Program-made: the position numbers and the translations under genes
Shown here: piece by piece, positions 1 through 64,000 of the stretch
How the letters are laid out: every line of letters begins with the position of its first letter
How positions within the stretch are numbered: the stretch's first letter is position 1
Assembly: GCF_014652455.1 (NCBI RefSeq)
Contig: NZ_BMYV01000002.1
Span: 620,001-684,000 of the forward strand
Source of the DNA: Litorimonas cladophorae
GTDB taxonomy: Bacteria > Pseudomonadota > Alphaproteobacteria > Caulobacterales > Maricaulaceae
Reading direction: 5' to 3'
DNA length: 64,000 nucleotides
The notes under the pieces: generated by a model
Database searches by the model: none
Seen by the model: the letters and a program-made list of their open reading frames with translations, nothing else
What the model was told of the DNA's origin: nothing

Positions 1-2406
1 GGAAACCGTGGCGTCGAGTTCGATCAGTTTCCATCAGAGCTTATAGGGCAGGGCGTTGTTTACAAAACGTCCGATGCGCGATTGGCCGCTACTGGTATTG
101 CTGGCGCCGTTGACCTTCGGACACGTAAACCTTTGGACACAGATGAAGGCTTCGTCGTGTCTGGTAAATATGTCATCAATGATAATGGCGATTTAAATCC
201 AGACTTTGGTGCTGACGGTTATCGCCTCTTTGGTTCCGGCACGTATCGGAATGATGCCAACACTTTTGGTGTTACCTTAGGTGTCACGCATCAGTCCAAC
301 CCTACTCAAATTTTCCAACGCGACTTGAAAACACAGGGCACTGGACTATTGCCAGGGACGAATACGGCCTATCCGTTGGACAACCCACGATCCGGTGTTG
401 AATCCCGCGATTTCGAGCGGACGTCCATTGCGGGTACGCTGCAGTTTGACCCTACCGCCGATATTTCCTTCACATTCGACGGCTTCTACTCTGACTTCGA
501 TGACACTGGTGTATTCCGAGGCGTAGAGACGCCGTTGGCAACGGCTTGGACAGGTGACAATCCGCCGACTGTGACTAGCTCAACGGGCACTGGTCCGTTT
601 GTCGATTCCGTATCTTACACACAAAACCCTGCTATTCTTCGGACAGACACACAAGGCAACGAAGCTGAAATCTACGCACTCGGTGGTAACGTCGAATTTG
701 GCGTTGGCGAGAAAACGCGGGTTATGTTTGATGCTGGGTATTCCGCAGTCTCATCCAATGGTGTTGACTATGAAAGCTATGCCGGTCTCGGCAGCAATAT
801 TCTCTATGGTGCTGACAATTTTAACCCGGACTTCCGGGATGACTTCACCTTTACTACGCCGTCAAGTGGCGAGTATTCTATCGCAACCGGCCGCGATTAC
901 ACGGATGCGTCTTCACTATTCCTTACGGACCCAGGCGGATGGGGCCAAGTTGGCTTTATCCGTAATAACGAGGTTGATGATGAATTGATGCAGCTTCGCG
1001 CGGAGGTGAGCCATGAACTAGATATTCCGTTCATCGACGGTCTCGTGGCAGGTGCGATATATACAGGGCGCGAGAAGTCCACGAGCGACATTCCAGCTGC
1101 ATTGCGTGCTGGTGGGGGCTTCACCAATAATACATCGCCAATTACAAACGTTATTGGGTCCACGGATAGCGGATCGATAGGATTTGATATTGTTGCCTAT
1201 GATCCGTCCAACCTGATCGAAAACGGAACCTATAGTCTCGATCAATTTGCGACTACAACTGTGGACATTCAAGAGAATGTTACGACGCTTTACGGTATGT
1301 TGAAGCTGGGTGAAGAGGTGTCTCGTATCAACGGTAACGTCGGCCTTCAATATGTAGTGACTGACCAAGAATCGACCGGTCAGTTTGGCTCATTTGCGTC
1401 TAGTCCAGGCACCGCAAATACGCTCGGTGACGATTATGAGCACTGGTTACCAACGTTAAATCTCTCATTTGACGCATCCGAAAATCTCGTTCTGCGTATG
1501 GGTGCTGGTAAGGCAATTTCCCGTCCGCAAATAAACGATTTGTCCGCCAATCTTGGTGTTAGCTCAAGCGCGCTCGTGTGTCCGGATACAGATGGAGATG
1601 GACGTCCTGACTCCTTCGCGAACGTATCTGCGAATACAGCTAATGTTTGCTTGTCATTTGGTGGCGGTAACCCGTTCTTACGTCCTTATGAAACAACCTA
1701 TGGCGACGTGTCGGCTGAGTATTATTTCTCACCTGCGGGTGCAATTTCTATCGCAGGTTTCGTAAAAGATATTGACGATTATGTCCAAGGCTCGAACACA
1801 ATTATTAGCGATGCATCTTTGGCCGCGCAATTCCTAGGTTCAGATTTTGTTTCTGCTAATCCCAATGCGGCCTTCATCAATGTCGGCGGCCCCGCAAACG
1901 TCGGCAAGGGTGACTTGTCTGGTGTTGAAATCGCCATTCGCCTGCCATTTGAAGACCTTACGGATAACGAGCTCCTCTCTGGTTTCGGTGTGAACGCAGC
2001 CTTCACTTACAGTGATGCCACAGTCGAATTTGAAGGTAATGAAGTTGATATTCCTGGATACTCATCAGAGACGGCCTCAGGCGAAATTTACTACGAAAAA
2101 AGCGGTTTCCGGGCACGTCTGAACGCACGATACCGTAGTGGCTTCCAAGCTGAAATCCTGCAGTTTAATGGTCAGAACATCGGCGCAAAAGCTTTGTCAG
2201 AAACCATTCTGGATGCACAAATTGGATATGATTTCGATGATAGCTTTGGTGGGTTGATGGACGGAACTTCCATCAACTTTGAAGTCTATAACATCACCGA
2301 TGAACCGTTCCGCACAACAAATACAACAGCTGCTGGTGAAGACTTTGTCCGCCGCCGCGAAGATTACGGAACGACATATAACTTCACTCTTTCAAAGAAG
2401 TTCTAA
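1..2406 (+). CDS. TonB-dependent receptor, 5' end outside the window
   Basis: The frame is open from base 1 to the TAA at 2404-2406, giving 801 residues of an outer-membrane TonB-dependent receptor; signal peptide, TonB box and the start of the plug lie upstream. The first residues (FDQFPSELIGQGVVYK, then AATGIAGAVDLRT) match the second half of the plug in the Caulobacter/Xanthomonas carbohydrate-receptor subfamily. The rest is a 22-strand barrel rich in aromatic/Asp/Gly strands, ending in Phe as outer-membrane barrels do. A TTG at 82 is internal, not a start. By position it should import the oligosaccharide handled by the GH97/GH13 genes downstream, probably an alpha-glucan; this is inferred from neighbours only. 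Confidence 0.93.
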   Translation, partial: GNRGVEFDQFPSELIGQGVVYKTSDARLAATGIAGAVDLRTRKPLDTDEGFVVSGKYVINDNGDLNPDFGADGYRLFGSGTYRNDANTFGVTLGVTHQSNPTQIFQRDLKTQGTGLLPGTNTAYPLDNPRSGVESRDFERTSIAGTLQFDPTADISFTFDGFYSDFDDTGVFRGVETPLATAWTGDNPPTVTSSTGTGPFVDSVSYTQNPAILRTDTQGNEAEIYALGGNVEFGVGEKTRVMFDAGYSAVSSNGVDYESYAGLGSNILYGADNFNPDFRDDFTFTTPSSGEYSIATGRDYTDASSLFLTDPGGWGQVGFIRNNEVDDELMQLRAEVSHELDIPFIDGLVAGAIYTGREKSTSDIPAALRAGGGFTNNTSPITNVIGSTDSGSIGFDIVAYDPSNLIENGTYSLDQFATTTVDIQENVTTLYGMLKLGEEVSRINGNVGLQYVVTDQESTGQFGSFASSPGTANTLGDDYEHWLPTLNLSFDASENLVLRMGAGKAISRPQINDLSANLGVSSSALVCPDTDGDGRPDSFANVSANTANVCLSFGGGNPFLRPYETTYGDVSAEYYFSPAGAISIAGFVKDIDDYVQGSNTIISDASLAAQFLGSDFVSANPNAAFINVGGPANVGKGDLSGVEIAIRLPFEDLTDNELLSGFGVNAAFTYSDATVEFEGNEVDIPGYSSETASGEIYYEKSGFRARLNARYRSGFQAEILQFNGQNIGAKALSETILDAQIGYDFDDSFGGLMDGTSINFEVYNITDEPFRTTNTTAAGEDFVRRREDYGTTYNFTLSKKF

Positions 2407-2452
2407 GTTCAAAATTTATAGAGCAGTTCCCCTCAAGTTACTGTTTTAACCT

Positions 2453-2490
2453 TGCCGCCCGCGCTTTATGCGTTGGCGGCATTTTTTTTA
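2453..2490 (+). terminator. Rho-independent terminator after the TBDR
   Basis: TGCCGCC (2453-2459) pairs with GGCGGCA (2475-2481), with a further CGC/GCG inner pairing, and a run of T follows to 2489. It lies 47 bases after the receptor stop and 50 bases before the halogenase start, so the halogenase needs read-through or its own promoter. Confidence 0.85.
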
Positions 2491-2539
2491 CTGTACGGCA
2501 TTTAATTGCACTGAAGCTCTACCGCGCTAGGATGTGATC

Positions 2540-4039
2540 ATGAACGACCCTATCCAAAAAGTTGTTATTGTAGGCGGCGGCACGTCAGGTTGGATTGCGG
2601 CCGCGTCGCTCTCGAAATACCTGGGCGACACAGTCAAAATCACACTCGTCGAATCTGATGCTATAGGCACAGTTGGAGTTGGGGAGGCGACAATCCCGCA
2701 AATCCGAAAGTTAAACGGGAGCCTCGGACTTGACGAAGCGGAATTCGTCCGTGCCACCCGGGGAAGCTTCAAACTTGGCATTGAGTTTAATGACTGGGGT
2801 AATCTCGGTGAGAGCTATTTACATACATTCGGCGATCCGGGGCTCGATTTAGCAGGCCTCAAGTTTCACCATTATTGGCTTCGCGCAAAATTACTCGGTG
2901 GATCAAACGCCTCACTCTGGGATTACTCTCTCCACCACCGCGCCGCATATGCACATAAATTTGCGCCAATCCAACGCGTTGGAAACACACAAATGGGCGG
3001 ACTGTCTTACGCTTATCATTTTGATGCGGGGCTGTATGCGAGGCATCTACGAACGTTTTCTGAGAGATTGGGTGTCAATCGCCAGGAAGGCCGCGTGGTT
3101 GACGTGAGCTTAGATGCTGAAAGTGGATTTATAAATTCTGTAAAGCTGGAGTCTGGCGATTATATTGAGGGCGACCTTTTCATTGATTGCTCAGGATTTC
3201 GCGGTCTTTTGATTGGCGGTGCTCTGGAAGTAGGATATGAAGATTGGTCTGAATACCTTCCGTGCAACCGCGCCGTTGCGGCAGCCTGTGAAAGCGCGGG
3301 GCCTCTGCTGCCGTACACTCAATCAACAGCCCGAGAGGCGGGATGGCAATGGCGCATTCCGTTACAGCACCGGACTGGAAATGGTCATGTTTATTGCGAT
3401 GGGTTTACCACGCAGGCGGACGCGACTGATCGCCTTGTTGAGAATTTAGACGGGGACATCATTGGCACGCCAAAGCAACTCTCATTCACCACTGGCCGTC
3501 GCCGCGAATTTTGGTCAAAGAATTGCGTATCCCTCGGTCTGTCATCTGGTTTCTTGGAACCTCTTGAATCGACTTCCATTCACTTCGTGCAAAGCCATGT
3601 TTCCCGCCTCTTGGAGTACTTTCCTGATAGGAACTGTGGCGTAGCTAACCGGGCCGAATACAATCGGATCGTTGGGAAGGAGTTTGCGCTCGTCCGCGAT
3701 TTCTTGGTTCTACATTATAAGCAAACCCAACGTGATGATACGGAATTTTGGCGGTATTGCCGTAACATGGTGGTGCCAGACAGCTTGGCTCATAAGATGG
3801 AGCTGTTCCAGGAAACGGGTCACATCTACCGTGAGATTGATGATATCTTTCGGGAAAGCAGTTGGGTTCAGGTCATGGTCGGGCAGGGTCTAATGCCTAG
3901 GTCTTACCATCGTATGGCGGATAGGTTGAGCAGCGATAAGTTAGAGCATTTTTTAACTGACGTGGACGCGCTCATTTCAAAAACTGTTCAGCCCTTGCCG
4001 ACACACGCAGAGTTCATTGCAAAAAATGTAACGGTTTAG
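2540..4039 (+). CDS. Flavin-dependent tryptophan-halogenase-family protein (1)
   Basis: A 499-residue FAD enzyme of the PrnA/RebH family. It has the dinucleotide fold GGGTSGW near residue 13, GVGEATIP near 47, the conserved lysine in GSFKLGIEF (Lys78, equivalent to PrnA Lys79 that binds HOCl), the WxWxIP signature (WQWRIPLQ, about 269) and the EPLESTSI motif with the catalytic Glu (about 343). The family oxidises halide with FADH2 and O2. Members beside TBDRs, such as the Brevundimonas enzyme BrvH, are reported to act on indoles; the natural substrate is unknown. ATG at 2540 is chosen over GTG 2534 because AGGA at 2529-2532 sits 7 bases upstream. Its stop overlaps the stop of the convergent paralog. 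Confidence 0.9.
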   Translation: MNDPIQKVVIVGGGTSGWIAAASLSKYLGDTVKITLVESDAIGTVGVGEATIPQIRKLNGSLGLDEAEFVRATRGSFKLGIEFNDWGNLGESYLHTFGDPGLDLAGLKFHHYWLRAKLLGGSNASLWDYSLHHRAAYAHKFAPIQRVGNTQMGGLSYAYHFDAGLYARHLRTFSERLGVNRQEGRVVDVSLDAESGFINSVKLESGDYIEGDLFIDCSGFRGLLIGGALEVGYEDWSEYLPCNRAVAAACESAGPLLPYTQSTAREAGWQWRIPLQHRTGNGHVYCDGFTTQADATDRLVENLDGDIIGTPKQLSFTTGRRREFWSKNCVSLGLSSGFLEPLESTSIHFVQSHVSRLLEYFPDRNCGVANRAEYNRIVGKEFALVRDFLVLHYKQTQRDDTEFWRYCRNMVVPDSLAHKMELFQETGHIYREIDDIFRESSWVQVMVGQGLMPRSYHRMADRLSSDKLEHFLTDVDALISKTVQPLPTHAEFIAKNVTV

Positions 4040-5550
4040 TTGTTCCCAATTAGATTACGGATGGCTTCAGCATGCGTAGGCATGGTGTCTGTAGCGACCG
4101 TAATCGCATCTTTTACTTGGGCAAAGCGAGTGCTTACAGGGATGCCGCGTTCTGCGGCTCTGCCTGACAGTCCAGGCGCGCGTTTTGGGAAAACGCCTTG
4201 ACCGATGAGAACGGCCAACCAGCTTGGCTTTCCGAATAGCTCCCGGCCGTCCAGTGAAATGACGCCATTTTCGCGGAAGTGATCTATTTTAAACTGAAGG
4301 CTCTCGGAAACTTCCAAAGCTGCCATCTCTTTCCAAAACGGTTCGTCTCTTTCATTGGCGATATAATGTAACACAAGAAAGTCTCGTATGCGTTCATACT
4401 CTGCCACTGTTAGGCGATTATATTCTTCTGCTAAAAGCGGCGACATTTCAGTATCGGGGAACAAGGTCAGAAGACGCATAATTGCGAATTGAATGAGGTG
4501 AAGTGACGTAGACTCCAATGGCTCCATAAACCCAGCTGAGAGACCCACTGCTACACAATTTTTTTTCCAAAATTTGTTCCGGCGTCCCGTTAGGAAACGC
4601 AAGTGTTTTGCGTCTGCCAATGGTGCGCCGTCCAGGTTATCTCGTAGGACTTGCTCGGCTTTCTCTGCCGTCGAAAAACGATCGCAATAGACGTAGCCGT
4701 TCCCGGTTCGATGCTGCAACGGAATGCGCCATTGCCACCCGGCCTCTCGGCATGTGGATCGAGTATAGGGTAGGGGTTCGCCCTTGCTTTCAGATGGAAT
4801 AGCAACCGCTCGATTACACGGCAGCCATCGTGACCAATCCTCGTATCCCGTCTTCATGGCCCCTTCAATCAACACCCCGATAAATCCAGTACAGTCTAGG
4901 AAGAGATCGCCTTCAATAGATTGGTTGTTGTCCAAACTGACGTTTAGAATATGGCCGTTTTCGGGATCTAACGCTACATCAGTAACGCGGGCCTCCAATC
5001 GGGTGACGCCCCGGGCTTCCGCATATGTTCTTAGAAAGGCCGCATAGCGCGTCGCGTCAAAATGATAAGCATAGTCTAACCGAGATTGAACTTGCCGAGG
5101 GTCCCGGTTGGGATGTGCGAAGCGCCCGGATTTAGACGCGGCATAGCAAATGCTGTAATCGTCCAATGGCCCGGCTGAACGGCCATGGATGTGGTCAGAC
5201 AACCAATAGTGATGGAAAGGAACGTGGGCATCAAAATCCGCACCGTAATGCCCAAAGGGGTGAAAATAACTTTCCCCTTCTTTTGTCCAGCCGGCGAACT
5301 CAATTCCTAATTTGAAACTGCCCTGAGTGGCACGGACAAAGTCAGCTTCAGAAATGCCTAGGCGTTGATTGAACTTGCGTATCGGCGGGATTGTTGCTTC
5401 CCCAACGCCGACGGTGCCAATGGCTTCGCTTTCGATAAGCGTGATGTTCGCAGAATTGCCCAAGGCGTTTGAGAGAGCTGCAGCACTCATCCAGCCTGCG
5501 GATCCACCTCCGACAATTACGATACGTCTGATTTGCTTGCCCGATTTCAT
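4036..5550 (-). CDS. Flavin-dependent tryptophan-halogenase-family protein (2)
   Basis: A 504-residue paralog of the preceding gene, read in the opposite direction. It keeps every hallmark: GGGSAGW at 14-20, GVGEATIP at 48-55, the active-site lysine in GSFKLGIEF (Lys80), WQWRIPLQ near 272, and EPLESTSL with Glu346/Ser347. Its stop (TAA, complement of 4036-4038) shares bases with the TAG of the other copy at 4037-4039, so the two transcripts must overlap. It is divergent from the GH97 operon across a 130-bp gap. No strong ribosome site is seen before the ATG. Substrate unknown. Confidence 0.9.
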   Translation of the reverse strand: MKSGKQIRRIVIVGGGSAGWMSAAALSNALGNSANITLIESEAIGTVGVGEATIPPIRKFNQRLGISEADFVRATQGSFKLGIEFAGWTKEGESYFHPFGHYGADFDAHVPFHHYWLSDHIHGRSAGPLDDYSICYAASKSGRFAHPNRDPRQVQSRLDYAYHFDATRYAAFLRTYAEARGVTRLEARVTDVALDPENGHILNVSLDNNQSIEGDLFLDCTGFIGVLIEGAMKTGYEDWSRWLPCNRAVAIPSESKGEPLPYTRSTCREAGWQWRIPLQHRTGNGYVYCDRFSTAEKAEQVLRDNLDGAPLADAKHLRFLTGRRNKFWKKNCVAVGLSAGFMEPLESTSLHLIQFAIMRLLTLFPDTEMSPLLAEEYNRLTVAEYERIRDFLVLHYIANERDEPFWKEMAALEVSESLQFKIDHFRENGVISLDGRELFGKPSWLAVLIGQGVFPKRAPGLSGRAAERGIPVSTRFAQVKDAITVATDTMPTHAEAIRNLIGNN

Positions 5551-5576
5551 AACATGAAGGTGTCATATTTTACAAA

Positions 5577-5640
5577 TTTTGCAATAAAAAAACACGATAT
5601 TATTGGTAATACTGGCAATTAGCTTCCAATTATTGCAAAA
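5577..5640. promoter_or_regulatory. Divergent control region with an 11-bp inverted repeat
   Basis: The gap between the second halogenase and the GH97 operon contains TTTTGCAATAA (5577-5587) and its exact reverse complement TTATTGCAAAA (5630-5640), 42 bases apart in A/T-rich DNA. This suits a dimeric repressor bound at two sites between divergent promoters. A related TTGCAATTAA occurs upstream of the second TBDR near 18455. Which regulator binds is unknown; no LacI-type gene is in the window. Confidence 0.4.
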
Positions 5641-5680
5641 ATATGTAAAGGAAATGAAAATTATAAAGGGGAGGCCCAAT

Positions 5681-7831
5681 ATGTCCATCCGCATAGCCGC
5701 TTTGCTGAGTGCAGCCGTAATACTGACCGCCTGTGCGGAGGCCAAATCTGAATTTGTCGAAGCCTCTAAAGCGACAAGCCAAGAGGCGGTGAGGAATGAA
5801 GTTATGGAATCCGCCAGCGTCTCCAGTCCTGATGGTGAAATAAATGTGCGCGTGTTTACCGAAGGCGGCCTATTGAAATATGCAGTTAGCTTCGCAGGCG
5901 AAGATGCGGTTGCGCCGTCTCGTCTCGGATTGCGCTTCGCGGAAGGATTTGGTCCTGATGCGAATATTGAAATCATGGGCATTGAAAAGAGCAATGTGGA
6001 TTTAAGTTGGGAGCAGCCTTGGGGTGAGCGCCGTACTGTGCGCGACACGCATCAAGAACTATTCATAGAAGCTAGGCGCGCCACTGGAAGTAACGCCCCA
6101 GGCATAAGATTCAATATCCGTGTTCGCGCTTTTGATGATGGTATTGGGTTTCGATATGAAGTTCCGAAACAGGCCGCATTACCTGCGGCAGTTTCTGTCA
6201 TAGATGAACTCACGGAATTCAATCTAGGGAGGGACACCGAAAGCTGGTGGATTCCCTCGCGCATGTATAATCGCTATGAATATCTTTATCGAAACACGCC
6301 TGTTTCAGATATTCAAATGGCGCACACGCCCGCGACGTTTCGCAAGCAAAACGGCACGCACCTTTCTATCCACGAGGCCGCTCTGGTCAATTATTCCGGT
6401 ATGAGTCTCGAACAAGAGCGTGAAGGTATATTGGAGGCTTCATTGGCACCGCGTAGTGACGGGAAAAAAGTTGTCACGTCTCTGCCCATGATAACCCCTT
6501 GGCGTACGATCCAAATCGGAGGTCAAGCTGTCGATTTGATCAATTCGGATATTATTCTCAATTTGAATGAACCGAATGCGCTCGGCGACGTGTCGTATTT
6601 TAAACCTGGAAAATACGCAGGAATTTGGTGGGACCAGCATGTTCGAAATGGCACGTGGGGCGTCAAACAAGGCGATGTGGAGGGTCTTCATGCTGCGACG
6701 ACCAACCGGACGAAACGCTATATGGATTTTGCGGCTGAGAACGGATTTGTGGGCGTTCTGGTTGAAGGATGGAATATTGGTTGGGATGATGATTGGTTCA
6801 ATAATGGCGACGTTTTCTCTTTCACTGAAACCTATGACGATTTCGACATCGAAGCCGTTGCGGCCTATGGCGAAAAAGTCGGGACGCGCCTGATTGGCCA
6901 TCACGAAACATCAGGCAATATTTCCAACTATGAGGATCAATTAGAAGACGCGCTGGACCTATACCAAGCCAGCGGAGTGAGGGTCATCAAATCTGGCTAT
7001 GTTGCGGATGACGGGAATATCAAACGTATCGACGAAAACGGTGTGCCCCGTTATGAATATCACGATAGTCAACATCAGGTGGACCACCACCTAAAGGTCG
7101 TCAAGCGCGCCCATGACCATCAGATTGCAATGAATCCGCATGAACCTGTAAAGGACACTGGGCTTAGAAGAACCTATCCAAATTGGGTCAGCCGCGAAGG
7201 CGCCCGAGGACAGGAGTTTAACGCTTGGGGCGTTCCGCCAAATGGTCCTGATCATGTCACAAATTTGATCTTCACGCGCATGCTGTCGGGGCCGATGGAT
7301 TATACGGCTGGCGCATTTATTTTGCGACCAAATGAAGTTCCTCCTGTACGAAAGGACTTTCCGCGCAACAGCCCAAAATCTCGGATTGAACATACCTTGG
7401 CCAAAGAGCTCGCTCTTTATGTTGTGCTCTATTCTCCAATTCAGATGGTTGTCGATACGCCTGAAGAATATGCAAAGCGGCCTGATGCATTTCAGTTTAT
7501 AAAAGATGTTCCGACCGATTGGGAAGAGAGTATTGCGATCGACGGTTCCGTAGGCGACTTTGCAGTCATCGCGCGCAAGGACCGAAATAGCGACGATTGG
7601 TACGTCGGTGCTGTCACAAATGCAGACGCTCGCGACATCACGTTCGATGAACTCTTTTTTTTAGATGATGGGGATTATGAAGCTCAAATCTATGCGGATG
7701 GCGCTAAGGCTGATTACGAGGACAACCCTTATGCCATGGACATCCGCACACAGCGTGTGACGAGGGAGAGCGCCTTGTCGCTTCGGTTGGCCCGTTCGGG
7801 TGGATTTGCTATTCGGTTCCGCAAGCTATGA
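5681..7831 (+). CDS. GH97 glycoside hydrolase lipoprotein, inverting alpha-glucosidase type
   Basis: A 716-residue SusB-like enzyme. ATG 5681 is chosen because GGGGAGG lies just upstream and because it begins a lipoprotein signal (VILTAC, Cys18); upstream in-frame codons are not needed. From recall of SusB, the general-base glutamates correspond to HHE (Glu409) and NPHEP (Glu488), and the acid to RGQEF (Glu512). Retaining GH97 alpha-galactosidases carry an Asp nucleophile in a VDF-type motif; here that place reads VIKSGYV, so an inverting alpha-glucosidase is predicted. It would act in the periplasm on malto-oligosaccharides. First gene of a tight operon: its TGA overlaps the next ATG. Confidence 0.87.
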   Translation: MSIRIAALLSAAVILTACAEAKSEFVEASKATSQEAVRNEVMESASVSSPDGEINVRVFTEGGLLKYAVSFAGEDAVAPSRLGLRFAEGFGPDANIEIMGIEKSNVDLSWEQPWGERRTVRDTHQELFIEARRATGSNAPGIRFNIRVRAFDDGIGFRYEVPKQAALPAAVSVIDELTEFNLGRDTESWWIPSRMYNRYEYLYRNTPVSDIQMAHTPATFRKQNGTHLSIHEAALVNYSGMSLEQEREGILEASLAPRSDGKKVVTSLPMITPWRTIQIGGQAVDLINSDIILNLNEPNALGDVSYFKPGKYAGIWWDQHVRNGTWGVKQGDVEGLHAATTNRTKRYMDFAAENGFVGVLVEGWNIGWDDDWFNNGDVFSFTETYDDFDIEAVAAYGEKVGTRLIGHHETSGNISNYEDQLEDALDLYQASGVRVIKSGYVADDGNIKRIDENGVPRYEYHDSQHQVDHHLKVVKRAHDHQIAMNPHEPVKDTGLRRTYPNWVSREGARGQEFNAWGVPPNGPDHVTNLIFTRMLSGPMDYTAGAFILRPNEVPPVRKDFPRNSPKSRIEHTLAKELALYVVLYSPIQMVVDTPEEYAKRPDAFQFIKDVPTDWEESIAIDGSVGDFAVIARKDRNSDDWYVGAVTNADARDITFDELFFLDDGDYEAQIYADGAKADYEDNPYAMDIRTQRVTRESALSLRLARSGGFAIRFRKL

Positions 7832-8763
7832 GCCGCTGGTTGGCCGTCTTACTCGCCAGCATGGCGATCTCCGCCTGTACCTCTGTCTCTGATGTAAATA
7901 CCGAAACAGCCGTTGATCCTGCATCTATGGCTGGTGACTTTAAAGGCGTCACGGGAACTGTGGAGCGATTGACATTGTCGTCGGATTTGGTCGCGCCGAG
8001 GGACATAGAAATTTGGCTGCCTGCGTCTTACGGCTCATCGCCTGACCGGAGTTACCCTGTTCTCTATATGCATGACGGTCAAAACGTTTTCGATCCTTCG
8101 CAATCTAAATATTCGGGCTGGGACTGGGGCGTGGATGAAGCTTTGATGGCCCTGGAAATCGAAGCTATAGTGGTTGCCCTGCATAGCGTAGATGAAACGC
8201 GCAATGCAGATTATTTCCCACAGAAAGCTCACATTAAAAATCCAGAGAGGTCGAGCAACTTGGGGGATGATATTGGCCAGTTAAATGCGGACAACTATTT
8301 GCGTTATTTGACCGAAGTTGTGAAACCGCATATTGATACAGCTTATCGAACGCGCCCGGGCCGTGAAGAGACTTCTATCATGGGCAGCTCAATGGGCGGG
8401 TTAATCTCCCTCTATGCGATTAGCGAATATCCGGATGTATTTGGCGCGGCCGGAATGGTGTCGCCGCATTTTCCTTTGGCGGATGGCGCGTTGGTTTCCT
8501 ATTTTTCCGAGCGTTTACCTGACCCCGCAACGCATCGACTCTATTTCGACTATGGTACACGCACGCTTGATCACAACTACGAAGGCTATCAAGACCGCAT
8601 GGACAAGAGCGTAATTTCGGCCGGGTTTGAGCGTGGTAAGAATTGGACGACGCGAAAATTTGAGGGCCACGATCATTCCGAACGAGCGTGGCGAAACCGC
8701 GTACATATTCCATTGCAATTCTTATTGCTGGGAAAAAATACTGAAGGTGGAGAAGAGCGATGA
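7828..8763 (+). CDS. Alpha/beta-hydrolase lipoprotein (esterase D/enterochelin-esterase-like family)
   Basis: A 311-residue putative esterase of the PF00756 type. The N-terminus is a lipoprotein signal (AISAC, Cys17). MHDGQNVFD near 77-85 is the family's oxyanion-side motif, Gly-Ser-Ser-Met-Gly around Ser188 is the nucleophile elbow, and GHDHSERAW near the C-terminus carries the catalytic His. The family includes acyl-sugar and siderophore esterases. Placed between GH97 and GH13 genes it may deacylate a decorated oligosaccharide, but no substrate can be read from the sequence. It is joined to both neighbours by ATGA overlaps, implying translational coupling. Confidence 0.82.
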   Translation: MSRWLAVLLASMAISACTSVSDVNTETAVDPASMAGDFKGVTGTVERLTLSSDLVAPRDIEIWLPASYGSSPDRSYPVLYMHDGQNVFDPSQSKYSGWDWGVDEALMALEIEAIVVALHSVDETRNADYFPQKAHIKNPERSSNLGDDIGQLNADNYLRYLTEVVKPHIDTAYRTRPGREETSIMGSSMGGLISLYAISEYPDVFGAAGMVSPHFPLADGALVSYFSERLPDPATHRLYFDYGTRTLDHNYEGYQDRMDKSVISAGFERGKNWTTRKFEGHDHSERAWRNRVHIPLQFLLLGKNTEGGEER

Positions 8764-10151
8764 GAAAATTTTTCCTTTTGTCGGTGGCCGCACTTACTCT
8801 TGCGGCCTGTGGGGTAGACAAGAGTGAAACGATGACTCAGGCCCTAGGCACGACCTCCAAATCCATTAATTTTTCTCAGGCTAAAACGCCCGAATGGGCA
8901 AGAAACGCCGTCATCTACCAAATCAATACGCGGCAGTATTCTGAATCAGGAACATTTGCCGCGGTTGAGGCTGATCTCGCGCGTATCAAGGCGCTTGGGG
9001 TAGATGTCCTTTGGTTGATGCCAATTCACCCCATTGGAGAGAAGAAACGTAAGGGGTCGATGGGCAGTCCCTATGCCGTCAAAGATTTTCGTTCTGTGAA
9101 TCCTGATCTGGGGACGCTCGAGGATTTCAAGTCTCTGGTGAATACAGCTCATGCCCTTGATATGAAAGTCATCATCGACTGGGTGGCGAACCATACAGCG
9201 TGGGATAATCATCTGATCAGGGATCAGCCTGACTGGTTTACGCAGGATGAGGCGGGTCAGATGCGGCATCCAAAAGACACGGATTGGCTGGATGTGGCCG
9301 ATTTGGATTACACGCGGCAAGGATTGCGCGATTATATGAAGGAGTCCCTGCTATATTGGGTGAGTGACGTGGGCATTGACGGCTATCGCTGTGACGTGGC
9401 GGGCATGGTGCCAACCGATTTTTGGGAAGATGTTCGTCTGGCATTAGATGGGATCAAACCCGTCTTTATGCTCGCAGAGTGGCAAGAACCTGAGCTTCAC
9501 AACAGTGCTTTTGATGCCAGCTATGCGTGGCGTTGGAAGGAAATCATGCAAGACATTGTCAATGGCCAAGCCAGAGCGCAGGACATGGCTGACTATTACA
9601 CGGATTATCAGAATAATTGGCCGAAAGGCGCTATGCGAATGGCCTACACGTCAAACCATGACCAAAATACGTGGGACGGTATCCCTCAAGATATTTATGG
9701 CGATGCCTATGAAGCGGCGATAGTATTATCTTTCACAGGTGAGGGCATCCCGCTAATTTACTCTGGGCAAGAATGTGCAAACACTAAGAGATTGGAATTC
9801 TTCGAGAAGGACTTGATTCAGTGGCGCTGCGATGATCCATTGAACGGCCTTTTCCGGGACTTGGTTCAACTTAAAACAGATAACCCAGTTTTGCATAATG
9901 GAGCATGGGGTGCCCGAGCGAAGGTGGTTGAGAATTCGAAGCCTCAAAAAATCTTCACTTTTATTCGTCACAAAGAAGATAACGCTGTGTTTGTCGTGGT
10001 GAACTTATCCGATCAAACACAGAAATTTCAAATCTCCGATGGCTTGACACTCGCGCAGTATTCGACGTTCCCCACAAATTCGCCTGTAACACTAACCGGT
10101 AAAGATTTGTCGCTGCCGCCTTGGGGCTGGTCTATTTATGTTCGAAATTAA
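8760..10151 (+). CDS. GH13 alpha-amylase-family lipoprotein
   Basis: A 463-residue (beta/alpha)8 amylase-family enzyme with lipoprotein signal LAAC (Cys17). All four GH13 regions are present: DWVANH near 140-145, GYRCDVA with nucleophile Asp212, MLAEW with acid/base Glu240, and TSNHD with Asp301. A short C-terminal beta domain follows. It would cleave or transfer alpha-1,4-glucosyl units in the periplasm and supports an alpha-glucan role for this operon; the subfamily cannot be set by eye. It overlaps the preceding gene by ATGA and the next gene by 14 bases. Confidence 0.9.
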   Translation: MRKFFLLSVAALTLAACGVDKSETMTQALGTTSKSINFSQAKTPEWARNAVIYQINTRQYSESGTFAAVEADLARIKALGVDVLWLMPIHPIGEKKRKGSMGSPYAVKDFRSVNPDLGTLEDFKSLVNTAHALDMKVIIDWVANHTAWDNHLIRDQPDWFTQDEAGQMRHPKDTDWLDVADLDYTRQGLRDYMKESLLYWVSDVGIDGYRCDVAGMVPTDFWEDVRLALDGIKPVFMLAEWQEPELHNSAFDASYAWRWKEIMQDIVNGQARAQDMADYYTDYQNNWPKGAMRMAYTSNHDQNTWDGIPQDIYGDAYEAAIVLSFTGEGIPLIYSGQECANTKRLEFFEKDLIQWRCDDPLNGLFRDLVQLKTDNPVLHNGAWGARAKVVENSKPQKIFTFIRHKEDNAVFVVVNLSDQTQKFQISDGLTLAQYSTFPTNSPVTLTGKDLSLPPWGWSIYVRN

Positions 10152-10800
10152 ATATGTTGGAAACTCGGAAGAACCCGTCGTCATTATCGATGACTTTCAT
10201 CCTGATCTAGATGCGCTTCGGGCAGCTGCCGTAAATGCGCCCTTTGCACGTCACGCAAAGTTTTATCCAGGTGTTCAGGCGCCCGCCGATCCTGTACATT
10301 TACAGCCAGTCGCCCAGTGCCTGACAAAGGCCCTAAAAGAGGTCTTCTGCCTTCAACGCGGCGTCAGCCTTGTTCAATGCAACTATTCATTAGTGACGAC
10401 CAAAGATGCTAAGCTGTCGCCAATACAGCGATTACCACATGTAGATACACTCGACCCGGGACGATTTGCATTGCTGCATTATTTAGCCGGATCCGAACAG
10501 GGCGGGACTGCATTCTATCGCCACCGTGCCACGAAATTATACGTTCTTTCAGAGAAAAACTACGACCATTATAAAAAGACTTTGGAGGAGGAGGGCTTCC
10601 CCAAGGCGGGTTATATGCGCGGCAGTGATGATAGATTCGAGTTGATTGGTCATGTGGAGGCAAAGCCAAACCGGGCTGTTCTCTACCGCTCTGCGCTCCT
10701 GCATTCTGGATTCATCCCCCAGGGTGCAGAGCTTTCCTCAAAACCAGCTCTGGGACGCCTGACCCTAAACAGTTTTTTTCAAGTTAAGCCGTCAGTCTGA
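10138..10800 (+). CDS. DUF6445-like protein, possible Fe(II)/2-oxoglutarate-type fold
   Basis: A 220-residue soluble protein that resembles the DUF6445 family found with TBDR/tryptophan-halogenase clusters. It shows a possible metal triad, H101-x-D103 (LPHVDT) and H189 (LLHSG), followed by R207 (GRLTLN), in the order expected of prolyl-hydroxylase-like dioxygenases. No signal peptide is seen, so it is probably cytoplasmic. It begins inside the end of the GH13 gene and closes this operon. Activity is unproven; it may modify the same unknown target as the halogenases. Confidence 0.65.
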   Translation: MFEIKYVGNSEEPVVIIDDFHPDLDALRAAAVNAPFARHAKFYPGVQAPADPVHLQPVAQCLTKALKEVFCLQRGVSLVQCNYSLVTTKDAKLSPIQRLPHVDTLDPGRFALLHYLAGSEQGGTAFYRHRATKLYVLSEKNYDHYKKTLEEEGFPKAGYMRGSDDRFELIGHVEAKPNRAVLYRSALLHSGFIPQGAELSSKPALGRLTLNSFFQVKPSV

Positions 10801-11327
10801 GTTATTCCAGCGCATCTGATGCAAAGGTGACATTGGCGATAATAAACTTAAACTATAAGAGCCCGGCTCGTAAAATATTCAAACCACCGTATTCAGTAGG
10901 TGGAATGAAGGGAATTCAAGCGCCGCTAAGGCTAGGGGATTTTTTTAGAGAATTACGGTGTCCTCACACACCGCAGCGTAGAAATAATCAAATAAAACAA
11001 TTTCTTAAAGCTGTTAAATTTTTTGTGTCGCATGCCAGCTTTTTGTTGCACCTGATTTCAACGGCAACTTGGGCAGGTTTCAGAGTTGGAAGCTTAATGG
11101 GGCTTCTATGCGCTACTTGTATGTGAGGCTCGTAAGTCCGTCTGAATGAGCCAATGGTAGGCAGGTAGCATGTGATAAATCAAAGTTGTTAATGCAAACT
11201 TTGGATGTATTTTTTAAAAACACACGGAATCGTTTTGACAGAGCTAACAAAATTATAAATCCCTAAGTCACGTTAGTGAGAATTGCAACTTTTGCATCCT
11301 GTATTTGGGATCTGAAGTCGCTCGGAG
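10801..11327. other. AT-rich intergenic region without a convincing gene
   Basis: These 527 bases are much richer in A/T than the flanking operons. An open frame at 10827-11126 shows no family resemblance, domain or ribosome site and is not called. A small hairpin, CCACC (10884-10888) with GGTGG (10899-10903), is visible but has no T tract. TTGACA at 11235 has a TATAAA only 13 bases on, too close for a standard promoter. The region looks like transferred or decayed DNA and introduces the Rhs/IS scar. Confidence 0.5.
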
Positions 11328-11333
11328 ATGATT

Positions 11334-11780
11334 ATGCAAAAAGATCAAAAACAAAAAAGTGCTGTTCTCAAGCCTCATTTGTACGTCTCTGATGATTTAG
11401 AACCTTTAGAAGCATTGGATTTAATTTATCCATTTGAAAAAGTTACTGATGATAATCAGTATGAATATGAAGTTGTTTTTGGGTCTTTGACTATCTCTGG
11501 ATTTAAAGAGGTGATTCCTGTGGTATCGAAATGGCTGTGTGATATTACTCCTGATGAAAATGGATACCCTATTGGCGCCAGTAGTAATTTAATGGGGGCG
11601 TTCGATTTCTATATTACACAAGAATATTTCTTTAATAATATTGTGAAGCCTTCAGTAAGTGAACTGTCTCCTATTGAATGTCATGAAATGAGAGACTTGA
11701 TCAACAAGGTTCTGCAAACAAGCCATTTAGATTTACGTGATCGGGCCAGTTTTAAAAAGTTTTTGAATCTAGTAACTTAG
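11334..11780 (+). CDS. Hypothetical protein, candidate orphan Rhs immunity protein
   Basis: A 148-residue acidic soluble protein that I do not recognise. ATG 11334 is preferred to ATG 11328 because GGAG at 11324-11327 is 6 bases upstream. Its codons are strongly A/T-rich, unlike the neighbouring core and sugar genes. It is followed after 13 bases by a remnant of an Rhs/YD-repeat core. In Rhs loci, small immunity genes lie immediately before displaced core-tip fragments, so this may be an immunity gene whose toxin was lost. No toxin domain is seen upstream. The role rests on context alone. Confidence 0.6.
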   Translation: MQKDQKQKSAVLKPHLYVSDDLEPLEALDLIYPFEKVTDDNQYEYEVVFGSLTISGFKEVIPVVSKWLCDITPDENGYPIGASSNLMGAFDFYITQEYFFNNIVKPSVSELSPIECHEMRDLINKVLQTSHLDLRDRASFKKFLNLVT

Positions 11781-11793
11781 GCAAAGAATATAA

Positions 11794-11904
11794 GAGTTTT
11801 ATTCTAAAACCCTGCCTGACGGTCAAAATCTCCATTATCACTATGATGATCAAGGTCGCCTGATCGCAGAAACAGATGCCGTTACGGGTGAAGCCGTGCG
11901 GGAA
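11794..11904 (+). pseudogene. Rhs/YD-repeat core remnant truncated by an IS
   Basis: After an in-frame TAA at 11791 the frame encodes about 37 residues containing LPDGQNLHYHYDDQGRLIAE and then TDAVTGEAVRE, a clear YD repeat from near the C-terminal end of an Rhs core. There is no start codon and the frame runs straight into the IS6 element's left end at 11905. It is a displaced fragment of a polymorphic-toxin gene. The parent Rhs gene is not in the window. Confidence 0.75.
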
Positions 11905-12706
11905 GGCTTTGTCACGTTAACGGCACCAAGTCTGTTTTTCTGTAATTTAGAACTTTAAGGACACATTGATGCCGACGCTAAGTTCCAGTTCAGGTTGGCT
12001 TGGTGTCTGAACTTCCGGAGTGTATCCCTTGTAATGAGGTGGCGTCGATAGTTGAAAAGATTGTAAATTTGAGCGTGAGCCGAAAGCAACTTTTGAGCTT
12101 TATGGACTGATTTGAATCTCTGTGATTTTCGTTTTCTTCGCCGGATAGGAACGTGTGAACATTCGGCACGGTTGTTCTTTCGACCTCCAACGTCTTGCAA
12201 ATGTTTCATCCCTAGAAGCTTGAGCGCTGCACCGTACGAACCAAGTCTATCGGTCACTATTCTTGTAGGCTTGATACCTTGGTTTTTCAGCAGTTTCCGC
12301 AGCCAGCGCAGCGCTGCTTTTGTATTACGTCGTCTTTGCACAACTACATCTAATACTGTGCCTTCTTCATCGACGGCTCGCCAGAGATAGACCATCTCGC
12401 CGTCTATTTTCGTATAAACTTCGTCTAAATGCCAAGCAGGCGAGGGTGGTTCGGCTCGCAACTTTATCCGCTTTGCATATGTAGATCCAAACTTATCAAC
12501 CCACCTTCTTATCGTTTCATAAGACACATCGACGCCGCGTTCGGTCATCAGCTCTTCGACATCGCGGAAGCTAAGGTTGAACCGAAAATACATCCAGACG
12601 TCACGTTTGATTATATCGGGATGGAAGCGATGCCGGGCGTAAATTGACGTTTTCAGCGCTATGTCTTAGCGGAATGTCTGGAAACTGGCATCAACGTGAC
12701 AAAGTC
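11905..12706 (-). mobile_element. IS6-family insertion sequence, copy 1 (about 802 bp)
   Basis: The ends are imperfect inverted repeats: left GGCTTTGTCACGTTAACGGC from 11905, right complement beginning GACTTTGTCACGTTGATGCC and ending at 12706. The length is normal for IS6. No 8-bp target duplication is seen, so recombination or deletion followed insertion. The right end is two bases from the galE stop. About 801 bp of closely related sequence recurs at 29637-30437. Confidence 0.82.
11955..12656 (-). CDS. IS6-family DDE transposase, start codon altered to CTG
   Basis: Reading from CTG (complement of 12654-12656) the protein is 233 residues and begins LKTSIYARHRFHPDII, matching copy 2, which has ATG at the same place. 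The DDE residues lie in HLDEVY, TDRLGSYG and NNRAECSH. A stop lies four codons upstream of the CTG, so either CTG is used or translation starts at the internal ATG (12593), losing 21 residues from the N-terminal region. The C-terminus is intact, unlike copy 2. Activity is doubtful because of the lost ATG. Confidence 0.82.
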   Translation of the reverse strand: MKTSIYARHRFHPDIIKRDVWMYFRFNLSFRDVEELMTERGVDVSYETIRRWVDKFGSTYAKRIKLRAEPPSPAWHLDEVYTKIDGEMVYLWRAVDEEGTVLDVVVQRRRNTKAALRWLRKLLKNQGIKPTRIVTDRLGSYGAALKLLGMKHLQDVGGRKNNRAECSHVPIRRRKRKSQRFKSVHKAQKLLSAHAQIYNLFNYRRHLITRDTLRKFRHQANLNWNLASASMCP

Positions 12707-12708
12707 GT

Positions 12709-13722
12709 TTAATCATGGTTCCACTTTTGAGAATGAAAACGCCAAGCCGTTTTTATGATATTTGTGATATCGGAGTGAGACGGAGTAAAGCCAAGGACTG
12801 CTTTTGCACGGCCGCTATCGGCGTATAACTTAGTGACATCTCCTGCTCGGGGTGGTGCGGCATCAAAGGGTACGGCAAGCCCGGTGACAGCCTCGACAGT
12901 CTTTAAAATTTCTAGGTTACTAATGGGACGGCCTGTACCAATGTTCACCTCCGCATGCGTCAGACCTTTATCAAACGCAAATTCGGACAATATGTGAGCT
13001 TCAGCTATGTCATTAACGTGAATGTAGTCTCGCAAGCATGTTCCGTCTGGCGTCTGGTAATTTGTGCCGAAAATTTTCATCTTTGGACGGCGCCCGGCGG
13101 CCGCCTCTAAAGCGATTGGAATTAGGTGGGTCTCTGGATTGTGCTCTTCACCGATGAGGCCACTTTCGTCGGCGCCTGAAGCGTTGAAGTACCGGAGCGT
13201 GACATATTTCAAATCATATGCTTTGTGAAAGCTCTGAATCATATGTTCAATTGCTAGCTTGGTTTTGCCGTAAACGCTAACGGGGTTTTGTAGTTCCGTT
13301 TCGACTAGAGGCATATTTTGTGTTTCGCCGTAGGTCGCGCAGGTCGACGAAAATATCAATCTATCGGCTTGGGTTTCATTCATAGCCAGAAGCAAGTTCA
13401 ACGCTGCCGAGACGTTGTTGTCGTAAAATTGGGCAGGCTCTTTTTCTCCAGTGCCGACTTCAATAGAGCTGGCCAAGTGAATGACTGTTTTCACATGCTC
13501 ATAGTGATTGAAAGCTTGCGATGTAGCTTCTCTATCTCGCAAATCTACATCGACAAGGGGACCCCATTGCACCGCATGCGCGTGGCCCGCTGACAAGTTG
13601 TCGAATGTAATTGGGACCCCCCCCAGATCAGCAATGGATTTGCAAACGTGGCTGCCGATATACCCTGCCCCACCAGCGACGATAAAATCTCGGCCAGCGA
13701 GTGTTTGATGAGGTGACGTCAT
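12709..13722 (-). CDS. galE: UDP-glucose 4-epimerase
   Basis: A 337-residue short-chain-dehydrogenase-fold enzyme that interconverts UDP-galactose and UDP-glucose, the last Leloir step. It has the NAD motif GGAGYIGSH (17-25), FSST near 124-127, and the catalytic Tyr151-x3-Lys155 (SVYGKTK). ATG 13722 is chosen rather than an upstream frame inside glpD: it begins one base after the glpD stop and gives the usual family length. It is the last gene of galT-galK-glpD-galE; the IS6 end lies two bases beyond its stop, so any further operon gene has been removed or displaced. Confidence 0.95.
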   Translation of the reverse strand: MTSPHQTLAGRDFIVAGGAGYIGSHVCKSIADLGGVPITFDNLSAGHAHAVQWGPLVDVDLRDREATSQAFNHYEHVKTVIHLASSIEVGTGEKEPAQFYDNNVSAALNLLLAMNETQADRLIFSSTCATYGETQNMPLVETELQNPVSVYGKTKLAIEHMIQSFHKAYDLKYVTLRYFNASGADESGLIGEEHNPETHLIPIALEAAAGRRPKMKIFGTNYQTPDGTCLRDYIHVNDIAEAHILSEFAFDKGLTHAEVNIGTGRPISNLEILKTVEAVTGLAVPFDAAPPRAGDVTKLYADSGRAKAVLGFTPSHSDITNIIKTAWRFHSQKWNHD

Positions 13723-13723
13723 T

Positions 13724-15241
13724 TTAAATCTCGTCCAGCGTTGTGGGGCTGTTAGGTCTATGGGTTTTTTCAAACCATTTTTTGAAGTCAAATTGTTCCG
13801 ATGGCGTCATGTGAAGCCCCGATTTGGTTCGCCGCCAAAGGACGTCATCGGCAGCCTTTGCCCATTCATACTCAACAAGATAGTTTGCTTCGGCTTCTGT
13901 TAGCACAGGGCCAAACCGCTGTCCTAAATTCCCACAACAATTTTCAAGTAATTTTTCCGCGCGCGTTCCGTAGGCTCGACCGAGGTGTTTGAGGATGGTA
14001 AAATCAATGGCCGAGTATTTGATTTTCAATCCCTCGTAAAACTCATCGAAGTCCGCGTCTTTAATATCTCCGCCAGGGAGTATGGCATCCCGTGTCCACG
14101 GTTCTGACTTTGTCTTTAGATAGGAGGAAAGTTTTTCGAGAACATGTTCGGCAAGTTTTCTTGAGGTCGTGATCTTGCCCCCATAGATAGATAAAAACGG
14201 CGCATTCTCAGAAAACTCATCAATTTTTAATACGTAATCTCGAGTGACCGCAGATGCATCGCTATTCTTATCGTCAAAGAGAGGACGTACCCCTGAGTAG
14301 GTCCAGACGATTTCTAACGGTGTTACTGGCTTTCTGAAATACTCGCTAGCGGATTCACACAAATAGATTTTTTCCTCTTCGGAAATTTCAACGACTCGGT
14401 CGCTGGGCTCATACGGATTATCGGTTGTCCCAATAAGAGTGTAATCACTTTCATAGGGTATTGCGAAAATAATACGATCGTCAGAGTTTTGAAAAATGTA
14501 GCAATGATCACCATCGAATAGCTTTTTAGTCACAATATGACTGCCCTTCACAAGCCGAAGTTCGGCTGTGCTTTTTCCTGGTTTCATCTTTTGCAGGATA
14601 TCTTCGACCCAAGGTCCAGCTGCATTTACGACGGCCTTTGCATGTATGGTACTGGATTTTTCATTCTCGTATACCTCCGCTTCGTATCCGTCGTGCATCG
14701 CCTTTATCGTTTTTACTGTTGTCTGTGTTCTTATTCGAGCACCCCGTTCATGAGCATCTACTGCATTTAATGTGACGAGACGCGCGTCTTCCACCCAGCA
14801 ATCTGAGTATTCGAACCCTTTGGTCAGACGTGAACGCAGTTGGCCTTTAAAGGGACCAGATTGCAGATTGACTGTCGTCGTAGCAGGGAGAATTTTTCGC
14901 CCTCCCAAATGGTCATAAATAAACAGCCCTAAGCGTAATAGCCAAGCTGGACGAAGGCCTTTGTCATACGGAAGTATAAATCGCAGGGGCCAAATAACGT
15001 GCGGCGCGGAGCGTAAAAGGACCTCACGTTCTTGAAGAGCTTTGCGCACCAGTCCGAACTCGAAATATTCTAAATAGCGAAGCCCACCATGGATTAACTT
15101 TGTACTGGCAGAGGAGGTGTGGCTCGCGAGATCGTCCCTTTCACACAGAACGACGGAGAGACCTCGGCCTGCAGCATCTCGCGCAATCGCGGTTCCGTTG
15201 ATACCGCCGCCGATGATTAATAAGTCAAAAGAACTGGTCAT
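13724..15241 (-). CDS. glpD: Glycerol-3-phosphate dehydrogenase (FAD)
   Basis: A 505-residue enzyme that oxidises sn-glycerol-3-phosphate to dihydroxyacetone phosphate and passes electrons to quinone at the inner membrane. The FAD site GGGINGTAIARDAAGRG lies at the N-terminus, followed by the family signature STKLIHGGLRYLE. C-terminal residues include the DAILPGGDI region typical of GlpD. It sits between galK and galE in one operon, an unusual place: it makes sense if the substrate releases both galactose and glycerol. No glycerol kinase gene is seen in the window. Confidence 0.94.
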   Translation of the reverse strand: MTSSFDLLIIGGGINGTAIARDAAGRGLSVVLCERDDLASHTSSASTKLIHGGLRYLEYFEFGLVRKALQEREVLLRSAPHVIWPLRFILPYDKGLRPAWLLRLGLFIYDHLGGRKILPATTTVNLQSGPFKGQLRSRLTKGFEYSDCWVEDARLVTLNAVDAHERGARIRTQTTVKTIKAMHDGYEAEVYENEKSSTIHAKAVVNAAGPWVEDILQKMKPGKSTAELRLVKGSHIVTKKLFDGDHCYIFQNSDDRIIFAIPYESDYTLIGTTDNPYEPSDRVVEISEEEKIYLCESASEYFRKPVTPLEIVWTYSGVRPLFDDKNSDASAVTRDYVLKIDEFSENAPFLSIYGGKITTSRKLAEHVLEKLSSYLKTKSEPWTRDAILPGGDIKDADFDEFYEGLKIKYSAIDFTILKHLGRAYGTRAEKLLENCCGNLGQRFGPVLTEAEANYLVEYEWAKAADDVLWRRTKSGLHMTPSEQFDFKKWFEKTHRPNSPTTLDEI

Positions 15242-15274
15242 AGCTTTAACCTGAAAAGCGGCGTTGTTCGTAAA

Positions 15275-16339
15275 TTAACAGACAAGAAAGGCGTCGGTAT
15301 GTTTGGATAAGAGCTCACTCTGCCATGCTTGACGTTTGCCTCGTTCGATACATGCTACGATGCAGCCTCCGAAACCGCCTCCGGTTTGACGCGCACCTAT
15401 ACCGCCAAACGAAATGGCGTCCGCGACTAAAGCATCGACAGGTGGAATGGTAATTTCGAAGTCTTCTCGCATGGAGACGTGGCTTTCATTCATCAGCTCA
15501 CCTAGCCGAGAAATATGACTGTCGCGCAAACAGGTTACCGCTTCAACTGTCCGTCGGTGTTCCGTCATACAGTGCCGCGCGCGGCGCCGAAGAGTGTTTG
15601 GAAGCGAGCTGAGACTCGCAAATTCTACATCGGTCATTTGACAGATGTTTTCGCGCCCCAAGGCTACCTTGATCGCATCACATTCTTCCTTGCGCTCCTT
15701 ATAACGCCCCTCATTCAGTTGCCTGAATTGCCCTGAATGGATAACTGCCATGTCATGGGTCGTGGGAAGATCAATAAGCTGGTAGTTCAGGGTATTTGTA
15801 TCGAGCGCCAAGGCTTGTCCTGGATGGGCGATGGCAACGGCCATTTGATCCATGATCCCACATGGCATCCCAATATATTCATTTTCAACGCGACGGGCGA
15901 GAATAGCGATCTCTTTTTCAGAACTAGTACTGCCAGCCAAGTCTCGGGCTAACTTCAAAAGACCAACGGTAACAGCCGCTGAAGATGAAATTCCGGCGCC
16001 AAATGGCAAATTTGTTTCAACAGCAATATCCGCGCCGCGCTTTAGATATCCGGCCTCAATCGCCATCTTGACTGCGCCCACAATATAGTCAGACCAATGG
16101 TCATTTGGTGCGTCGTCAGTTTTCCGCCTGGCCAAATCTTCAAATTTGTCCGACCAAATCTGAATTCTATCATCATTCCGTGGGCTGAATGCGATGCTGA
16201 CACCAAGAGGCAAAGCCGTTGGTAAAACCATACCTCCATTGTAATCTGTATGCTCGCCAATTAGATTGACACGTCCGGGGGTAAAGCCACTTATCTGGGC
16301 TTTCTTATCGAACACTTTTTCGAAACGCTGGGCAATCAT
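15275..16339 (-). CDS. galK: Galactokinase
   Basis: A 354-residue GHMP kinase that phosphorylates galactose at C1. It contains the galactokinase signature GRVNLIGEHTDYNGG (22-36), the ATP loop PFGAGISSSAA near 109-119, GMPCGIMDQ with the catalytic Asp, and the C-terminal GARQTGGGFGG. It starts two bases after the galT stop, so the genes are translationally coupled. Cytoplasmic. Confidence 0.95.
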   Translation of the reverse strand: MIAQRFEKVFDKKAQISGFTPGRVNLIGEHTDYNGGMVLPTALPLGVSIAFSPRNDDRIQIWSDKFEDLARRKTDDAPNDHWSDYIVGAVKMAIEAGYLKRGADIAVETNLPFGAGISSSAAVTVGLLKLARDLAGSTSSEKEIAILARRVENEYIGMPCGIMDQMAVAIAHPGQALALDTNTLNYQLIDLPTTHDMAVIHSGQFRQLNEGRYKERKEECDAIKVALGRENICQMTDVEFASLSSLPNTLRRRARHCMTEHRRTVEAVTCLRDSHISRLGELMNESHVSMREDFEITIPPVDALVADAISFGGIGARQTGGGFGGCIVACIERGKRQAWQSELLSKHTDAFLVC

Positions 16340-16341
16340 AT

Positions 16342-17436
16342 CTAAAGAGCTCTTAAGGTTTTTGCCGCCATCTCGGGCATAACATCTACCGTGAATGCCC
16401 CAGTGGATTGCTCGACGGATGCGAGATATTTCACTCGCCCAGGCGCGCGTAAAAGGGGGTAGAATTGCGCAGTGAAATGAAAGCGATCATCTGCGCTGCG
16501 CGGGGCTGCGTGCAGAGAAAGCATATAAGCAGTTGGTCGTTGGAAAAACTCATCATATCTTCGGGTTACGTCGCCTAGCAGGTGAGCAAAACCATCAAGT
16601 TGATCAGAGGAGAAATCCCAAGGTCCGCGGGTGCACTTATCGGGTGCAATCCAAGTTTCGAAAGGGAAACGAGCGAAGGGTGGGCAAAAAGCGGTGAGAC
16701 CACCTGCGTGAGCAACGCTATAATCTTCTCTGAAGTCCTGAAGATTTGCCGCCAGGCTGTATCCTTTTCCAAAAGCATTCATGGCGTCCTGCTGGACACG
16801 CGGTACGAATGGGAAGGCATAGATTTGACCATGAGGATGGTGGAGGGTGACGCCTACCTCATCCCCTCGATTTTCAAAAGGTAGCACGAATTCAGCCCCT
16901 TGGTCATAAAGTTCTGTGTATCGGTCGTTCCATGCGGCCAAGAGCAAGCGACGCTTTTCTTGGCCCATCGAATACAAGTTTCCAAAATCTTCAGGCCCAT
17001 AGACAATAACTTCGCATCTGCCCCCTGCGCGCCGCAGTTGGACACTATCAATCTCGGATGGTTGCGGAGCTTCAGAGTGAAGGCTGGTAAATTTATTTTC
17101 GAAAACCGCGAGTTCGAAATCCGTAAAAGGTATTTCCGTCGGCGCCCAGCCCAGTGCCGATGGCGCTAAAGGGTTGTTGGCGGCAGAGGGCTTAAATGTA
17201 CGATTTTGGCGATGAGGCGCATATATATTCCACTCATTCCTGAGGGGGTGAAAGCGGAGCTCTCCGCCTTTAGCAACCGCACCTACATCTTCGTCCAGCG
17301 GAGGAAGAGTGTGAGGCTGATAGCCGTATAGAAACAAATCTCGGCCATCCTTTTTGACAAAGCGTCGGCGGTATACTGCCTCTCCATCAGCGGCATATCG
17401 TGAGTTTGGAGTTTTGACTGTCATCTGACTCATCAT
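16342..17436 (-). CDS. galT: Galactose-1-phosphate uridylyltransferase
   Basis: The enzyme swaps UMP between UDP-glucose and galactose-1-phosphate. The catalytic HPH is seen in VTLHHPHGQIYAF, and the N-terminal RFHPLRNEWNIYAPHRQNR matches the family. The open frame extends to 17538, but the extra N-terminus is not GalT-like. ATG 17436 gives 364 residues; ATG 17433 or 17424 (MTVKTPNSRY) are equally possible, and the last has GATGAG upstream. A GlpR-like operator (17435-17452) overlaps this start, so the operon appears repressed at its first codon. First gene of galT-galK-glpD-galE. Confidence 0.93.
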   Translation of the reverse strand: MMSQMTVKTPNSRYAADGEAVYRRRFVKKDGRDLFLYGYQPHTLPPLDEDVGAVAKGGELRFHPLRNEWNIYAPHRQNRTFKPSAANNPLAPSALGWAPTEIPFTDFELAVFENKFTSLHSEAPQPSEIDSVQLRRAGGRCEVIVYGPEDFGNLYSMGQEKRRLLLAAWNDRYTELYDQGAEFVLPFENRGDEVGVTLHHPHGQIYAFPFVPRVQQDAMNAFGKGYSLAANLQDFREDYSVAHAGGLTAFCPPFARFPFETWIAPDKCTRGPWDFSSDQLDGFAHLLGDVTRRYDEFFQRPTAYMLSLHAAPRSADDRFHFTAQFYPLLRAPGRVKYLASVEQSTGAFTVDVMPEMAAKTLRAL

Positions 17437-17460
17437 TTGCGAAAACGAACATTTTCGTAA
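17435..17460. promoter_or_regulatory. GlpR-like operator at the galT start
   Basis: ATTTGCGAAAACGAACAT (17435-17452) read on the minus strand is ATGTTCGTTTTCGCAAAT, close to the E. coli GlpR operator pattern ATGTTCG-n4-CGAACAT. A further half-site TTCGTAA follows at 17454-17460. Together with the GlpR-like gene just to the right this is a probable autoregulatory and operon-control region. The half-sites are seen; binding is inferred. Confidence 0.6.
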
Positions 17461-17548
17461 CCGTGAGGAGCATGAATGGCTAGAGAAAAAGTAGATTAGG
17501 GAGAAATTATATCCGTTCAGAGCTGAATTATGTGGCAATTTTGGACAG

Positions 17549-17584
17549 AATGTTCGTAAAAAACAGCTTTTGCAAAAACGAAGG
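17549..17584. promoter_or_regulatory. GlpR-like half-sites before glpR
   Basis: AATGTTCGTAAA (17549-17560) and TTTTGCAAAAACGAAGG (17568-17584) repeat the elements of the operator at the galT start, including the TTTGC-AAAACGAA arrangement. They lie 20-55 bases before the regulator's ATG, so the repressor probably controls its own gene. Confidence 0.5.
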
Positions 17585-17603
17585 TCTCTGCTAAACGAGT
17601 CGT

Positions 17604-18383
17604 ATGAGCAAATTTGAACCGTCCAAACGTCAGTCAGCCATTTTGGAAATGGTCGCGGAGGCTGGCTTTGTGGCGACCGAAGCGATGGTGACGACCTTTA
17701 ATGTAACCCCGCAAACAATTCGGCGGGACCTCAACGAGCTCAGCCGACATTCGTTTCTTTCAAGGTTTCACGGCGGCGCAGGTCAAATCAAGAGCGCAGA
17801 GAACCCGCCTTATAAAGACCGCTTGCAATCGGGTGTTGAGGCGAAACGGAAAATTGCAGCCGCTACGGCTGCTTTAATTCCCAATGGGGCTTCCATCTTT
17901 TTAAGTACTGGAACGACCATCGAGGCGATCGCAGAGGCTTTGCTTGGACACGATAAACTGCATGTATTTACCAACAATCTGCATGTTGCTAGGATATTGA
18001 CAAAGAACGAAAGTTTTCAAATTATCGTATCATGTGGACAGGTAAGGCATTCGGATGGAGGTATTATTGGTTCGTCCTCCGATGACTTTATCGGTGACTT
18101 TAGAATGGATATAGGAATTGTCGGGATCAGCGGAGTTGATGAAGACGGTTCACTCCTGGAGTATGACCCTCAGGAGGTGAAGACCGCAAAGACGATCCTC
18201 CGAAATTCGCAGAAAGTTTTCATGGTGGCGGACAGGCACAAGTTTGGACGTCGTGCGATGAACCGTATCGGTCATATTAGAGAGTTGGATGTGATCATAA
18301 CCGACAGTAAGTTAAATCCTCATTTCAAGAGTGTGTGTGAAGTCGAGAATGTTGAGGTGATCGTGCCTGTAGAGGTGGCCTAA
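17604..18383 (+). CDS. glpR: DeoR-family repressor, GlpR ortholog
   Basis: A 259-residue repressor. The N-terminal helix-turn-helix has VTPQTIRRDLNEL (about 39-51), the same recognition segment as E. coli GlpR (SPQTIRRDLNEL). The sugar-phosphate-sensing domain keeps DGGIIG, GIVGISGVDEDGSLLE and KFGRRAMNRIG, each close to GlpR and not generally shared with GatR/AgaR. E. coli GlpR is released by glycerol-3-phosphate, so the divergent gal-glpD operon is predicted to be induced by glycerol-3-phosphate and not by galactose. The start is supported by length; the ribosome site is weak. Confidence 0.86.
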   Translation: MSKFEPSKRQSAILEMVAEAGFVATEAMVTTFNVTPQTIRRDLNELSRHSFLSRFHGGAGQIKSAENPPYKDRLQSGVEAKRKIAAATAALIPNGASIFLSTGTTIEAIAEALLGHDKLHVFTNNLHVARILTKNESFQIIVSCGQVRHSDGGIIGSSSDDFIGDFRMDIGIVGISGVDEDGSLLEYDPQEVKTAKTILRNSQKVFMVADRHKFGRRAMNRIGHIRELDVIITDSKLNPHFKSVCEVENVEVIVPVEVA

Positions 18384-18710
18384 AATATTCACGCATCAGG
18401 CTTTCGGCTAAATTTTCCACTCAACACCTCTTTCGCGAGCCAATTTTCCCAAATTGCAATTAAAGCATGTGCGTTTGCAAATATTATTGTGTTCCTGCAA
18501 GCTGAAGCGCGTTCAAATTTGCACGCAATTCAACGATTGATCCACTTAACATGCAAAAATCGGCAAGAAAATGGTGCAAAATTACAACAAGTTTATGAAA
18601 ATGTTCGAATTAGAAGATTTTTTCTTGACGAAATCGAGCTTGAATTTAGGGTGGTCGCAAATATCGCAAAATAAGCGACGGTAACAAAACAGACCTTTGG
18701 GAGAGAAGTA
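18384..18710 (+). promoter_or_regulatory. Control region of the TBDR2-SSS operon
   Basis: This 327-base gap holds no gene. A promoter candidate is TTGACG (18625-18630), 17 bases, then TAGGGT (18648-18653), about 57 bases before the receptor ATG. ATGTTCGAATTAGAAG at 18601 contains a perfect GlpR half-site ATGTTCG, and TTTGCAAAT near 18474 resembles the other arm. TTGCAATTAA near 18455 resembles the repeat upstream of the GH97 operon. A GGGAGAG ribosome site stands 5-11 bases before ATG 18711. Confidence 0.45.
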
Positions 18711-21479
18711 ATGCGTCTAGGCACGAAAAGTTTATTGGTATGCACGGTCGGCACGGCGGCGATGATGGTTGCGGTTCCGGCCTTTGCGCAGGTTTCAGGG
18801 CAGGATTCGGAAGATGTCGTTGTGGCAACGGGTATTCGTAGTTCCATCCAGCGCGCGCAAGATATCAAGCGAGAGGCGATTGGTGTCGTAGATGCGATTG
18901 CAGCCGAGGATCTTGGTAAGTTTCCTGACCTTAACGTTGCTGAGTCGCTGCAGCGTATCAGTGGTTTAGCGATTGACCGTTCTGGCGGCGAGGGTCAGGC
19001 TGTTACAATTCGGGGCTTGGGGCCGCAATTCAACACTGTGCTAATGAACGGCCGGCAGATTGCCACGGATTCTGGTGGTCGTGAATTCAACTTTGATGTT
19101 TTGGCGGCCGAGCAGATTACAGGTGCTACGGTCTACAAGTCAGGTCGTTCGAATTTGCAGGAAGGTGGAATTGGCGGCACTATTAATGTGACGACAGCTC
19201 GTCCATTTGACAATCCGGGCTTCCAGATGGCCGGAACGGTCAAGGGCGTATATGAAAGCCTTTCTGAGAAAATTTCTCCAGCTGGTTCGTTGTTGATCAG
19301 CAATACCTTCAATGATGACAAATTTGGTTTGTTGGGGGCGGTAAGCTACTCAGAGCGTGATGTGCAGATCAATCAGATCGCCACGGCTGGTTGGCGTCCT
19401 GGGCAAACCATTTCAAATGTGAATGACGGCGTATTGTTTGAGAATGCTTATATTCCTCGAAATTGGGATCAGATCGTGGATCGACAAAAGCGAAAGCGGT
19501 TAAACGCAAGTCTTGCAGCGCAATTTGCGCCTAACGATGACATAACAGTGACGTTGGATGGTTTTATTTCAAAGTTCGAGGTGGATTCTGAAGTAACGGA
19601 TTTGGCGTCGTGGTTTGAGCCTGATCGTGTCGGGAGTGGAACAATTGATGCAAACGGAACATTGACCAGCTTTACTCAAGAAATTGGTCTAAACCAAGGG
19701 TCTGGCGATCCTGCTTCAGATTTTGTTTCTACTACAAGAAACTCTCGCGATGTTACCAACACAGGTTTCGGTGCAAACATTGACTGGGACGCAACAGAAA
19801 ATTTGAGCGTGAGCTTGGATGCGTTTCATTCAACTGCCGAAAACGATCGCGCTGGTAAGGATCGGTTTAATGTTGTGGGGATTATCAATAATTATTCTTT
19901 CGACGGAACGGGCGAATATCCAACGGTTCAGCATGACGGATTTTCCGGGAATTCGCTTCCAGACGCAAATTTGAGTCGTTTACATTATAACGAAAAAGGA
20001 AACGTCCCAACGGATGAGGATCAGATTACAGAATTCAAGGCCGACTTTGTTTACACGCCTGATGTGGATGCAATCAAAGCGGTGCGTTTTGGCGCGTATA
20101 ATCAAATGCGTGAAAAGTCCCGTTTCCAGATATTCGGCAACCAGTGTGCGTTCTGTGGTTATCAAGTCGCGGCGCCGAATGATGTGATAAGTTTCCGTCC
20201 GTTCACGGCCGGAAACTTCTTCCCCGGATTGATTGATACATTCTACACCTATGACGGTGATGCCTATGTTGATTATTTGTCAGATCAGGGTGTGCCAATT
20301 GTTACGTCTCTTCAAAACAACCGCTATGAAATCAACGAAGACATCATAAGTGCATATACGGATGTCACTGTCGGTTTCGACGCGGGTAATGTGCCAGTCG
20401 AAATCAATATGGGCATGCGCTACTCCGACACGGACATTGATGTCACAGCCGTTCAGAGCTTCATTGCTGATGTCGTTCCAACAACCGATCTGACGCTATT
20501 TTCTAACGTCTTTGGTCCGGCTACTGATATCACAGAGGGGGGGTCTTACTCCAACTTCCTTGGAAACGTGGATGTCTCCTTTGAGGTTCGTGAGGACATG
20601 AAGCTTCGGTTTGCGGCCTATGAGTCGCTGACTCGGGCAACAATGTCCGAGCTCTCCCCCGCGACAAACTTTGGTGAGCCGCGTCGTCAAAACCTCACAG
20701 CCAGCGGTGGTAATCCGGCTCTCAATCCGTTCAAGTCTACCAACTTTGATGCGGCTTACGAGTGGTACTACAGTGACGATAGTGTCTTCTCTGTTGCTGC
20801 GTTTCACAAAGATATCGACGATATCATTGTGAATCTCACGGGCAATGAATCTTTCACGTTGGCAAATCGTTCAGCTGCTGATGGTTTCCGGTGCGCCGGA
20901 ACCACACCGAGCTGTGCGGCTCCGGGTGATATCGACCCTAGTCGTTCTGGATTTGACGTCATCGCAAATACTGAAGAGTTGAACGGCGAGAGTGAACTCT
21001 ATCGCGTTAGTCGCCCGCAAAACGGCGAGTCGGCCACGGTTACCGGTATCGAAGTTGCGATCACTCACGTGCTTGATAACGGTTTTGGTTTCTCTGCGAA
21101 CGCAACTTTTGTCGATAGTAATGTGGTTCTTGACCCGACTTCGGCGACCAACTTCTCTCTAGAGGGTGTTGGGGATTCGCAGAATGCTGTTCTTTTCTAC
21201 GAAAACGAGAAACTGCAGGCTCGCGTTGCTTACAACCGTCGTGAAGGTTTCCTTCGTCGCATCGATAATGGCTTCAATGGTGAGCCAATCAATACGGAAA
21301 CATTTGGCCAATTTGATGCCAGCGCAAGTTACGACATCAACGAACAATATAGTATTTTCGTTGAAGGTATTAATATTACGGGTGAAGAGCTGCGCCAAAC
21401 TGGACGCTTTGAAAACCAAATTTACTCGATCGAAGATAATGGATCGCGTTACGCAATTGGAGTGCGCGGAAAGTGGTAA
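18711..21479 (+). CDS. TonB-dependent receptor (carbohydrate type)
   Basis: A complete 922-residue outer-membrane receptor. Signal peptide 1-26 ends in AFA. The plug follows, with VVVATGIRSSIQRAQDIKR, GKFPDLNVAESLQRISGLAI and the segment INVTTARPFD, typical of the Caulobacter/Xanthomonas sugar-receptor group. The barrel ends in Trp (IGVRGKW). GGGAGAG fixes the start. It heads the halogenase-SapC-GH36-GH42-SSS operon, so its ligand is predicted to be a galactoside. An unusual CxxC loop (NQCAFCGY) lies in mid-barrel. A terminator-like hairpin directly after the stop probably makes it more abundant than the downstream enzymes. Confidence 0.95.
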   Translation: MRLGTKSLLVCTVGTAAMMVAVPAFAQVSGQDSEDVVVATGIRSSIQRAQDIKREAIGVVDAIAAEDLGKFPDLNVAESLQRISGLAIDRSGGEGQAVTIRGLGPQFNTVLMNGRQIATDSGGREFNFDVLAAEQITGATVYKSGRSNLQEGGIGGTINVTTARPFDNPGFQMAGTVKGVYESLSEKISPAGSLLISNTFNDDKFGLLGAVSYSERDVQINQIATAGWRPGQTISNVNDGVLFENAYIPRNWDQIVDRQKRKRLNASLAAQFAPNDDITVTLDGFISKFEVDSEVTDLASWFEPDRVGSGTIDANGTLTSFTQEIGLNQGSGDPASDFVSTTRNSRDVTNTGFGANIDWDATENLSVSLDAFHSTAENDRAGKDRFNVVGIINNYSFDGTGEYPTVQHDGFSGNSLPDANLSRLHYNEKGNVPTDEDQITEFKADFVYTPDVDAIKAVRFGAYNQMREKSRFQIFGNQCAFCGYQVAAPNDVISFRPFTAGNFFPGLIDTFYTYDGDAYVDYLSDQGVPIVTSLQNNRYEINEDIISAYTDVTVGFDAGNVPVEINMGMRYSDTDIDVTAVQSFIADVVPTTDLTLFSNVFGPATDITEGGSYSNFLGNVDVSFEVREDMKLRFAAYESLTRATMSELSPATNFGEPRRQNLTASGGNPALNPFKSTNFDAAYEWYYSDDSVFSVAAFHKDIDDIIVNLTGNESFTLANRSAADGFRCAGTTPSCAAPGDIDPSRSGFDVIANTEELNGESELYRVSRPQNGESATVTGIEVAITHVLDNGFGFSANATFVDSNVVLDPTSATNFSLEGVGDSQNAVLFYENEKLQARVAYNRREGFLRRIDNGFNGEPINTETFGQFDASASYDINEQYSIFVEGINITGEELRQTGRFENQIYSIEDNGSRYAIGVRGKW

Positions 21480-21509
21480 ACCCCTCTACTTTATCGCAAC
21501 CCTAACCTT

Positions 21510-21548
21510 GGGGCTGGTAGGAATATTCTTATCAGCCCCTATTTTTTG
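21510..21548 (+). terminator. Near-palindromic hairpin with T tract between TBDR2 and halogenase 3
   Basis: GGGGCTG (21510-21516) pairs with CAGCCCC (21533-21539), and the interior GGAATATTC is itself self-complementary, so almost the whole 30-base block can fold. TATTTTTT follows. It lies 31 bases after the receptor stop and 16 bases before the next start, so it should act as a partial terminator or attenuator inside the operon. Confidence 0.85.
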
Positions 21549-21563
21549 GCCTACAGAAATTGG

Positions 21564-23087
21564 ATGATGTCGGACCCAATCAAATCAATACTCATCGTTG
21601 GCGGAGGAACTGCCGGTTGGTTAAGTGCGGCTATTATAGCGGCCCACCACAAAGATCGTCCTGATGGTTCTCTGACCATTACGCTTGTGGAGGCTTCCGA
21701 CATCCCGACTGTTGGTGTGGGAGAGGGGACTTGGCCGACCATCCGTAATACAGTCCGTATGCTAGGCCTAGATGAGAAGAAGGTTTTTCGAGAATGTTTC
21801 GCTGGATTCAAACAAGGCGGAAAATTTGTGAATTGGGTGACAGAGGACGATTATTATTACCACCCTTTCACAGTTCCTCTTGGATATGGGCAGCTCGACA
21901 TGGCACCCTACATTGAAGACATCGAAGAATTCGCTCTAGAGGCTAATTACCAACAAGAGATTTGTGAGGCAGGTCTCGCCCCCAGGTCTTTGTCAGAAGG
22001 AGATTTCCAAAGTATCTGTAATTACGCCTACCACCTTGACGCTGGCGCCTTTGCCAATTTGCTAAAAGAACACTGCAAAACTGAACTCGGTGTTCAGCAC
22101 GTTATAGGGTCAGTTAATGACGTACACTTCAACGACCAAGGGTATATCGGATCCTTGAGTTTAGAAGGCGCCGCGGGCCCATTTGTTCTTGATGCCGATC
22201 TATTTGTTGATTGTACCGGGTTTCGGTCTCTACTTCTTGGAAAAGCGCTCAACGTTCCGTTTGTGTCCAACGAACAATACCTTTTTAACAATCGGGCCAT
22301 TGCAATACATGTACCCTATGAAAATGAGGATGATCCTGTTGCTTGTCATACGATTGCGACAGGACAAAATGCAGGATGGACTTGGGATATTGGACTCACC
22401 AATAGGCGAGGCGTTGGTCATGTCTATTCTGATGAGTTCTTGTCCGATGAAGAAGCTGCAGCAAACCTGAGAAATTACATCAACCAACCGCTCGACGGGT
22501 TCGAGATCAAGCAATTTAAATTTCAATCTGGTTACCGACAGCAAACTTGGAAGAACAATTGCGTTGCTATCGGTTTGGCTTGCGGGTTTGTAGAGCCCCT
22601 CGAGGCGACAGCGATTATGCTGGTCGAGGTCGCCGCGCGATATGTTGCTGAAAATCTACCGGCCAATGAATCTATAATGCAGGTAACTGCAAAGCGATTT
22701 AATCGGCAAATGGAATATCGTTGGTCTCGGATCACAGATTTTTTGAAACTTCACTACATGCTAACAAAGCGAAAAGAGCCGTATTGGAGGGCCCATTGTG
22801 AAGACAGTAGCATACCAGCGAGCCTGAAGGAAGATTTAGAAATTTGGAAGCATCGCGGACCAACCAAATCGGATTTTGACGGTGTTGCAGAGCTCTTTCC
22901 CGCCGCTAGCTATCAATATGTTATGTATGGAATGGGGTATAAGCCTGATTATTCTCGTCAGTCATATTTGTATAACCAAGAAGTTCAGGCCAATCGTATT
23001 CGTCAGAAGAACCAACTTATGACGCAGCAACTCTTAAACAACCTTCCGCCCCACAGAGATTACATTGAGCATTGGCTCAATCAGTAG
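21564..23087 (+). CDS. Flavin-dependent tryptophan-halogenase-family protein (3)
   Basis: A PrnA-like flavoenzyme of 507 residues, more divergent than the two at 2540-5550. It keeps GGGTAGW, GVGEGTWP, the active-site lysine in AGFKQGGKF and the Glu of VEPLEATAI. The WxWxIP signature reads WTWDIGL (Pro replaced by Gly), and the Ser next to the catalytic Glu is Ala, as in TBDR-linked subfamilies. The open frame begins with TTG 21546, but that lies in the terminator tail; ATG 21564 or 21567 is preferred. SapC follows after 9 bases. Substrate unknown. Confidence 0.87.
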   Translation: MMSDPIKSILIVGGGTAGWLSAAIIAAHHKDRPDGSLTITLVEASDIPTVGVGEGTWPTIRNTVRMLGLDEKKVFRECFAGFKQGGKFVNWVTEDDYYYHPFTVPLGYGQLDMAPYIEDIEEFALEANYQQEICEAGLAPRSLSEGDFQSICNYAYHLDAGAFANLLKEHCKTELGVQHVIGSVNDVHFNDQGYIGSLSLEGAAGPFVLDADLFVDCTGFRSLLLGKALNVPFVSNEQYLFNNRAIAIHVPYENEDDPVACHTIATGQNAGWTWDIGLTNRRGVGHVYSDEFLSDEEAAANLRNYINQPLDGFEIKQFKFQSGYRQQTWKNNCVAIGLACGFVEPLEATAIMLVEVAARYVAENLPANESIMQVTAKRFNRQMEYRWSRITDFLKLHYMLTKRKEPYWRAHCEDSSIPASLKEDLEIWKHRGPTKSDFDGVAELFPAASYQYVMYGMGYKPDYSRQSYLYNQEVQANRIRQKNQLMTQQLLNNLPPHRDYIEHWLNQ

Positions 23088-23096
23088 GACAAAATT

Positions 23097-23858
23097 ATGG
23101 CCACTCTGAAAGCCTTATCCCCAGATGCGCACCGAACCTTGAAGCTTAAAAGCGACAACGGAATTTTCTACGCAAAGAAGGCGCATATGTTATCGCTTCG
23201 AGTGACTGAAGTCGCCCAAGCCACTGTCGCCTTTCCTGTGTTTATCAGCCGGATGGGCAACGGCTCAATGAGCCTTTCAGCTCTGACGAGTTTTGAACCT
23301 GGAAAAAATTTGTTCGTCTCCAAAGGTGAGTGGGTCTCTAGCTTCACGCCAACAGCCATGAAGACTTATCCGATCTTCCTTATGAAACCTATGGACGGGA
23401 ACTCGGAACCTGTCATGGGCATAGACGAAGGTAGCGAGGCTCTCAGCACAACTGAAGGTCAGGCGATTTTTGATAGTAAAGGAAAGTTGTCGCTCCCCCT
23501 GAAGCAGTTGAAAACTCAGCTAATGGAGGATTCTAGAAATATCGTTCACACCGTCCAGTTTTTTGAGACCTTAACATCTTATGGTCTAGTCGTGCCTATA
23601 GATATGTCACTGAACTACAGCGACGGAAAAACAAACCGTGTTCGCGGATTGAGCATGATACATGAAGACAAATTCCAGTCGCTGAGCGCGGAGAATCTGG
23701 CTGACCTTCGGGATCGAGGATATCTAGCACCCATTTACGCGATGTTGTTTTCCGTATTCCAGTTAAATGCGTTGATCCGTCGTAACAACCAAGTTGACGA
23801 TATTGATCACATTAAAAGCATTAATTTGGAAGTTAGCAAAGACACTCGTCTTGCATAG
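23097..23858 (+). CDS. SapC family protein
   Basis: A 253-residue protein of the SapC family (PF07277), named after a Campylobacter S-layer-associated gene. Recognisable stretches are VAFPVFISRMGNGSMSLSAL, FLMKP, and DRGYLAPIYAMLFSVFQLNAL near the C-terminus. No signal peptide is visible. SapC genes recur beside TBDR and halogenase genes in marine and Caulobacter-like bacteria; their biochemical role is not established. AGGAC ends 6 bases before the ATG, and the stop overlaps the ribosome site of the GH36 gene. Confidence 0.85.
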   Translation: MATLKALSPDAHRTLKLKSDNGIFYAKKAHMLSLRVTEVAQATVAFPVFISRMGNGSMSLSALTSFEPGKNLFVSKGEWVSSFTPTAMKTYPIFLMKPMDGNSEPVMGIDEGSEALSTTEGQAIFDSKGKLSLPLKQLKTQLMEDSRNIVHTVQFFETLTSYGLVVPIDMSLNYSDGKTNRVRGLSMIHEDKFQSLSAENLADLRDRGYLAPIYAMLFSVFQLNALIRRNNQVDDIDHIKSINLEVSKDTRLA

Positions 23859-23867
23859 GAGCTTGCC

Positions 23868-26078
23868 TTGATAACCGTTTCTGAAAACAACATATTTGCT
23901 TTGACGAATTCATATTTCTCATATGTTTTCCGCGTGTCTCCAGAAGGGATTTTGGAACATCTCCACTATGGGGGCTCCTTGCGTGATCCACTAAAAGTCG
24001 CGACCCATCATTTACGAACACAAAGAGAAGTGGCCACTAACTTTCAAGGTGGACCATATTTTAGTCTGTCAGATACTCCGCAAGAATATCCGAGTTTTGG
24101 GACATCCGATTTCCGTTTTCCTGCTTTGCATGGTAGAAACTCTGACGGAAATACTGTCTTTTCCCTACATTATAAGAAGCATAAAATTGTTACGGATAAA
24201 CCACGGCTGAAAAAGCTCCCCTCCGCGCGTGGTGGCGACAGTGAAACTTTGATCGTCACGCTTGAGGATGTTCTGCACAAGCTAGAGGTCGAACTTCATT
24301 ATACGATTTATCAAGATTATGGCGTTCTTGTGCGTTCCACCAAACTGAAAAACAAAGGCGATAAAGAGATACAGCTGCAGCATGCATTTAGCTCGGCCTT
24401 AGATCTTCCTCCGCAAGACTACGAAATTCTTCATTTGCATGGCACATGGTCAAGGGAATTTAATGAAGAGCGTATTGACGTTCCAAAAGGTCGCTTTGTC
24501 GTGGACAGCGCACGGGGAACCTCTAGCGCCGCGCATAATCCATTTATCGCAATCGTACAAAAGGGTGCGACTGAGGAGCATGGACGGGTGCATGCAACGA
24601 CATTGATGTATAGTGGCAATTTCGCTCTCTCCGTTGAAAAGGGCGAGTTCGAAGATGTACGTCTTCTCGCTGGGATAAACCCGTATAATTTTCATTGGCG
24701 TCTAAAGCCTGGTAAAAAATTCTGCACACCTGAAGCTCTGCATGTTTATGCAGATAAAGGCCTACGGAGCATGAGTCACATCTGGCACGAATTCGTCCGT
24801 GATAAAGTTTCTCCTGAACGTTTCCGACACAAGCCTCGTCCGACATATTTAAATACGTGGGAAGCCGCATATTTTGATGTTGATGAGACCAAAGTTCTTC
24901 ATCTCGCGGATAAGGCAAAGGATATCGGCGTAGATATGCTCGTGCTCGATGATGGATGGTTTGAAGGACGCCGTGATGATACTTCATCCTTGGGCGATTG
25001 GACCGCAGATAAGAAACGTTTTCCAAGCGGTATTCCGGCTCTCGCCGCCAAAGTGAAAGCCAAAGGGTTGAAATTCGGAATTTGGTTTGAACCTGAAATG
25101 GTCAACCCGAAAAGCCAATTGTTTAAAAATCACCCTGACTGGATTCTTCACGTTCCCGGGCGCAAGCCGTCTTTGGGAAGGAATCAATTGACGCTCGATT
25201 TGTCACGGCCAGAAGTCATTGATTATCTATATGGACAGATAGACAACATCCTATCTTGCGGGGATATTGATTACGTAAAATGGGACATGAACCGAAACAT
25301 GACGGAGGTTGGTTCGGCTGGACTACCTAAAAATCGGCAGAGGGAAGTCTCTCACAGGTATATGATTGGTTTATATGATTTGCTCAAACGGCTGACCAAG
25401 AAATATCCAGATATCTTGTTCGAAAATTGCGCAAGTGGAGGGAACCGATTTGACCTCGGAATGCTTAGCTTTATGGCGCAAAACTGGACGAGCGATATGT
25501 GCGACCCCATCGGTCGATTGGAGATTATCAACGGCTGTTCGTATCTCTTTCCCCTCGACGTGACGGCCGCTTATATTGGTCCGTCACCTAATCATCAAAA
25601 TGGTCGGAAAAGTTCTATCGATACGCGGTTTAACGCCGGCGCATTCTGTGCGGCTCGGGGGATTTCCTTGAATGAGACTGACATTGAGGAGAACAAAGAT
25701 CAGCTCCAAAATCTCATGCAATTTGCCAAAAACTCCGCCGAAGATATGGTTGGCGGACGTTTTGATCGGCTGATTAAAACTGACACTGAGGTCTGTTGGC
25801 AATATACCACCCGAGATGAAACGAAAGTCTATTTGGCCTATTTCCATATTCTTGCCGCCCCAAACCTACCCTTCCGACGCGCGCGTATGGTCGGATTAAA
25901 CCCGAATGCTGATTATACTCTCGTGGAGGATGGCGTTCGGTATGCTGGTGATGCGCTAATGCAAAGCGGCATGCCTTTGCCCTACGTTGCTACGGGCCAA
26001 GTCAACGAAAATGTTCGTTATATGGCGAAGGGTGATTTCTCATCCTATTTGTTTGTCTTTGAGAAAGTCGCGCAATGA
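23868..26078 (+). CDS. Alpha-galactosidase, GH36
   Basis: A 736-residue GH36 enzyme that releases alpha-linked galactose. Order: N-terminal beta-sandwich (1-320), (beta/alpha)8 barrel with NTWEAAYFD, VLDDGWF (360-365) and FEPEM, the nucleophile Asp473 in YVKWDMNR, the acid/base Asp543 in WTSD, then a C-terminal beta domain. No signal peptide, so it acts in the cytoplasm on imported sugar. The start is TTG 23868: AGGAG at 23857-23861 is 6 bases upstream and there is no better ATG. Its stop overlaps the GH42 start (ATGA). Galactose made here feeds the gal operon; floridoside, melibiose or raffinose-type sugars are candidates. Confidence 0.95.
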   Translation: MITVSENNIFALTNSYFSYVFRVSPEGILEHLHYGGSLRDPLKVATHHLRTQREVATNFQGGPYFSLSDTPQEYPSFGTSDFRFPALHGRNSDGNTVFSLHYKKHKIVTDKPRLKKLPSARGGDSETLIVTLEDVLHKLEVELHYTIYQDYGVLVRSTKLKNKGDKEIQLQHAFSSALDLPPQDYEILHLHGTWSREFNEERIDVPKGRFVVDSARGTSSAAHNPFIAIVQKGATEEHGRVHATTLMYSGNFALSVEKGEFEDVRLLAGINPYNFHWRLKPGKKFCTPEALHVYADKGLRSMSHIWHEFVRDKVSPERFRHKPRPTYLNTWEAAYFDVDETKVLHLADKAKDIGVDMLVLDDGWFEGRRDDTSSLGDWTADKKRFPSGIPALAAKVKAKGLKFGIWFEPEMVNPKSQLFKNHPDWILHVPGRKPSLGRNQLTLDLSRPEVIDYLYGQIDNILSCGDIDYVKWDMNRNMTEVGSAGLPKNRQREVSHRYMIGLYDLLKRLTKKYPDILFENCASGGNRFDLGMLSFMAQNWTSDMCDPIGRLEIINGCSYLFPLDVTAAYIGPSPNHQNGRKSSIDTRFNAGAFCAARGISLNETDIEENKDQLQNLMQFAKNSAEDMVGGRFDRLIKTDTEVCWQYTTRDETKVYLAYFHILAAPNLPFRRARMVGLNPNADYTLVEDGVRYAGDALMQSGMPLPYVATGQVNENVRYMAKGDFSSYLFVFEKVAQ

Positions 26079-27940
26079 GACCCGAACTCGGCGTTTGCTA
26101 CTATCCTGAACATTGGCCCGAGACCTCGTGGGAAACTGACGCGCGCGAGATGCGTGAACTTGGCCTCGATTGGGTTCGGATTGGTGAATTTGCATGGAGT
26201 AAAATTGAACCCAGGCCGGGGCATTTTGAGTGGGAGTGGTTAGATCGTGCGGTCTCTGTTTTAGGCGAAGCCGGACTAAAGGTCGTTATGGGAACACCTA
26301 CAGCTACACCTCCTCGATGGATGCTTGATAAGCATCCAGATATGATCGCATTTGACGTCAATGGACGGCCACGAAAATTTGGATCGCGGCGACATTATTG
26401 TTTTTCGCATGACGGTTATCGCGGAGAAAGTGTTCGGATTACCGAATTACTTGGAGAACGGTATGGTGACAACTCATATGTTCGGGCTTGGCAGACAGAT
26501 AATGAATATGGATGTCACGAGACTATTGTTTCCTATAGTCCTGCAGCTGCCTTGGCATTCCGGAGTTGGTTGAAAGAAAAATATCAGACGGCTGATGCTC
26601 TCAACAAAGCATGGGGCAATATCTTTTGGTCAATGGAATATAGTGATTTTACGCAAATCGACTTGCCAAATTTAACCGTAACTGAAGCTAATCCTTCTCA
26701 TGTTCTGGATTTTAGACGTTTTAGCTCTGATCAAGTTGTACGTTTCAATCGTGCCCAGTGTGAGGTTTTACGCCGCTTTTCTGAAAAACCGCTAATTCAT
26801 AATTATATGGGCAGAATTACCGAGTTTGATCATTTTGACGTCGGTAAGGACCTAGATATCGCAAGCTGGGATAGTTACCCGCTAGGCTTCCTTGAAGACC
26901 GCTCAGATCAGGACGACGACTTCAAGCACAAATACATGCGACAGGGAGACCCAGATTTTCAGGCTTTTCATCACGATCTGTATCGCGCCGTAGGCAAGGG
27001 GCGTTGGTGGGTCATGGAGCAGCAGCCAGGGCCAGTAAACTGGGCGCCATTCAATCCTGCTCCGTTGCCAGGCATGGTCAATCTATGGACATGGGAGGCG
27101 GTCGCACATGGCGCCGAGGTTGTAAGCTATTTTCGTTGGCGCCAGGCACCCTTTGCACAGGAGCAAATGCATGCGGGTTTAAAGCGATCGGATAATGAGT
27201 GGGCTGATGGCGCGCAAGACGTTCGGAATTTTGTTTCAGAACTGTCTGAAATATCGGATATAAACCTACAGACCGCACCTGTTGGACTTGTGTTTGATTA
27301 TGAGTCTGCATGGGCATGGGACACCCAACCACAAGGGCTGACTTTTGACTATTTTAAACTCGTTTACGATGTTTATCGCGGACTAAGAAGGTTAGGCCTG
27401 TCCGTGGACATTCTGCCTCCAAGTACCACCGATTTTGGTGAAAGGAGGTTAGTCTGTATTCCAGGATTATTTACGTGGTCGCCTGAACTAAAAAAAGCTG
27501 TCTCTAAATTTTCAGGGCAAGTTTTAATGGGGCCTCGTTTTGGGTCGAAAACGCCAGATTTCAATATTCCTGAAACCTTGCCTCCAAACGTTCCTGGGTT
27601 TGCCTGTAAGGTAAAGTCTGTTGAGACACTGAGGCCAAGTGTCGTTTTGCCTCTCAAAGATGGTGGGGGAATAGCCTCTTGGCGTGAATTTATCGAAACA
27701 TCAGAAGAGGTCACGGAAAAAACGGAAGACGGCAATGCCGTTTTGATTGTGAAAGCGAATATCTGGTATCTTGCAGGCTGGCCTGATGATGAAGCGATGA
27801 TAAGATTACTGGGCGAGGTCGCAAAAAAATCCGACCTCGAAACTTTTCCAGTTGAAGGTGGACAAAGACGTCGTGAGTTTGGACCATATGTCCTACATTC
27901 AGATTACGACACTGGCGAAATTCAAATAATAAAAAAATAA
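26075..27940 (+). CDS. Beta-galactosidase, GH42
   Basis: A 621-residue cytoplasmic GH42 enzyme. The N-terminal motif GVCYYPEHWP, acid/base Glu144 in WQTDNEYG, and nucleophile Glu315 in WWVMEQQPGPVNW are clear; the trimerisation and C-terminal beta domains follow. It removes non-reducing beta-galactosyl (sometimes alpha-L-arabinopyranosyl) residues. With the GH36 next to it, the cell can deal with both anomers of galactose. It overlaps the GH36 gene by ATGA. Confidence 0.95.
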   Translation: MRPELGVCYYPEHWPETSWETDAREMRELGLDWVRIGEFAWSKIEPRPGHFEWEWLDRAVSVLGEAGLKVVMGTPTATPPRWMLDKHPDMIAFDVNGRPRKFGSRRHYCFSHDGYRGESVRITELLGERYGDNSYVRAWQTDNEYGCHETIVSYSPAAALAFRSWLKEKYQTADALNKAWGNIFWSMEYSDFTQIDLPNLTVTEANPSHVLDFRRFSSDQVVRFNRAQCEVLRRFSEKPLIHNYMGRITEFDHFDVGKDLDIASWDSYPLGFLEDRSDQDDDFKHKYMRQGDPDFQAFHHDLYRAVGKGRWWVMEQQPGPVNWAPFNPAPLPGMVNLWTWEAVAHGAEVVSYFRWRQAPFAQEQMHAGLKRSDNEWADGAQDVRNFVSELSEISDINLQTAPVGLVFDYESAWAWDTQPQGLTFDYFKLVYDVYRGLRRLGLSVDILPPSTTDFGERRLVCIPGLFTWSPELKKAVSKFSGQVLMGPRFGSKTPDFNIPETLPPNVPGFACKVKSVETLRPSVVLPLKDGGGIASWREFIETSEEVTEKTEDGNAVLIVKANIWYLAGWPDDEAMIRLLGEVAKKSDLETFPVEGGQRRREFGPYVLHSDYDTGEIQIIKK

Positions 27941-27978
27941 AATACGTAAGCACGGACTGAACCGAGCAAGGGGAACCT

Positions 27979-29442
27979 ATGGAACTGCAAAACATTCAAG
28001 TCATCGTATTTTTAGCGATAACCGCCCTGATCGGGCTGGTGACCTATTGGTATTGCCGAGGTGCGCGACATAGCGAGAATGGCGAACAAGAATACTTCCT
28101 CGCAGGCGGCTCGTTGAAATGGTACTTTGTGGCTGGCTCAATAACACTCACAAACTTATCTACTGACCAGCTTGTCGGAATGAACGGCAATCAGATGGCG
28201 CTGCTGGCGTGGTGGGAACTCGCAGCTGTAGTGGGTCTCATGATGCTGTGTTTTGTGTTTATCCCTGTGTATTATAAATATAATTGCACGACCACGACTG
28301 AGTTGTTGGAGAAAAGATATAATAATAAACACATCCGTGCTTTGATTTCAGTCCTGTTCCTTCTCGGGAATATCTTCATCTTCCTGCCCGCAATTCTATA
28401 TGGCGGCGCCCTTTTCATGCAGAGCATGTTTGGAATAGATGTAAACATTTATATCATCGCGGCAATCTTCGCCATTGTAGGTTCAGCTTATGCGATCTTT
28501 GGTGGGTTACGGGCGGTTGCTGTCTCAGACACATTCTCTGGAGTGTTGCTATTGTCTTTGGCCATAGCGGTTACCCTAATTGCGTTAAATGCAATCAATT
28601 TCGATTTCACTGGTATCCCAAAGGAACGCTTAACGTTAATCGGAGCGCCAGACTCAGACATACCATTTGCGACGCTATTTACCGGTATGATATTTATTCA
28701 GATGTTTTATTGGTCAACTAACCAAACGATCACTCAAAGGGCAATGGCGTCGCCGAATGTGAAAGAGGCTCAAAAAGGCATATTGGCTGCGGCGGCTATT
28801 CGTCTGCTTGTTGTACCGCCGATTATAGTCTTGCCGGGCATTGTTTCATATAAATTATATGGAGATATTGGTGATGCCGCCTATGGCCAAATTGTAGGTG
28901 ACCTCTTGCCAAGTTATTTGTCAGGCGCTTTCGCGGCAGCAATCGCGGCAGCGGTTTTAACCACATTTAATTCGATCTTAAACGCTTCGGCCGCCTTATG
29001 GGTTTGCGATATCCATGAGGCCTATTTCAGCAAAAAACCTAACGTGAAGCGCCTTTCATTTTGGGTGTCTATTGTGATGGTCTTGATGGCGTTTGCGATG
29101 ATCCCAATTTTCAACAACCCCGAACAGAGTATCATTAATACGGTGCAGCAACTCTATGGCTTGCTTTCCATGCCGATTTTGTCAGCTTTTATCGTCGGAT
29201 TGCTTTTCAAAAACGTTGATGCGCGATCCGTCATTTTGGGCGTCATTTTGGGCGTTGGGTTTTACTTTTATGCCACAAACCCGATGGGTGAGGCGCAGAA
29301 CATCAATCTGCACTATATACACCTAATGGCCATAACGCTTATTTTGGCTGTGCTTAGCGCGTTAATAATGAACAAAGTTGTGTTTAAGAAGACCGTTATA
29401 TGGGACGCAAAAACAGTATTTGGGCGTGCGGCGTTAGAATAA
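27979..29442 (+). CDS. Sodium:solute symporter (SSS family), probable sugar transporter
   Basis: A 487-residue inner-membrane protein with about 13-14 hydrophobic segments. YFLAGGSLKWYFVAGSITLTNLS near 37-59 is typical of SSS sugar transporters (SglT-like), and the NQTITQRAMAS segment in the middle is a family hallmark. It should bring a galactoside or galactose from the periplasm into the cytoplasm with sodium, where GH36/GH42 act. AAGGGGA is the ribosome site. It is the last gene of the operon; mobile-element debris begins 25 bases after its stop. Confidence 0.92.
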   Translation: MELQNIQVIVFLAITALIGLVTYWYCRGARHSENGEQEYFLAGGSLKWYFVAGSITLTNLSTDQLVGMNGNQMALLAWWELAAVVGLMMLCFVFIPVYYKYNCTTTTELLEKRYNNKHIRALISVLFLLGNIFIFLPAILYGGALFMQSMFGIDVNIYIIAAIFAIVGSAYAIFGGLRAVAVSDTFSGVLLLSLAIAVTLIALNAINFDFTGIPKERLTLIGAPDSDIPFATLFTGMIFIQMFYWSTNQTITQRAMASPNVKEAQKGILAAAAIRLLVVPPIIVLPGIVSYKLYGDIGDAAYGQIVGDLLPSYLSGAFAAAIAAAVLTTFNSILNASAALWVCDIHEAYFSKKPNVKRLSFWVSIVMVLMAFAMIPIFNNPEQSIINTVQQLYGLLSMPILSAFIVGLLFKNVDARSVILGVILGVGFYFYATNPMGEAQNINLHYIHLMAITLILAVLSALIMNKVVFKKTVIWDAKTVFGRAALE

Positions 29443-29467
29443 ATCGTCTTCGAGGGTGCCGCCAAGG

Positions 29468-29636
29468 GGCTTTGTCAGGTTAAAGGTGTTATGCGAGTTT
29501 TTCCGTATTCTGCACTTTTGCGGGTAGATTGCTGCCGTAGCTAAATTTCACTCTGAATTGGCTCTATCTCTGAACTTGCGAAGATTGCTTCTTGAAATGA
29601 GATGGCGTCGAAAATTGAAGAGATTGTAGATTTGAC
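29468..29636 (-). mobile_element. Degenerate IS6-family fragment (third copy)
   Basis: The left end GGCTTTGTCAGGTTAAAG starts at 29468, and 29530-29634 aligns without large gaps to the 3' part of the transposase in copy 2 (29700-29806): for example TTGAAATGAGATGGCGTCG against TTGAGATGAGGTGACGTCG. At 29637 it is cut by the left end of copy 2, and its other half does not reappear after 30437. It is the oldest visible IS layer here. Confidence 0.7.
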
Positions 29637-30437
29637 GGTTTTGTCACATTAACTGAACCTGCCGTCATTTTTCCTTAGCTGACCTCTTACGCGCAAACTG
29701 GTGCCGTGACCAAATTCCATTATGTATCTGCTTGAGACCGGAACTTTCGAAGTGTATTTCTTGAGATGAGGTGACGTCGATGATTGAAGAGGTTATAGAT
29801 TTGGCTATGGGCTGAGAGCATTTTTGAGCATTCATAACTGACCTGAACCTTTGTGATTTTCGTTCTCTTCGTCTGATGGGGACATGTGAACATTCGGCGG
29901 GATTACTCTTTCGGCCTCCAACGTCTTGTAGATGTTTCATCCCTAGCAGCTTAAGCGCTGCACCGTACGACCCAAGTCTATCAGTCACTATTCTTGTGAG
30001 TTTTATACCTTGGTTTTTTAGAAGTTTCCGCAGCAAACGCAGCGCTGCTTTCGTATTTCGCCGTCGCTGGACAACAATGTCGAGCACAGTCCCTTCGTCA
30101 TCCACGGTTCGCCAGAGATATGTCATCTTCCCGTTAATCCTAGTGTATACTTCATCTAAATGCCAAACAGGTGAAGGGATTCCAGCTCGTAACTTTATCC
30201 GCTTGGCATAAGTGGATCCAAACTTATCAACCCACCTTCTTATTGTTTCATAGGAAACATCAATACCGCGCTCGATCAGAAGCTCCTCGATGTCTCGGAA
30301 GCTCAGATTGAACCGAAAATACATCCAAACGGCGCGGCGGATAATGTCCGGGTGGAAGCGGTGCCGGGTGTAGATTGATGTTTTCATCGCTAGAACTTAG
30401 CCGAATGACTGAAAACTGGCATTAACGTGACAAAGCC
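29637..30437 (-). mobile_element. IS6-family insertion sequence, copy 2 (about 801 bp)
   Basis: The left end GGTTTTGTCACATTAACTG starts at 29637, and the right end, complement GGCTTTGTCACGTTAATGCC, finishes at 30437. It is closely related to copy 1 at 11905-12706. No target duplication is visible: the left flank is an older IS6 fragment and the right flank a truncated integrase gene, so DNA between the two was probably deleted. Confidence 0.83.
29665..30387 (-). pseudogene. IS6-family DDE transposase with a frameshifted C-terminus
   Basis: It starts with MKTSIYTRHRFHPDIIRRAV and keeps HLDEVY, TDRLGSYG and NPAECSH, the DDE set. After NAQK the frame diverges from copy 1. Comparing DNA with copy 1 shows one base missing near 29820-29826; the lost frame (AQIYNLF..RRHLI) continues in another phase. 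The frame as read ends at 29665 with about 45 unrelated residues. The catalytic triad is intact, but the altered tail makes activity doubtful. Confidence 0.78.
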
Positions 30438-30562
30438 TCAAGGGAGCGGTATATCAAAGTGCGGTCGTCTATATGACTGACTGCCTTGGGTACTCGCCGC
30501 ACGTAATGCCATATATCGCCCCGTAATCGTAGGTATTGGTCGGGCCGTCTAATTGCTTTCAT
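30438..30562 (-). pseudogene. Tyrosine-recombinase (integrase) N-terminus, cut by IS6 copy 2
   Basis: From ATG 30562, with GGAG upstream, about 41 residues are readable: MKAIRRPDQYLRLRGDIWHY, then VRRVPKAVSHIDDRTLIYRSL. This matches the short N-terminal domain (DUF6538-like, xLRxRGxxWxYxRRVPK) of phage-type site-specific integrases. The frame enters the IS end at 30437 and the catalytic domain is missing. The start lies 120 bases from the tRNA-Thr repeat at 30682-30732 and reads away from it, the usual int-att arrangement, so this integrase probably used that site. Confidence 0.7.
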
Positions 30563-30681
30563 CCTGCCATCTCCTGTGCAGCCTTTTGTAAGGCAAGAAG
30601 TGAGGCAAATCGCGCGAGTTACCGTGTGGAAAGTACAGGAAAGAGGGATTTTCCGAGACTTACGCAACTTGCTATGATAGC

Positions 30682-30732
30682 AAAATGGTGCCCCCACACG
30701 AACTCGAACCGCGGACCCCCTGATTACAAATC
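30682..30732 (-). repeat. Direct repeat of the tRNA-Thr 3' end (att-like copy)
   Basis: These 51 bases repeat 32115-32165, the 3' part of the intact tRNA-Thr gene, from before the CCA through the T arm to the anticodon stem. There is a single mismatch (A for G in CACACGAACTCG). Sequence identity ends exactly after ACAAATC. This is the signature left by integration into a tRNA 3' end. The 1433 bases from here to the intact copy form a small element. Confidence 0.85.
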
Positions 30733-30770
30733 TGGACGAATGGACGTAATTTCAATGGCTTAGCGGGGTT

Positions 30771-30830
30771 ATACTCTGTTTTGTTCCGTCTTACTCTGTT
30801 TAATTCTGTTTTGTTTCGTCGGACGGTTTT
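30771..30830 (+). repeat. Direct repeats inside the att boundary
   Basis: ACTCTGTTTTGTTCCGTC recurs in looser form as ACTCTGTTTAATTCTG and TTTTGTTTCGTC, then CGTCGGACGG at 30817-30826. The decamer CGTCGGACGG occurs twice more at the other end of the element (32045-32054 and 32056-32065). Repeats just inside att sites often serve as arm sites for an integrase or excisionase. Confidence 0.5.
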
Positions 30831-30854
30831 ACGTCAGATTATTTGGTTGTTCGC

Positions 30855-31862
30855 CTATCGCTTGGCTTTCATGCCAAACACATGCCGCCAAGGAAAACCT
30901 ACGCCGTCATTGAAGATAAGGTCCGCTTGGCTGTTGAATCCAGAAAATTGCGAATAACCGTACCACTGAGTATCAACATCAATATTTTTCCCAGAAATAC
31001 GGCAATCAAATTCGCGCGCAGTCACAAACGCTAGGCAGTCGGCAAGCTTGCTTTCAATTGTGCTGCCTGGTGCTACATGCTCGATTGCTGGTATATGCGC
31101 TCCTCGGGTAAACCATATAAAAAGGGGGGATCTCCTAATGCCGATCATACATTCTTCAGCCCAGCCATTCTTGCTGCCATTCTGTGCTTGATCAAAAGCA
31201 AAGGTAGGCGCAACTCCACCATTCGTGCATCGCTCTAGCGTCCGGATTGTGTATGCTGAAAAAACCCTGTCGCGAAGGAGCTTCATCTCTTTGGCTGTAG
31301 CTCTGGTTGTGTAAAGAGAACCCGTCGTCACGAACCTTAATACATACTTAGAGTTAGCAATCTTGCACATATCGCGGATGTATTTAAGACGCATGGCCCG
31401 TGTAGCCTTAGGCCAACTTTTTCCAGACATTATACTTTTTGCGTGAAAAGATGTCAGCAGTCCGCCGCTGTCCCTCGCCAAGCGTTTCTCAAGAGCGTTA
31501 ATTTTAGACTGGATACCAGCTCGTTTATCTCCAGCAATCCCACAACCTGCATATAGAAACATATAAATGTAATCCAATTGCCTAAACGATTCATCTGCGG
31601 AAATGACCATCCGTCCCAAGGTGTCTTTCCTTTCTATCACGATGTGATTTAAATGCGCGCATGCACACTTGTTGGAGAAAGATATGGGAATCCAAAACCC
31701 AACCGATACGTTACTGGCAATCGACTCCGCAGGTCTTGGCTGTTTGGCAAACCAATCAATTGGCTGCTCCGAGCCGCACTTTTCGCATGTGAACAGTCGT
31801 TCAGCAAGTTCTGTCGGGACGACTTTTGGCGGATTGCGATGCTTAGCTGTAGACTCTTTCAT
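30855..31862 (-). CDS. Zinc-ribbon protein with a possible DUF3800-like domain
   Basis: A 335-residue protein not firmly recognised. Residues 30-90 hold CEKC (FTCEKCGSEQP) and a later CAC-H (NKCACAHLNH), a likely zinc site. VISADESFRQLDYIYMFLYA (about 106-125) resembles the DESG opening of DUF3800 proteins, FAFDQAQN (about 228) the second acidic strand, and TIESKLADCLAFVTARE (about 283) their ESxLQxAD helix; DUF3800 is thought to have an RNase H-like fold. It is the only gene between the two tRNA-Thr repeats, so it is cargo of the small element; a defence role is possible but unproven. Confidence 0.6.
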   Translation of the reverse strand: MKESTAKHRNPPKVVPTELAERLFTCEKCGSEQPIDWFAKQPRPAESIASNVSVGFWIPISFSNKCACAHLNHIVIERKDTLGRMVISADESFRQLDYIYMFLYAGCGIAGDKRAGIQSKINALEKRLARDSGGLLTSFHAKSIMSGKSWPKATRAMRLKYIRDMCKIANSKYVLRFVTTGSLYTTRATAKEMKLLRDRVFSAYTIRTLERCTNGGVAPTFAFDQAQNGSKNGWAEECMIGIRRSPLFIWFTRGAHIPAIEHVAPGSTIESKLADCLAFVTAREFDCRISGKNIDVDTQWYGYSQFSGFNSQADLIFNDGVGFPWRHVFGMKAKR

Positions 31863-32114
31863 TAAACTGCCCTTTGTGGTTGCAGGTTTAACTGGTTGTC
31901 ATAACACATTAGTCAAGCAGCTATGCCAGTGTCTCGTAATCGAGTGTCTTTCTGTGGTGCTCATCAACTTGCTTTTCCACCTCATTTAGCTTCATGTGGC
32001 TATGGGCGGATAACCGATACTGACCTGACCTCGAACAACGGGGGCGTCGGACGGCCGTCGGACGGTTCGCATGCGAAGTATTTATCTTCACGTAAGTTAT
32101 TGAATTAATTAGTA
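31863..32114. other. Non-coding end of the tRNA-Thr-bounded element
   Basis: These 252 bases between the cargo gene and the tRNA repeat show no convincing gene. The notable content is the double CGTCGGACGG (32045-32054 and 32056-32065), 11 bases apart and matching the copy at 30817. The promoter of the cargo gene should lie here, as it starts at 31862 and reads leftward. Confidence 0.5.
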
Positions 32115-32118
32115 AAAA

Positions 32119-32194
32119 TGGTGCCCCCACACGGACTCGAACCGCGGACCCCCTGATTACAAATCAGGTGCTCTACCAGCTGAGCTATAGGGGC
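32119..32194 (-). tRNA. tRNA-Thr (UGU)
   Basis: Reverse-complement folding gives a full cloverleaf: acceptor GCCCCUA with UGGGGGC, D arm AGCUCAGCUGGUAGAGC, anticodon stem CCUGA/UCAGG with loop UUUGUAA (anticodon UGU), a T arm containing GGUUCGAGUCC, and encoded CCA (complement of 32119-32121). Its 3' 47 bases are repeated at 30686-30732, marking it as an integration site. Because the intact copy is kept, the tRNA stays functional. Confidence 0.97.
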
Positions 32195-32212
32195 ACTGTC
32201 TGGTGTGGCGGG

Positions 32213-32241
32213 CGTTTAGCGGGTGTTTTATGGTCTGGCAA
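32213..32241 (-). promoter_or_regulatory. Promoter of tRNA-Thr
   Basis: On the minus strand TTGCCA (complement of 32236-32241) and TAAACG (complement of 32213-32218) are spaced by exactly 17 bases, about 19 bases before the mature 5' end of the tRNA. Confidence 0.55.
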
Positions 32242-32404
32242 GTCGCTTATCATATGAAACTGCAGGTTTTTTGTCTCAATGTGAAATACGCTTGGTTTCA
32301 TGTAGAAAAACGCGGCTTTGTCACTCCTCTCACAATGCGTATGTTCGACGTAATCCGCGTCAATTCTACTTGAATGCGGGCGTATGGCAGGTAGAAGGCG
32401 CGCT

Positions 32405-34135
32405 ATGTCTACATCTACACCCCAACGCATTCTCGTCACTTCCGCGCTTCCCTACATCAACGGGGTCAAACATTTAGGAAATTTGGCCGGATCAATGCTA
32501 CCCGCAGACGTCTACAGCCGCGTGATGCGCCTGCTCGGGCATGATGTGCTTTATATATGCGCGACAGATGAGCATGGGACACCGGCAGAGCTTGCCGCCG
32601 CGGAGGCCGGACTTACGGTCTCTGACTATTGCGACCAGATGCACGACGCACAAGCCAATGCAGGCGCTGCGTTTAAGTTGTCTTATGACTATTTCGGACG
32701 ATCAAGTTCGGAGAGTACCCAGCGCCTGACACAAGCTTTTGCGCTCGCGCTGGAGGAAAACGGATTTATTGAAGAACGGAGTTCGAAACAGGTCTATTCT
32801 GTAACAGACGGCCGCTATTTGCCTGACCGCTATGTCGAAGGGACCTGCCCGAATTGCGCATTTGAGAAAGCGCGTGGCGATCAATGCGATAATTGCGGCA
32901 AGCTCTTGGACCCCGTCGACTTGATCGAACCTTACAGCGCCGTTTCTGGCAGCAAAGATGTTGAAATCCGAGACACCAACCATCTCTATCTAAAACAATC
33001 GGAAATGAGCGGGCGCTTGCGGGAATGGGTCGAAACACATCGCGAAGATTGGCCTGCACTCACGACATCCATCGCGATGAAGTGGCTGGATGAGGGATTG
33101 CGAGATCGGTCGATAACGCGGGATCTAGAGTGGGGTATTCCTGTTGTAGGTAGCGACGGAAACGTTCGTGATGGTTTTGACGGGAAAGTCTTCTATGTTT
33201 GGTTTGATGCGCCCATTGCTTATATTGGCGCGACCCAAGATTGGGCCGAAAAAAATGGAACCGATTGGGAGCCTTACTGGCGGACTGATAAGGGGGCGGA
33301 TGATACGCGGTACGTTCAATTTATGGGTAAGGACAACGTTGCGTTCCACACACTGTCATTTCCGACGACAATCATGGGAAGCCAGCAGCCGTGGAAGCTG
33401 GTGGATGAGCTTAAGGCCTTTAACTGGGTAACCTGGTACGGCGGCAAGTTTTCGACAAGTCAAAAGCGTGGCGTATTCATGGATCAAGCTGTCGATATTG
33501 CACCTTCGGACTACTGGCGCTGGCATCTTATGGCGAATGCGCCAGAAGGCTCTGACGCGGCTTTCACCTGGGAGGAGTTTCAAGCAAGCGTAAACTCAGA
33601 TCTCGCCAATGTACTAGGGAACTTCGTCAACCGTATCACGAGCTATTGCGTGAAAAAATTTGACGGTGCTGTCCCTGCTGGTGGGGCCAAAACCGAGGCA
33701 GAGTCTTGGATCGAAGCTGACCTTTCAGAACGTCTGCCAAGGCTTATTTCTTATTATGAAGCGCGTGAGTTCAGGAAAGCCATGGCAGAAACGCGTGCCA
33801 TTTGGGCCGCAGGCAATGAATATCTTACTCAAGCTGCACCTTGGACGCATTATAAAACAGATGTCGATCAGGCGGCTATGGGCGTACGAACAGGTCTAAA
33901 TCTCGTCGCACTCTTTGGCATATTGGCTCAACCCATCATCCCAGACGCCGCCGATAAAATTTTGGCAGCGATGGGAATACCTGAAGATCGCCGAAGCTGG
34001 AAATTTGGCGACACGGTAGATTTGTTAGACGCTCTGCCACATGGTCATGCGATAACTGCACCGCCGGTTCTATTTACTAAAATTGAAGATGATGACGTGA
34101 CGGCGTGGACGGAACGATTTGGTGGTGGAGTGTAA
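32405..34135 (+). CDS. metG: Methionyl-tRNA synthetase
   Basis: A 576-residue class I synthetase that charges tRNA-Met. It shows HLGN (23-26, the HIGH motif), a zinc knuckle CPNC-x8-CDNC ([19 protein letters not shown]), the KMSKS-loop variant KFSTSQKRG, and a helical anticodon-binding domain. The C-terminal dimerisation domain found in some MetRS is absent. ATG 32405 is chosen over the upstream frame because AGAAGG precedes it and [17 protein letters not shown] begins like the family. Confidence 0.96.
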
Positions 34136-34189
34136 GGCTCGCGCTTCGGTCGCGCCCCTCTCGGGCGGAGAATTTATAGGACAAATACC

Positions 34190-34699
34190 ATGAACATGAT
34201 CGATGCAGTGAAATCCGTACTCACGCAATTTTTTGGATTTCGCGGGCGAGCTCGACGATCTGAATATTGGTACTGGATTCTAGCCACGATTTTGGTGGCA
34301 ATCGTTATCGCCATCATTGAGGCCTTGATGGGGATGGGAACAGATGCTTCTGGGCCGCTCTCGACGGCCTTTAATCTGGCCATCTTTTTCCCAGGTCTCG
34401 CGGTGACCTTTCGACGGCTGCACGATATCGGTCGAACAGGTTGGTGGATTGGCGGTTTTTATCTCGCTCTATTCTTTGTAGCCCTCTTTGCGGGTCTGAT
34501 GATGGCTGTGTCCTTAGGTGGAGGCTCAGGCGGGAATTCGGGTTTCGCCGCTGCCGGGAGTTTAATGCTAATTGCTGGTTTGGCTATTCTGATTTATGTC
34601 GTCGTAATGTTGGTTTTTCTGTGTACAGACAGTCAGCACGGTCCAAATAGATACGGCGCCAATCCAAAGAATGAGGGCAATTATGATGTCTTCGGGTAG
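34190..34699 (+). CDS. DUF805 membrane protein (1 of 3)
   Basis: A 169-residue inner-membrane protein with about four hydrophobic segments. It has the DUF805 features: FFGFRGRARRSEYWYW at the N-terminus, FRRLHDIGRTGWW in the middle and DSQHGPNRYGANP near the end. Function is not established for the family. It starts a tandem array of three paralogs that read in the same direction. Confidence 0.88.
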   Translation: MNMIDAVKSVLTQFFGFRGRARRSEYWYWILATILVAIVIAIIEALMGMGTDASGPLSTAFNLAIFFPGLAVTFRRLHDIGRTGWWIGGFYLALFFVALFAGLMMAVSLGGGSGGNSGFAAAGSLMLIAGLAILIYVVVMLVFLCTDSQHGPNRYGANPKNEGNYDVFG

Positions 34700-34726
34700 A
34701 AGCGACCGTCGCAATGAGGCTTGCAA

Positions 34727-35161
34727 ATGCTAGGGTTTGGCGAAGCTGTCGGATTATACTATCGTAATTTTTTCAATTTTCAGGGTCGGGCCTCGCGTGC
34801 GGAGTTTTGGTGGCCCTTCCTAATGCGAGCCATCTTGCACACGGGCTTGATTGTGGCATTCTTGGCCACAATAGATTTTGGCGCAGCGGAGGGTGACGAG
34901 TTTTCAGAGGCTTCGTTAGGTGTTCTCGTCGCTTGGTTGGTGTTTTATTTGGTGAACATTGTACCCAACCTGTCAATTGCGGCTCGCCGTTTCCATGATC
35001 TTGGACAAACGGGATGGTTAGTGCTCGTTTTCGTGATCCTAAATGCTGTTGTTGGCCTGACTTGGTTTGCGCAAATGATTTGGTTTGCTTTTCCCGGCGA
35101 TGTTGGTCCCAACGCATATGGAGCGGACCCATTTGGCTATGACACGAAGGTATTTGAATAA
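34727..35161 (+). CDS. DUF805 membrane protein (2 of 3)
   Basis: A 144-residue DUF805 paralog with YYRNFFNFQGRASRAEFWW, ARRFHDLGQTGWL and FPGDVGPNAYGADPFG. ATG 34727 is chosen over TTG 34721 because GAGG at 34716-34719 is 7 bases upstream. Its stop overlaps the third copy's ATG (TAATG). Confidence 0.87.
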   Translation: MLGFGEAVGLYYRNFFNFQGRASRAEFWWPFLMRAILHTGLIVAFLATIDFGAAEGDEFSEASLGVLVAWLVFYLVNIVPNLSIAARRFHDLGQTGWLVLVFVILNAVVGLTWFAQMIWFAFPGDVGPNAYGADPFGYDTKVFE

Positions 35162-35646
35162 TGCTTGATTTTGGTACAGCAGTTCGAAGCTATTATCGGA
35201 ATTACACCAACGCAGATGGTCGCGCCCAGCGTTCGGCTTATTGGTGGGTTTTACTATTTCAGCTTATTATCTACGGTGTTCTCGCGACCGTTGTGTACAT
35301 GTCAGATGGCTTTTCTGACTGGTATCAAATGATCAAGAATGCCGCAGAAGGTGGCACGCCCGATTTTGGCGTTCAGTTGGGGATCAGCGGAAACCTAGCT
35401 TTGACGTTGGGGGTCTTTTTTGCGATCGGAAACTTCCTACCGCAAATTATGCTGGAAATTAGACGCTTTCACGATTTGGGGCAATCTGGTTGGCTCGTGC
35501 TCGTTTTCAGAATTCTTGGCGTTTTACCAGTTGTTGGCAATATTGCGGGACTGGTGAATATAATTTGGTTTATATTTCCCGGCACCGTGGGTGGAAATCG
35601 CTACGGCCCCGACCCTTTGCGCAAAGATCCGGACGTTTTCGGCTAG
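35161..35646 (+). CDS. DUF805 membrane protein (3 of 3)
   Basis: A 161-residue DUF805 paralog with YYRNYTNADGRAQRSAYWW, IRRFHDLGQSGWL and FPGTVGGNRYGPDPL. It is coupled to the second copy by TAATG. Its stop TAG shares three bases with the stop of the convergent membrane-protein gene. Confidence 0.88.
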   Translation: MLDFGTAVRSYYRNYTNADGRAQRSAYWWVLLFQLIIYGVLATVVYMSDGFSDWYQMIKNAAEGGTPDFGVQLGISGNLALTLGVFFAIGNFLPQIMLEIRRFHDLGQSGWLVLVFRILGVLPVVGNIAGLVNIIWFIFPGTVGGNRYGPDPLRKDPDVFG

Positions 35647-36443
35647 ACCTTGTGTTTTGTCGGCGCTTCGGACCTGAGAGTGGCCGCCAAGATCACAGCT
35701 AGGATGCCAATTACGGCAACGCTACTGATCCAAGTCGATCCGCCAGCGCCAAAATGCCGAAGCGCGAGAAAGCCCAGTCCCCAAACGACAGGGAAGGCGT
35801 AGATCATATTTGCCGCGCCTTGGCGCAGAACGAAAATCACCCACCAGAGTGCCAGTCCTAGAACCGAAAGGGCGGTCCCTGTCGCACTCCAGCCCAGTGT
35901 TTCAACATAGCTCCAAATCAATCCATTCAAACCGACAAACACGGCAATAGAGCACCATCCCGCGATCAGACTAATGGGCGTGAGAACGAAAAGTTTCTCC
36001 ATGGTGTCGAGAGCTTTCCTGCGGTGGGTCAAACGCACCATCGAAATTACAAGCGCGATCATGGAGGGTATGAAAATGAGAGTCGCCAAAAGTTCGACAA
36101 CTGAACTCGGGGCAAATGAAGTTACCAGCCCCCACAACACAATCCCCCACAAGCCAGCCGCGACCCACCACCCTGTTGTACGAAAGACCTCACGTGTCTT
36201 ATTCGTGCCCATCATTTGGACGACCGCGTAGATCAGTATTCCGATGAATATCGGCAGCCAAATCGAGAAGGCGAGGGTATAGGGAACAAGCAAGTTCTCC
36301 GACAAATCTGAAAACTCCGACGGACTGCGTGCAGAGTCCATGAAAAAACCTAGCGAAGAGCAAACCCAGATCAGGGGAGCCGCTAAAAGATTTAAGAGTT
36401 GCCGGGCAAAGTCGAGATACGAATTTTTGTGAGTAATATCCAT
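35643..36443 (-). CDS. Polytopic membrane protein, possibly TspO/MBR-related
   Basis: A 266-residue protein with about eight or nine hydrophobic segments and many Trp residues. LAFSIWLPIFIGILIYAVVQ near 57-76 resembles the FxxWxPIY segment of tryptophan-rich sensory proteins (TspO), and WWVAAGLWGIVLWG follows. It is longer than classical TspO (about 160). Function cannot be assigned. It is convergent with the DUF805 array and overlaps it by CTAG. Confidence 0.6.
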   Translation of the reverse strand: MDITHKNSYLDFARQLLNLLAAPLIWVCSSLGFFMDSARSPSEFSDLSENLLVPYTLAFSIWLPIFIGILIYAVVQMMGTNKTREVFRTTGWWVAAGLWGIVLWGLVTSFAPSSVVELLATLIFIPSMIALVISMVRLTHRRKALDTMEKLFVLTPISLIAGWCSIAVFVGLNGLIWSYVETLGWSATGTALSVLGLALWWVIFVLRQGAANMIYAFPVVWGLGFLALRHFGAGGSTWISSVAVIGILAVILAATLRSEAPTKHKV

Positions 36444-36552
36444 ATGGTGTCTACGTGACAGCCAACAAAATGTTGCAAATTATTCCACAAGACTGTTCTC
36501 ATGTGATATGTGGGAGGTCTAAGACCGAGAAACCCTATCAGAAAGGTTGCCC

Positions 36553-37122
36553 ATGCAAATCCAAATCGTCTCCAAAGGAATCGATGTTTCACAAGCGCTT
36601 CGAGAGCGTATCACTGACCGGTTAGAGGAAATGATGGATAAGTATATACATCGCGAAGGCGAGGCTCAGGTGAGCATTGCGCGAGAGGGATCAGGTTTTC
36701 GAACGATATGCTCTGTGCATTTACCGTCTGGATCGACGATGGAAGCGCAAGGTGAGGCGCAGGAGGCCTATCCCGCTTCAGATGAGGCGTTGGAGCATAT
36801 GGAAAAGCGTCTAAGGCGCTATAAGCGGCGTTTAAAAGACCATAGTCAACGGGCAAAAGCCAAAGAAGCCTCTATGTTTGTGTTGGAAAATCCCGTCAGC
36901 GATGATCTGGATGCAGACGACGCCCCGATCAAGGACGAGCCGATGGTGATCGCTGAAAGCGTTAAGCACATTCGAACCTTAACACCTGGAATGGCTGCGC
37001 TTGAACTCGGCTTGGCCGATTCTGGGGTCGTGGTGTTTAATAATGCCCGACACGGAGGTATAAATGTCGTATTTAAACGTGCCGATGGTCATATTGGTTG
37101 GATCGACCCGAAATCGACCTGA
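36553..37122 (+). CDS. hpf: Ribosome hibernation promoting factor, long form
   Basis: A 189-residue protein that dimerises 70S ribosomes in stationary phase. The N-terminal domain (1-100) begins MQIQIVSKGIDVSQALRERI and carries the basic helix MEKRLRRYKRRLKDH; after a linker, the C-terminal dimerisation domain begins at VIAESVKHIRTLTPGMAAL. ATG 36553 is chosen because GAAAGG precedes it and the extra TTG start adds nothing conserved. rpoN, its usual left neighbour, is not present; ptsN follows as in many alphaproteobacteria. Confidence 0.94.
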   Translation: MQIQIVSKGIDVSQALRERITDRLEEMMDKYIHREGEAQVSIAREGSGFRTICSVHLPSGSTMEAQGEAQEAYPASDEALEHMEKRLRRYKRRLKDHSQRAKAKEASMFVLENPVSDDLDADDAPIKDEPMVIAESVKHIRTLTPGMAALELGLADSGVVVFNNARHGGINVVFKRADGHIGWIDPKST

Positions 37123-37175
37123 ATTGGGTCAAAATTTTACCGACATCGTTGTAAACTGACCGCTGAAGACTGCAT

Positions 37176-37204
37176 TTGACGTTATTGTCGGGTGCAGATA
37201 TGGA
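37176..37204 (+). promoter_or_regulatory. Promoter candidate for ptsN
   Basis: TTGACG (37176-37181), a 17-base spacer, then TATGGA (37199-37204). Transcription would start near 37211, immediately before a perfect 11-bp hairpin. Confidence 0.55.
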
Positions 37205-37213
37205 GCGCCAACC

Positions 37214-37239
37214 GTCGGGAAAGAGAAGTCTTTCCCGAC
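37214..37239 (+). promoter_or_regulatory. Leader hairpin before ptsN
   Basis: GTCGGGAAAGA (37214-37224) is the exact complement of TCTTTCCCGAC (37229-37239), with a GAAG tetraloop. No T tract follows, so it is not a standard terminator. It would sit at the 5' end of the ptsN message and could protect the RNA or control its translation. Confidence 0.55.
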
Positions 37240-37298
37240 CAGCCTGGCTGAATGCCACGTGAGTCGCCGGACGACCTAGTGAAAGTGTGAACAGGGAT

Positions 37299-37769
37299 AT
37301 GAGTGACGGTTTATTTTCATCGGAAAGTGTGATTGTTGATCTGCAAGTTGGGTCACAAAAACAGCTTTTCCAAGAGATTGCGCTTCGTCTTATCTCAGCG
37401 AACGGCTTAAACGTTTCGTGTCGAGATATCGTCGCCGCGGCTGTCGAGCGTGAGCGGCTCGGATCGACGGGCGTCGGCAATGGAGTTGCGCTTCCCCACG
37501 CGCGTATCGAAGGGCTCGATCATGTTGTCGCAGGTTTTGCGCGGCTGACCGAACCAATGGACTTTGACAGTGTTGATGGTCGACCAGTTGATTTGGTCGC
37601 TTTCTTGCTAGCGCCAGCTGACGCGGCGGGCGCTCATTTGCGGGCGTTAGCCCGCGTTTCGCGTCAACTTCGTCGTGAAGATAAGCGCTCGAAACTGCGC
37701 GCCGCGCCTGATGCCCTGAGTGTGTTTACTATTCTCTCTGATGAATCAATTGCGACAGCAGCCGCTTAA
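37299..37769 (+). CDS. ptsN: Nitrogen-PTS EIIA protein
   Basis: A 156-residue EIIA-Ntr that receives phosphate from the PTSNtr relay and regulates partners rather than moving sugar. The phospho-site His67 lies in VALPHARIEGL. The fold motifs (SKQLFQEIA, VAAAVERERLGSTGVGNG) are clear. The frame is open from GTG 37287; ATG 37299 is chosen by family start, though the nearby AGGG is only two bases away, so GTG remains possible. It follows hpf as is usual. Confidence 0.92.
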   Translation: MSDGLFSSESVIVDLQVGSQKQLFQEIALRLISANGLNVSCRDIVAAAVERERLGSTGVGNGVALPHARIEGLDHVVAGFARLTEPMDFDSVDGRPVDLVAFLLAPADAAGAHLRALARVSRQLRREDKRSKLRAAPDALSVFTILSDESIATAAA

Positions 37770-37856
37770 CCAATATAAGCCCTAGCTTGTGTTAGAGGTG
37801 TCTCACTGTCATAGTGAGACTTCGCACTTGTGCCACGAAACTAGAGCTATTTTCAC

Positions 37857-40010
37857 GTGAAACCCAACAACCCGTCCCGACTATTCAACCGAGAGCTTTC
37901 TTGGTTGTTTTTCAATACGCGGGTTTTGGAGGAAGCCGAAAATCAAGATGTCCCGCTGCTAGAGCGGGTCAGGTTTCTTTCTATTTCAGCTTCTAATCTT
38001 GATGAGTTCTACATGGTACGCGTTGCGGGCCTCCGAGAGCAAGTCCGTGCAGGTCTTCAAGGTGATGACCCAAGCCAGTCACCGCCCGCAGAGCAGCTCA
38101 CAAAAATTGATCGCCGCGCGGGTAAAATTGTTGCTCGGCAAAATCGGTGTTGGGGGAAACTTCAGCGTGAGCTTGCGGCCGAAAAAATTAATGTGCTGGA
38201 TATGGATGCCTTGAGCGATGCTCAGCATGTAACCCTGCGCGAGTCTTTTGATGCGGATATTTTACCTCTGCTCACGCCCCTTGCTGTCGATCCTGCGCAT
38301 CCCTTTCCATTTATTCCCAATTTAGGTTTTGGGATTGTGTTAGGTTTGCAGCAAGCAGGTAGGGACCCTTTATTTGGTCTGATCACAGTCCCTTTAAACG
38401 TTCCGAGGTTCGTAGAAATTAAGGGATCTGGCAAAGATCGAAACTTCGTCAAAATCGAAGACGCTTTGCACGCTTTCGCACCTGAAATTTATCCTGACTT
38501 CGAGATTACATCTTCAGGCGTATTTAGGATCACACGGGATAGTGGAATTGCGGTGGATGAGCGGGCCGAGGATCTCGTCCTTCATTTTGAAAACTTGCTA
38601 CGTCAACGTCGTAGAGGTCTCGTTATTAGGCTTGAGGTCAACCGACAAATGGACGTGAGCTTGCAAAACTTCCTCACGAGTAGTTTTGATTGCGCTGAGG
38701 AAACGATCTCGAACAAAGCCGATATATTGGGTTTATGTGACTTGTCCCAATTGGTGAAAGTCGGACCGAAAGCACTCCTATTCCCAAGTTTTTCTGCGCG
38801 ATTTCCTGAACGAATTCGCGAATTTGACGGTGACTGCCTAGCTGCAATTGCGGCCAAGGACATCGTGGTTCATCATCCCTATGAAGAATTTGATGTTGTT
38901 ATCCAATTTCTTCAGCAGGCCGCGCGTGATCCGAATGTGGTTGCCATTAAACAGACACTTTACCGGACCAGCGAAGATAGTCCGATCGTGGGGGCTTTAA
39001 TTGACGCGGCTGAGTCTGGGAAAAATGTAACGGCCTTAGTCGAGCTTAAGGCGCGATTTGATGAGGCGTCCAATATGCGGTGGGCGCGCGATTTAGAGCG
39101 TGCCGGCGTTCAAGTCGTCTACGGCTTTGTCGGATATAAAACACATGCGAAAGTAAGCTTGGTTATTCGCCGTGAACAAAAAGAATTGCGTAAGTATACC
39201 CATTTGGGAACCGGCAATTATCACGCTGAAAATGCGAAAATTTACACCGACCTAGCCTTGTTTACCGCGGACCCAATTATCGGAGAAGATGTAGGGAAGT
39301 TGTTCAATTTTATGACGAGCTACAACGAACCGCGGGGCTTAAAAAAGCTCTCTATTGCTCCGCTCACTCTCCGCGAAGATTTACTGAAACATATGGATCG
39401 CGAGATTGCACATGCCCATGCGGGGCGCCCTGCTACGATTTGGGCAAAGATGAATGCGCTGGTCGATCCAATCATTATTGAGAAACTCTACAGCGCGTCA
39501 CAAGCGGGGGTCAAAATTGACCTCGTTGTTCGCGGTATTTGCTGTCTGCGACCAGGCGTCGAGGGCATGAGTGAGAATATTCGGGTAAAGTCGATCATCG
39601 GACGATTTCTTGAGCATTCTCGCATTGTCTGTTTTGGAAATGGAGAAGAGCTGCCATCAGATCAGGCTCTCGTCTACATCAGCTCAGCGGATTGGATGCC
39701 GCGAAATTTGAACCGTCGCATAGAAACCTTCGTCCCAGTTGAGAGCCCAACGGTACATAACCAGATCTTGGATCAGATTATGATGGCGAATTTACTCGAC
39801 AATGCAAATAGTTGGGAATTGCAGGCAACGGGTAGATATGTGCGTGTCGCGCAAAAAGAGGGTGTGCCTCGTTTTTCAGCGCATGAGTATTTCATGGAAA
39901 ACCCTTCGCTGTCTGGGCGGGGAACGGCGCTTGCCGATTCGGCTCCAGCCCATCTTGAAAACGCCGATATTTCTGATTCCCAGATTTTTCATCCAAAGTT
40001 GGTTAGTTAA
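37857..40010 (+). CDS. ppk1: Polyphosphate kinase 1
   Basis: A 717-residue enzyme that makes polyphosphate from ATP. The N-terminal domain begins FNRELSWLFFNTRVLEEA; the head domain and two phospholipase-D-like catalytic domains follow, with autophosphorylated His in GYKTHAKVSLVIRRE and the second His in FLEHSRI. The start is GTG 37857. The ppx gene starts directly after its stop, so synthesis and breakdown enzymes are coupled. Confidence 0.96.
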   Translation: MKPNNPSRLFNRELSWLFFNTRVLEEAENQDVPLLERVRFLSISASNLDEFYMVRVAGLREQVRAGLQGDDPSQSPPAEQLTKIDRRAGKIVARQNRCWGKLQRELAAEKINVLDMDALSDAQHVTLRESFDADILPLLTPLAVDPAHPFPFIPNLGFGIVLGLQQAGRDPLFGLITVPLNVPRFVEIKGSGKDRNFVKIEDALHAFAPEIYPDFEITSSGVFRITRDSGIAVDERAEDLVLHFENLLRQRRRGLVIRLEVNRQMDVSLQNFLTSSFDCAEETISNKADILGLCDLSQLVKVGPKALLFPSFSARFPERIREFDGDCLAAIAAKDIVVHHPYEEFDVVIQFLQQAARDPNVVAIKQTLYRTSEDSPIVGALIDAAESGKNVTALVELKARFDEASNMRWARDLERAGVQVVYGFVGYKTHAKVSLVIRREQKELRKYTHLGTGNYHAENAKIYTDLALFTADPIIGEDVGKLFNFMTSYNEPRGLKKLSIAPLTLREDLLKHMDREIAHAHAGRPATIWAKMNALVDPIIIEKLYSASQAGVKIDLVVRGICCLRPGVEGMSENIRVKSIIGRFLEHSRIVCFGNGEELPSDQALVYISSADWMPRNLNRRIETFVPVESPTVHNQILDQIMMANLLDNANSWELQATGRYVRVAQKEGVPRFSAHEYFMENPSLSGRGTALADSAPAHLENADISDSQIFHPKLVS

Positions 40011-41534
40011 TTGTCCGCAAATGCGCATCTGCGACAGCTCGCAGTCATCGATATCGGGTCTAACTCCGTACGTCTCGTAATCTACGACGTGTTCGGATCT
40101 CACTTCACTCCCGTGTATAATGAGAAAATCTTAGCTGGGCTGGGTCGCGATTTACGTCGCACGGGGCAATTGTCTGAAGACGGGAAAGCGCAATGCCGTG
40201 ATGCCTTAGCGCGATTTTCTCAAATCATCTCGGCCCGGGGTTTGGCGGACCCTCTTGTCGGGGCGACAGCCGCATTAAGAGAAGCAGAGGATGCGCCTGA
40301 TTTTGTCGCTTCGATCAAAAAAGAGACAGGACTTGATATAACTCCGATTTCGGGTGCGGAAGAAGCCCGCTTATCTGCGCTGGGATTATTGTCAAATAAT
40401 GACCGTCGTGCCGGAATCGGTGCGGATTTGGGAGGGGCTAGCCTAGAATTAATGCGGGTAGGGCCGGAACTCAAAGCCGATCACGCGGAGGTCCAAGGCG
40501 TGTCACTTCCCTTAGGCCCATTTGATGCTGTTGGGGGCAATCTCGCGGTTTTGAAGACTGACGATTACGCCGCGCGCGTTGAAGACATAGACGCGGCGTT
40601 GTCCAACGTGCCGCATTATCTTGATGGCGAAGACACGCTTTATTTAATCGGGGGCGCATGGCGAAATCTAGCGTCTATACACCAGCAGAGAACAGACTAC
40701 CCCATGCGCACTTTGCAAGGTTATCGCCTCTCATTCGAGGCTGCGTCGGAACTGGCCCACTGGGCTTGGACCGAGGGACTCAATGACGTTCTGAATTGGT
40801 CGGGAATGCGGAAAGCGCGCGCCGAAACGCTTCCCTATGCAGGCTTAATGCTGGAACGCTTGTTAAAACGCTTTGCGCCAAAATCGATCGTCATTTCTAT
40901 GGCGGGCCTGCGCGAAGGACTTGTTTGGGACACATTGCCCGAAAGCCTCAAGGGCCGTGATGCGCTTATCGATGGATGTCGTGATTTTGCACGCGGATCT
41001 GTCCAAGCAGAACATTTCGGACCGCCACTTTATCGTTTCATGTCGCCCTTGCTTGCGTCACTACCTTGCGGTTTTAATGAAAGAAATGACGCCCGTTTAA
41101 TTCACGCCGCCTGCCACCTGGCTGGGTTAGGGAAAAACCTGCATCCGGACTATCGGGCGGAACTTGTGTTCGAAGATGTGTTATACGCACCCGTTGCGGG
41201 ACTGACACATGCGGAACGGGCCTTCCTCTCCCTCGCACTTTTTCGAACCTACACGGCAAAGCGTAAATCGCCCGTCCCGGGCCTGATCAAAGCCCTGTTG
41301 AGTGAGGAGCAACGCCACACTGCGGCCTGCATTGGTGAGGCCATTCGTTTAGGTATTGTCGCGACGGGCCGTACGCCGGCGCTGCTAGATGACTTTGAGT
41401 TGGATGTGAGAGGCGGTGAACTCCACTTGCTTTGCAAAGCCAATCGTTCACGTATGGTAACGGAACAGGTTTTTTACAGACTCGCTAAACTCGCGAAAAT
41501 GCTCAATTTGAAGCCTGTCAAAGGCGAGATTTGA
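40011..41534 (+). CDS. ppx: Exopolyphosphatase, Ppx/GppA family
   Basis: A 507-residue actin-like-fold phosphatase. The first phosphate loop AVIDIGSNSVRLVIYD is at 10-25 and the second GADLGGASLELMRVG near 138-152. A C-terminal HD-like helical region follows. It hydrolyses polyphosphate from the chain end or converts pppGpp. The start is TTG 40011, immediately after the ppk1 stop; the ATG at 40021 is out of frame. Confidence 0.93.
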   Translation: MSANAHLRQLAVIDIGSNSVRLVIYDVFGSHFTPVYNEKILAGLGRDLRRTGQLSEDGKAQCRDALARFSQIISARGLADPLVGATAALREAEDAPDFVASIKKETGLDITPISGAEEARLSALGLLSNNDRRAGIGADLGGASLELMRVGPELKADHAEVQGVSLPLGPFDAVGGNLAVLKTDDYAARVEDIDAALSNVPHYLDGEDTLYLIGGAWRNLASIHQQRTDYPMRTLQGYRLSFEAASELAHWAWTEGLNDVLNWSGMRKARAETLPYAGLMLERLLKRFAPKSIVISMAGLREGLVWDTLPESLKGRDALIDGCRDFARGSVQAEHFGPPLYRFMSPLLASLPCGFNERNDARLIHAACHLAGLGKNLHPDYRAELVFEDVLYAPVAGLTHAERAFLSLALFRTYTAKRKSPVPGLIKALLSEEQRHTAACIGEAIRLGIVATGRTPALLDDFELDVRGGELHLLCKANRSRMVTEQVFYRLAKLAKMLNLKPVKGEI

Positions 41535-41746
41535 TGCCAAAGGTTGACTTGGTTTTGTGAGCGTTCTCCGCTCTCGTTCAGAAAACCGCGATCATTTGTG
41601 GCCTTGCCCGGCAGTTTCGTCGCACTTGTCATGCGAACGTCTTTCTGCGTAGGCTGAGAATTATAGCAATAGGAATAATGGAGACGCGCTTTCAGCCTTA
41701 TCATTCGCTACATGGATTCCAGTTACCTGTTTGACGGAGAACGTAA

Positions 41747-42340
41747 ATGAGCGCCGTGCCTCAAGGCCTAGAGCGCTTGTCAGCGGCCGCGCCTGTGACT
41801 CAGGGAAATTATCCGTGCTTAATTTTAAACGCTGACTATCAACCGCTATCTTATTTTCCGTTGTCGCTTTGGTCCTGGCAGGATGCTGTAAAAGCTGTTT
41901 TTCTCGATCGGGTAAATGTCGTCGACCATTATGAGCAATGCGTTCGGAGTCCCAATTTTGAGATGCAAATGCCATCTGTCGTGGCCCTCAAAGATTATGT
42001 TCCGCAAAATAGATCACCGGCTTTTACGCGTTTTAATCTCTTTTTGCGCGACGGCTTCAAATGCGCTTATTGCGGTTCGCCCCATGAGTTGACTTTCGAT
42101 CACGTTATCCCTCGACGTCTCGGAGGTAAGACCAGCTGGACCAATATTGTCGCCGCCTGCTCCGATTGTAACTTGAAAAAAGGCGGGCGATTGCCGCGCG
42201 AGGCTCGCATGTTCCCAAGCGTCTCGCCCCTGCAGCCGTCTATGCATCAGTTACAAAGTCAGGGTCGTCGATTTCCGCCCAATCACCTGCATGATAGCTG
42301 GTTAGATTATCTCTATTGGGATGTAGAATTGAAGCCCTAG
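41747..42340 (+). CDS. HNH endonuclease-family protein
   Basis: A 197-residue protein with an HNH domain in the C-terminal half: CAYCG, then TFDHVIPRRLGG, then WTNIVAACSDCNLKKG, giving a zinc site of two CxxC pairs and the His-Asn nuclease core. The N-terminal LILNADYQPLSYFPLSLWSW is a conserved region of a family widespread in chromosomes of alphaproteobacteria. Its role is unknown; it is not linked to a phage or restriction gene here. GGAG precedes the ATG. Confidence 0.87.
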   Translation: MSAVPQGLERLSAAAPVTQGNYPCLILNADYQPLSYFPLSLWSWQDAVKAVFLDRVNVVDHYEQCVRSPNFEMQMPSVVALKDYVPQNRSPAFTRFNLFLRDGFKCAYCGSPHELTFDHVIPRRLGGKTSWTNIVAACSDCNLKKGGRLPREARMFPSVSPLQPSMHQLQSQGRRFPPNHLHDSWLDYLYWDVELKP

Positions 42341-42392
42341 ACCTATACGTGCGCATTCGGTAGCAGGGTCAAAATGGGGAGATTGACAACTA

Positions 42393-43247
42393 ATGACTTA
42401 CACTGACCCTGGTGCGCCAGAATATGAATTTGACTGGCAAAATCCAAACCGAAAGACCTTCGATTTTGGTCGGGTTATGTCTAACGCATTTACAAGTCTG
42501 TTGGCATTTCCAAAACCGCTTCTAATTGCTTTAATCGTCGGGTTAGGTTTTACGGTCGCCTCCGCAATTTTGATGACAACGCAGCTAAGCGAAATTGTTA
42601 CGTCTTCCTCGCCCGAGGAGTTTATACTTGAAGGGGCCTATTGGGGATGGACAGCTGCGGTCAGCCTCTTTGGACTTTTGCTGACAGTCTGGTTTCAGCT
42701 TGTCGTAATACAAACCTCTTACGCGTCGATCACAGGTACGGACGTTCCTGCAAACACCCACAGCCTTGCGTTGCGATTGACCATCCCGATGTTTGTAACG
42801 GCCCTCATCTATACGATTGTTTGTTATATCGGGACAATCCCACTTCTCATCGGCTTCATTTTCGTCTGGCCAGGCTGGGCTCTTGCTGGGCCGATGATGG
42901 TGCACGAAAATAAGGGTATTTTCAGTTCCCTAGGTGCCGCTTGGACGTTTGCGAAAGGGAATAAGCGCTACATCATACTGCTCTTATTGGTCATAACGCT
43001 TATCGGCGTGACCGTTTACTCTGTGGCGCTAGGTATTGGGATGGTTCTGACAGGGGTCAATGTAATGGGAGGCGACCCTACCGCGGCGTTTAATATGTCG
43101 TTGGGTCAACAGCTCATATACAATGGGATCGCGGGCCTTGGGGGCTACGTCATGTATGCGTTGTTCGCGGCTTCGTTGACCGCTGCATATGTCGAGATCA
43201 AGACGATCAATGGTGGAACCGCGTCGGTCGGAGACGTCTTTACTTAA
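42393..43247 (+). CDS. Hypothetical polytopic membrane protein
   Basis: A 284-residue protein with a hydrophilic N-terminus (FDWQNPNRKTFDFGRV) and about six membrane segments. PGWALAGPMMVHENKGIFSSLGAAWTF resembles the inner repeat of glycerophosphodiester phosphodiesterase-type membrane domains, in which a hydrophobic face is followed by an amphipathic gate. No enzyme motif is present. Its stop overlaps the sufE stop (TTAA). Confidence 0.7.
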   Translation: MTYTDPGAPEYEFDWQNPNRKTFDFGRVMSNAFTSLLAFPKPLLIALIVGLGFTVASAILMTTQLSEIVTSSSPEEFILEGAYWGWTAAVSLFGLLLTVWFQLVVIQTSYASITGTDVPANTHSLALRLTIPMFVTALIYTIVCYIGTIPLLIGFIFVWPGWALAGPMMVHENKGIFSSLGAAWTFAKGNKRYIILLLLVITLIGVTVYSVALGIGMVLTGVNVMGGDPTAAFNMSLGQQLIYNGIAGLGGYVMYALFAASLTAAYVEIKTINGGTASVGDVFT

Positions 43248-43651
43248 CCCAAAGCCTCGGTCTTGATCCGTGCAATCATGGCGGCAAGACCATTTGCGCG
43301 TTGGGCAGAAAGATGTTCCGACAAGCCCAATTTTGACAGAATATCGTTCGCGTCCAGTTTGGAGATTTCTTCGGCTGTCCGCCCAGAATAGATTTCAAGC
43401 ACGATAGCGACGAGCCCTTTTACAATGTGGGCGTCGCTATCTCCGCTGAATTTCCATGCGTCATTCTTCTGATCGCTGACCAGCCAAACCTGACTGGCGC
43501 AGCCCTTGACCTTATTTACGTCAGTTTTGGCCTCTAAAGGTAAAGGCGGAAGGGCCTTTCCAAGATCAATCACATGCATGTAGCGGTCTTCCCAATCGTC
43601 TAGAAAGGCGAAATCGTCGATCAGGTCTTGAATATTTTCAGGATAGGTCAT
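43244..43651 (-). CDS. sufE: Cysteine-desulfurase partner SufE
   Basis: A 135-residue SufE protein that accepts sulfur from SufS for Fe-S cluster assembly. The active Cys lies in VKGCASQVWL, and the N-terminal FAFLDDWEDRYMHVIDLGKALP matches the family. ATG 43651 is chosen; GTG/ATG three codons upstream (43660) would add MTC. No suf operon is next to it, which is common for this stand-alone form. Confidence 0.93.
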   Translation of the reverse strand: MTYPENIQDLIDDFAFLDDWEDRYMHVIDLGKALPPLPLEAKTDVNKVKGCASQVWLVSDQKNDAWKFSGDSDAHIVKGLVAIVLEIYSGRTAEEISKLDANDILSKLGLSEHLSAQRANGLAAMIARIKTEALG

Positions 43652-43850
43652 GCAGGTCATATAGGGCGCGTTAAGCTAAATGTCTGCCCCAGATACTGTT
43701 GCGGAGCGCGTCAAATGGGTGTGCAATCGGTGCTCAACGGGCGTGAGAGGCGAATAGAATGGCCATGGACGGAAGAATTTGCTTTGTCATACAGATTAAC
43801 CACGTTCTGGAGAAAACAAAGGGGTTTTCTCAACGGGCAAGGAGCCGGAT

Positions 43851-45464
43851 TTGACCGTCACAATTCATCAGCCTGACCGCAGTAATATTATTGATAAGTG
43901 GCCTGTTTTCTTGCCGAGCCTTATTTGGTTGCTCGCATTACTGGCAACACTTTTAGCTGTCGCCTTGCGGGGCGGGGACATACTGGCCTTGCTGCCATTT
44001 GCTTTGGCTGCCGCAATTCCAGGTCTTTTGGGCCTGATACTCTCACGCTTTACGAACCGAGAATGGGCGCAAATTTTACTGATGTTGAGCTGGGCAGGTC
44101 TGGCGGTCATGGCTTGCGTGACGATGGGCTTTATGCCCTCAGCGCTGATTTTCATTGCCGTTCCTGCAATCGCGAGTTTGTTTCAACGCGAAAAAGTTTT
44201 GGAAGCAATTATCATTGCATCCCTTATTGGGGCGATCACATGGTTTGCTGGGCGTCTAGGATATCTTCCCGCGCCGCCCTTCATGGATAGCGCATTGGGC
44301 CGCGTGGCAAATCTCGCCGTGATGTCCGGATTGCTCGCGTTCATTTTAGCGACCCTGTTCGGGACAGCGTCCAGACGGTCGCAGGCTTCTATGGATACGG
44401 AGCGAACATATTGGCGTGATGGCGTCGAGGGCGGCCTATTTGAATATGACGCTGAAGACCGTCTTATCGGAACGAATGAGCAAGGGGCCGCCCAATTTGG
44501 GGGGCAACCGCCTAACTACTTATTGAATTTTCTACCGACTGAGCACGCTGACCGTTCTGCGTTCATGGCGTCAATCGATTCGGCGCGTCGAACGCGACAA
44601 GCTCAGGCGCTTCGCATCTCGCATGATGCCAGCGGGCTTGCCGCAAATTACGATATTCGGGTCACACCTCTGGCGTCCAAAGGGTGGCTTGTTCACGCTC
44701 ATGACCGCACTGATGATGAAGCGCAGTTGGAAGTGCTGCGCCAGCAAGGCGCGACTTTCGCTCAGGACAGTACAGATAAGACGTTGTTCTTTGCGGGTGT
44801 AAGTCATGAACTTCGCACGCCGCTCAATGCGATAATTGGTTTTTCAGATATGATGCGGTCTCGGCTGTTTGGACCCCTTCCTGGAAAATACGCCGAATAT
44901 GCCGATCTTATTCACGAGAGTGGTCAACATATGTTGGACCTCATCGGCGATGTTCTGGACCTGTCTCGAGTGGAAGCAGGGCGATATGAATTGAATTATG
45001 ATACATTTGACGCAGCGGATGTCATTCGTTCGTCGATTAAAATGATCCGACCCGCTGCCGATGCCGCCGAAGTTGTGATCGATGTGAACCTCGATCTTGA
45101 TCAAGCCTTACTGATACAGGCTGACCGTCGGGCCGTGCGTCAAATATTGCTCAACTTGCTTTCTAACGCCGTGAAATTCTCCAATAAGGGCGGGCGTGTT
45201 GACGTGGATGCACAAGCGATTGACGGTGACCTTGAATTGACGGTCACAGACACGGGCGTAGGCATGAGCGCAGAGGAACTCGCACATATCGGAGACCCAT
45301 ATGCGCAAGGCCAAGCAGGACAGCTTTCTGATAAACGCGGTACGGGTCTGGGTCTTTCTCTTGTGCAATCTTTGACGAAATTACATCACGGAAAGATGGA
45401 TGTGCGATCAATCAAAGGCGAGGGAACGCGCGTTAAGATCATTCTGCCCCTGCAAGTCGACTAG
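43851..45464 (+). CDS. Membrane sensor histidine kinase
   Basis: A 537-residue kinase. About six membrane segments fill residues 17-175, then a PAS-like region (190-290). The H box is FFAGVSHELRTPLNAIIGFS, and the ATPase boxes are LLNLLSNAVKFS (N), DTGVGM (G1) and GTGLGLSL (G2). The H box is of the PleC/DivJ type common in stalked alphaproteobacteria. TTG 43851 is the start: AAGGAG lies 6 bases upstream. No response regulator is adjacent, so it is an orphan. Confidence 0.91.
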   Translation: MTVTIHQPDRSNIIDKWPVFLPSLIWLLALLATLLAVALRGGDILALLPFALAAAIPGLLGLILSRFTNREWAQILLMLSWAGLAVMACVTMGFMPSALIFIAVPAIASLFQREKVLEAIIIASLIGAITWFAGRLGYLPAPPFMDSALGRVANLAVMSGLLAFILATLFGTASRRSQASMDTERTYWRDGVEGGLFEYDAEDRLIGTNEQGAAQFGGQPPNYLLNFLPTEHADRSAFMASIDSARRTRQAQALRISHDASGLAANYDIRVTPLASKGWLVHAHDRTDDEAQLEVLRQQGATFAQDSTDKTLFFAGVSHELRTPLNAIIGFSDMMRSRLFGPLPGKYAEYADLIHESGQHMLDLIGDVLDLSRVEAGRYELNYDTFDAADVIRSSIKMIRPAADAAEVVIDVNLDLDQALLIQADRRAVRQILLNLLSNAVKFSNKGGRVDVDAQAIDGDLELTVTDTGVGMSAEELAHIGDPYAQGQAGQLSDKRGTGLGLSLVQSLTKLHHGKMDVRSIKGEGTRVKIILPLQVD

Positions 45465-45488
45465 CTGTACTTGCCGTCATAACAAAAA

Positions 45489-45551
45489 AAAGCCTGCTAA
45501 TGCCTCGGACCAGGCATTAGCAGGCTTTATGTATCTCTCGGACCAGAGATA
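45489..45551. terminator. Bidirectional terminator and second hairpin with the same loop
   Basis: AAAGCCTGCTAATGCCT (45489-45505) pairs perfectly with 45512-45528 around loop CGGACC, with A and T runs on both sides, terminating the kinase gene and the convergent BcsB-like gene. Only three bases later TATCTCT (45532-45538) and AGAGATA (45545-45551) enclose the same six-base loop CGGACC. Confidence 0.9.
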
Positions 45552-45555
45552 AAAT

Positions 45556-48273
45556 TTAGTGACGTCCGCCTAAGCGCGAGGATGGGCCAGACACGCTCAT
45601 CAGAAACAAGACTATCCCAAAGGCGAGGATCAACAACAGACCGTAAACAGACACTGTCCGATCGCCGAGCTGAACTAATCTTTTTCCGGGCATATCTTGC
45701 TTCATGGTGCTCCGTATTGACCGACCCGCGGGCTTGACTTGATCTTGTAGTCGATCCGTAAACAGAGCTGCCTCTTTCAACAAATCGGCATTCAAGATGT
45801 CCGTCTTTTTCGCTTTAAACCAGCGTTTTGTTTCGGTCCATTTTGCACGGGTTTGGCTACGTACCTCGTGGAATGATCCTACAGTTTTCACAGTGGGGGC
45901 ATCCATATCGAACCTCCCGCGCAAGCCAGGCGCGACCGCTCCCGCATCGCGAAATGTTGGCTTCAGGCGCGGCATCACATTGACAGTTTTCTCGATGTTT
46001 GGTTGCGGGATAAATTTGGGGGCGGACGCGGCGGGCGACACACCTTCAAAAATGTCGCGCGTGGCGATGAAAGGTTCACCCTTATTCACAGGTGTGACGA
46101 TCACTGGCGCGGACACGGTTTCAATTGAAGCGGCATCTGATTTGGCTTCAGATTTTCTGAAACTTGGCCAATTGATCGCGGGTAGGCTGACATTTGGCAT
46201 TTCAAAATCTGGCCAATCGAAATCAGGCCACGCGACGTCTGGCATTTCAAAGCTGGGCAGGTCTAGGTCAGGCAGACGGAATGAGTCTGGCTTTGCCGGA
46301 AGGGTAAGACCAGAAACCGGCTGCGCCGTTTGTGCCATGATCACTGAAGATTTGTTCCATCGGGAGACACCACCTTGCAGCGCATTCCAATGAGCCGTTT
46401 CAACCAACTGACCGCTGCTGCGGATAAAGCTCGCGCCTGACGTAGCGGATATAACGCCCGTCAGTTTTCCATTTCCAGTGCTGTAAAGCGCTGCAACGCC
46501 GCCTTGGTTGACTTTCCGAGCTTGCGCCTGCGCCGACGCATATTGAACTGCGAAATCGTCCGCGCCTGTGCTGGCAAAGCGCTCTATGTCGGCTCTCAGC
46601 ATATTGTCGCCTGCACTGGTACGACTTTGAAGAGCTTCGCGGAGGGATTTAGGCGCGCCATCGATGTATCGTTTGGCGAGGTCAGATGGGCCAATGATCA
46701 ATCTGTGTTTGGCGTCACTTGCGTCTTCTTTGCGGGTGTAATCGGCCAAAATAAGACCCTGCCCAGAAGCTTTGGCCATTTTGCCCAGAACACGAAGGGA
46801 AGCTTCATAATTACGCGTATCCCGCGGCAGGATGATGTGACTTTCGGCCTCTGCGAAAACCCCACCGGTCGCGGTCAGGCGAGAAAGTTCGGTCTGAGGC
46901 GATGGGGCAGTCTGTTTCAACGTCAACCGCGACCCTTGCCCAATGGTAAAACTAGGACTGCCAAGTTCGGCCGACGCACAGCTGTAATCAGGCTTGGCAT
47001 TTAATTCAGGTAAAACGCTGATGATGTTCGAAGTCGCATTTAATTTGCCAGCGTCAATGTCGAAGGCCACAGATTTACGCTTACGATCAAGTTTGGCCGC
47101 GCCCAATACTTCGCCATTCAGCGCAACCCGCAGCCGAGATGTATCGGCAACGTCGTCCGTAGTGGATAGACGTAACAAAAGTTCAGCCTTGGTCGCAACG
47201 GGGTCTTGGACGCTAAAGCGATAAGTTTGCGCACCAGACGCCCAATTATCGCCACTGTAGGACGAGATCGCTTGTCCGCCCCCAAGTTCAGATAGTCGCA
47301 CTTTACCGTCAACTTTCATGACATTGTCATCAAGGCGGTTTTGAAGATTGATTTCGCCTAAGCTCGTAATGGGGCGTCGCGTATTAGGGAGCTGGCGTGT
47401 GGAGAAAATCTCTAACATCCGCAGAATTCCGGCATCTGTATCAGCGGTGAAGATCAGATCTGTCGGGCGACCTTTCCCGACAAAAATACGCGCGCCTTTG
47501 GAGTTCAAGATCATGGGGTCATCTGTGATGTCGAACAACCGATCTCGTTTAACCATCACGACATTAAAATCATTGCCGTGACTTGTAACGGAAAATTTCG
47601 GCACGCCGGGTGTCCGCAACGCGATACCTTGCGCGGCCAAGGCTTGCATATCGGTCCCATTGGCACCGCGAGCGATGAGCCCGACAGTCTTTGGCGACAA
47701 AGCGGGTTGGCTTAATTGTTCATCTACTTCGGCAAGGCTCATATTCCGACGTTTGGCCCGCCCGCCCATCCGCAGCGTTGAAGCGGCAAGATCAATTGAC
47801 CATTCCCCATGGGCTGGACCGACGCATTCGGAACCCGCTGGCGTTGGATAGATAATACGTAAAGAGTTTCTGTGATCTCGTGCGTTTGCCGCGTCCAATG
47901 GAATGCGGGCTTCGAACCCACGACCATTTGAAAGCACAGGAACAGGTGTGGCGTTATTGAATTGAACTTGCAATGGCGCGTTGGCGGCGACGCGTGTCAG
48001 GGGGTCAGCTGACAGAGTCAGGACAATTTCAGATGTCCGTTCTGCCGGCGGTAAATCAAAATAAAGTTGAAGCGTCGGTTGTCGCCAATCCAATGTCCGG
48101 GTGGAGCGAGATGAGTCACCTTGGGTGATTTCTGCCAGTGACGCCGTGTAGGACGTTTTCTGAGCCTTAGGTAAAGCGTCCAGATAGCTCGCAGCATAAC
48201 CTGTCTGTGGCAAGGCTGCTGTGCTAAGTAAAAGCACCATTGCCGCGACGCGACTTGTATTGTGGTGAAACAT
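45556..48273 (-). CDS. BcsB-like periplasmic protein with proline/aromatic repeats
   Basis: A 905-residue exported protein. Signal peptide is MFHHNTSRV to about 28 (GYAA). The body resembles BcsB, the periplasmic partner of cellulose synthase, with two jelly-roll-like domains (RTLDWRQPTLQLYFDLPPAE; later WASGAQTYRFSVQD) and the SLRIIYPTPAGSEC segment. Residues about 664-703 repeat LPxxxxPxFxMPDVxWPDFDW-like units. A C-terminal membrane helix (VYGLLLILAFGIVLFLM) anchors it. No bcsA or cyclic-di-GMP gene is near, so cellulose production cannot be claimed. ATG 48273 has GAGG upstream; TTG 48288 is less likely. Confidence 0.65.
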   Translation of the reverse strand: MFHHNTSRVAAMVLLLSTAALPQTGYAASYLDALPKAQKTSYTASLAEITQGDSSRSTRTLDWRQPTLQLYFDLPPAERTSEIVLTLSADPLTRVAANAPLQVQFNNATPVPVLSNGRGFEARIPLDAANARDHRNSLRIIYPTPAGSECVGPAHGEWSIDLAASTLRMGGRAKRRNMSLAEVDEQLSQPALSPKTVGLIARGANGTDMQALAAQGIALRTPGVPKFSVTSHGNDFNVVMVKRDRLFDITDDPMILNSKGARIFVGKGRPTDLIFTADTDAGILRMLEIFSTRQLPNTRRPITSLGEINLQNRLDDNVMKVDGKVRLSELGGGQAISSYSGDNWASGAQTYRFSVQDPVATKAELLLRLSTTDDVADTSRLRVALNGEVLGAAKLDRKRKSVAFDIDAGKLNATSNIISVLPELNAKPDYSCASAELGSPSFTIGQGSRLTLKQTAPSPQTELSRLTATGGVFAEAESHIILPRDTRNYEASLRVLGKMAKASGQGLILADYTRKEDASDAKHRLIIGPSDLAKRYIDGAPKSLREALQSRTSAGDNMLRADIERFASTGADDFAVQYASAQAQARKVNQGGVAALYSTGNGKLTGVISATSGASFIRSSGQLVETAHWNALQGGVSRWNKSSVIMAQTAQPVSGLTLPAKPDSFRLPDLDLPSFEMPDVAWPDFDWPDFEMPNVSLPAINWPSFRKSEAKSDAASIETVSAPVIVTPVNKGEPFIATRDIFEGVSPAASAPKFIPQPNIEKTVNVMPRLKPTFRDAGAVAPGLRGRFDMDAPTVKTVGSFHEVRSQTRAKWTETKRWFKAKKTDILNADLLKEAALFTDRLQDQVKPAGRSIRSTMKQDMPGKRLVQLGDRTVSVYGLLLILAFGIVLFLMSVSGPSSRLGGRH

Positions 48274-48391
48274 AGTCCGATGCCTCAAGGTTAATATGAG
48301 GTTACAGACGCAAGCGAGATGCCAGATATGATGTTAAGGGTGAAAAAACTTCAGATTATTCTCTTATCTGGTGAAATCTAAGGACGAGACG

Positions 48392-48766
48392 ATGACCCCG
48401 CGCCTCAAAACAAATATTCGCGTCTCCGCACATCTTCGGCGTGCGCAGGGTGCAGGGGCTTTTGCGGCTGTACTCCGACGCGGCGACCCAGACGCGGGTG
48501 CATTCTGGGTCATTCTGCGCCAAGGGCAAGATCTATTCCGCTTCACAGAACAGATGGGCATGAGTGGGGAACGAGAGTGGTATCGCGATGGTCCATTCGA
48601 GGAATCCGAGATGTCTTTGAAAACGAATAAGGCGGTGGATCGCGATCCTGACTTGTGGATCGTTGAAATCGAAGACCCGCAAGGTCGCCCATTTTTGGAT
48701 GGAGAGTTGACTAAGTGTGAGACGGCCGCCGAATCTGCAGCCAAAGCCTTATTCCGAGGCCGATAA
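48392..48766 (+). CDS. DUF1491 family protein
   Basis: A 124-residue protein of DUF1491, largely restricted to alphaproteobacteria. Recognisable stretches are IRVSAHLRRAQGAGAFAAVL, RGDPDAGAFWVIL and the C-terminal DPDLWIVEIEDPQGRPFLDG. Function unknown. ATG 48392 is preferred to GTG 48371 because AAGGACGAG lies upstream. Its last 56 bases overlap the 3' end of the convergent MATE gene, so both C-termini use the same DNA. Confidence 0.87.
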   Translation: MTPRLKTNIRVSAHLRRAQGAGAFAAVLRRGDPDAGAFWVILRQGQDLFRFTEQMGMSGEREWYRDGPFEESEMSLKTNKAVDRDPDLWIVEIEDPQGRPFLDGELTKCETAAESAAKALFRGR

Positions 48767-50105
48767 AGGCTGCAATGAGCCCTGCCATCAAGCCGTACCA
48801 AATTCCTTTGGCTCCGATGTCGGTGTGGAGCGCGGTATAATAAGCCACGGGGAAACCGATCATCCAATAGCTTATTCCCGTAATGATCATCGGCCATTTC
48901 ACGTCGGCAAGGCCGCGGAGAAGTTGGTTGCAGGCAACTTGGACTGCGTCAAAAAACATGAAACCCGCCGCCAGTGGCAGGAAAATAACGACATACTCAA
49001 AGACAGGCCGCGTATCGACAGCGTCCATGTTGAAATAAAACGCGGCCACAATTTCGGGGACGAAGGCCACCGGCACCGCGAAAATACCAATCGCCAAGAC
49101 GGAGGCCAGAATCGTAGTCGTTGCGGCGCGGCGTTCAGCGCCATTGTTCCCTGCGCCTCGAGCCAACCCAATTCTGACCGCTCCCGCCATAGCCAGGCCA
49201 TAGGGCATCATAAAGGCGGTGGAGGCTGCGTTCAGGGCGATTTGAAATCCCGCCTGCTCAATCACGCCAACCGCACCTGCGATCAGGACGCCTGCATTAA
49301 ATAACATGCCTTCGAATGTGACCGTGACGGAAATCGGCCAACCCAGACGCAGCAGATCCCGCATGCGGTCCCAATCTGGGTGCCAGAGATTAGAGAACAG
49401 ATCGAAACTCCGCGCTTTGGAGTCCCATTTGATATATGTAACGAAAGCGAAAAAGCTGTAGATACAGGCGATGGATGACGCAATTCCGGCCCCAATAAGG
49501 CCCAGCGCTGGTGCGCCCAGATTGCCAAAAATCAGCACCCAATTGAGCAGCACATTCACCAGCGCAGAACTGGCCACGAGCAAGAAGGGCACGATTGTCC
49601 GCTCAATACTGGCGAGAAAATTACGTAACGACATGACGGCCAAGGTAAAAGGCAAGCCTGGGGCTAAGACCAAAACATAGCTTTGCGCGAGCGCGGCGAC
49701 TTCAGGGTCCTGACCCGCAAAAATCATGATGGGCTCGGTCAGCAGAAGGAGGCCGATGATCAGCGGCATCATCAAAAAACAGGCCCAAACCGACATACGA
49801 ACCGTGCGGCGCACGTCTTTGCGTTCGCCGCTATGTCGACCGAGCGCCTGAGATACGAGCGGTGTTACCGCCGAAATAGGTCCGTTGGCCAACATCCAGA
49901 GCAAGAAATACAGCACAGAGCCAATGGCCGCCGCCGCGATCTCCGTTGGGCCAATGCGTCCGATCATCAATGTGTCGGCAATATATGGCGAAAATTGCAC
50001 GAGCTGCGCCAGCGCCATTGGAATACCAATGGTCAATAATGCACGCATCTCGCCGCCCCAGGTTTCGGGCAGGATCGCTTTCATCGATGTCGATTTATCG
50101 GACAT
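48711..50105 (-). CDS. MATE-family efflux transporter
   Basis: A 464-residue inner-membrane protein with about 12 segments in two related halves. GIPMALAQLVQFSPYIADTL at the first helix and FGNLGAPALGLIGAGIASS in the middle are family-typical of the NorM branch. It would expel cationic compounds against sodium or protons. The C-terminal tail (LWLQIRRPSHT) is encoded opposite the end of the DUF1491 gene. Confidence 0.92.
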   Translation of the reverse strand: MSDKSTSMKAILPETWGGEMRALLTIGIPMALAQLVQFSPYIADTLMIGRIGPTEIAAAAIGSVLYFLLWMLANGPISAVTPLVSQALGRHSGERKDVRRTVRMSVWACFLMMPLIIGLLLLTEPIMIFAGQDPEVAALAQSYVLVLAPGLPFTLAVMSLRNFLASIERTIVPFLLVASSALVNVLLNWVLIFGNLGAPALGLIGAGIASSIACIYSFFAFVTYIKWDSKARSFDLFSNLWHPDWDRMRDLLRLGWPISVTVTFEGMLFNAGVLIAGAVGVIEQAGFQIALNAASTAFMMPYGLAMAGAVRIGLARGAGNNGAERRAATTTILASVLAIGIFAVPVAFVPEIVAAFYFNMDAVDTRPVFEYVVIFLPLAAGFMFFDAVQVACNQLLRGLADVKWPMIITGISYWMIGFPVAYYTALHTDIGAKGIWYGLMAGLIAAFIGLGIRLWLQIRRPSHT

Positions 50106-50168
50106 GGTCCGCAGCTATAGAGACAGTGACGGCCGTGCAAGCCGTGTTTCGTAAATCACGCGTGCCGT

Positions 50169-51158
50169 CTATTGCGTCAAGATGGAATCGATAGCGCGCA
50201 GTGTTGCCACAGCGTCGGCACCGCCTGTTAGCGGTTTTGCGTCGCCTTGCATCACGTTAATCACGTGATCTAATTGATAAGCATAGGTCGAACGCTTGTA
50301 GGCGTCGGGACTATTGTGAAGGGTCTTCAGCGACTTTTCGCCGTCAATGACCGTCGCAATCTCAAAACCCAAATGCGGATTCCAACGATAGGGATGAACA
50401 GGTCGCGACAGGCGCGCCGTGCCATGGGTGCCGATAATATCGATGTGGTTCTCATAGATTGCACCCGTCGACATGTCGCATTCGATAAACCCAGCAATGC
50501 CGTTGAAATCAAGTTCCGCGACACTGGCGACCGCGACGTCATGGTCGTCTTCGAAATGGTTTTCTGCGGTGATCAGCGTCGGCTCGCATCCTAAAAGTGT
50601 GCGCAGCGCATGAAGCGGGTAGCACCCTAAATCCATCAACGCGCCACCGCCTAAATCTTTGCGATAGCGCAGCTCGCCGTCACGATTTGGAATGTGGACG
50701 TTAAACACGCCACGAACTTCCTCTATTTCGCCTAATTTCCCAGATTTCACGAGCGTTTCAAACTCTAAGAAGGCAGGATGAAACCGATAATGGAAGGCTT
50801 CGATCAGGACCGTGCCTGCGTCTCGTGCGGCCTCTACCATGCGGGCGGCTTCCGCTGCATCCATCGCAAACGGCTTTTCGCATAGGACGGCTTTCCCATG
50901 CTGAGCGGCCAAAATGCTGAGCTCGCAATGGCGATTGGGCGGCAAGGCATTATAGATTAAATCAATATCATCGCGTGCGATCAACGCTTCGTAAGAGGTC
51001 TCGACATGGGGGATATTATGTTCTGTTGCATAGGCGTGCCCACGCGCGGCGTCGCGGCATGCGACCGCTTGGATAACGCAGTCATTACGGTCTGCAGCGG
51101 GTTGGATAACGGCTTGAGGCGCAATCCTAGAGGCGCCAAGAAGTCCAATGCGGATCAT
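50169..51158 (-). CDS. Gfo/Idh/MocA-family oxidoreductase
   Basis: A 329-residue NAD(P)-dependent sugar-type oxidoreductase. The Rossmann start GLLGASRIAPQA, the motif CEKPF (with the catalytic-site Lys, about 93-97) and EAFHYRFHP with GALMDLGCYPLHALR identify the family. Substrate unknown. Its ATG overlaps the TGA of the ABC ATPase gene (ATGA), so the two are co-translated although no functional link is obvious. Confidence 0.9.
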   Translation of the reverse strand: MIRIGLLGASRIAPQAVIQPAADRNDCVIQAVACRDAARGHAYATEHNIPHVETSYEALIARDDIDLIYNALPPNRHCELSILAAQHGKAVLCEKPFAMDAAEAARMVEAARDAGTVLIEAFHYRFHPAFLEFETLVKSGKLGEIEEVRGVFNVHIPNRDGELRYRKDLGGGALMDLGCYPLHALRTLLGCEPTLITAENHFEDDHDVAVASVAELDFNGIAGFIECDMSTGAIYENHIDIIGTHGTARLSRPVHPYRWNPHLGFEIATVIDGEKSLKTLHNSPDAYKRSTYAYQLDHVINVMQGDAKPLTGGADAVATLRAIDSILTQ

Positions 51159-52105
51159 GTATCCCCCGCATACGTCAGCGCCATAAAGACATCTTCTAGG
51201 TCGGCTTCCTCTGTGCGCAGATCAGAGATGGAGACGCCTGCATCTTTCACGCGGTTGAGCATGTCCGTGACGGAATCCGTGCCACTGCGATATTCGATGA
51301 CGATTTGTCCGTCTGGCGCGAGGCTGGCGTTCAGGTCTGACAGGGAGGCGGGCAGAGCTGTCAGGGGGTCCATCGGTGAAATGCGCAGCACCTTCTTATC
51401 CAACCGCGAGAGCAATGTCGTTTTCGGCTCATTGGCGACGATGGTCCCATTGTGAATAATGGCAATTTGATCGCAGAGCGCTTCGGCCTCTTCCAGATAA
51501 TGCGTCGTCAGAATAATCGTTGTCCCCGCCGCGTGAAGCTTCTCAACATAGGCCCAAAGCTGGCGGCGCAGTTCAATATCGACACCCGCTGTCGGCTCAT
51601 CCAAAATCAAAACGGGCGGATTATGCACGAGGGCTTTGGCGATCAATAACCGCCGCTTCATCCCGCCCGAAAGCTGCCGCACATAGGCGTCGCGTTTATC
51701 TGCTAAACCTAGCGCTTCGAGAATTTCCATACTGCGGCGCTCGGATTTCGGTACGCCGTAATAGCCCGCTTGCAGTTCCAGCGCTTGATAGGGTGTGAAG
51801 AACACATCCATCGCGATCTCCTGCGGCACAATCCCGATAGAGGCGCGCGCATGGCGAGTCTGCGTCGTAATATCATAGCCGCAGATCTTGGCGGTCCCCT
51901 CGGTTTTATTGACGAGGCCGGCCAGAATATTGATCATCGTCGACTTGCCCGCACCATTGGGGCCGAGCAAGCCAAAGATGGAGCCACGCGGAATGACGAG
52001 GTCGACGCCATGCAGCGCCGTCTTGGCTGGCGCTTTCTTTGACGCGGCATAGGTCTTTTTCAGTCCTATAATTTCGATTGCAGGTGATGTTGATTGTGTG
52101 TTCAT
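51155..52105 (-). CDS. ABC transporter ATP-binding protein (drug/ABC-2 type)
   Basis: A 316-residue ATPase with Walker A GPNGAGKST (50-58), Q loop IVPQEI, signature LSGGMKRR, Walker B VLILDEPTAGVD and the H loop TTHYLEEAE. The C-terminal extension after 220 is the DrrA-type domain. No ABC-2 permease gene is adjacent, so its membrane partner must be encoded elsewhere. Confidence 0.91.
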   Translation of the reverse strand: MNTQSTSPAIEIIGLKKTYAASKKAPAKTALHGVDLVIPRGSIFGLLGPNGAGKSTMINILAGLVNKTEGTAKICGYDITTQTRHARASIGIVPQEIAMDVFFTPYQALELQAGYYGVPKSERRSMEILEALGLADKRDAYVRQLSGGMKRRLLIAKALVHNPPVLILDEPTAGVDIELRRQLWAYVEKLHAAGTTIILTTHYLEEAEALCDQIAIIHNGTIVANEPKTTLLSRLDKKVLRISPMDPLTALPASLSDLNASLAPDGQIVIEYRSGTDSVTDMLNRVKDAGVSISDLRTEEADLEDVFMALTYAGDT

Positions 52106-52199
52106 ATTGACCCGAGCTTTAGACGTGGCCTAAACGCCAGTGCAAGCTGTAAACGCCCAAAATTTACGACTCTATAGACGACATGTAAGGACGCCTCCC

Positions 52200-52403
52200 A
52201 TGGAAACAGGTCAAACGCCGCAAACCGCCCACGATGATGTTGTGATCGTACCGTCGACACGCGTGATGTGCGAAGGCTCTGGCGGCGCGCTGGGACATCC
52301 GCGTACCTATCTGGATATGGGCGATGACACGTCCGTGACCTGCAAATATTGCGATCGTGTGTTCAAGCTCGATCCAAATGCAGTGCCAGGTGGCCACCAC
52401 TAA
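52200..52403 (+). CDS. CHCC zinc-finger protein (NDUFS6-like)
   Basis: A 67-residue protein with C-x8-H-x13-C-x2-C (MCEG to GHP to CKYC) followed by FKLDPNA. This is the zinc-finger CHCC domain, related to the complex I accessory subunit NDUFS6, which is conserved in alphaproteobacteria and mitochondria. ATG 52200 has AAGGACG upstream; the longer frame from 52140 is not conserved. It is divergent from the ABC ATPase gene. Confidence 0.85.
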   Translation: METGQTPQTAHDDVVIVPSTRVMCEGSGGALGHPRTYLDMGDDTSVTCKYCDRVFKLDPNAVPGGHH

Positions 52404-52564
52404 CCAACCCGCTTTCTGAACGGCAGTTAAATGCCGCGCAGAGCAGGGTTCCGAAAACGCGGCTTCACCTTTGGAACGCCGCTAACCATTCCTATGTATA
52501 AGACGCAGGGAACAGTTCTCTGCACGGGTACCCCACGATTACGGGCGATTAAAAAGAGACGACT

Positions 52565-52927
52565 ATGATGCTGACCATGATGAAGGGTAAAATCCACCGC
52601 GCTGTGGTGACCCAAGCGGACATGCATTATGAAGGCTCGATCTCCGTTGATAAGGACTTGCTGGATAAAGCGGGCATTCTTGAAAATGAGCAGGTTGATA
52701 TCTTGAACATCACCAATGGTGAGCGTTTCACGACTTATGCGATCAACGCGCCGCGCGGATCGAAAGTCTTTGGTCTAAACGGTGCAGCCGCCCGCCGCGT
52801 GCAAATTGGCGATAAAGTCATCATCATTGCTTATTGCCAAATGGACGCAAAAAAAGCGGCCAAATATGAGCCGAAAGTTGTCTTGCTGGACGATAATAAC
52901 GAAGAGATCATCAAGCCTAAACATTAG
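52565..52927 (+). CDS. panD: Aspartate 1-decarboxylase, pyruvoyl enzyme
   Basis: A 120-residue proenzyme that cleaves itself between Gly24 and Ser25 (YEGS) to make the pyruvoyl group, then turns aspartate into beta-alanine for pantothenate. Other family motifs present: [30 protein letters not shown] and NGAAAR. The ATG at 52565 puts the cleavage serine at 25 as in E. coli. No other pan gene is close. Confidence 0.96.
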
Positions 52928-53080
52928 GCTCGCGCAGGCGCACAGGAATAGCGCAAGCGAACACGCCCGAACTGTTTCGCGGTTCGGCGGCACACCGCAA
53001 TTGACCTGCCGTGGGGGTGGCGAGTGTCTCGCGCCTCGGAACCGCCGTCTTAACTGACCCGGGTTCCTGTATCTTTTACT

Positions 53081-53205
53081 TTGGAAAAATGCCCCGAAGG
53101 TCGGGATGTTCGCGTGGGTATTCTAGGGCCCGGCGGAACCGGATAAGCTAATTTGGTTTTCGGCCCCAGAGGGACCCACGCGACGACGCCTTTTTCCTGG
53201 TGCAA
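53081..53205 (+). ncRNA. ssrS: Structured RNA candidate, possibly 6S RNA
   Basis: A long rod can be folded: outer GGAAAAA (53083-53089) with TTTTTCC (53191-53197); an open middle; CGCGTGGGT (53111-53119) with ACCCACGCG (53174-53182); inner GGGCC (53126-53130) with GGCCC (53162-53166), and AACC/GGTT near the tip. ATGTTCGC (53106-53113) and GCGACGAC (53180-53187) recall matching motifs on the two sides of E. coli 6S RNA. An intrinsic terminator follows. No protein frame crosses it. The RNA gene is well supported; the 6S identity is a guess from shape and motifs, and no clear promoter was found. Confidence 0.55.
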
Positions 53206-53221
53206 TTCTGTTTATTCGGAA

Positions 53222-53268
53222 TCGAAAATTGGGCCAAGGCTGCCCATTTTTCGATGGTTCTATTTTTT
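53222..53268 (+). terminator. Intrinsic terminator of the structured RNA
   Basis: TCGAAAATTGGGC (53222-53234) pairs with GCCCATTTTTCGA (53242-53254), one mismatch in 13, followed by CTATTTTTT. It stands 295 bases after panD but only about 20 after the predicted RNA. Confidence 0.88.
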
Positions 53269-53645
53269 GTGAAAACAGAAATGCACTTTGTCAATGTGCA
53301 CATGACCGCCCGTTGAAAGAAGACCATCTTAAAATGCCATGCAAATGAGGGGGCGGGGATGCATCTCCCAAACTAATTCTTAAGTTGCTGAAAAGATTGC
53401 AATCTATGAAATGGATCCATGCGTTTAAAAGAGGAATGATTGCGCAATACATCACGGTTTTTCGATGTAGCGGAGATCCTATGCAGTTTTCATAAGAGGT
53501 TCGCATACAATGTGAGCGTCTTAAAGTGCCCAAAATAAGCCGTTGGCAATGTTAATCAAAATGGTCGTTTTTACTCAAATGTGATGCTTCGACGCAAGGT
53601 GATAGCTATAAACCAAAATTAAGAGTTCTTATATACGTATTTTGA
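53269..53645. other. AT-rich intergenic region
   Basis: These 377 bases show no credible gene. A 29-codon frame from ATG 53406 and a reverse 80-codon frame have no recognisable content. The promoter of the DUF3137 gene should lie in the last part; no exact consensus is seen. Confidence 0.5.
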
Positions 53646-54626
53646 ATGCATCAATTTAATGAACATCATGAAGCGTTCGATGGCTTTAGTCCGTTCTATT
53701 TCCAAGTCATTGGCCCAAGGCTAAGGCGGGAAGAAGTCAAAAGAAAAACAATAGTCAGAAACACTTTCTTCAGTGTCGCTATCTCGCCTCTCTTTTTTCT
53801 AATTTTCCTTCTTATAGGGTTTTCATTGAAATTGGCTGTAATTTGCTTCGTTATTCAGATGCCCTTCTACGTAGCTTATTGCATTATCTACCATCAACGT
53901 CGTTTCGATGTAGAAACGAAAGAGAGTATTCTAGGTGGATTTTGTCGATTTAGGAATTGGACTTATTTCCATGATCAGCGGCTCAAGAAATCCGATCTAT
54001 TATCTTACGGGTTAACAGATTTCGTCAACCTAGGTTTTGCTCCGAAATATAATTCAGCAACAATTGAAGATCATATTACAGGTAAAATTCACGGAGCCTA
54101 TTTTCAATTTTTTTATGCCACATTCAGTAGAGCTGATGAGGCTGTGTATGAATTTTGTCCATGGAAATATTGGTTTAAGGGGCAGTTTATTTCCCTAACA
54201 TTTCCGCAGAAGTTTCAAGGCCAAACAGTCGTGTTTCCGGATAAAGGGGTATTCAATCGACGGAAACGGCGCGGTATGAAACGTATCGGTTTTGCAGATC
54301 CGGTTTTTGAAAAAATGTTTGAAGTCTATGGTACGGACCAAGTTGAGGCGCGATATTTGCTCGCCCCCGACTTCATGCAGAGGTTAGTAGATCTGGAACA
54401 TGCCTTTGATGGGAAATCAATTCGATTTGGATTTGCAGAAAACCAACTTTTGATCGCGATCGAGACCCGTATTAGACTGGGGGTCGGGTCTATGTTCACA
54501 AGTTTAGACAAGCCGGAAAGAACGCAGAATGTACTGGATGCTCTCGCTGCGATTTACGATGTCGTCGACGGCGTATCTAAACCGCAAGCGCGTATCTCAG
54601 TGACCCCACAGTCGACCGCTGCTTGA
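53646..54626 (+). CDS. DUF3137 membrane protein
   Basis: A 326-residue protein with two close membrane segments at about 43-82 and a soluble C-terminal region. IGFADPVFEKMFEVYGTDQV followed by EARYLLAPDFMQRLVDLE is the core of DUF3137, whose function is unknown. The gene is A/T-rich relative to its neighbours and stands alone, which may indicate transfer. Confidence 0.82.
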   Translation: MHQFNEHHEAFDGFSPFYFQVIGPRLRREEVKRKTIVRNTFFSVAISPLFFLIFLLIGFSLKLAVICFVIQMPFYVAYCIIYHQRRFDVETKESILGGFCRFRNWTYFHDQRLKKSDLLSYGLTDFVNLGFAPKYNSATIEDHITGKIHGAYFQFFYATFSRADEAVYEFCPWKYWFKGQFISLTFPQKFQGQTVVFPDKGVFNRRKRRGMKRIGFADPVFEKMFEVYGTDQVEARYLLAPDFMQRLVDLEHAFDGKSIRFGFAENQLLIAIETRIRLGVGSMFTSLDKPERTQNVLDALAAIYDVVDGVSKPQARISVTPQSTAA

Positions 54627-54720
54627 AATAGCGAGCGGCTTAAAATCACTTAATAAAAGCCTTTCAACCAAGGCCTGCTTAGGAGCCTAATTGGTCCCCT
54701 ATCCGAAAATGATGTCTTAG

Positions 54721-54749
54721 CGCATTGCCGCCACGTGGGCGGCAATGCG
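54721..54749 (-). terminator. 12-bp hairpin after fabI
   Basis: CGCATTGCCGCC (54721-54732) is the exact complement of GGCGGCAATGCG (54738-54749), loop ACGTG. It lies 22 bases beyond the fabI stop. No T tract follows on either strand, so it may stabilise the end of the message rather than end it alone. Confidence 0.55.
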
Positions 54750-54770
54750 AAAGCGTTGGGCGTGAGTTGA

Positions 54771-55601
54771 CTACTCTGCCAAACTTGCGCGAAGCGCATC
54801 TTCTTGCGGCATGCCGATGGCGTGGAAACCGCCATCTACGTGATGGGTTTCGCCTGTGCAGGAGAGACCGAGGTCGGAGAGGAGGTAGAGCGCGGCGCCC
54901 GCGACGCCTTTGGAATCTGTATTGTCCTGCATGGCGCTGGCGGCTTTGTTGAAGCGGAACATGTGACGGCCAGAGCCGATACCCGCCGCAGCGAGTGTTT
55001 TAATCGGACCCGCAGAGATCGCATTGACGCGAATGCCGCGCGGACCAAGGTCAGCCGCCATATAGCGGGTACAAGCTTCAAGCGCGGCTTTGGCGACGCC
55101 CATGACGTTGTAGTTCGGGATGACACGTTCGGAACCCAAATAGGTCAGCGTAATCATCGCCCCATCATCATTCATGATGGCGGCGGCGCGGCGGCCTGCG
55201 TCGACGAAGCTGTAAGCTGAAATATCGAGCGCAGATTTGAAGCCTGCACGCGTTGTTTGTTCAATGAAGGAACCTGCGAGCTGGTCTTTGCCGGCAAAGG
55301 CGATGGCGTGGACGAGGAAGTCGATCTTGCCCCATTTGGCCTCTAACGCTGCAAAGGTGGCGTCCATGTCGTCGTCATTTGTCACGTCGCAATCTAGGAA
55401 TGTGTCTGCCCCAACGCTTTCGCCCAACGGTTTCACGCGGCGAAGTAATTTGTCGCCCTGATAGGTGAAGGCCAATTCTGCGCCTTGTGCGGCAAGTTGC
55501 TGAGCAATGGCCCAAGCAATGGAGTTCTTATTCGCCACGCCCATAATCAGGCCGCGTTTGCCGGCCATCAGGGTTCCAGTTGGGAAGGATTGGTCTGCCA
55601 T
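54771..55601 (-). CDS. fabI: Enoyl-ACP reductase (NADH)
   Basis: A 276-residue short-chain-dehydrogenase enzyme that reduces enoyl-ACP in fatty-acid synthesis. GLIMGVANKNSIAWAIA holds the FabI-type NAD site, and YNVMGVAK the catalytic Tyr-x6-Lys. The start at ATG 55601 (MADQSFPTG) is preferred to the in-frame codon five residues earlier. Last gene of the fabA-fabB-mipA-fabI run. Confidence 0.95.
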   Translation of the reverse strand: MADQSFPTGTLMAGKRGLIMGVANKNSIAWAIAQQLAAQGAELAFTYQGDKLLRRVKPLGESVGADTFLDCDVTNDDDMDATFAALEAKWGKIDFLVHAIAFAGKDQLAGSFIEQTTRAGFKSALDISAYSFVDAGRRAAAIMNDDGAMITLTYLGSERVIPNYNVMGVAKAALEACTRYMAADLGPRGIRVNAISAGPIKTLAAAGIGSGRHMFRFNKAASAMQDNTDSKGVAGAALYLLSDLGLSCTGETHHVDGGFHAIGMPQEDALRASLAE

Positions 55602-55706
55602 GTGAGGTCTCTTCATTTACCATCGGGAGTATAGCGCTCAAGATAGTCAGTTCAGGCCGTCAAAACCAGTGAAGAGTTTCAACTTCGGAAACTCTTTTTC
55701 CCGCCT

Positions 55707-56516
55707 TTAGAACGTGCGCGCAATGGCGACCGCAGCGGTCAGCCCATTTTTCTTCGGCGCCAGCGGTGTATCGCGCACGTCGCCGATCAGGCGCGAGTAA
55801 TTGACGATCCCGATCAGCTGAAGATCGTGGCTCAGATCGTAATAGGCTGCCGCGTGCGCGCCCAAGGTCGAGACTTCTGATTTGAAGCCGAGCGCGGTGA
55901 TATCCGAATTTTCGGGTAAGGCAGCACTGGCCAGCTGCGCATCTGTGATCCCGTAGAGCGAGTCCAGATATCCATCCGAATGATAGGTCGCGCGAACACC
56001 GGGCGTGATTTGAAGGGCTTTATCGAACAGGAAGAATTGTGTCGTGACTAACGTATCAACGCGGAAGCCGTCCAAGTCACCCGACAGCGGGACACTGCCC
56101 ACCACATCAATGGCGGCGACGGGCGTATAGAGACGGGAGGAGAGATTGGCCGAAAAGCCCCCGTCCACGTCGAATGCATCCGAGTTCAACGGGGTATCCG
56201 CGCCATCCCGACCGAGCGAGTAATGCACGGACCCGCCGAGGCGGAAGTTCTTATTGCGAATAGCGTAAGCGCCCGCGCCAAGGGCTGCATTGGCGAAGAA
56301 CCGTCCCTTATATTGGGCGTTGATATAGGGAAGGACCGAAATCTCGCTTTCGCTCGACCCGACGTAAGTCTCCCGAGAAACGGCCGCGACCCCAACATCG
56401 GCGAAGGTCAGTTGTTCTGCTTCAGGGATGTCAAAGATCGAATCTTGCGCTGTCGCTGGTAGTGGGGAAACCAAAGCGGCGAAGAGAAATGGAGCGATAA
56501 AGGAGAAACGGCGCAT
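55707..56516 (-). CDS. MipA/OmpV-family outer-membrane protein
   Basis: A 269-residue protein with signal peptide 1-23 (PATAQ) and a beta-barrel ending in Phe. DVGVAAVSRETYVGSSESEISVLPYINAQYKGRFFA is the family opening, with the end reading DTPLAPKKNGLTAAVAIARTF. The family is a set of outer-membrane proteins of unclear role, sometimes linked to murein synthesis. It interrupts the usual fabB-fabI order. Confidence 0.87.
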   Translation of the reverse strand: MRRFSFIAPFLFAALVSPLPATAQDSIFDIPEAEQLTFADVGVAAVSRETYVGSSESEISVLPYINAQYKGRFFANAALGAGAYAIRNKNFRLGGSVHYSLGRDGADTPLNSDAFDVDGGFSANLSSRLYTPVAAIDVVGSVPLSGDLDGFRVDTLVTTQFFLFDKALQITPGVRATYHSDGYLDSLYGITDAQLASAALPENSDITALGFKSEVSTLGAHAAAYYDLSHDLQLIGIVNYSRLIGDVRDTPLAPKKNGLTAAVAIARTF

Positions 56517-56585
56517 AGAACAATCCTGTGTGTTACAGATGTCCTACGCGCCGAACGTTAAAGTGTTGCGTCAATTTAGCGTGAG

Positions 56586-57800
56586 TTAGACTTTCGCGAA
56601 AATGACACTCCCATTTGTGCCGCCGAAGCCGAAGCTATTGGACATGGCTGTTTTGACTTCTGTCTCTACCATTTCATAGGCGATGTTGATCGCTGGGATT
56701 TCAGGATCACGCTTGGTCACATTAATTGACGGGGCCACGAAACCACGGTCCATCATCAACAACGTATAGATCGCTTCCTGAACGCCCGCACCGCCGAGGC
56801 TGTGTCCTGTCAGACATTTAGTCGCCGAAACATAGGGGCCATCTAGGCCGAAGACGCGTTCAATGGCGTTGGTTTCGGCAATGTCGCCAACGGGTGTGCT
56901 GGTCGCATGCGGGTTGATATAGTCCACGGTTTCAAGACCTGCAGTTTCGAGCGCTTGACGCATGGCGCGTTCTGCGCCTTCGCCAGATGGGGCCACCATG
57001 TCATAGCCATCGGATGTTGCGGCATAGCCGACAACTTCGGCGTAGATTTTTGCGCCGCGCGCTTTGGCGTGCTCATATTCTTCCAGAACCAACATGCCGG
57101 CACCGCCCGCGATAACAAAGCCGTCACGGTTTTCATCAAATGCGCGGCTCGCCTCTTTGGGTGTGTCATTATACTTGCTGCTCATCGCGCCCATAGCGTC
57201 GAATAGGGAAGACATGGACCATTCCAGCTCTTCACCACCGCCCGCAAACATGATGTCTTGCTTGCCCCATTGGATTTGCTCGACAGCTGATCCGATGCAG
57301 TGCAAAGACGTCGTACACGCGGAAGTAATGGAATAGTTCACGCCAAGAATTTTGTAATGCGTGGCCAAGGTCGCCGACACCGTCGAGGACATCGCTTTTG
57401 GCACGGCGAACGGCCCAATGCGTTTGGGGCTGAGGTTCTTACGCGTGATATCGGCCGCGCGCACGATTTCGAGCGATGAGGGACCACCCGAACCCGCGAT
57501 AATGCCTGTGCGGGGGTGGGAAACCTGATCGTCTTCCAATCCTGCATCTTCGATGGCATTTTTCATCGCAACTGCGGCCCAACCCGCAGCATCACCCATG
57601 AAGCGGTAGGACCGCTTTGAGATGATCTCTTTATAATCGCAGTCTGGTCGGCCAGAAATTTGGCTGCGGAAGCCCAGCTCTACCATTTTGTCGTCGCGCT
57701 CAATGCCGGAATTCCCAGCTTTGAGATTAGCGGCAACGGTATCGGCATCATTGCCTATGCAAGAGACAATACCCAGTCCGGTAACAACAACACGACGCAT
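56586..57800 (-). CDS. fabB: 3-oxoacyl-ACP synthase I
   Basis: A 404-residue condensing enzyme of type II fatty-acid synthesis, required with FabA for unsaturated fatty acids. The active Cys is in [11 protein letters not shown]; the two His are in [11 protein letters not shown] and [17 protein letters not shown] is at the end. The start is two bases after the fabA stop. Confidence 0.96.
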
Positions 57801-57802
57801 AG

Positions 57803-58333
57803 CTATGCTTTCTCTTCTGTGGATTCAGAGGGGGGAACGAACAGACCCACCCGCAGGTCTTTGGCCTGATAGATCAGCTCGTCATCAGCATACATGCGGC
57901 CATCGGCAATGCCGAGGACGAGCTTGCGTCGGATGGAGCGCTTAATATCTATTTCGTAACGGACTTTTTTGATGTCCGGGGTGACTTGGCCTGTAAATTT
58001 AATTTCACCTGCCAGTGCGCGACCGCGACCTTGACCACCTGTCCAGCCGAGCCAGAAGCCCACGAGTTGCCACATGGCGTCTAGGCCAAGGCAACCTGGC
58101 ATAACGGGGTCGCCGATAAAATGGCAGCCAAAGAACCAAAGGTCTGGGTTAACATCAAGTTCTGCGATGATCTGGCCTTTGCCATGTGCGCCGCCTGTAT
58201 CATCAATTTGGATGATCCGGTCGAGCATAAGCATCGGCGGGGCAGGGAGTTTCGCATTGCCTTCGCCAAAGAGGGATTCTTTGCCGCTGACGATAAGATC
58301 ATCATAGTCATAAGAAGATTGGATTTTAATCAT
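57803..58333 (-). CDS. fabA: 3-hydroxydecanoyl-ACP dehydratase/isomerase
   Basis: The enzyme dehydrates 3-hydroxydecanoyl-ACP and isomerises the double bond, the entry to unsaturated fatty acids. [20 protein letters not shown] contains the catalytic His and Asp. ATG 58333 gives 176 residues ([17 protein letters not shown]) and fits E. coli FabA; ATG 58366, which has a GAG upstream, would add 11 residues. Between the two lies a perfect 8-bp hairpin. Confidence 0.93.
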
Positions 58334-58335
58334 GA

Positions 58336-58363
58336 ATCGAGGGTCCGTGTAACGTCCCTCGAT
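58336..58363 (-). promoter_or_regulatory. Hairpin just before the fabA start
   Basis: ATCGAGGG (58336-58343) and CCCTCGAT (58356-58363) are exact complements with a 12-base loop. If translation starts at 58333 the hairpin ends three bases before the ATG and would mask the ribosome site. Confidence 0.4.
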
Positions 58364-58403
58364 CATAAACGCTCAGGCTCGCCAAGGCAAAGCGAAATGG
58401 GCT

Positions 58404-58964
58404 TTATCCAGCGGGTTGAACATTATAGCGCGAAATTAGCTCTTGAGCCGGCGCCCAATTGGGTCGAATGGCCAAAGCCTCTTTCAAATCAAAATACGCC
58501 CCGCGATAATCTTCTTTCCAATCCAGCGCGATTGCACGGTTATAAAGCGCTTCGGGGCGCTTGGCTAAATCTTCATCTTTCAACGCCGTGTCGAGCGCGG
58601 CGAGGGCGCCGTCAAAATCTTTGAGGCGGATGAGGGAGGCGGCCCGATTAATATGGGCTTCAGTCAAATTAGGCTGGATTTGCAGGGCTTTAGCGTAATC
58701 CGCTTCGGCCCGAACCTGATCGCCTTTGCGCATGTAAAGTACGCCCCGATTGACGTAAGTCGCGGCTTGGTCCTTGGCAGAAATCGTTTCTTTTAAGGCT
58801 TCCGTGCACGTGTGGATCGCTGAAAACGTGCCTTTGTCACCCGAAATGGTGTCATTGTAGCACATGGCGGCTTGACCGTTGCCAAGAACGATAAGTTGAG
58901 CTTGTGCAGGCAATGCAAATGCGACGGCGGTGAGGGTGAGAAGGGTGGCGGCGAAACGTGGCAT
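58404..58964 (-). CDS. Exported TPR-repeat protein
   Basis: A 186-residue protein with signal peptide 1-22 (PAQAQ) and three to four tetratricopeptide repeats from about 65 to 180, such as ATYVNRGVLYMRKGDQVRAE and YNRAIALDWKEDYRGAYFDL. TPR domains bind partner proteins; nothing shows which. A Cys pair at 35 and 53 may form a disulfide. It stands between fabA and the HAD gene on the same strand. Confidence 0.85.
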   Translation of the reverse strand: MPRFAATLLTLTAVAFALPAQAQLIVLGNGQAAMCYNDTISGDKGTFSAIHTCTEALKETISAKDQAATYVNRGVLYMRKGDQVRAEADYAKALQIQPNLTEAHINRAASLIRLKDFDGALAALDTALKDEDLAKRPEALYNRAIALDWKEDYRGAYFDLKEALAIRPNWAPAQELISRYNVQPAG

Positions 58965-59044
58965 GATAATCTCCCTGCTGATATGTTGCTTTTTCTCATA
59001 ACATAAATCTAGACGTTCTCCTAATCACGCTCTGTTTCAGGGGC

Positions 59045-59659
59045 TTAGTCGATCAATCCTAGCTCTCGTAATGTGGGTAAAACGCCCACGGCGCGGTCGA
59101 CATGATGGGTGGTGATGCCGACGCGTCTGGCGGCCTCAACATTGGCCATTGTGTCGTCAAAGAACCAAACATCTTTCGCCTCGACGCCCATAATTTTTAG
59201 AGGCTTGGTATAACAGGCCGCGTCTGGCTTGGCCTCGTTGAGGTGATGGGAGGCGAAATCATGATGGAACGTCTCCGACGTATTGAACATCGTGTTCAGA
59301 TGCGCCCAATGCAGGGCATTCGTATTGGACAGACACGCGGTCGTGAACCGCGATTTAAGCGTGGCCAATGTCTCTAACGTGTTTGGATAAGGTGCATGAA
59401 CCCAGCTGTTCCACAGCGCGGCAGGGTCTTTGAAACGCGGGTCTTTTAGGTCCAGATCAAACATATCGACAAGCTCAGCCAGAAAGATAAAGTCTGGTAC
59501 ATGTCCGCGTTCATAGGCGGCAAAGACATCACTATCGGCAAAACGGGCGTTCACCTCGTCGGCGGTGATACCGCAGATTTTCGATAGCTCGATGAGTCCG
59601 ACCCAAGGGACAATAACGCCACCGAGATCGAACATAAGGACTTTGGGTTTATTGGTCAT
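59045..59659 (-). CDS. HAD-superfamily hydrolase
   Basis: A 204-residue HAD-IA phosphatase of the YihX type. Motif I is MFDLGGVI, in which the second acidic residue is replaced by Gly as in this subgroup (nucleophile Asp10). Motif II is CLSNTNALHW and the end motif is VWFFDDTMANVEAARRVG. ATG 59659 overlaps the stop of the preceding gene (ATGA), which decides it over the frame starting at 59719. The substrate is probably a small sugar phosphate. Confidence 0.89.
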   Translation of the reverse strand: MTNKPKVLMFDLGGVIVPWVGLIELSKICGITADEVNARFADSDVFAAYERGHVPDFIFLAELVDMFDLDLKDPRFKDPAALWNSWVHAPYPNTLETLATLKSRFTTACLSNTNALHWAHLNTMFNTSETFHHDFASHHLNEAKPDAACYTKPLKIMGVEAKDVWFFDDTMANVEAARRVGITTHHVDRAVGVLPTLRELGLID

Positions 59660-60060
59660 GATATCGAACTTTTGGAAATTTGAAATTGATCTCGGCAATC
59701 GGAGCCACACTTGGGGCAAATGGTATAAATTGAAAGAAGTTTACCATCAGGAGATGGATGAGGGTCATTCAATCCTGATTTTTCATACCTTTCGAATTCC
59801 AATAAACTCGCGTAGCAAGTTGGGCAGTCCAAGTTTTTGTATCTACCTAGAACTCGAGCATATATTGGAATGAAGCCGAAGTTAATGAGCAATAAGAATG
59901 CCGTAAGCTCCAAGTTGTAATCAGGACCGCGAAAAACCACATCAAAAATGGAGCCAAATGTGGCAATAAGAATTAGTGCGTGGATCGCGAGCAAGGCTAG
60001 AAAAACGAACCAGTTTCGATTGTATGATTTGACAAAAGCTGTTTTGTCTTCTTGATTCAT
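59656..60060 (-). CDS. Small membrane protein with a zinc ribbon
   Basis: A 134-residue protein that I cannot place in a family. Two membrane segments (about 17-37 and 49-68) are followed by a cytoplasmic tail with CPTC (78-81) and CPKC (115-118), a likely zinc ribbon. Start ATG 60060 overlaps the hemF stop (TGATG). It links hemF and the HAD gene in one transcript. Confidence 0.72.
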   Translation of the reverse strand: MNQEDKTAFVKSYNRNWFVFLALLAIHALILIATFGSIFDVVFRGPDYNLELTAFLLLINFGFIPIYARVLGRYKNLDCPTCYASLLEFERYEKSGLNDPHPSPDGKLLSIYTICPKCGSDCRDQFQISKSSIS

Positions 60061-60932
60061 CACGGCCACTTACAAACCGGTGGCATGCTGCTCAAAATCG
60101 TCTTCACATTCCCGCCTGTCTTCAAACCGAATGTTGTGCCGCGATCCCAGAGGAGGTTGAACTCCACATAGCGGCCACGGGTGATGAGTTGTTCCTCGCG
60201 CTCTTCTTCTGTCCATGGCTCATCCATCCGTCCACGGACGATGTCGGCATAGGTTTTGATGAAATGGCGACCGACGTCTTGGGTGAAGGCAAAATCAGCG
60301 TCCCAATCGCCACTATTATGACGATCATAGAATATGCCGCCAATGCCGCGCGGTTCGTCGCGATGATGCAAATGAAAATATTCATCGCACCAGTCTTTGA
60401 ACTTCGGATAATCCGCAACTGCGTGGGCGTCGCAGGCGGCTTTCATACCCGCGTGAAAGGCTTTGGCATCAGGGCTGTCCTGATTGCGATCAACGGCTTG
60501 GGTCGGCGTTAGATCACCGCCGCCGCCGAACCAATCTTTGGTCGTCACAATATAACGTGTATTCATATGTACCGCAGGCACGCGCGGATTGACAATATGC
60601 GCGATCAAGGAAATGCCTGCTGCCCAAAAGCGCGGGTCTTTATCAGCGCCCGGAACGCGGGCCGCCATTTCTTCGTTAAATTCGCCTTTGACGACACTGA
60701 TGTGGACACCGCATTTCTCAAACAAACGACCACGCAACATGCCGCCCGTGCCGCCGCCGCCGTCTTCGACTTGGCGTTGCCAATCTTCATAAACGAAGGT
60801 GCCCGGTTCACCGGGATAGAGGTCGCTGGGGGCTTCGCGTTCGAGAGCTTCAAACTCTGCGCAAATTTGATCACGCAGGGATTTGAACCAAGCCGCTGCG
60901 GTCTCTTTCTTCTGAGCGAAAGGGTCGGTCAT
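60060..60932 (-). CDS. hemF: Coproporphyrinogen III oxidase, oxygen-dependent
   Basis: A 290-residue haem-synthesis enzyme that turns coproporphyrinogen III into protoporphyrinogen IX with O2. Family motifs: [52 protein letters not shown] and [18 protein letters not shown]. It implies growth with oxygen. DUF2891 ends 17 bases upstream and trmL follows further up, one run of minus-strand genes. Confidence 0.96.
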
Positions 60933-60949
60933 GAGGTCTCGTTTTTCTG

Positions 60950-62125
60950 TTACTGAGTCGCGGCTCTATCTGTCACAAGATAGGTCGCAAAACTCGCAAG
61001 CCAATGGCTGCCCGAATAATGTTCGTCTGATACCGATGCGATACCTGAATCACGGTGGATATCCGCTGTCGCGATCAAGCTGGCGCGACGGGCGTCAGTT
61101 TCAGGTAGCGCCCGCGCGATGTTGTAAAGGTTCCACGCGCGAGACAGGTTTACGCCGTCGAGATGGACAAGCTTTCCGTCACTTGCGTCTTTAACAATGG
61201 CGGGTGGCAACCAGTCCGTTGATCCGTCTGTCGGGATATCAGGCAGGTTTAGGTTGAGCCAAGCCTCATAAGCGTCTGTACCGTCGATCACGCGCCGCAT
61301 GAGATCAGCGGTCATGAGGCAGGGCGAAAGGAAGTCTTCTCCAGAGGGTTCGTACCCGATGGGGCAATTTGCATCGCCCATGTGAAACTCACTGGCTTTG
61401 GCTTTGATCAATGTCGCGAACGCTTCGTCGCCTGCGGTCTCTGCCCAATCCAACATGAGCGTCATGGCGAACGCGCTTTGGTTATGCGTGCCCAGACGGA
61501 TCGGATAGGCGAGCTTGGGTAACCAGTCTTTGGTCGCCGCGACAATATCAGCCTCTAGGGGTTCTAGGGCCGCGAGCCACCGCTTTGCGTTCGGGTCATC
61601 ATATTCGCGCAGTTCCGCCGTCAGTTGCAGAACCCAGGCCCAGCCATAGGGGCGTTCCCAGGACCCACGGGCGGCGCGTCGGAAATTCGCCAGCTCGCCC
61701 GCAACATTCTCTGGCGTGAGATTTGTGTCGAGTTTGGCGATAGCTTCGTCACGCCACGCCGCGTCTTGATCGCCAACATGCAGCAAGCGAATGAGGAGCC
61801 AATGTCCATGCACGGCGCTGTGCCAATCAAAACAGCCGTAAAAAACGGGGAAGAGCTCTCGCGGTGCGCCGATCTCTTCTGCTGTGTCGGTGGTACGAGA
61901 GATTTTATTCGGAAACTCCTTTTGCACGCAGTCTAAAGCCAAACGCGAAAAGCGATCTGCGAGCTCTGGCGAAATCTGGCCTGAGAAAGGCGTTAAGGTT
62001 GGTGTTGATAAAGACACGTCCAATGACACATCCGAGGGCGCATCCTGTTTCGGCGTTTCGGCTTGGGAGCAAGCGGACAGGGTCAAAGCTGAAGCAATCA
62101 GAGTTGGCAGGATAAGATGTTTCAT
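60950..62125 (-). CDS. DUF2891 lipoprotein
   Basis: A 391-residue protein with a lipoprotein signal (LSAC, Cys19) and an alpha-helical barrel-like body. [30 protein letters not shown] and [12 protein letters not shown] match DUF2891. The fold resembles alpha/alpha toroid glycosidases, but no activity is known. Confidence 0.85.
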
Positions 62126-62134
62126 GGGCTGTCT

Positions 62135-62596
62135 CTAGGGTAACGTCTGGGTCTGTCGCAAGGCTTCGAAGAGCGTCACGGCGACAGAGTTTGACAGATT
62201 AAGCGACCGCGCATCCGCCATCATTGGAATCACAACGCGCGCATCCACTGAATCATGCACCTCTTGCGGCACGCCAGAGCCTTCCGCGCCGAAAATCAGC
62301 GTGTCGCCGGCCTCAAATTTGAAATCTTGCAAAGGCGTTGCGCCCTTGGTGGTCAGCAGAACGCGGCGGCCAGAGCGAGGCGCGGCCAGATATTCGTCCC
62401 AACCCAAAGCGGTTTGCAAACCGCCCGCGACTTTATAATCCATCGCCGCGCGGCGCATGCGTTTGTCGCCCAAGGGAAAGCCGCAAGGTTCGATCAGCGT
62501 CAGCCCTGCGCCAAAACACGCGCAGCTCCGCATTACGGCGCCAACGTTCCCGGCGATTTCGGGTTGATATAAAACGACGGTGAGTGGTTTGGACAT
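62135..62596 (-). CDS. trmL: tRNA (cytidine/uridine-34-2'-O)-methyltransferase
   Basis: A 153-residue SPOUT methyltransferase that methylates the wobble ribose of tRNA-Leu. The N-terminal VLYQPEIAGNVGAVMRSC, GAEGSGVP, and the knot SLNLSNSVAVTLFEALRQ are diagnostic. It is divergent from the Rieske genes, a neighbourhood (trmL-hemF next to pet genes) familiar in alphaproteobacteria. Confidence 0.94.
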   Translation of the reverse strand: MSKPLTVVLYQPEIAGNVGAVMRSCACFGAGLTLIEPCGFPLGDKRMRRAAMDYKVAGGLQTALGWDEYLAAPRSGRRVLLTTKGATPLQDFKFEAGDTLIFGAEGSGVPQEVHDSVDARVVIPMMADARSLNLSNSVAVTLFEALRQTQTLP

Positions 62597-62676
62597 GCCG
62601 CGCGCTTAACCCTCGCAAAGCCGAATTGCAAAATAAGAGGTACCGCAAATCGGAGATATGTTGCTAGGGTTGTAAT

Positions 62677-63228
62677 ATGGAAGACCCCAAGCCTGCAAAA
62701 CCCCGTCGCGACTTCTTATTCATTGCAACGGGGGCCGTTGCCGCGATCGGTGTGGCTGCGGTGGCGAAACCCCTCGTGGGGCAATGGTCACCTGCTGGGG
62801 ATACTGTTGCCAAATATGGGTTAGATGTTGATCTCTCCAAGTTGCAGGCGGGCGAGCAAATTTTGGTTCATGTTGTCGGGCGGCCCGTCGCGATCCGCTA
62901 TCGTACGCCTGCCGAAATCGCGGCGGCGCAGGCCGATGATGACGCCGATATGATTGATCCCGCCACGGATAGATCCAGATTGAGGCCCAAGCCCGACGGA
63001 TCATTTGATCCGCGATTCTTGGTGTTCGTGCCGATCTGTACGCATTTTGGCTGTTTCGTGGTCGGTGAAGCCGGTGATTTTGACGGTTGGTACTGTCCCT
63101 GTCACGGCGCACATTTTGATACGTCAGGCCGAGTTCGGAAGCCTCCAGCCCCAACAAATATGGCCATTCCGCCGTATAAATGGGTGTCGGACACGGTGAT
63201 TAGCATCGCTTATTTAAACCCGTCTTAG
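62677..63228 (+). CDS. Rieske iron-sulfur protein paralog lacking the potential-raising Ser and Tyr
   Basis: A 183-residue cytochrome bc1-type Rieske protein. The N-terminus has RRDFLF and a hydrophobic helix, a Tat-like anchor. Cluster ligands are CTHFGC and CPCH. The usual CPCHGSHY reads CPCHGAHF here: the Ser and Tyr that hydrogen-bond the cluster are Ala and Phe, changes that lower the potential in bovine and yeast mutants. Otherwise it resembles the next gene closely. It lies before the petAB genes with its own 125-bp gap. Confidence 0.92.
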   Translation: MEDPKPAKPRRDFLFIATGAVAAIGVAAVAKPLVGQWSPAGDTVAKYGLDVDLSKLQAGEQILVHVVGRPVAIRYRTPAEIAAAQADDDADMIDPATDRSRLRPKPDGSFDPRFLVFVPICTHFGCFVVGEAGDFDGWYCPCHGAHFDTSGRVRKPPAPTNMAIPPYKWVSDTVISIAYLNPS

Positions 63229-63365
63229 GCCTTAACTGCAATCCATCCCCAAATTGCGTCGCATTGCCGCGAAAACCCACTGGCAATACGCGTTCTATCA
63301 GTCTAAACACCGCCCCGATTATGAAATTTCGCCTGTTCACAGGCTAACAAGGAGTGGACGCCCGC

Positions 63366-63905
63366 ATGTCCGAAAATCAACCCGAAGACGGCTCCAAGCG
63401 CGACTTTATTTTTCTGGCGACAGGAGCTGTAACAGCTGCCGGTGCTGCTGCCGTTGGCTGGCCACTTGTGGCGCAAATGGGCAAGGCTGCTGATACATTG
63501 GCGGCTGGATCGATTGAGATCGACCTGTCCAAGGTGGCTGAAGGCCAACAGTTGAAGATGTTATGGCGCGGTAAGCCCGTATTTGTCCGTCACCGGACAC
63601 CAAAAGAGATCGCCGAGGCCGAGTCAGTTGATATGGCGGACCTCAAAGACCCAGAAACAGATGATGCACGATTGGTCGCAGGGCCAAATGGTGCCGTAGA
63701 CCCTAAATACCTTGTGATGGTGGGTGTTTGCACTCACTTCGGGTGTGTGCCTGTTGGCGAGCAAGGTGATTATGATGGTTGGTACTGTCCTTGCCACGGT
63801 TCGCACTACGATACATCAGGCCGGATCCGTAAGGGTCCAGCACCCACGAATATGGTCATTCCACCATATTCGTTTGTGAACGAAACAGTGATCAAGGTAG
63901 GATAG
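63366..63905 (+). CDS. petA: Ubiquinol-cytochrome c reductase iron-sulfur subunit
   Basis: A 179-residue Rieske protein with anchor helix 15-35 (KRDFIFLATGAV) and ligands CTHFGC and CPCHGSHY, so the Ser and Tyr are intact and a normal high potential is expected. ATG 63366 has AAGGAG 11 bases upstream; GTG 63354 is closer to it and less likely. petB begins four bases after its stop, so this copy is the likely bc1 subunit. Confidence 0.95.
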   Translation: MSENQPEDGSKRDFIFLATGAVTAAGAAAVGWPLVAQMGKAADTLAAGSIEIDLSKVAEGQQLKMLWRGKPVFVRHRTPKEIAEAESVDMADLKDPETDDARLVAGPNGAVDPKYLVMVGVCTHFGCVPVGEQGDYDGWYCPCHGSHYDTSGRIRKGPAPTNMVIPPYSFVNETVIKVG

Positions 63906-63909
63906 ATTT

Positions 63910-64000
63910 ATGTCTGGCCCCTCAACATACGAGCCTAAATACGCCGCCGCGAAATGGATGGATCAGCGTTTGCCGATCATCCGCATGGGTGCGGACTTTA
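63910..64000 (+). CDS. petB: Cytochrome b, 3' end outside the window
   Basis: Only 30 residues are inside the window: MSGPSTYEPKYAAAKWMDQR then LPIIRMGADF. The start resembles the N-terminus of alphaproteobacterial cytochrome b of the bc1 complex, and position after petA agrees. The haem ligands lie beyond the edge. Confidence 0.85.
   Translation, partial: MSGPSTYEPKYAAAKWMDQRLPIIRMGADF

Follow-up and report, generated by a model that had tools for sequence, protein, structure and literature searches.

A two-armed galactose locus with glpD and a GlpR-type repressor in Litorimonas cladophorae: a candidate system for galactosylglycerol catabolism

Litorimonas cladophorae is a marine bacterium of a seaweed-associated genus. 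The window analyzed here is a 64,000-nucleotide stretch of its genome, and it contains a locus composed of two divergent arms (Table 1). The minus-strand arm is galT-galK-glpD-galE. The plus-strand arm is led by glpR, followed in order by genes for a TonB-dependent receptor, a tryptophan-halogenase-like protein, a SapC protein, a GH36 alpha-galactosidase, a GH42 beta-galactosidase and an SSS symporter. An earlier note on this DNA had placed the four minus-strand genes on one strand with gaps of 1-33 bases, divergent from a GlpR-type repressor, and the ORF coordinates agree: the gaps are 2 bases between galT and galK, 33 between galK and glpD, and 1 between glpD and galE. This spacing suggests that the four genes are co-transcribed. 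The extent given in that note, 12709-18383, covers the minus arm and glpR; it overlooked the other arm, with which the locus continues to about 29442.

Table 1. Genes and putative operators of the two-armed locus, in window positions.
Feature	Position	Strand	Evidence or remark
galE, UDP-glucose 4-epimerase	12709..13722	-	TIGR01179 361.7 bits, over cut-off; start ATG 13722 within longer ORF
glpD, aerobic glycerol-3-phosphate dehydrogenase, genome's second copy	13724..15241	-	NF008899 730.6 bits, over cut-off
galK, galactokinase	15275..16339	-	TIGR00131 273.5 bits, over cut-off
galT, galactose-1-phosphate uridylyltransferase	16342..17433	-	PF01087 71.5 bits, over cut-off; probable start 17433 or 17424
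GlpR-type putative operator before galT, AATGTTCGTTTTCGCAAAT	17435..17453	-	12/14 palindrome positions
glpR, DeoR-family repressor	17604..18383	+	HTH_DeoR (PF08220) 62.7 bits, DeoRC (PF00455) 158 bits
GlpR-type putative operator about 110 bases before TonB receptor, AATGTTCGAATTAGAAGAT	18600..18618	+	12/14 palindrome positions
TonB-dependent receptor, Caulobacter/Xanthomonas type	18711..21479	+	TIGR01782 621 bits
Tryptophan-halogenase-like flavoprotein	21546..23087	+	PF04820
SapC family protein	23097..23858	+	PF07277
GH36 alpha-galactosidase	23868..26078	+	PF02065/PF16875/PF16874
GH42 beta-galactosidase	26075..27940	+	PF02449 498 bits
SSS-family sodium:solute symporter	27979..29442	+	PF00474

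The Leloir set is complete at the locus, where galK, galT and galE stand together. GalT has the weaker family scores, with PF02744 at 27.2 just under its cut-off of 29.2 and TIGR00209 at 96.7 just under 102.1. Its ORF spans 16342-17538 on the minus strand and has in-frame ATG codons at 17436, 17433 and 17424. A second galT-galK pair is present in the genome, and its galK (G000:C2:511303-512361) is 63% identical to that of the locus. The TonB receptor is up to 91% identical to its counterparts in the loci of relatives.

The genes for the galactose half of the proposed substrate, GlpD, a galactosidase and a transporter are all at the locus, and glpK alone is elsewhere. The absence of glpK from the window had been remarked on before, with the expectation that it lay elsewhere; a genome search located it at G000:C2:707608-709104, about 24 kb beyond the window end and divergent from the other glpD copy. 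The two glpD copies are 63% identical. In the GlpD tree, the window glpD forms its own branch, 0.74 long, which argues against its being a recent copy of the housekeeping gene.

An Rfam scan of 10000-32000 gave no structured RNA above threshold, and the numbers of consensus promoters (2) and terminators (3) compare with 1.9 and 1.5 in shuffled sequence. A fresh composite transposon was considered and rejected, as the flanking transposase genes are 82% alike over 300 bases and no inverted repeat of at least 40 bases was found. A plasmid-borne GH36 was also set aside; all 258 matching plasmid records are below 60% identity.

The GH36 protein matches the N, catalytic and C domains of its family. 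Its translation contains each of the motifs listed for the family in PMC8509150: DDGWF, the KWD nucleophile motif and the SDxxDxxxR acid/base motif. The nearest solved structures are AgaB/AgaA. For the SSS symporter, the nearest solved structures by sequence are sodium/glucose cotransporters.

The repressor is kin to GlpR, as supported by a tree of its protein sequence. The GlpR and GlpD trees exclude incomplete matches and duplicate rows. The window GlpR joins E. coli GlpR and canonical GlpRs, encoded within 10 kb of glpD, and is split from AgaR, SrlR and other DeoR proteins (100/98). The NF008154 score of 265.5 bits is under the cut-off of 331, with the next best family at 154.7; because three canonical glpD-linked GlpRs also fall below it (248-274, compared with 553 for E. 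coli GlpR), this cut-off does not separate the window GlpR from canonical ones. The earlier description of a near match to E. coli GlpR in both recognition helix and ligand domain holds for the helix, in which PQTIRRDLNEL is identical and Q37, N44 and H56 are kept. It holds less well for the ligand domain, which keeps 38 of the 49 columns conserved in canonical GlpRs. GlpR-specific residues are kept at 12 of 15 positions overall and at 7 of 10 in the ligand domain, where positions 101, 102 and 190 have changed. Position 190 is R in 23 of 25 canonical GlpRs and H in E. coli, and is kept in 0 of 24 gal-type GlpRs. The effector of GlpR may therefore have changed.

Predicted canonical GlpR operators precede both arms, and several counts support them. 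Sites were scored on the 14 fixed positions of the E. coli glpD-promoter palindrome ATGTTCG-N4-CGAACAT, whose ATGTTCG half had been noticed in the window beforehand; the MG1655 glpD promoter sequence reads ATGTTCGATAACGAACAT. Shuffling the two regions gave a score as high in 3 of 2000 shuffles for the galT operator and in 2 of 2000 for the TonB-receptor operator. With a pattern drawn from the sites of the window and its relatives, the galT operator is the only site in the genome with 0 mismatches, and 16 sites have at most 2 mismatches, whereas the reversed control pattern gives 6. Further GlpR targets in the window genome were considered and set aside; the third of the sites with no more than 1 mismatch, at C3:304135, lies inside a coding frame.

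Among the 137 genomes of the family, 23 contain 24 full matches at least 50% identical to the window GlpR and are termed GlpR-positive here, together with one genome that has a fragment at a contig end (G051). This count and the glpK-region set exclude the less similar GlpR relatives (37-38%) of G023 and G048. Including the window, GlpR adjoins galT in 21 of 25 places, adjoins GH36 without a visible galT in one (L185) and lies apart from both in three (G060, G056 and G005); the G056 copy is near a TonB receptor without an operator or GH36.

The operator tracks GlpR in these genomes. Operator counts omit matches lacking a start and those with no more than 120 bases of upstream sequence, and L014 was omitted as it is on the same contig as L134. 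Before galT, all 20 distinct loci of relatives with GlpR beside galT score at least 11/14, and 15 score at least 12. Counted by genome, the score is at least 11/14 in 21 of 24 galT regions of GlpR-positive genomes versus 0 of 15 of GlpR-negative ones. Before the TonB receptor of GlpR-positive relatives, 19 of 20 regions score at least 11/14 and 18 at least 12. Shuffles reached at least 12 in 1 of 2020 and at least 11 in 30 of 2020. The second gal loci of GlpR-positive genomes (L132, L133 and L148) have no operator. Before glpK, a score of at least 12/14 is found in 9 of 20 GlpR-positive versus 0 of 19 GlpR-negative genomes (best score 10), the latter being chosen, mainly among the highest-ranking glpK matches, from about 101 GlpR-negative genomes with glpK and including incomplete ones (from 73%) in which a GlpR gene may have escaped assembly. 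A 14/14 operator precedes an unlinked glpD in G039, so that 10 GlpR-positive relatives in all have an operator of at least 12/14 before glpK or an unlinked glpD.

The association of glpD with galactose genes recurs in several lineages and gene orders. Across 80 surveyed GlpD loci, 3.8 to 21.5 kb in length, GH36 is present in all 7 that carry galT/galK versus 1 of the other 73. By a quick method, the gal-linked copies need five changes on the GlpD tree, at least 2 of them forced by well-supported branches. In Henriciella, one cluster brings together a glycerol-kinase fragment, glpD, SSS, glpR, GH36, galT and galK, with a 13/14 operator before glpD. Still, a survey of relatives for the gal-glpD-glpR neighborhood, as the earlier note had proposed, showed that the locus is not built around glpD. 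Of the 20 loci in relatives where GlpR adjoins galT, 3 have glpD and 17 have none in the stretches examined, several of them cut by contig ends; many of these 17 have the operator at a separate glpD/glpK pair. Loci ended in this way include both G057 loci, L126 and L150, so that the absence of a local glpD depends on the stretch. Among the 21 GlpR-positive genomes in which glpD was found, 5 carry a local glpD, within the glpR locus or next to it, in 10 an operator stands at an unlinked glpD or glpD/glpK, and none was seen with both (hypergeometric 0.023, a value that, like the other comparisons, is not an independent test because the genomes are related). Neither was found in the remaining 6 (G056, G002, G005, G038, G051 and G007). 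No glpD was found in three GlpR-positive genomes (G046, G036 and G041). Algimonas porphyrae (G045), a genus member from a red alga, has galT-galK-GH36-SSS-GH42 and no GlpR match in its genome, with no glpD in the gal stretch examined.

With a probability of roughly 60%, the locus is a two-armed system for the catabolism of galactosylglycerol, most likely floridoside or isofloridoside, the red-algal alpha-galactosides, induced through the glycerol half. Galactosylglycerol has been described as the chief product of red-algal photosynthesis, with a role in osmotic balance (PMC8509150; PMC8703398). A GH36 enzyme forms isofloridoside from galactose and glycerol (PMC8509150), which indicates that the leaving-group site of this family can accept glycerol. 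Galactosylglycerol would enter through the TonB receptor at the outer membrane, and the SSS symporter would carry it across the inner one. In the cytoplasm, GH36, with GH42 for beta-linked forms, would then release galactose and glycerol. Galactose would be converted to glucose-1-phosphate by GalK, GalT and GalE, and glycerol to glycerol-3-phosphate by the unlinked GlpK; the local GlpD would oxidize the glycerol-3-phosphate. GlpR would sit on the operators before galT and the TonB receptor and be released as glycerol-3-phosphate rises, so that the glycerol half of the substrate would switch on the sugar genes.

Gene content and order, the kinship of GlpR, the conserved operators tracking it and the repeated association of glpD with galT-galK-GH36 are read from sequence. 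We infer the repression, its effector, co-transcription, the transport roles, the cellular locations and the substrate. Evidence against this reading includes the 17 loci without a visible glpD, the 6 genomes with neither arrangement, the three in which no glpD was found, the operator-free glpD/glpK region of the window genome, the altered ligand-domain residues, the GlpR genes away from galT, the operator-free second gal loci and the gal locus of A. porphyrae, whose genome has no GlpR match. A substrate giving both galactose and glycerol had already been suggested in the earlier note, and GlpR kinship, operators at both arms, GH36 with a symporter, glpK in the genome and the recurrence of glpD with gal genes speak for it; the part that did not stand is glpD as a core gene.

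Floridoside does not account for the presence of GH42. The digalactosyl head group of galactolipids has an outer alpha-1,6-galactose and an inner beta-galactose, targets for GH36 and GH42, respectively. It is possible, though unlikely, that the food is beta-galactosylglycerol and alpha-galactosyl-beta-galactosylglycerol from algal MGDG/DGDG, which GH36 and then GH42 would reduce to galactose and glycerol under the same GlpR logic. The GH36 and GH42 genes overlap by 4 bases and neither product has a signal peptide by eye, as this would have it, and galactolipid-derived galactosylglycerols have been put forward as a substrate that the lac operon of E. coli serves in nature (Egel 1979, cited in PMC8333865). 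However, GH36 is present in 18 of 19 GlpR loci that extend past the TonB receptor (window included; the exception, L180 of G056, has no gal genes), whereas a nearby GH42 was seen at only a few GlpR-positive gal loci, namely those of the window, L136 and L138; L138 belongs to G036, whose glpR is carried by a different contig. No gene of the window locus stood out as encoding a lipase.

GH36 enzymes also cut raffinose-type sugars. GlpR could have kept its operator and now sense a galactose-derived phosphate, in which case the substrates would be ordinary alpha- and beta-galactosides (melibiose, raffinose, galacto-oligosaccharides) and glpD a passenger. This is quite unlikely. The altered residue 190 of all 24 gal-type GlpRs, the changes at 101-102 in the window, and the 17 of 20 loci without glpD are consistent with it, as is the best score of only 8-9/14 in the window genome's own glpD/glpK region, which thus lacks an operator. 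Against it are the 10 GlpR-positive genomes in which an unlinked glpD or glpD/glpK has the operator, its absence before glpK in the 19 GlpR-negative genomes, and the entry of glpD into such loci in several lineages. Moreover, the window GlpR is the sole match above the DeoRC cut-off in its genome, and we know of no DeoR-family sensor of galactose-1-phosphate.

It is very improbable that glpD came into the galactose operon by chance rearrangement near insertion sequences and without functional coupling: IS6/IS240-type transposase genes do flank the region (11955-12593 and 29665-30387, the source of the 82% alike stretch), but the five tree changes, the several gene orders, the recurrence with GH36 in several lineages and the operators conserved at both arms argue against a chance neighborhood.

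The proposed galactosylglycerol locus resembles the E. coli glp regulon (GlpR, glpD, glpFK) in its repressor family, its palindrome and the membership of glpD. It differs in that the operators also precede Leloir genes and the TonB receptor, and by position would control GH36/GH42 and a sugar symporter, while glpK of the window genome has none. The gal locus of Porphyrobacter HL-46 (SSS GalPII, RafA, BgaL; PMC5507952) likewise combines Leloir genes, an SSS symporter and two cytoplasmic galactosidases. In contrast, the main text of that article does not contain "GlpD", no GlpR is named in the available text, and the binding sites in its figure are those of DgoR and GalR. The galV alpha-galactosidase of Anoxybacillus shares the family and motifs of the window GH36 and makes isofloridoside from galactose and glycerol, but the available text describes no glycerol-linked operon, and the reverse reaction serves as a tool (PMC8509150). 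The lac operon has been viewed as a galactosidase operon with galactosylglycerol as natural substrate (Egel 1979 via PMC8333865); unlike it, the window locus is proposed to use the glycerol half as signal and GlpR as regulator. Titles and abstract openings of the best matches in the floridoside literature yielded no bacterial floridoside pathway. It is lac that senses a galactoside.

The locus would be a new variant within the glp regulon. At about even odds, marine Robiginitomaculaceae and, with another gene order, a Henriciella drive alpha-galactoside uptake and the Leloir pathway from glycerol-3-phosphate, with the GlpR regulon sensing the aglycone because these bacteria feed on red-algal galactosylglycerol. 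glpD would remain under GlpR in one of two ways: through an operator at a separate glpD or glpD/glpK, or through its presence inside the locus. If true, this would make it the first bacterial pathway for floridoside to be defined genetically, as far as the literature searched shows, and for testing it the locus supplies named genes, a regulator with its operators, and relatives that can be cultured. It also offers a present-day way of testing whether galactosidase operons exist for the sake of galactosylglycerols, and it shows how a repressor may take on a second pathway through operators while its old targets stay.

The locus has two arms that diverge from the repressor gene (table below). 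The earlier note was right to describe galT-galK-glpD-galE as lying on one strand with short gaps and divergent from a GlpR-type gene. It correctly took in this arm and glpR but omitted the plus arm. The GH36 alpha-galactosidase was absent from it because its coordinates stopped at glpR, and this enzyme is the strongest hint pointing to an alpha-galactoside substrate. Its nearest solved relatives are AgaB and AgaA, and those of the SSS symporter are sodium/glucose cotransporters. The GH36 would take glycerol as the leaving group, a step proposed because a GH36 enzyme is reported to form isofloridoside from galactose and glycerol (PMC8509150).

Features of the locus, its surroundings and compared loci (window positions unless a fetched locus, L, is named)
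Feature	Positions	Strand or orientation	Remarks
galT, galK, glpD, galE		minus	successive gaps of 2, 33 and 1 bases; families assigned by profile match
GlpR-type repressor	17604-18383	divergent from galT	
TonB-dependent receptor, tryptophan-halogenase-like protein, SapC, GH36 alpha-galactosidase, GH42 beta-galactosidase, SSS symporter	end 29442	plus	past glpR
IS6/IS240-type transposase genes	11955-12593 and 29665-30387	one orientation	one on either side of the complete locus; 82% alike across 300 bases
TonB receptor-like frame, two tryptophan-halogenase-like proteins, GH97, esterase, GH13 alpha-amylase-like protein, DUF6445	82-10800		left of the locus
AraC-type regulator, L052	6717-7541		Erythrobacter
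GlpR relative, L181 (genome G005)	9757-10563		away from galactose genes
GlpR relative, L180 (genome G056)	9897-10670		away from galactose genes

The window genome (3.02 Mb, 9 contigs) carries a second glpD, 63% identical, that is divergent from glpK about 24 kb beyond the window end. The glycerol kinase had been expected elsewhere, and this gene is the sole kinase over the glpK cut-off. A second galT-galK pair is also present, with no match to the locus hydrolases or GlpR within the 20 kb fetched round it. Because of these second copies, the window locus is read as a dedicated set. The window genome and some relatives carry extra galK/galT loci free of GlpR and of the operator (loci concerned: L132 in the window genome, G000; L140 and L182 in G002; L133, L148 and L181 in G005). 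The saccharide locus to the left looks like one for alpha-glucan use, possibly of floridean starch.

The repressor groups with GlpR. A 67-row tree places it and its gal-linked relatives on the GlpR side, with 24 canonical GlpRs (those within 10 kb of a glpD) and that of E. coli; support of 100/98 separates this side from AgaR, SrlR and the other DeoR proteins. Contrasting canonical GlpRs with five other DeoR rows gave 15 GlpR-marking residues, of which the window repressor keeps 12 (5/5 before residue 78, 7/10 after), departing at positions 101, 102 and 190. Arginine 190, conserved in 23 of 25 canonical GlpRs (histidine in E. coli), is kept in none of 24 gal-type rows, and this position may tune the effector. 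The repressor scores 265.5 against the NCBIfam GlpR cut-off of 331, which three canonical GlpRs tested also missed. It alone passed the DeoRC cut-off in the window genome; one further match, of 36 positions, fell under it.

Upstream regions were scored at 14 fixed positions of the palindrome in the E. coli MG1655 glpD promoter, ATGTTCGATAACGAACAT. Operators scoring 12/14 are predicted directly before galT and about 110 bases ahead of the TonB receptor; dinucleotide shuffles scored as high in 3/2000 and 2/2000 cases, respectively. A whole-genome pattern scan found its sole perfect match before galT and, with one mismatch, two sites, the TonB-receptor site and one within a coding frame. Where galT adjoins GlpR in relatives, scores reach at least 11 in 20/20 and at least 12 in 15/20, and shuffles of the pooled relatives' regions did so in 30/2020 and 1/2020. 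Among genomes with a match at least 50% identical to the window GlpR (GlpR+), 21 of 24 galT regions score at least 11, versus 0/15 in genomes lacking one (GlpR-); the three exceptions are second gal loci distant from GlpR. The same score is reached by 19/20 TonB-receptor regions of GlpR+ genomes. In the regions ahead of GH36, SSS, galE and galK, mostly arm-internal, the counts for GlpR+ genomes are 1/19, 0/14, 0/12 and 2/23, respectively.

The operator also precedes glycerol genes. It scores at least 12 before glpK in 9/20 GlpR+ genomes, where glpK is divergent from glpD, versus 0/19 GlpR- genomes, and G039 has a 14/14 site ahead of an unlinked glpD. Of 21 GlpR+ genomes in which glpD was found, five have it within the glpR locus or next to it (G000, G050, G047 and G001 with gal genes, G060 without), in ten the operator stands at an unlinked glpD, and six have neither (G056, G002, G005, G038, G051, G007); both together were seen in 0/21 (hypergeometric 0.023). 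In G001, G050 and G047, glpR and the receptor flank glpD, which has an 11-12/14 site of its own, unlike the window glpD between galK and galE, and glpD therefore occupies two separate positions. The glpK matches of G045 (probably A. porphyrae), G044, G058, G052, G115 and G127 each contain a single in-frame stop in the aligned part, which may reflect an end-of-gene artefact or decay.

Other lineages link the same genes. Of the 80 GlpD loci taken from named genomes, seven hold galT and/or galK (an uncultured Algimonas, three Pontixanthobacter, two Erythrobacter and one Henriciella), all seven with GH36; one of the remaining 73 has a GH36 match. The five Erythrobacteraceae loci have the order GH36-glpD-galT(-galK), a GH36 31-33% identical to that of the window (Pfam GH36 confirmed for L016) and no GlpR match; SSS is near in four, and the fifth, L034, is cut. 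An AraC-type regulator is the visible one in an Erythrobacter locus (L052) with GH36-glpD-galT-galK and a TonB receptor, without a GlpR match. Henriciella clusters a glycerol-kinase fragment with glpD, SSS, glpR, GH36, galT and galK, and a 13/14 operator is predicted upstream of glpD, towards the kinase. PMC5507952 describes a Porphyrobacter gal locus that carries SSS, RafA and BgaL. On the GlpD tree, gal-linked GlpDs require five changes, and well-supported branches force two or more of them.

Within a sample drawn from the whole class, galK is rare (16/385 genomes, own included), and one of the other 15 has glpD 1.1 kb from galK. Gal-type GlpR (E up to 1e-70) occurs in 3/384 other genomes of this sample, 45-50% identical. 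Of the close GlpR relatives in L181 and L180, one is beside an MFS transporter gene and the other near a different TonB receptor.

Among the matches listed from the openly licensed literature, titles and abstract openings named neither a bacterial floridoside pathway nor GlpR-controlled galactose genes. For this locus, the comparative sequence evidence makes control by GlpR well supported, as the earlier note had proposed; its substrate, galactosylglycerol, is a good inference rather than a demonstration.
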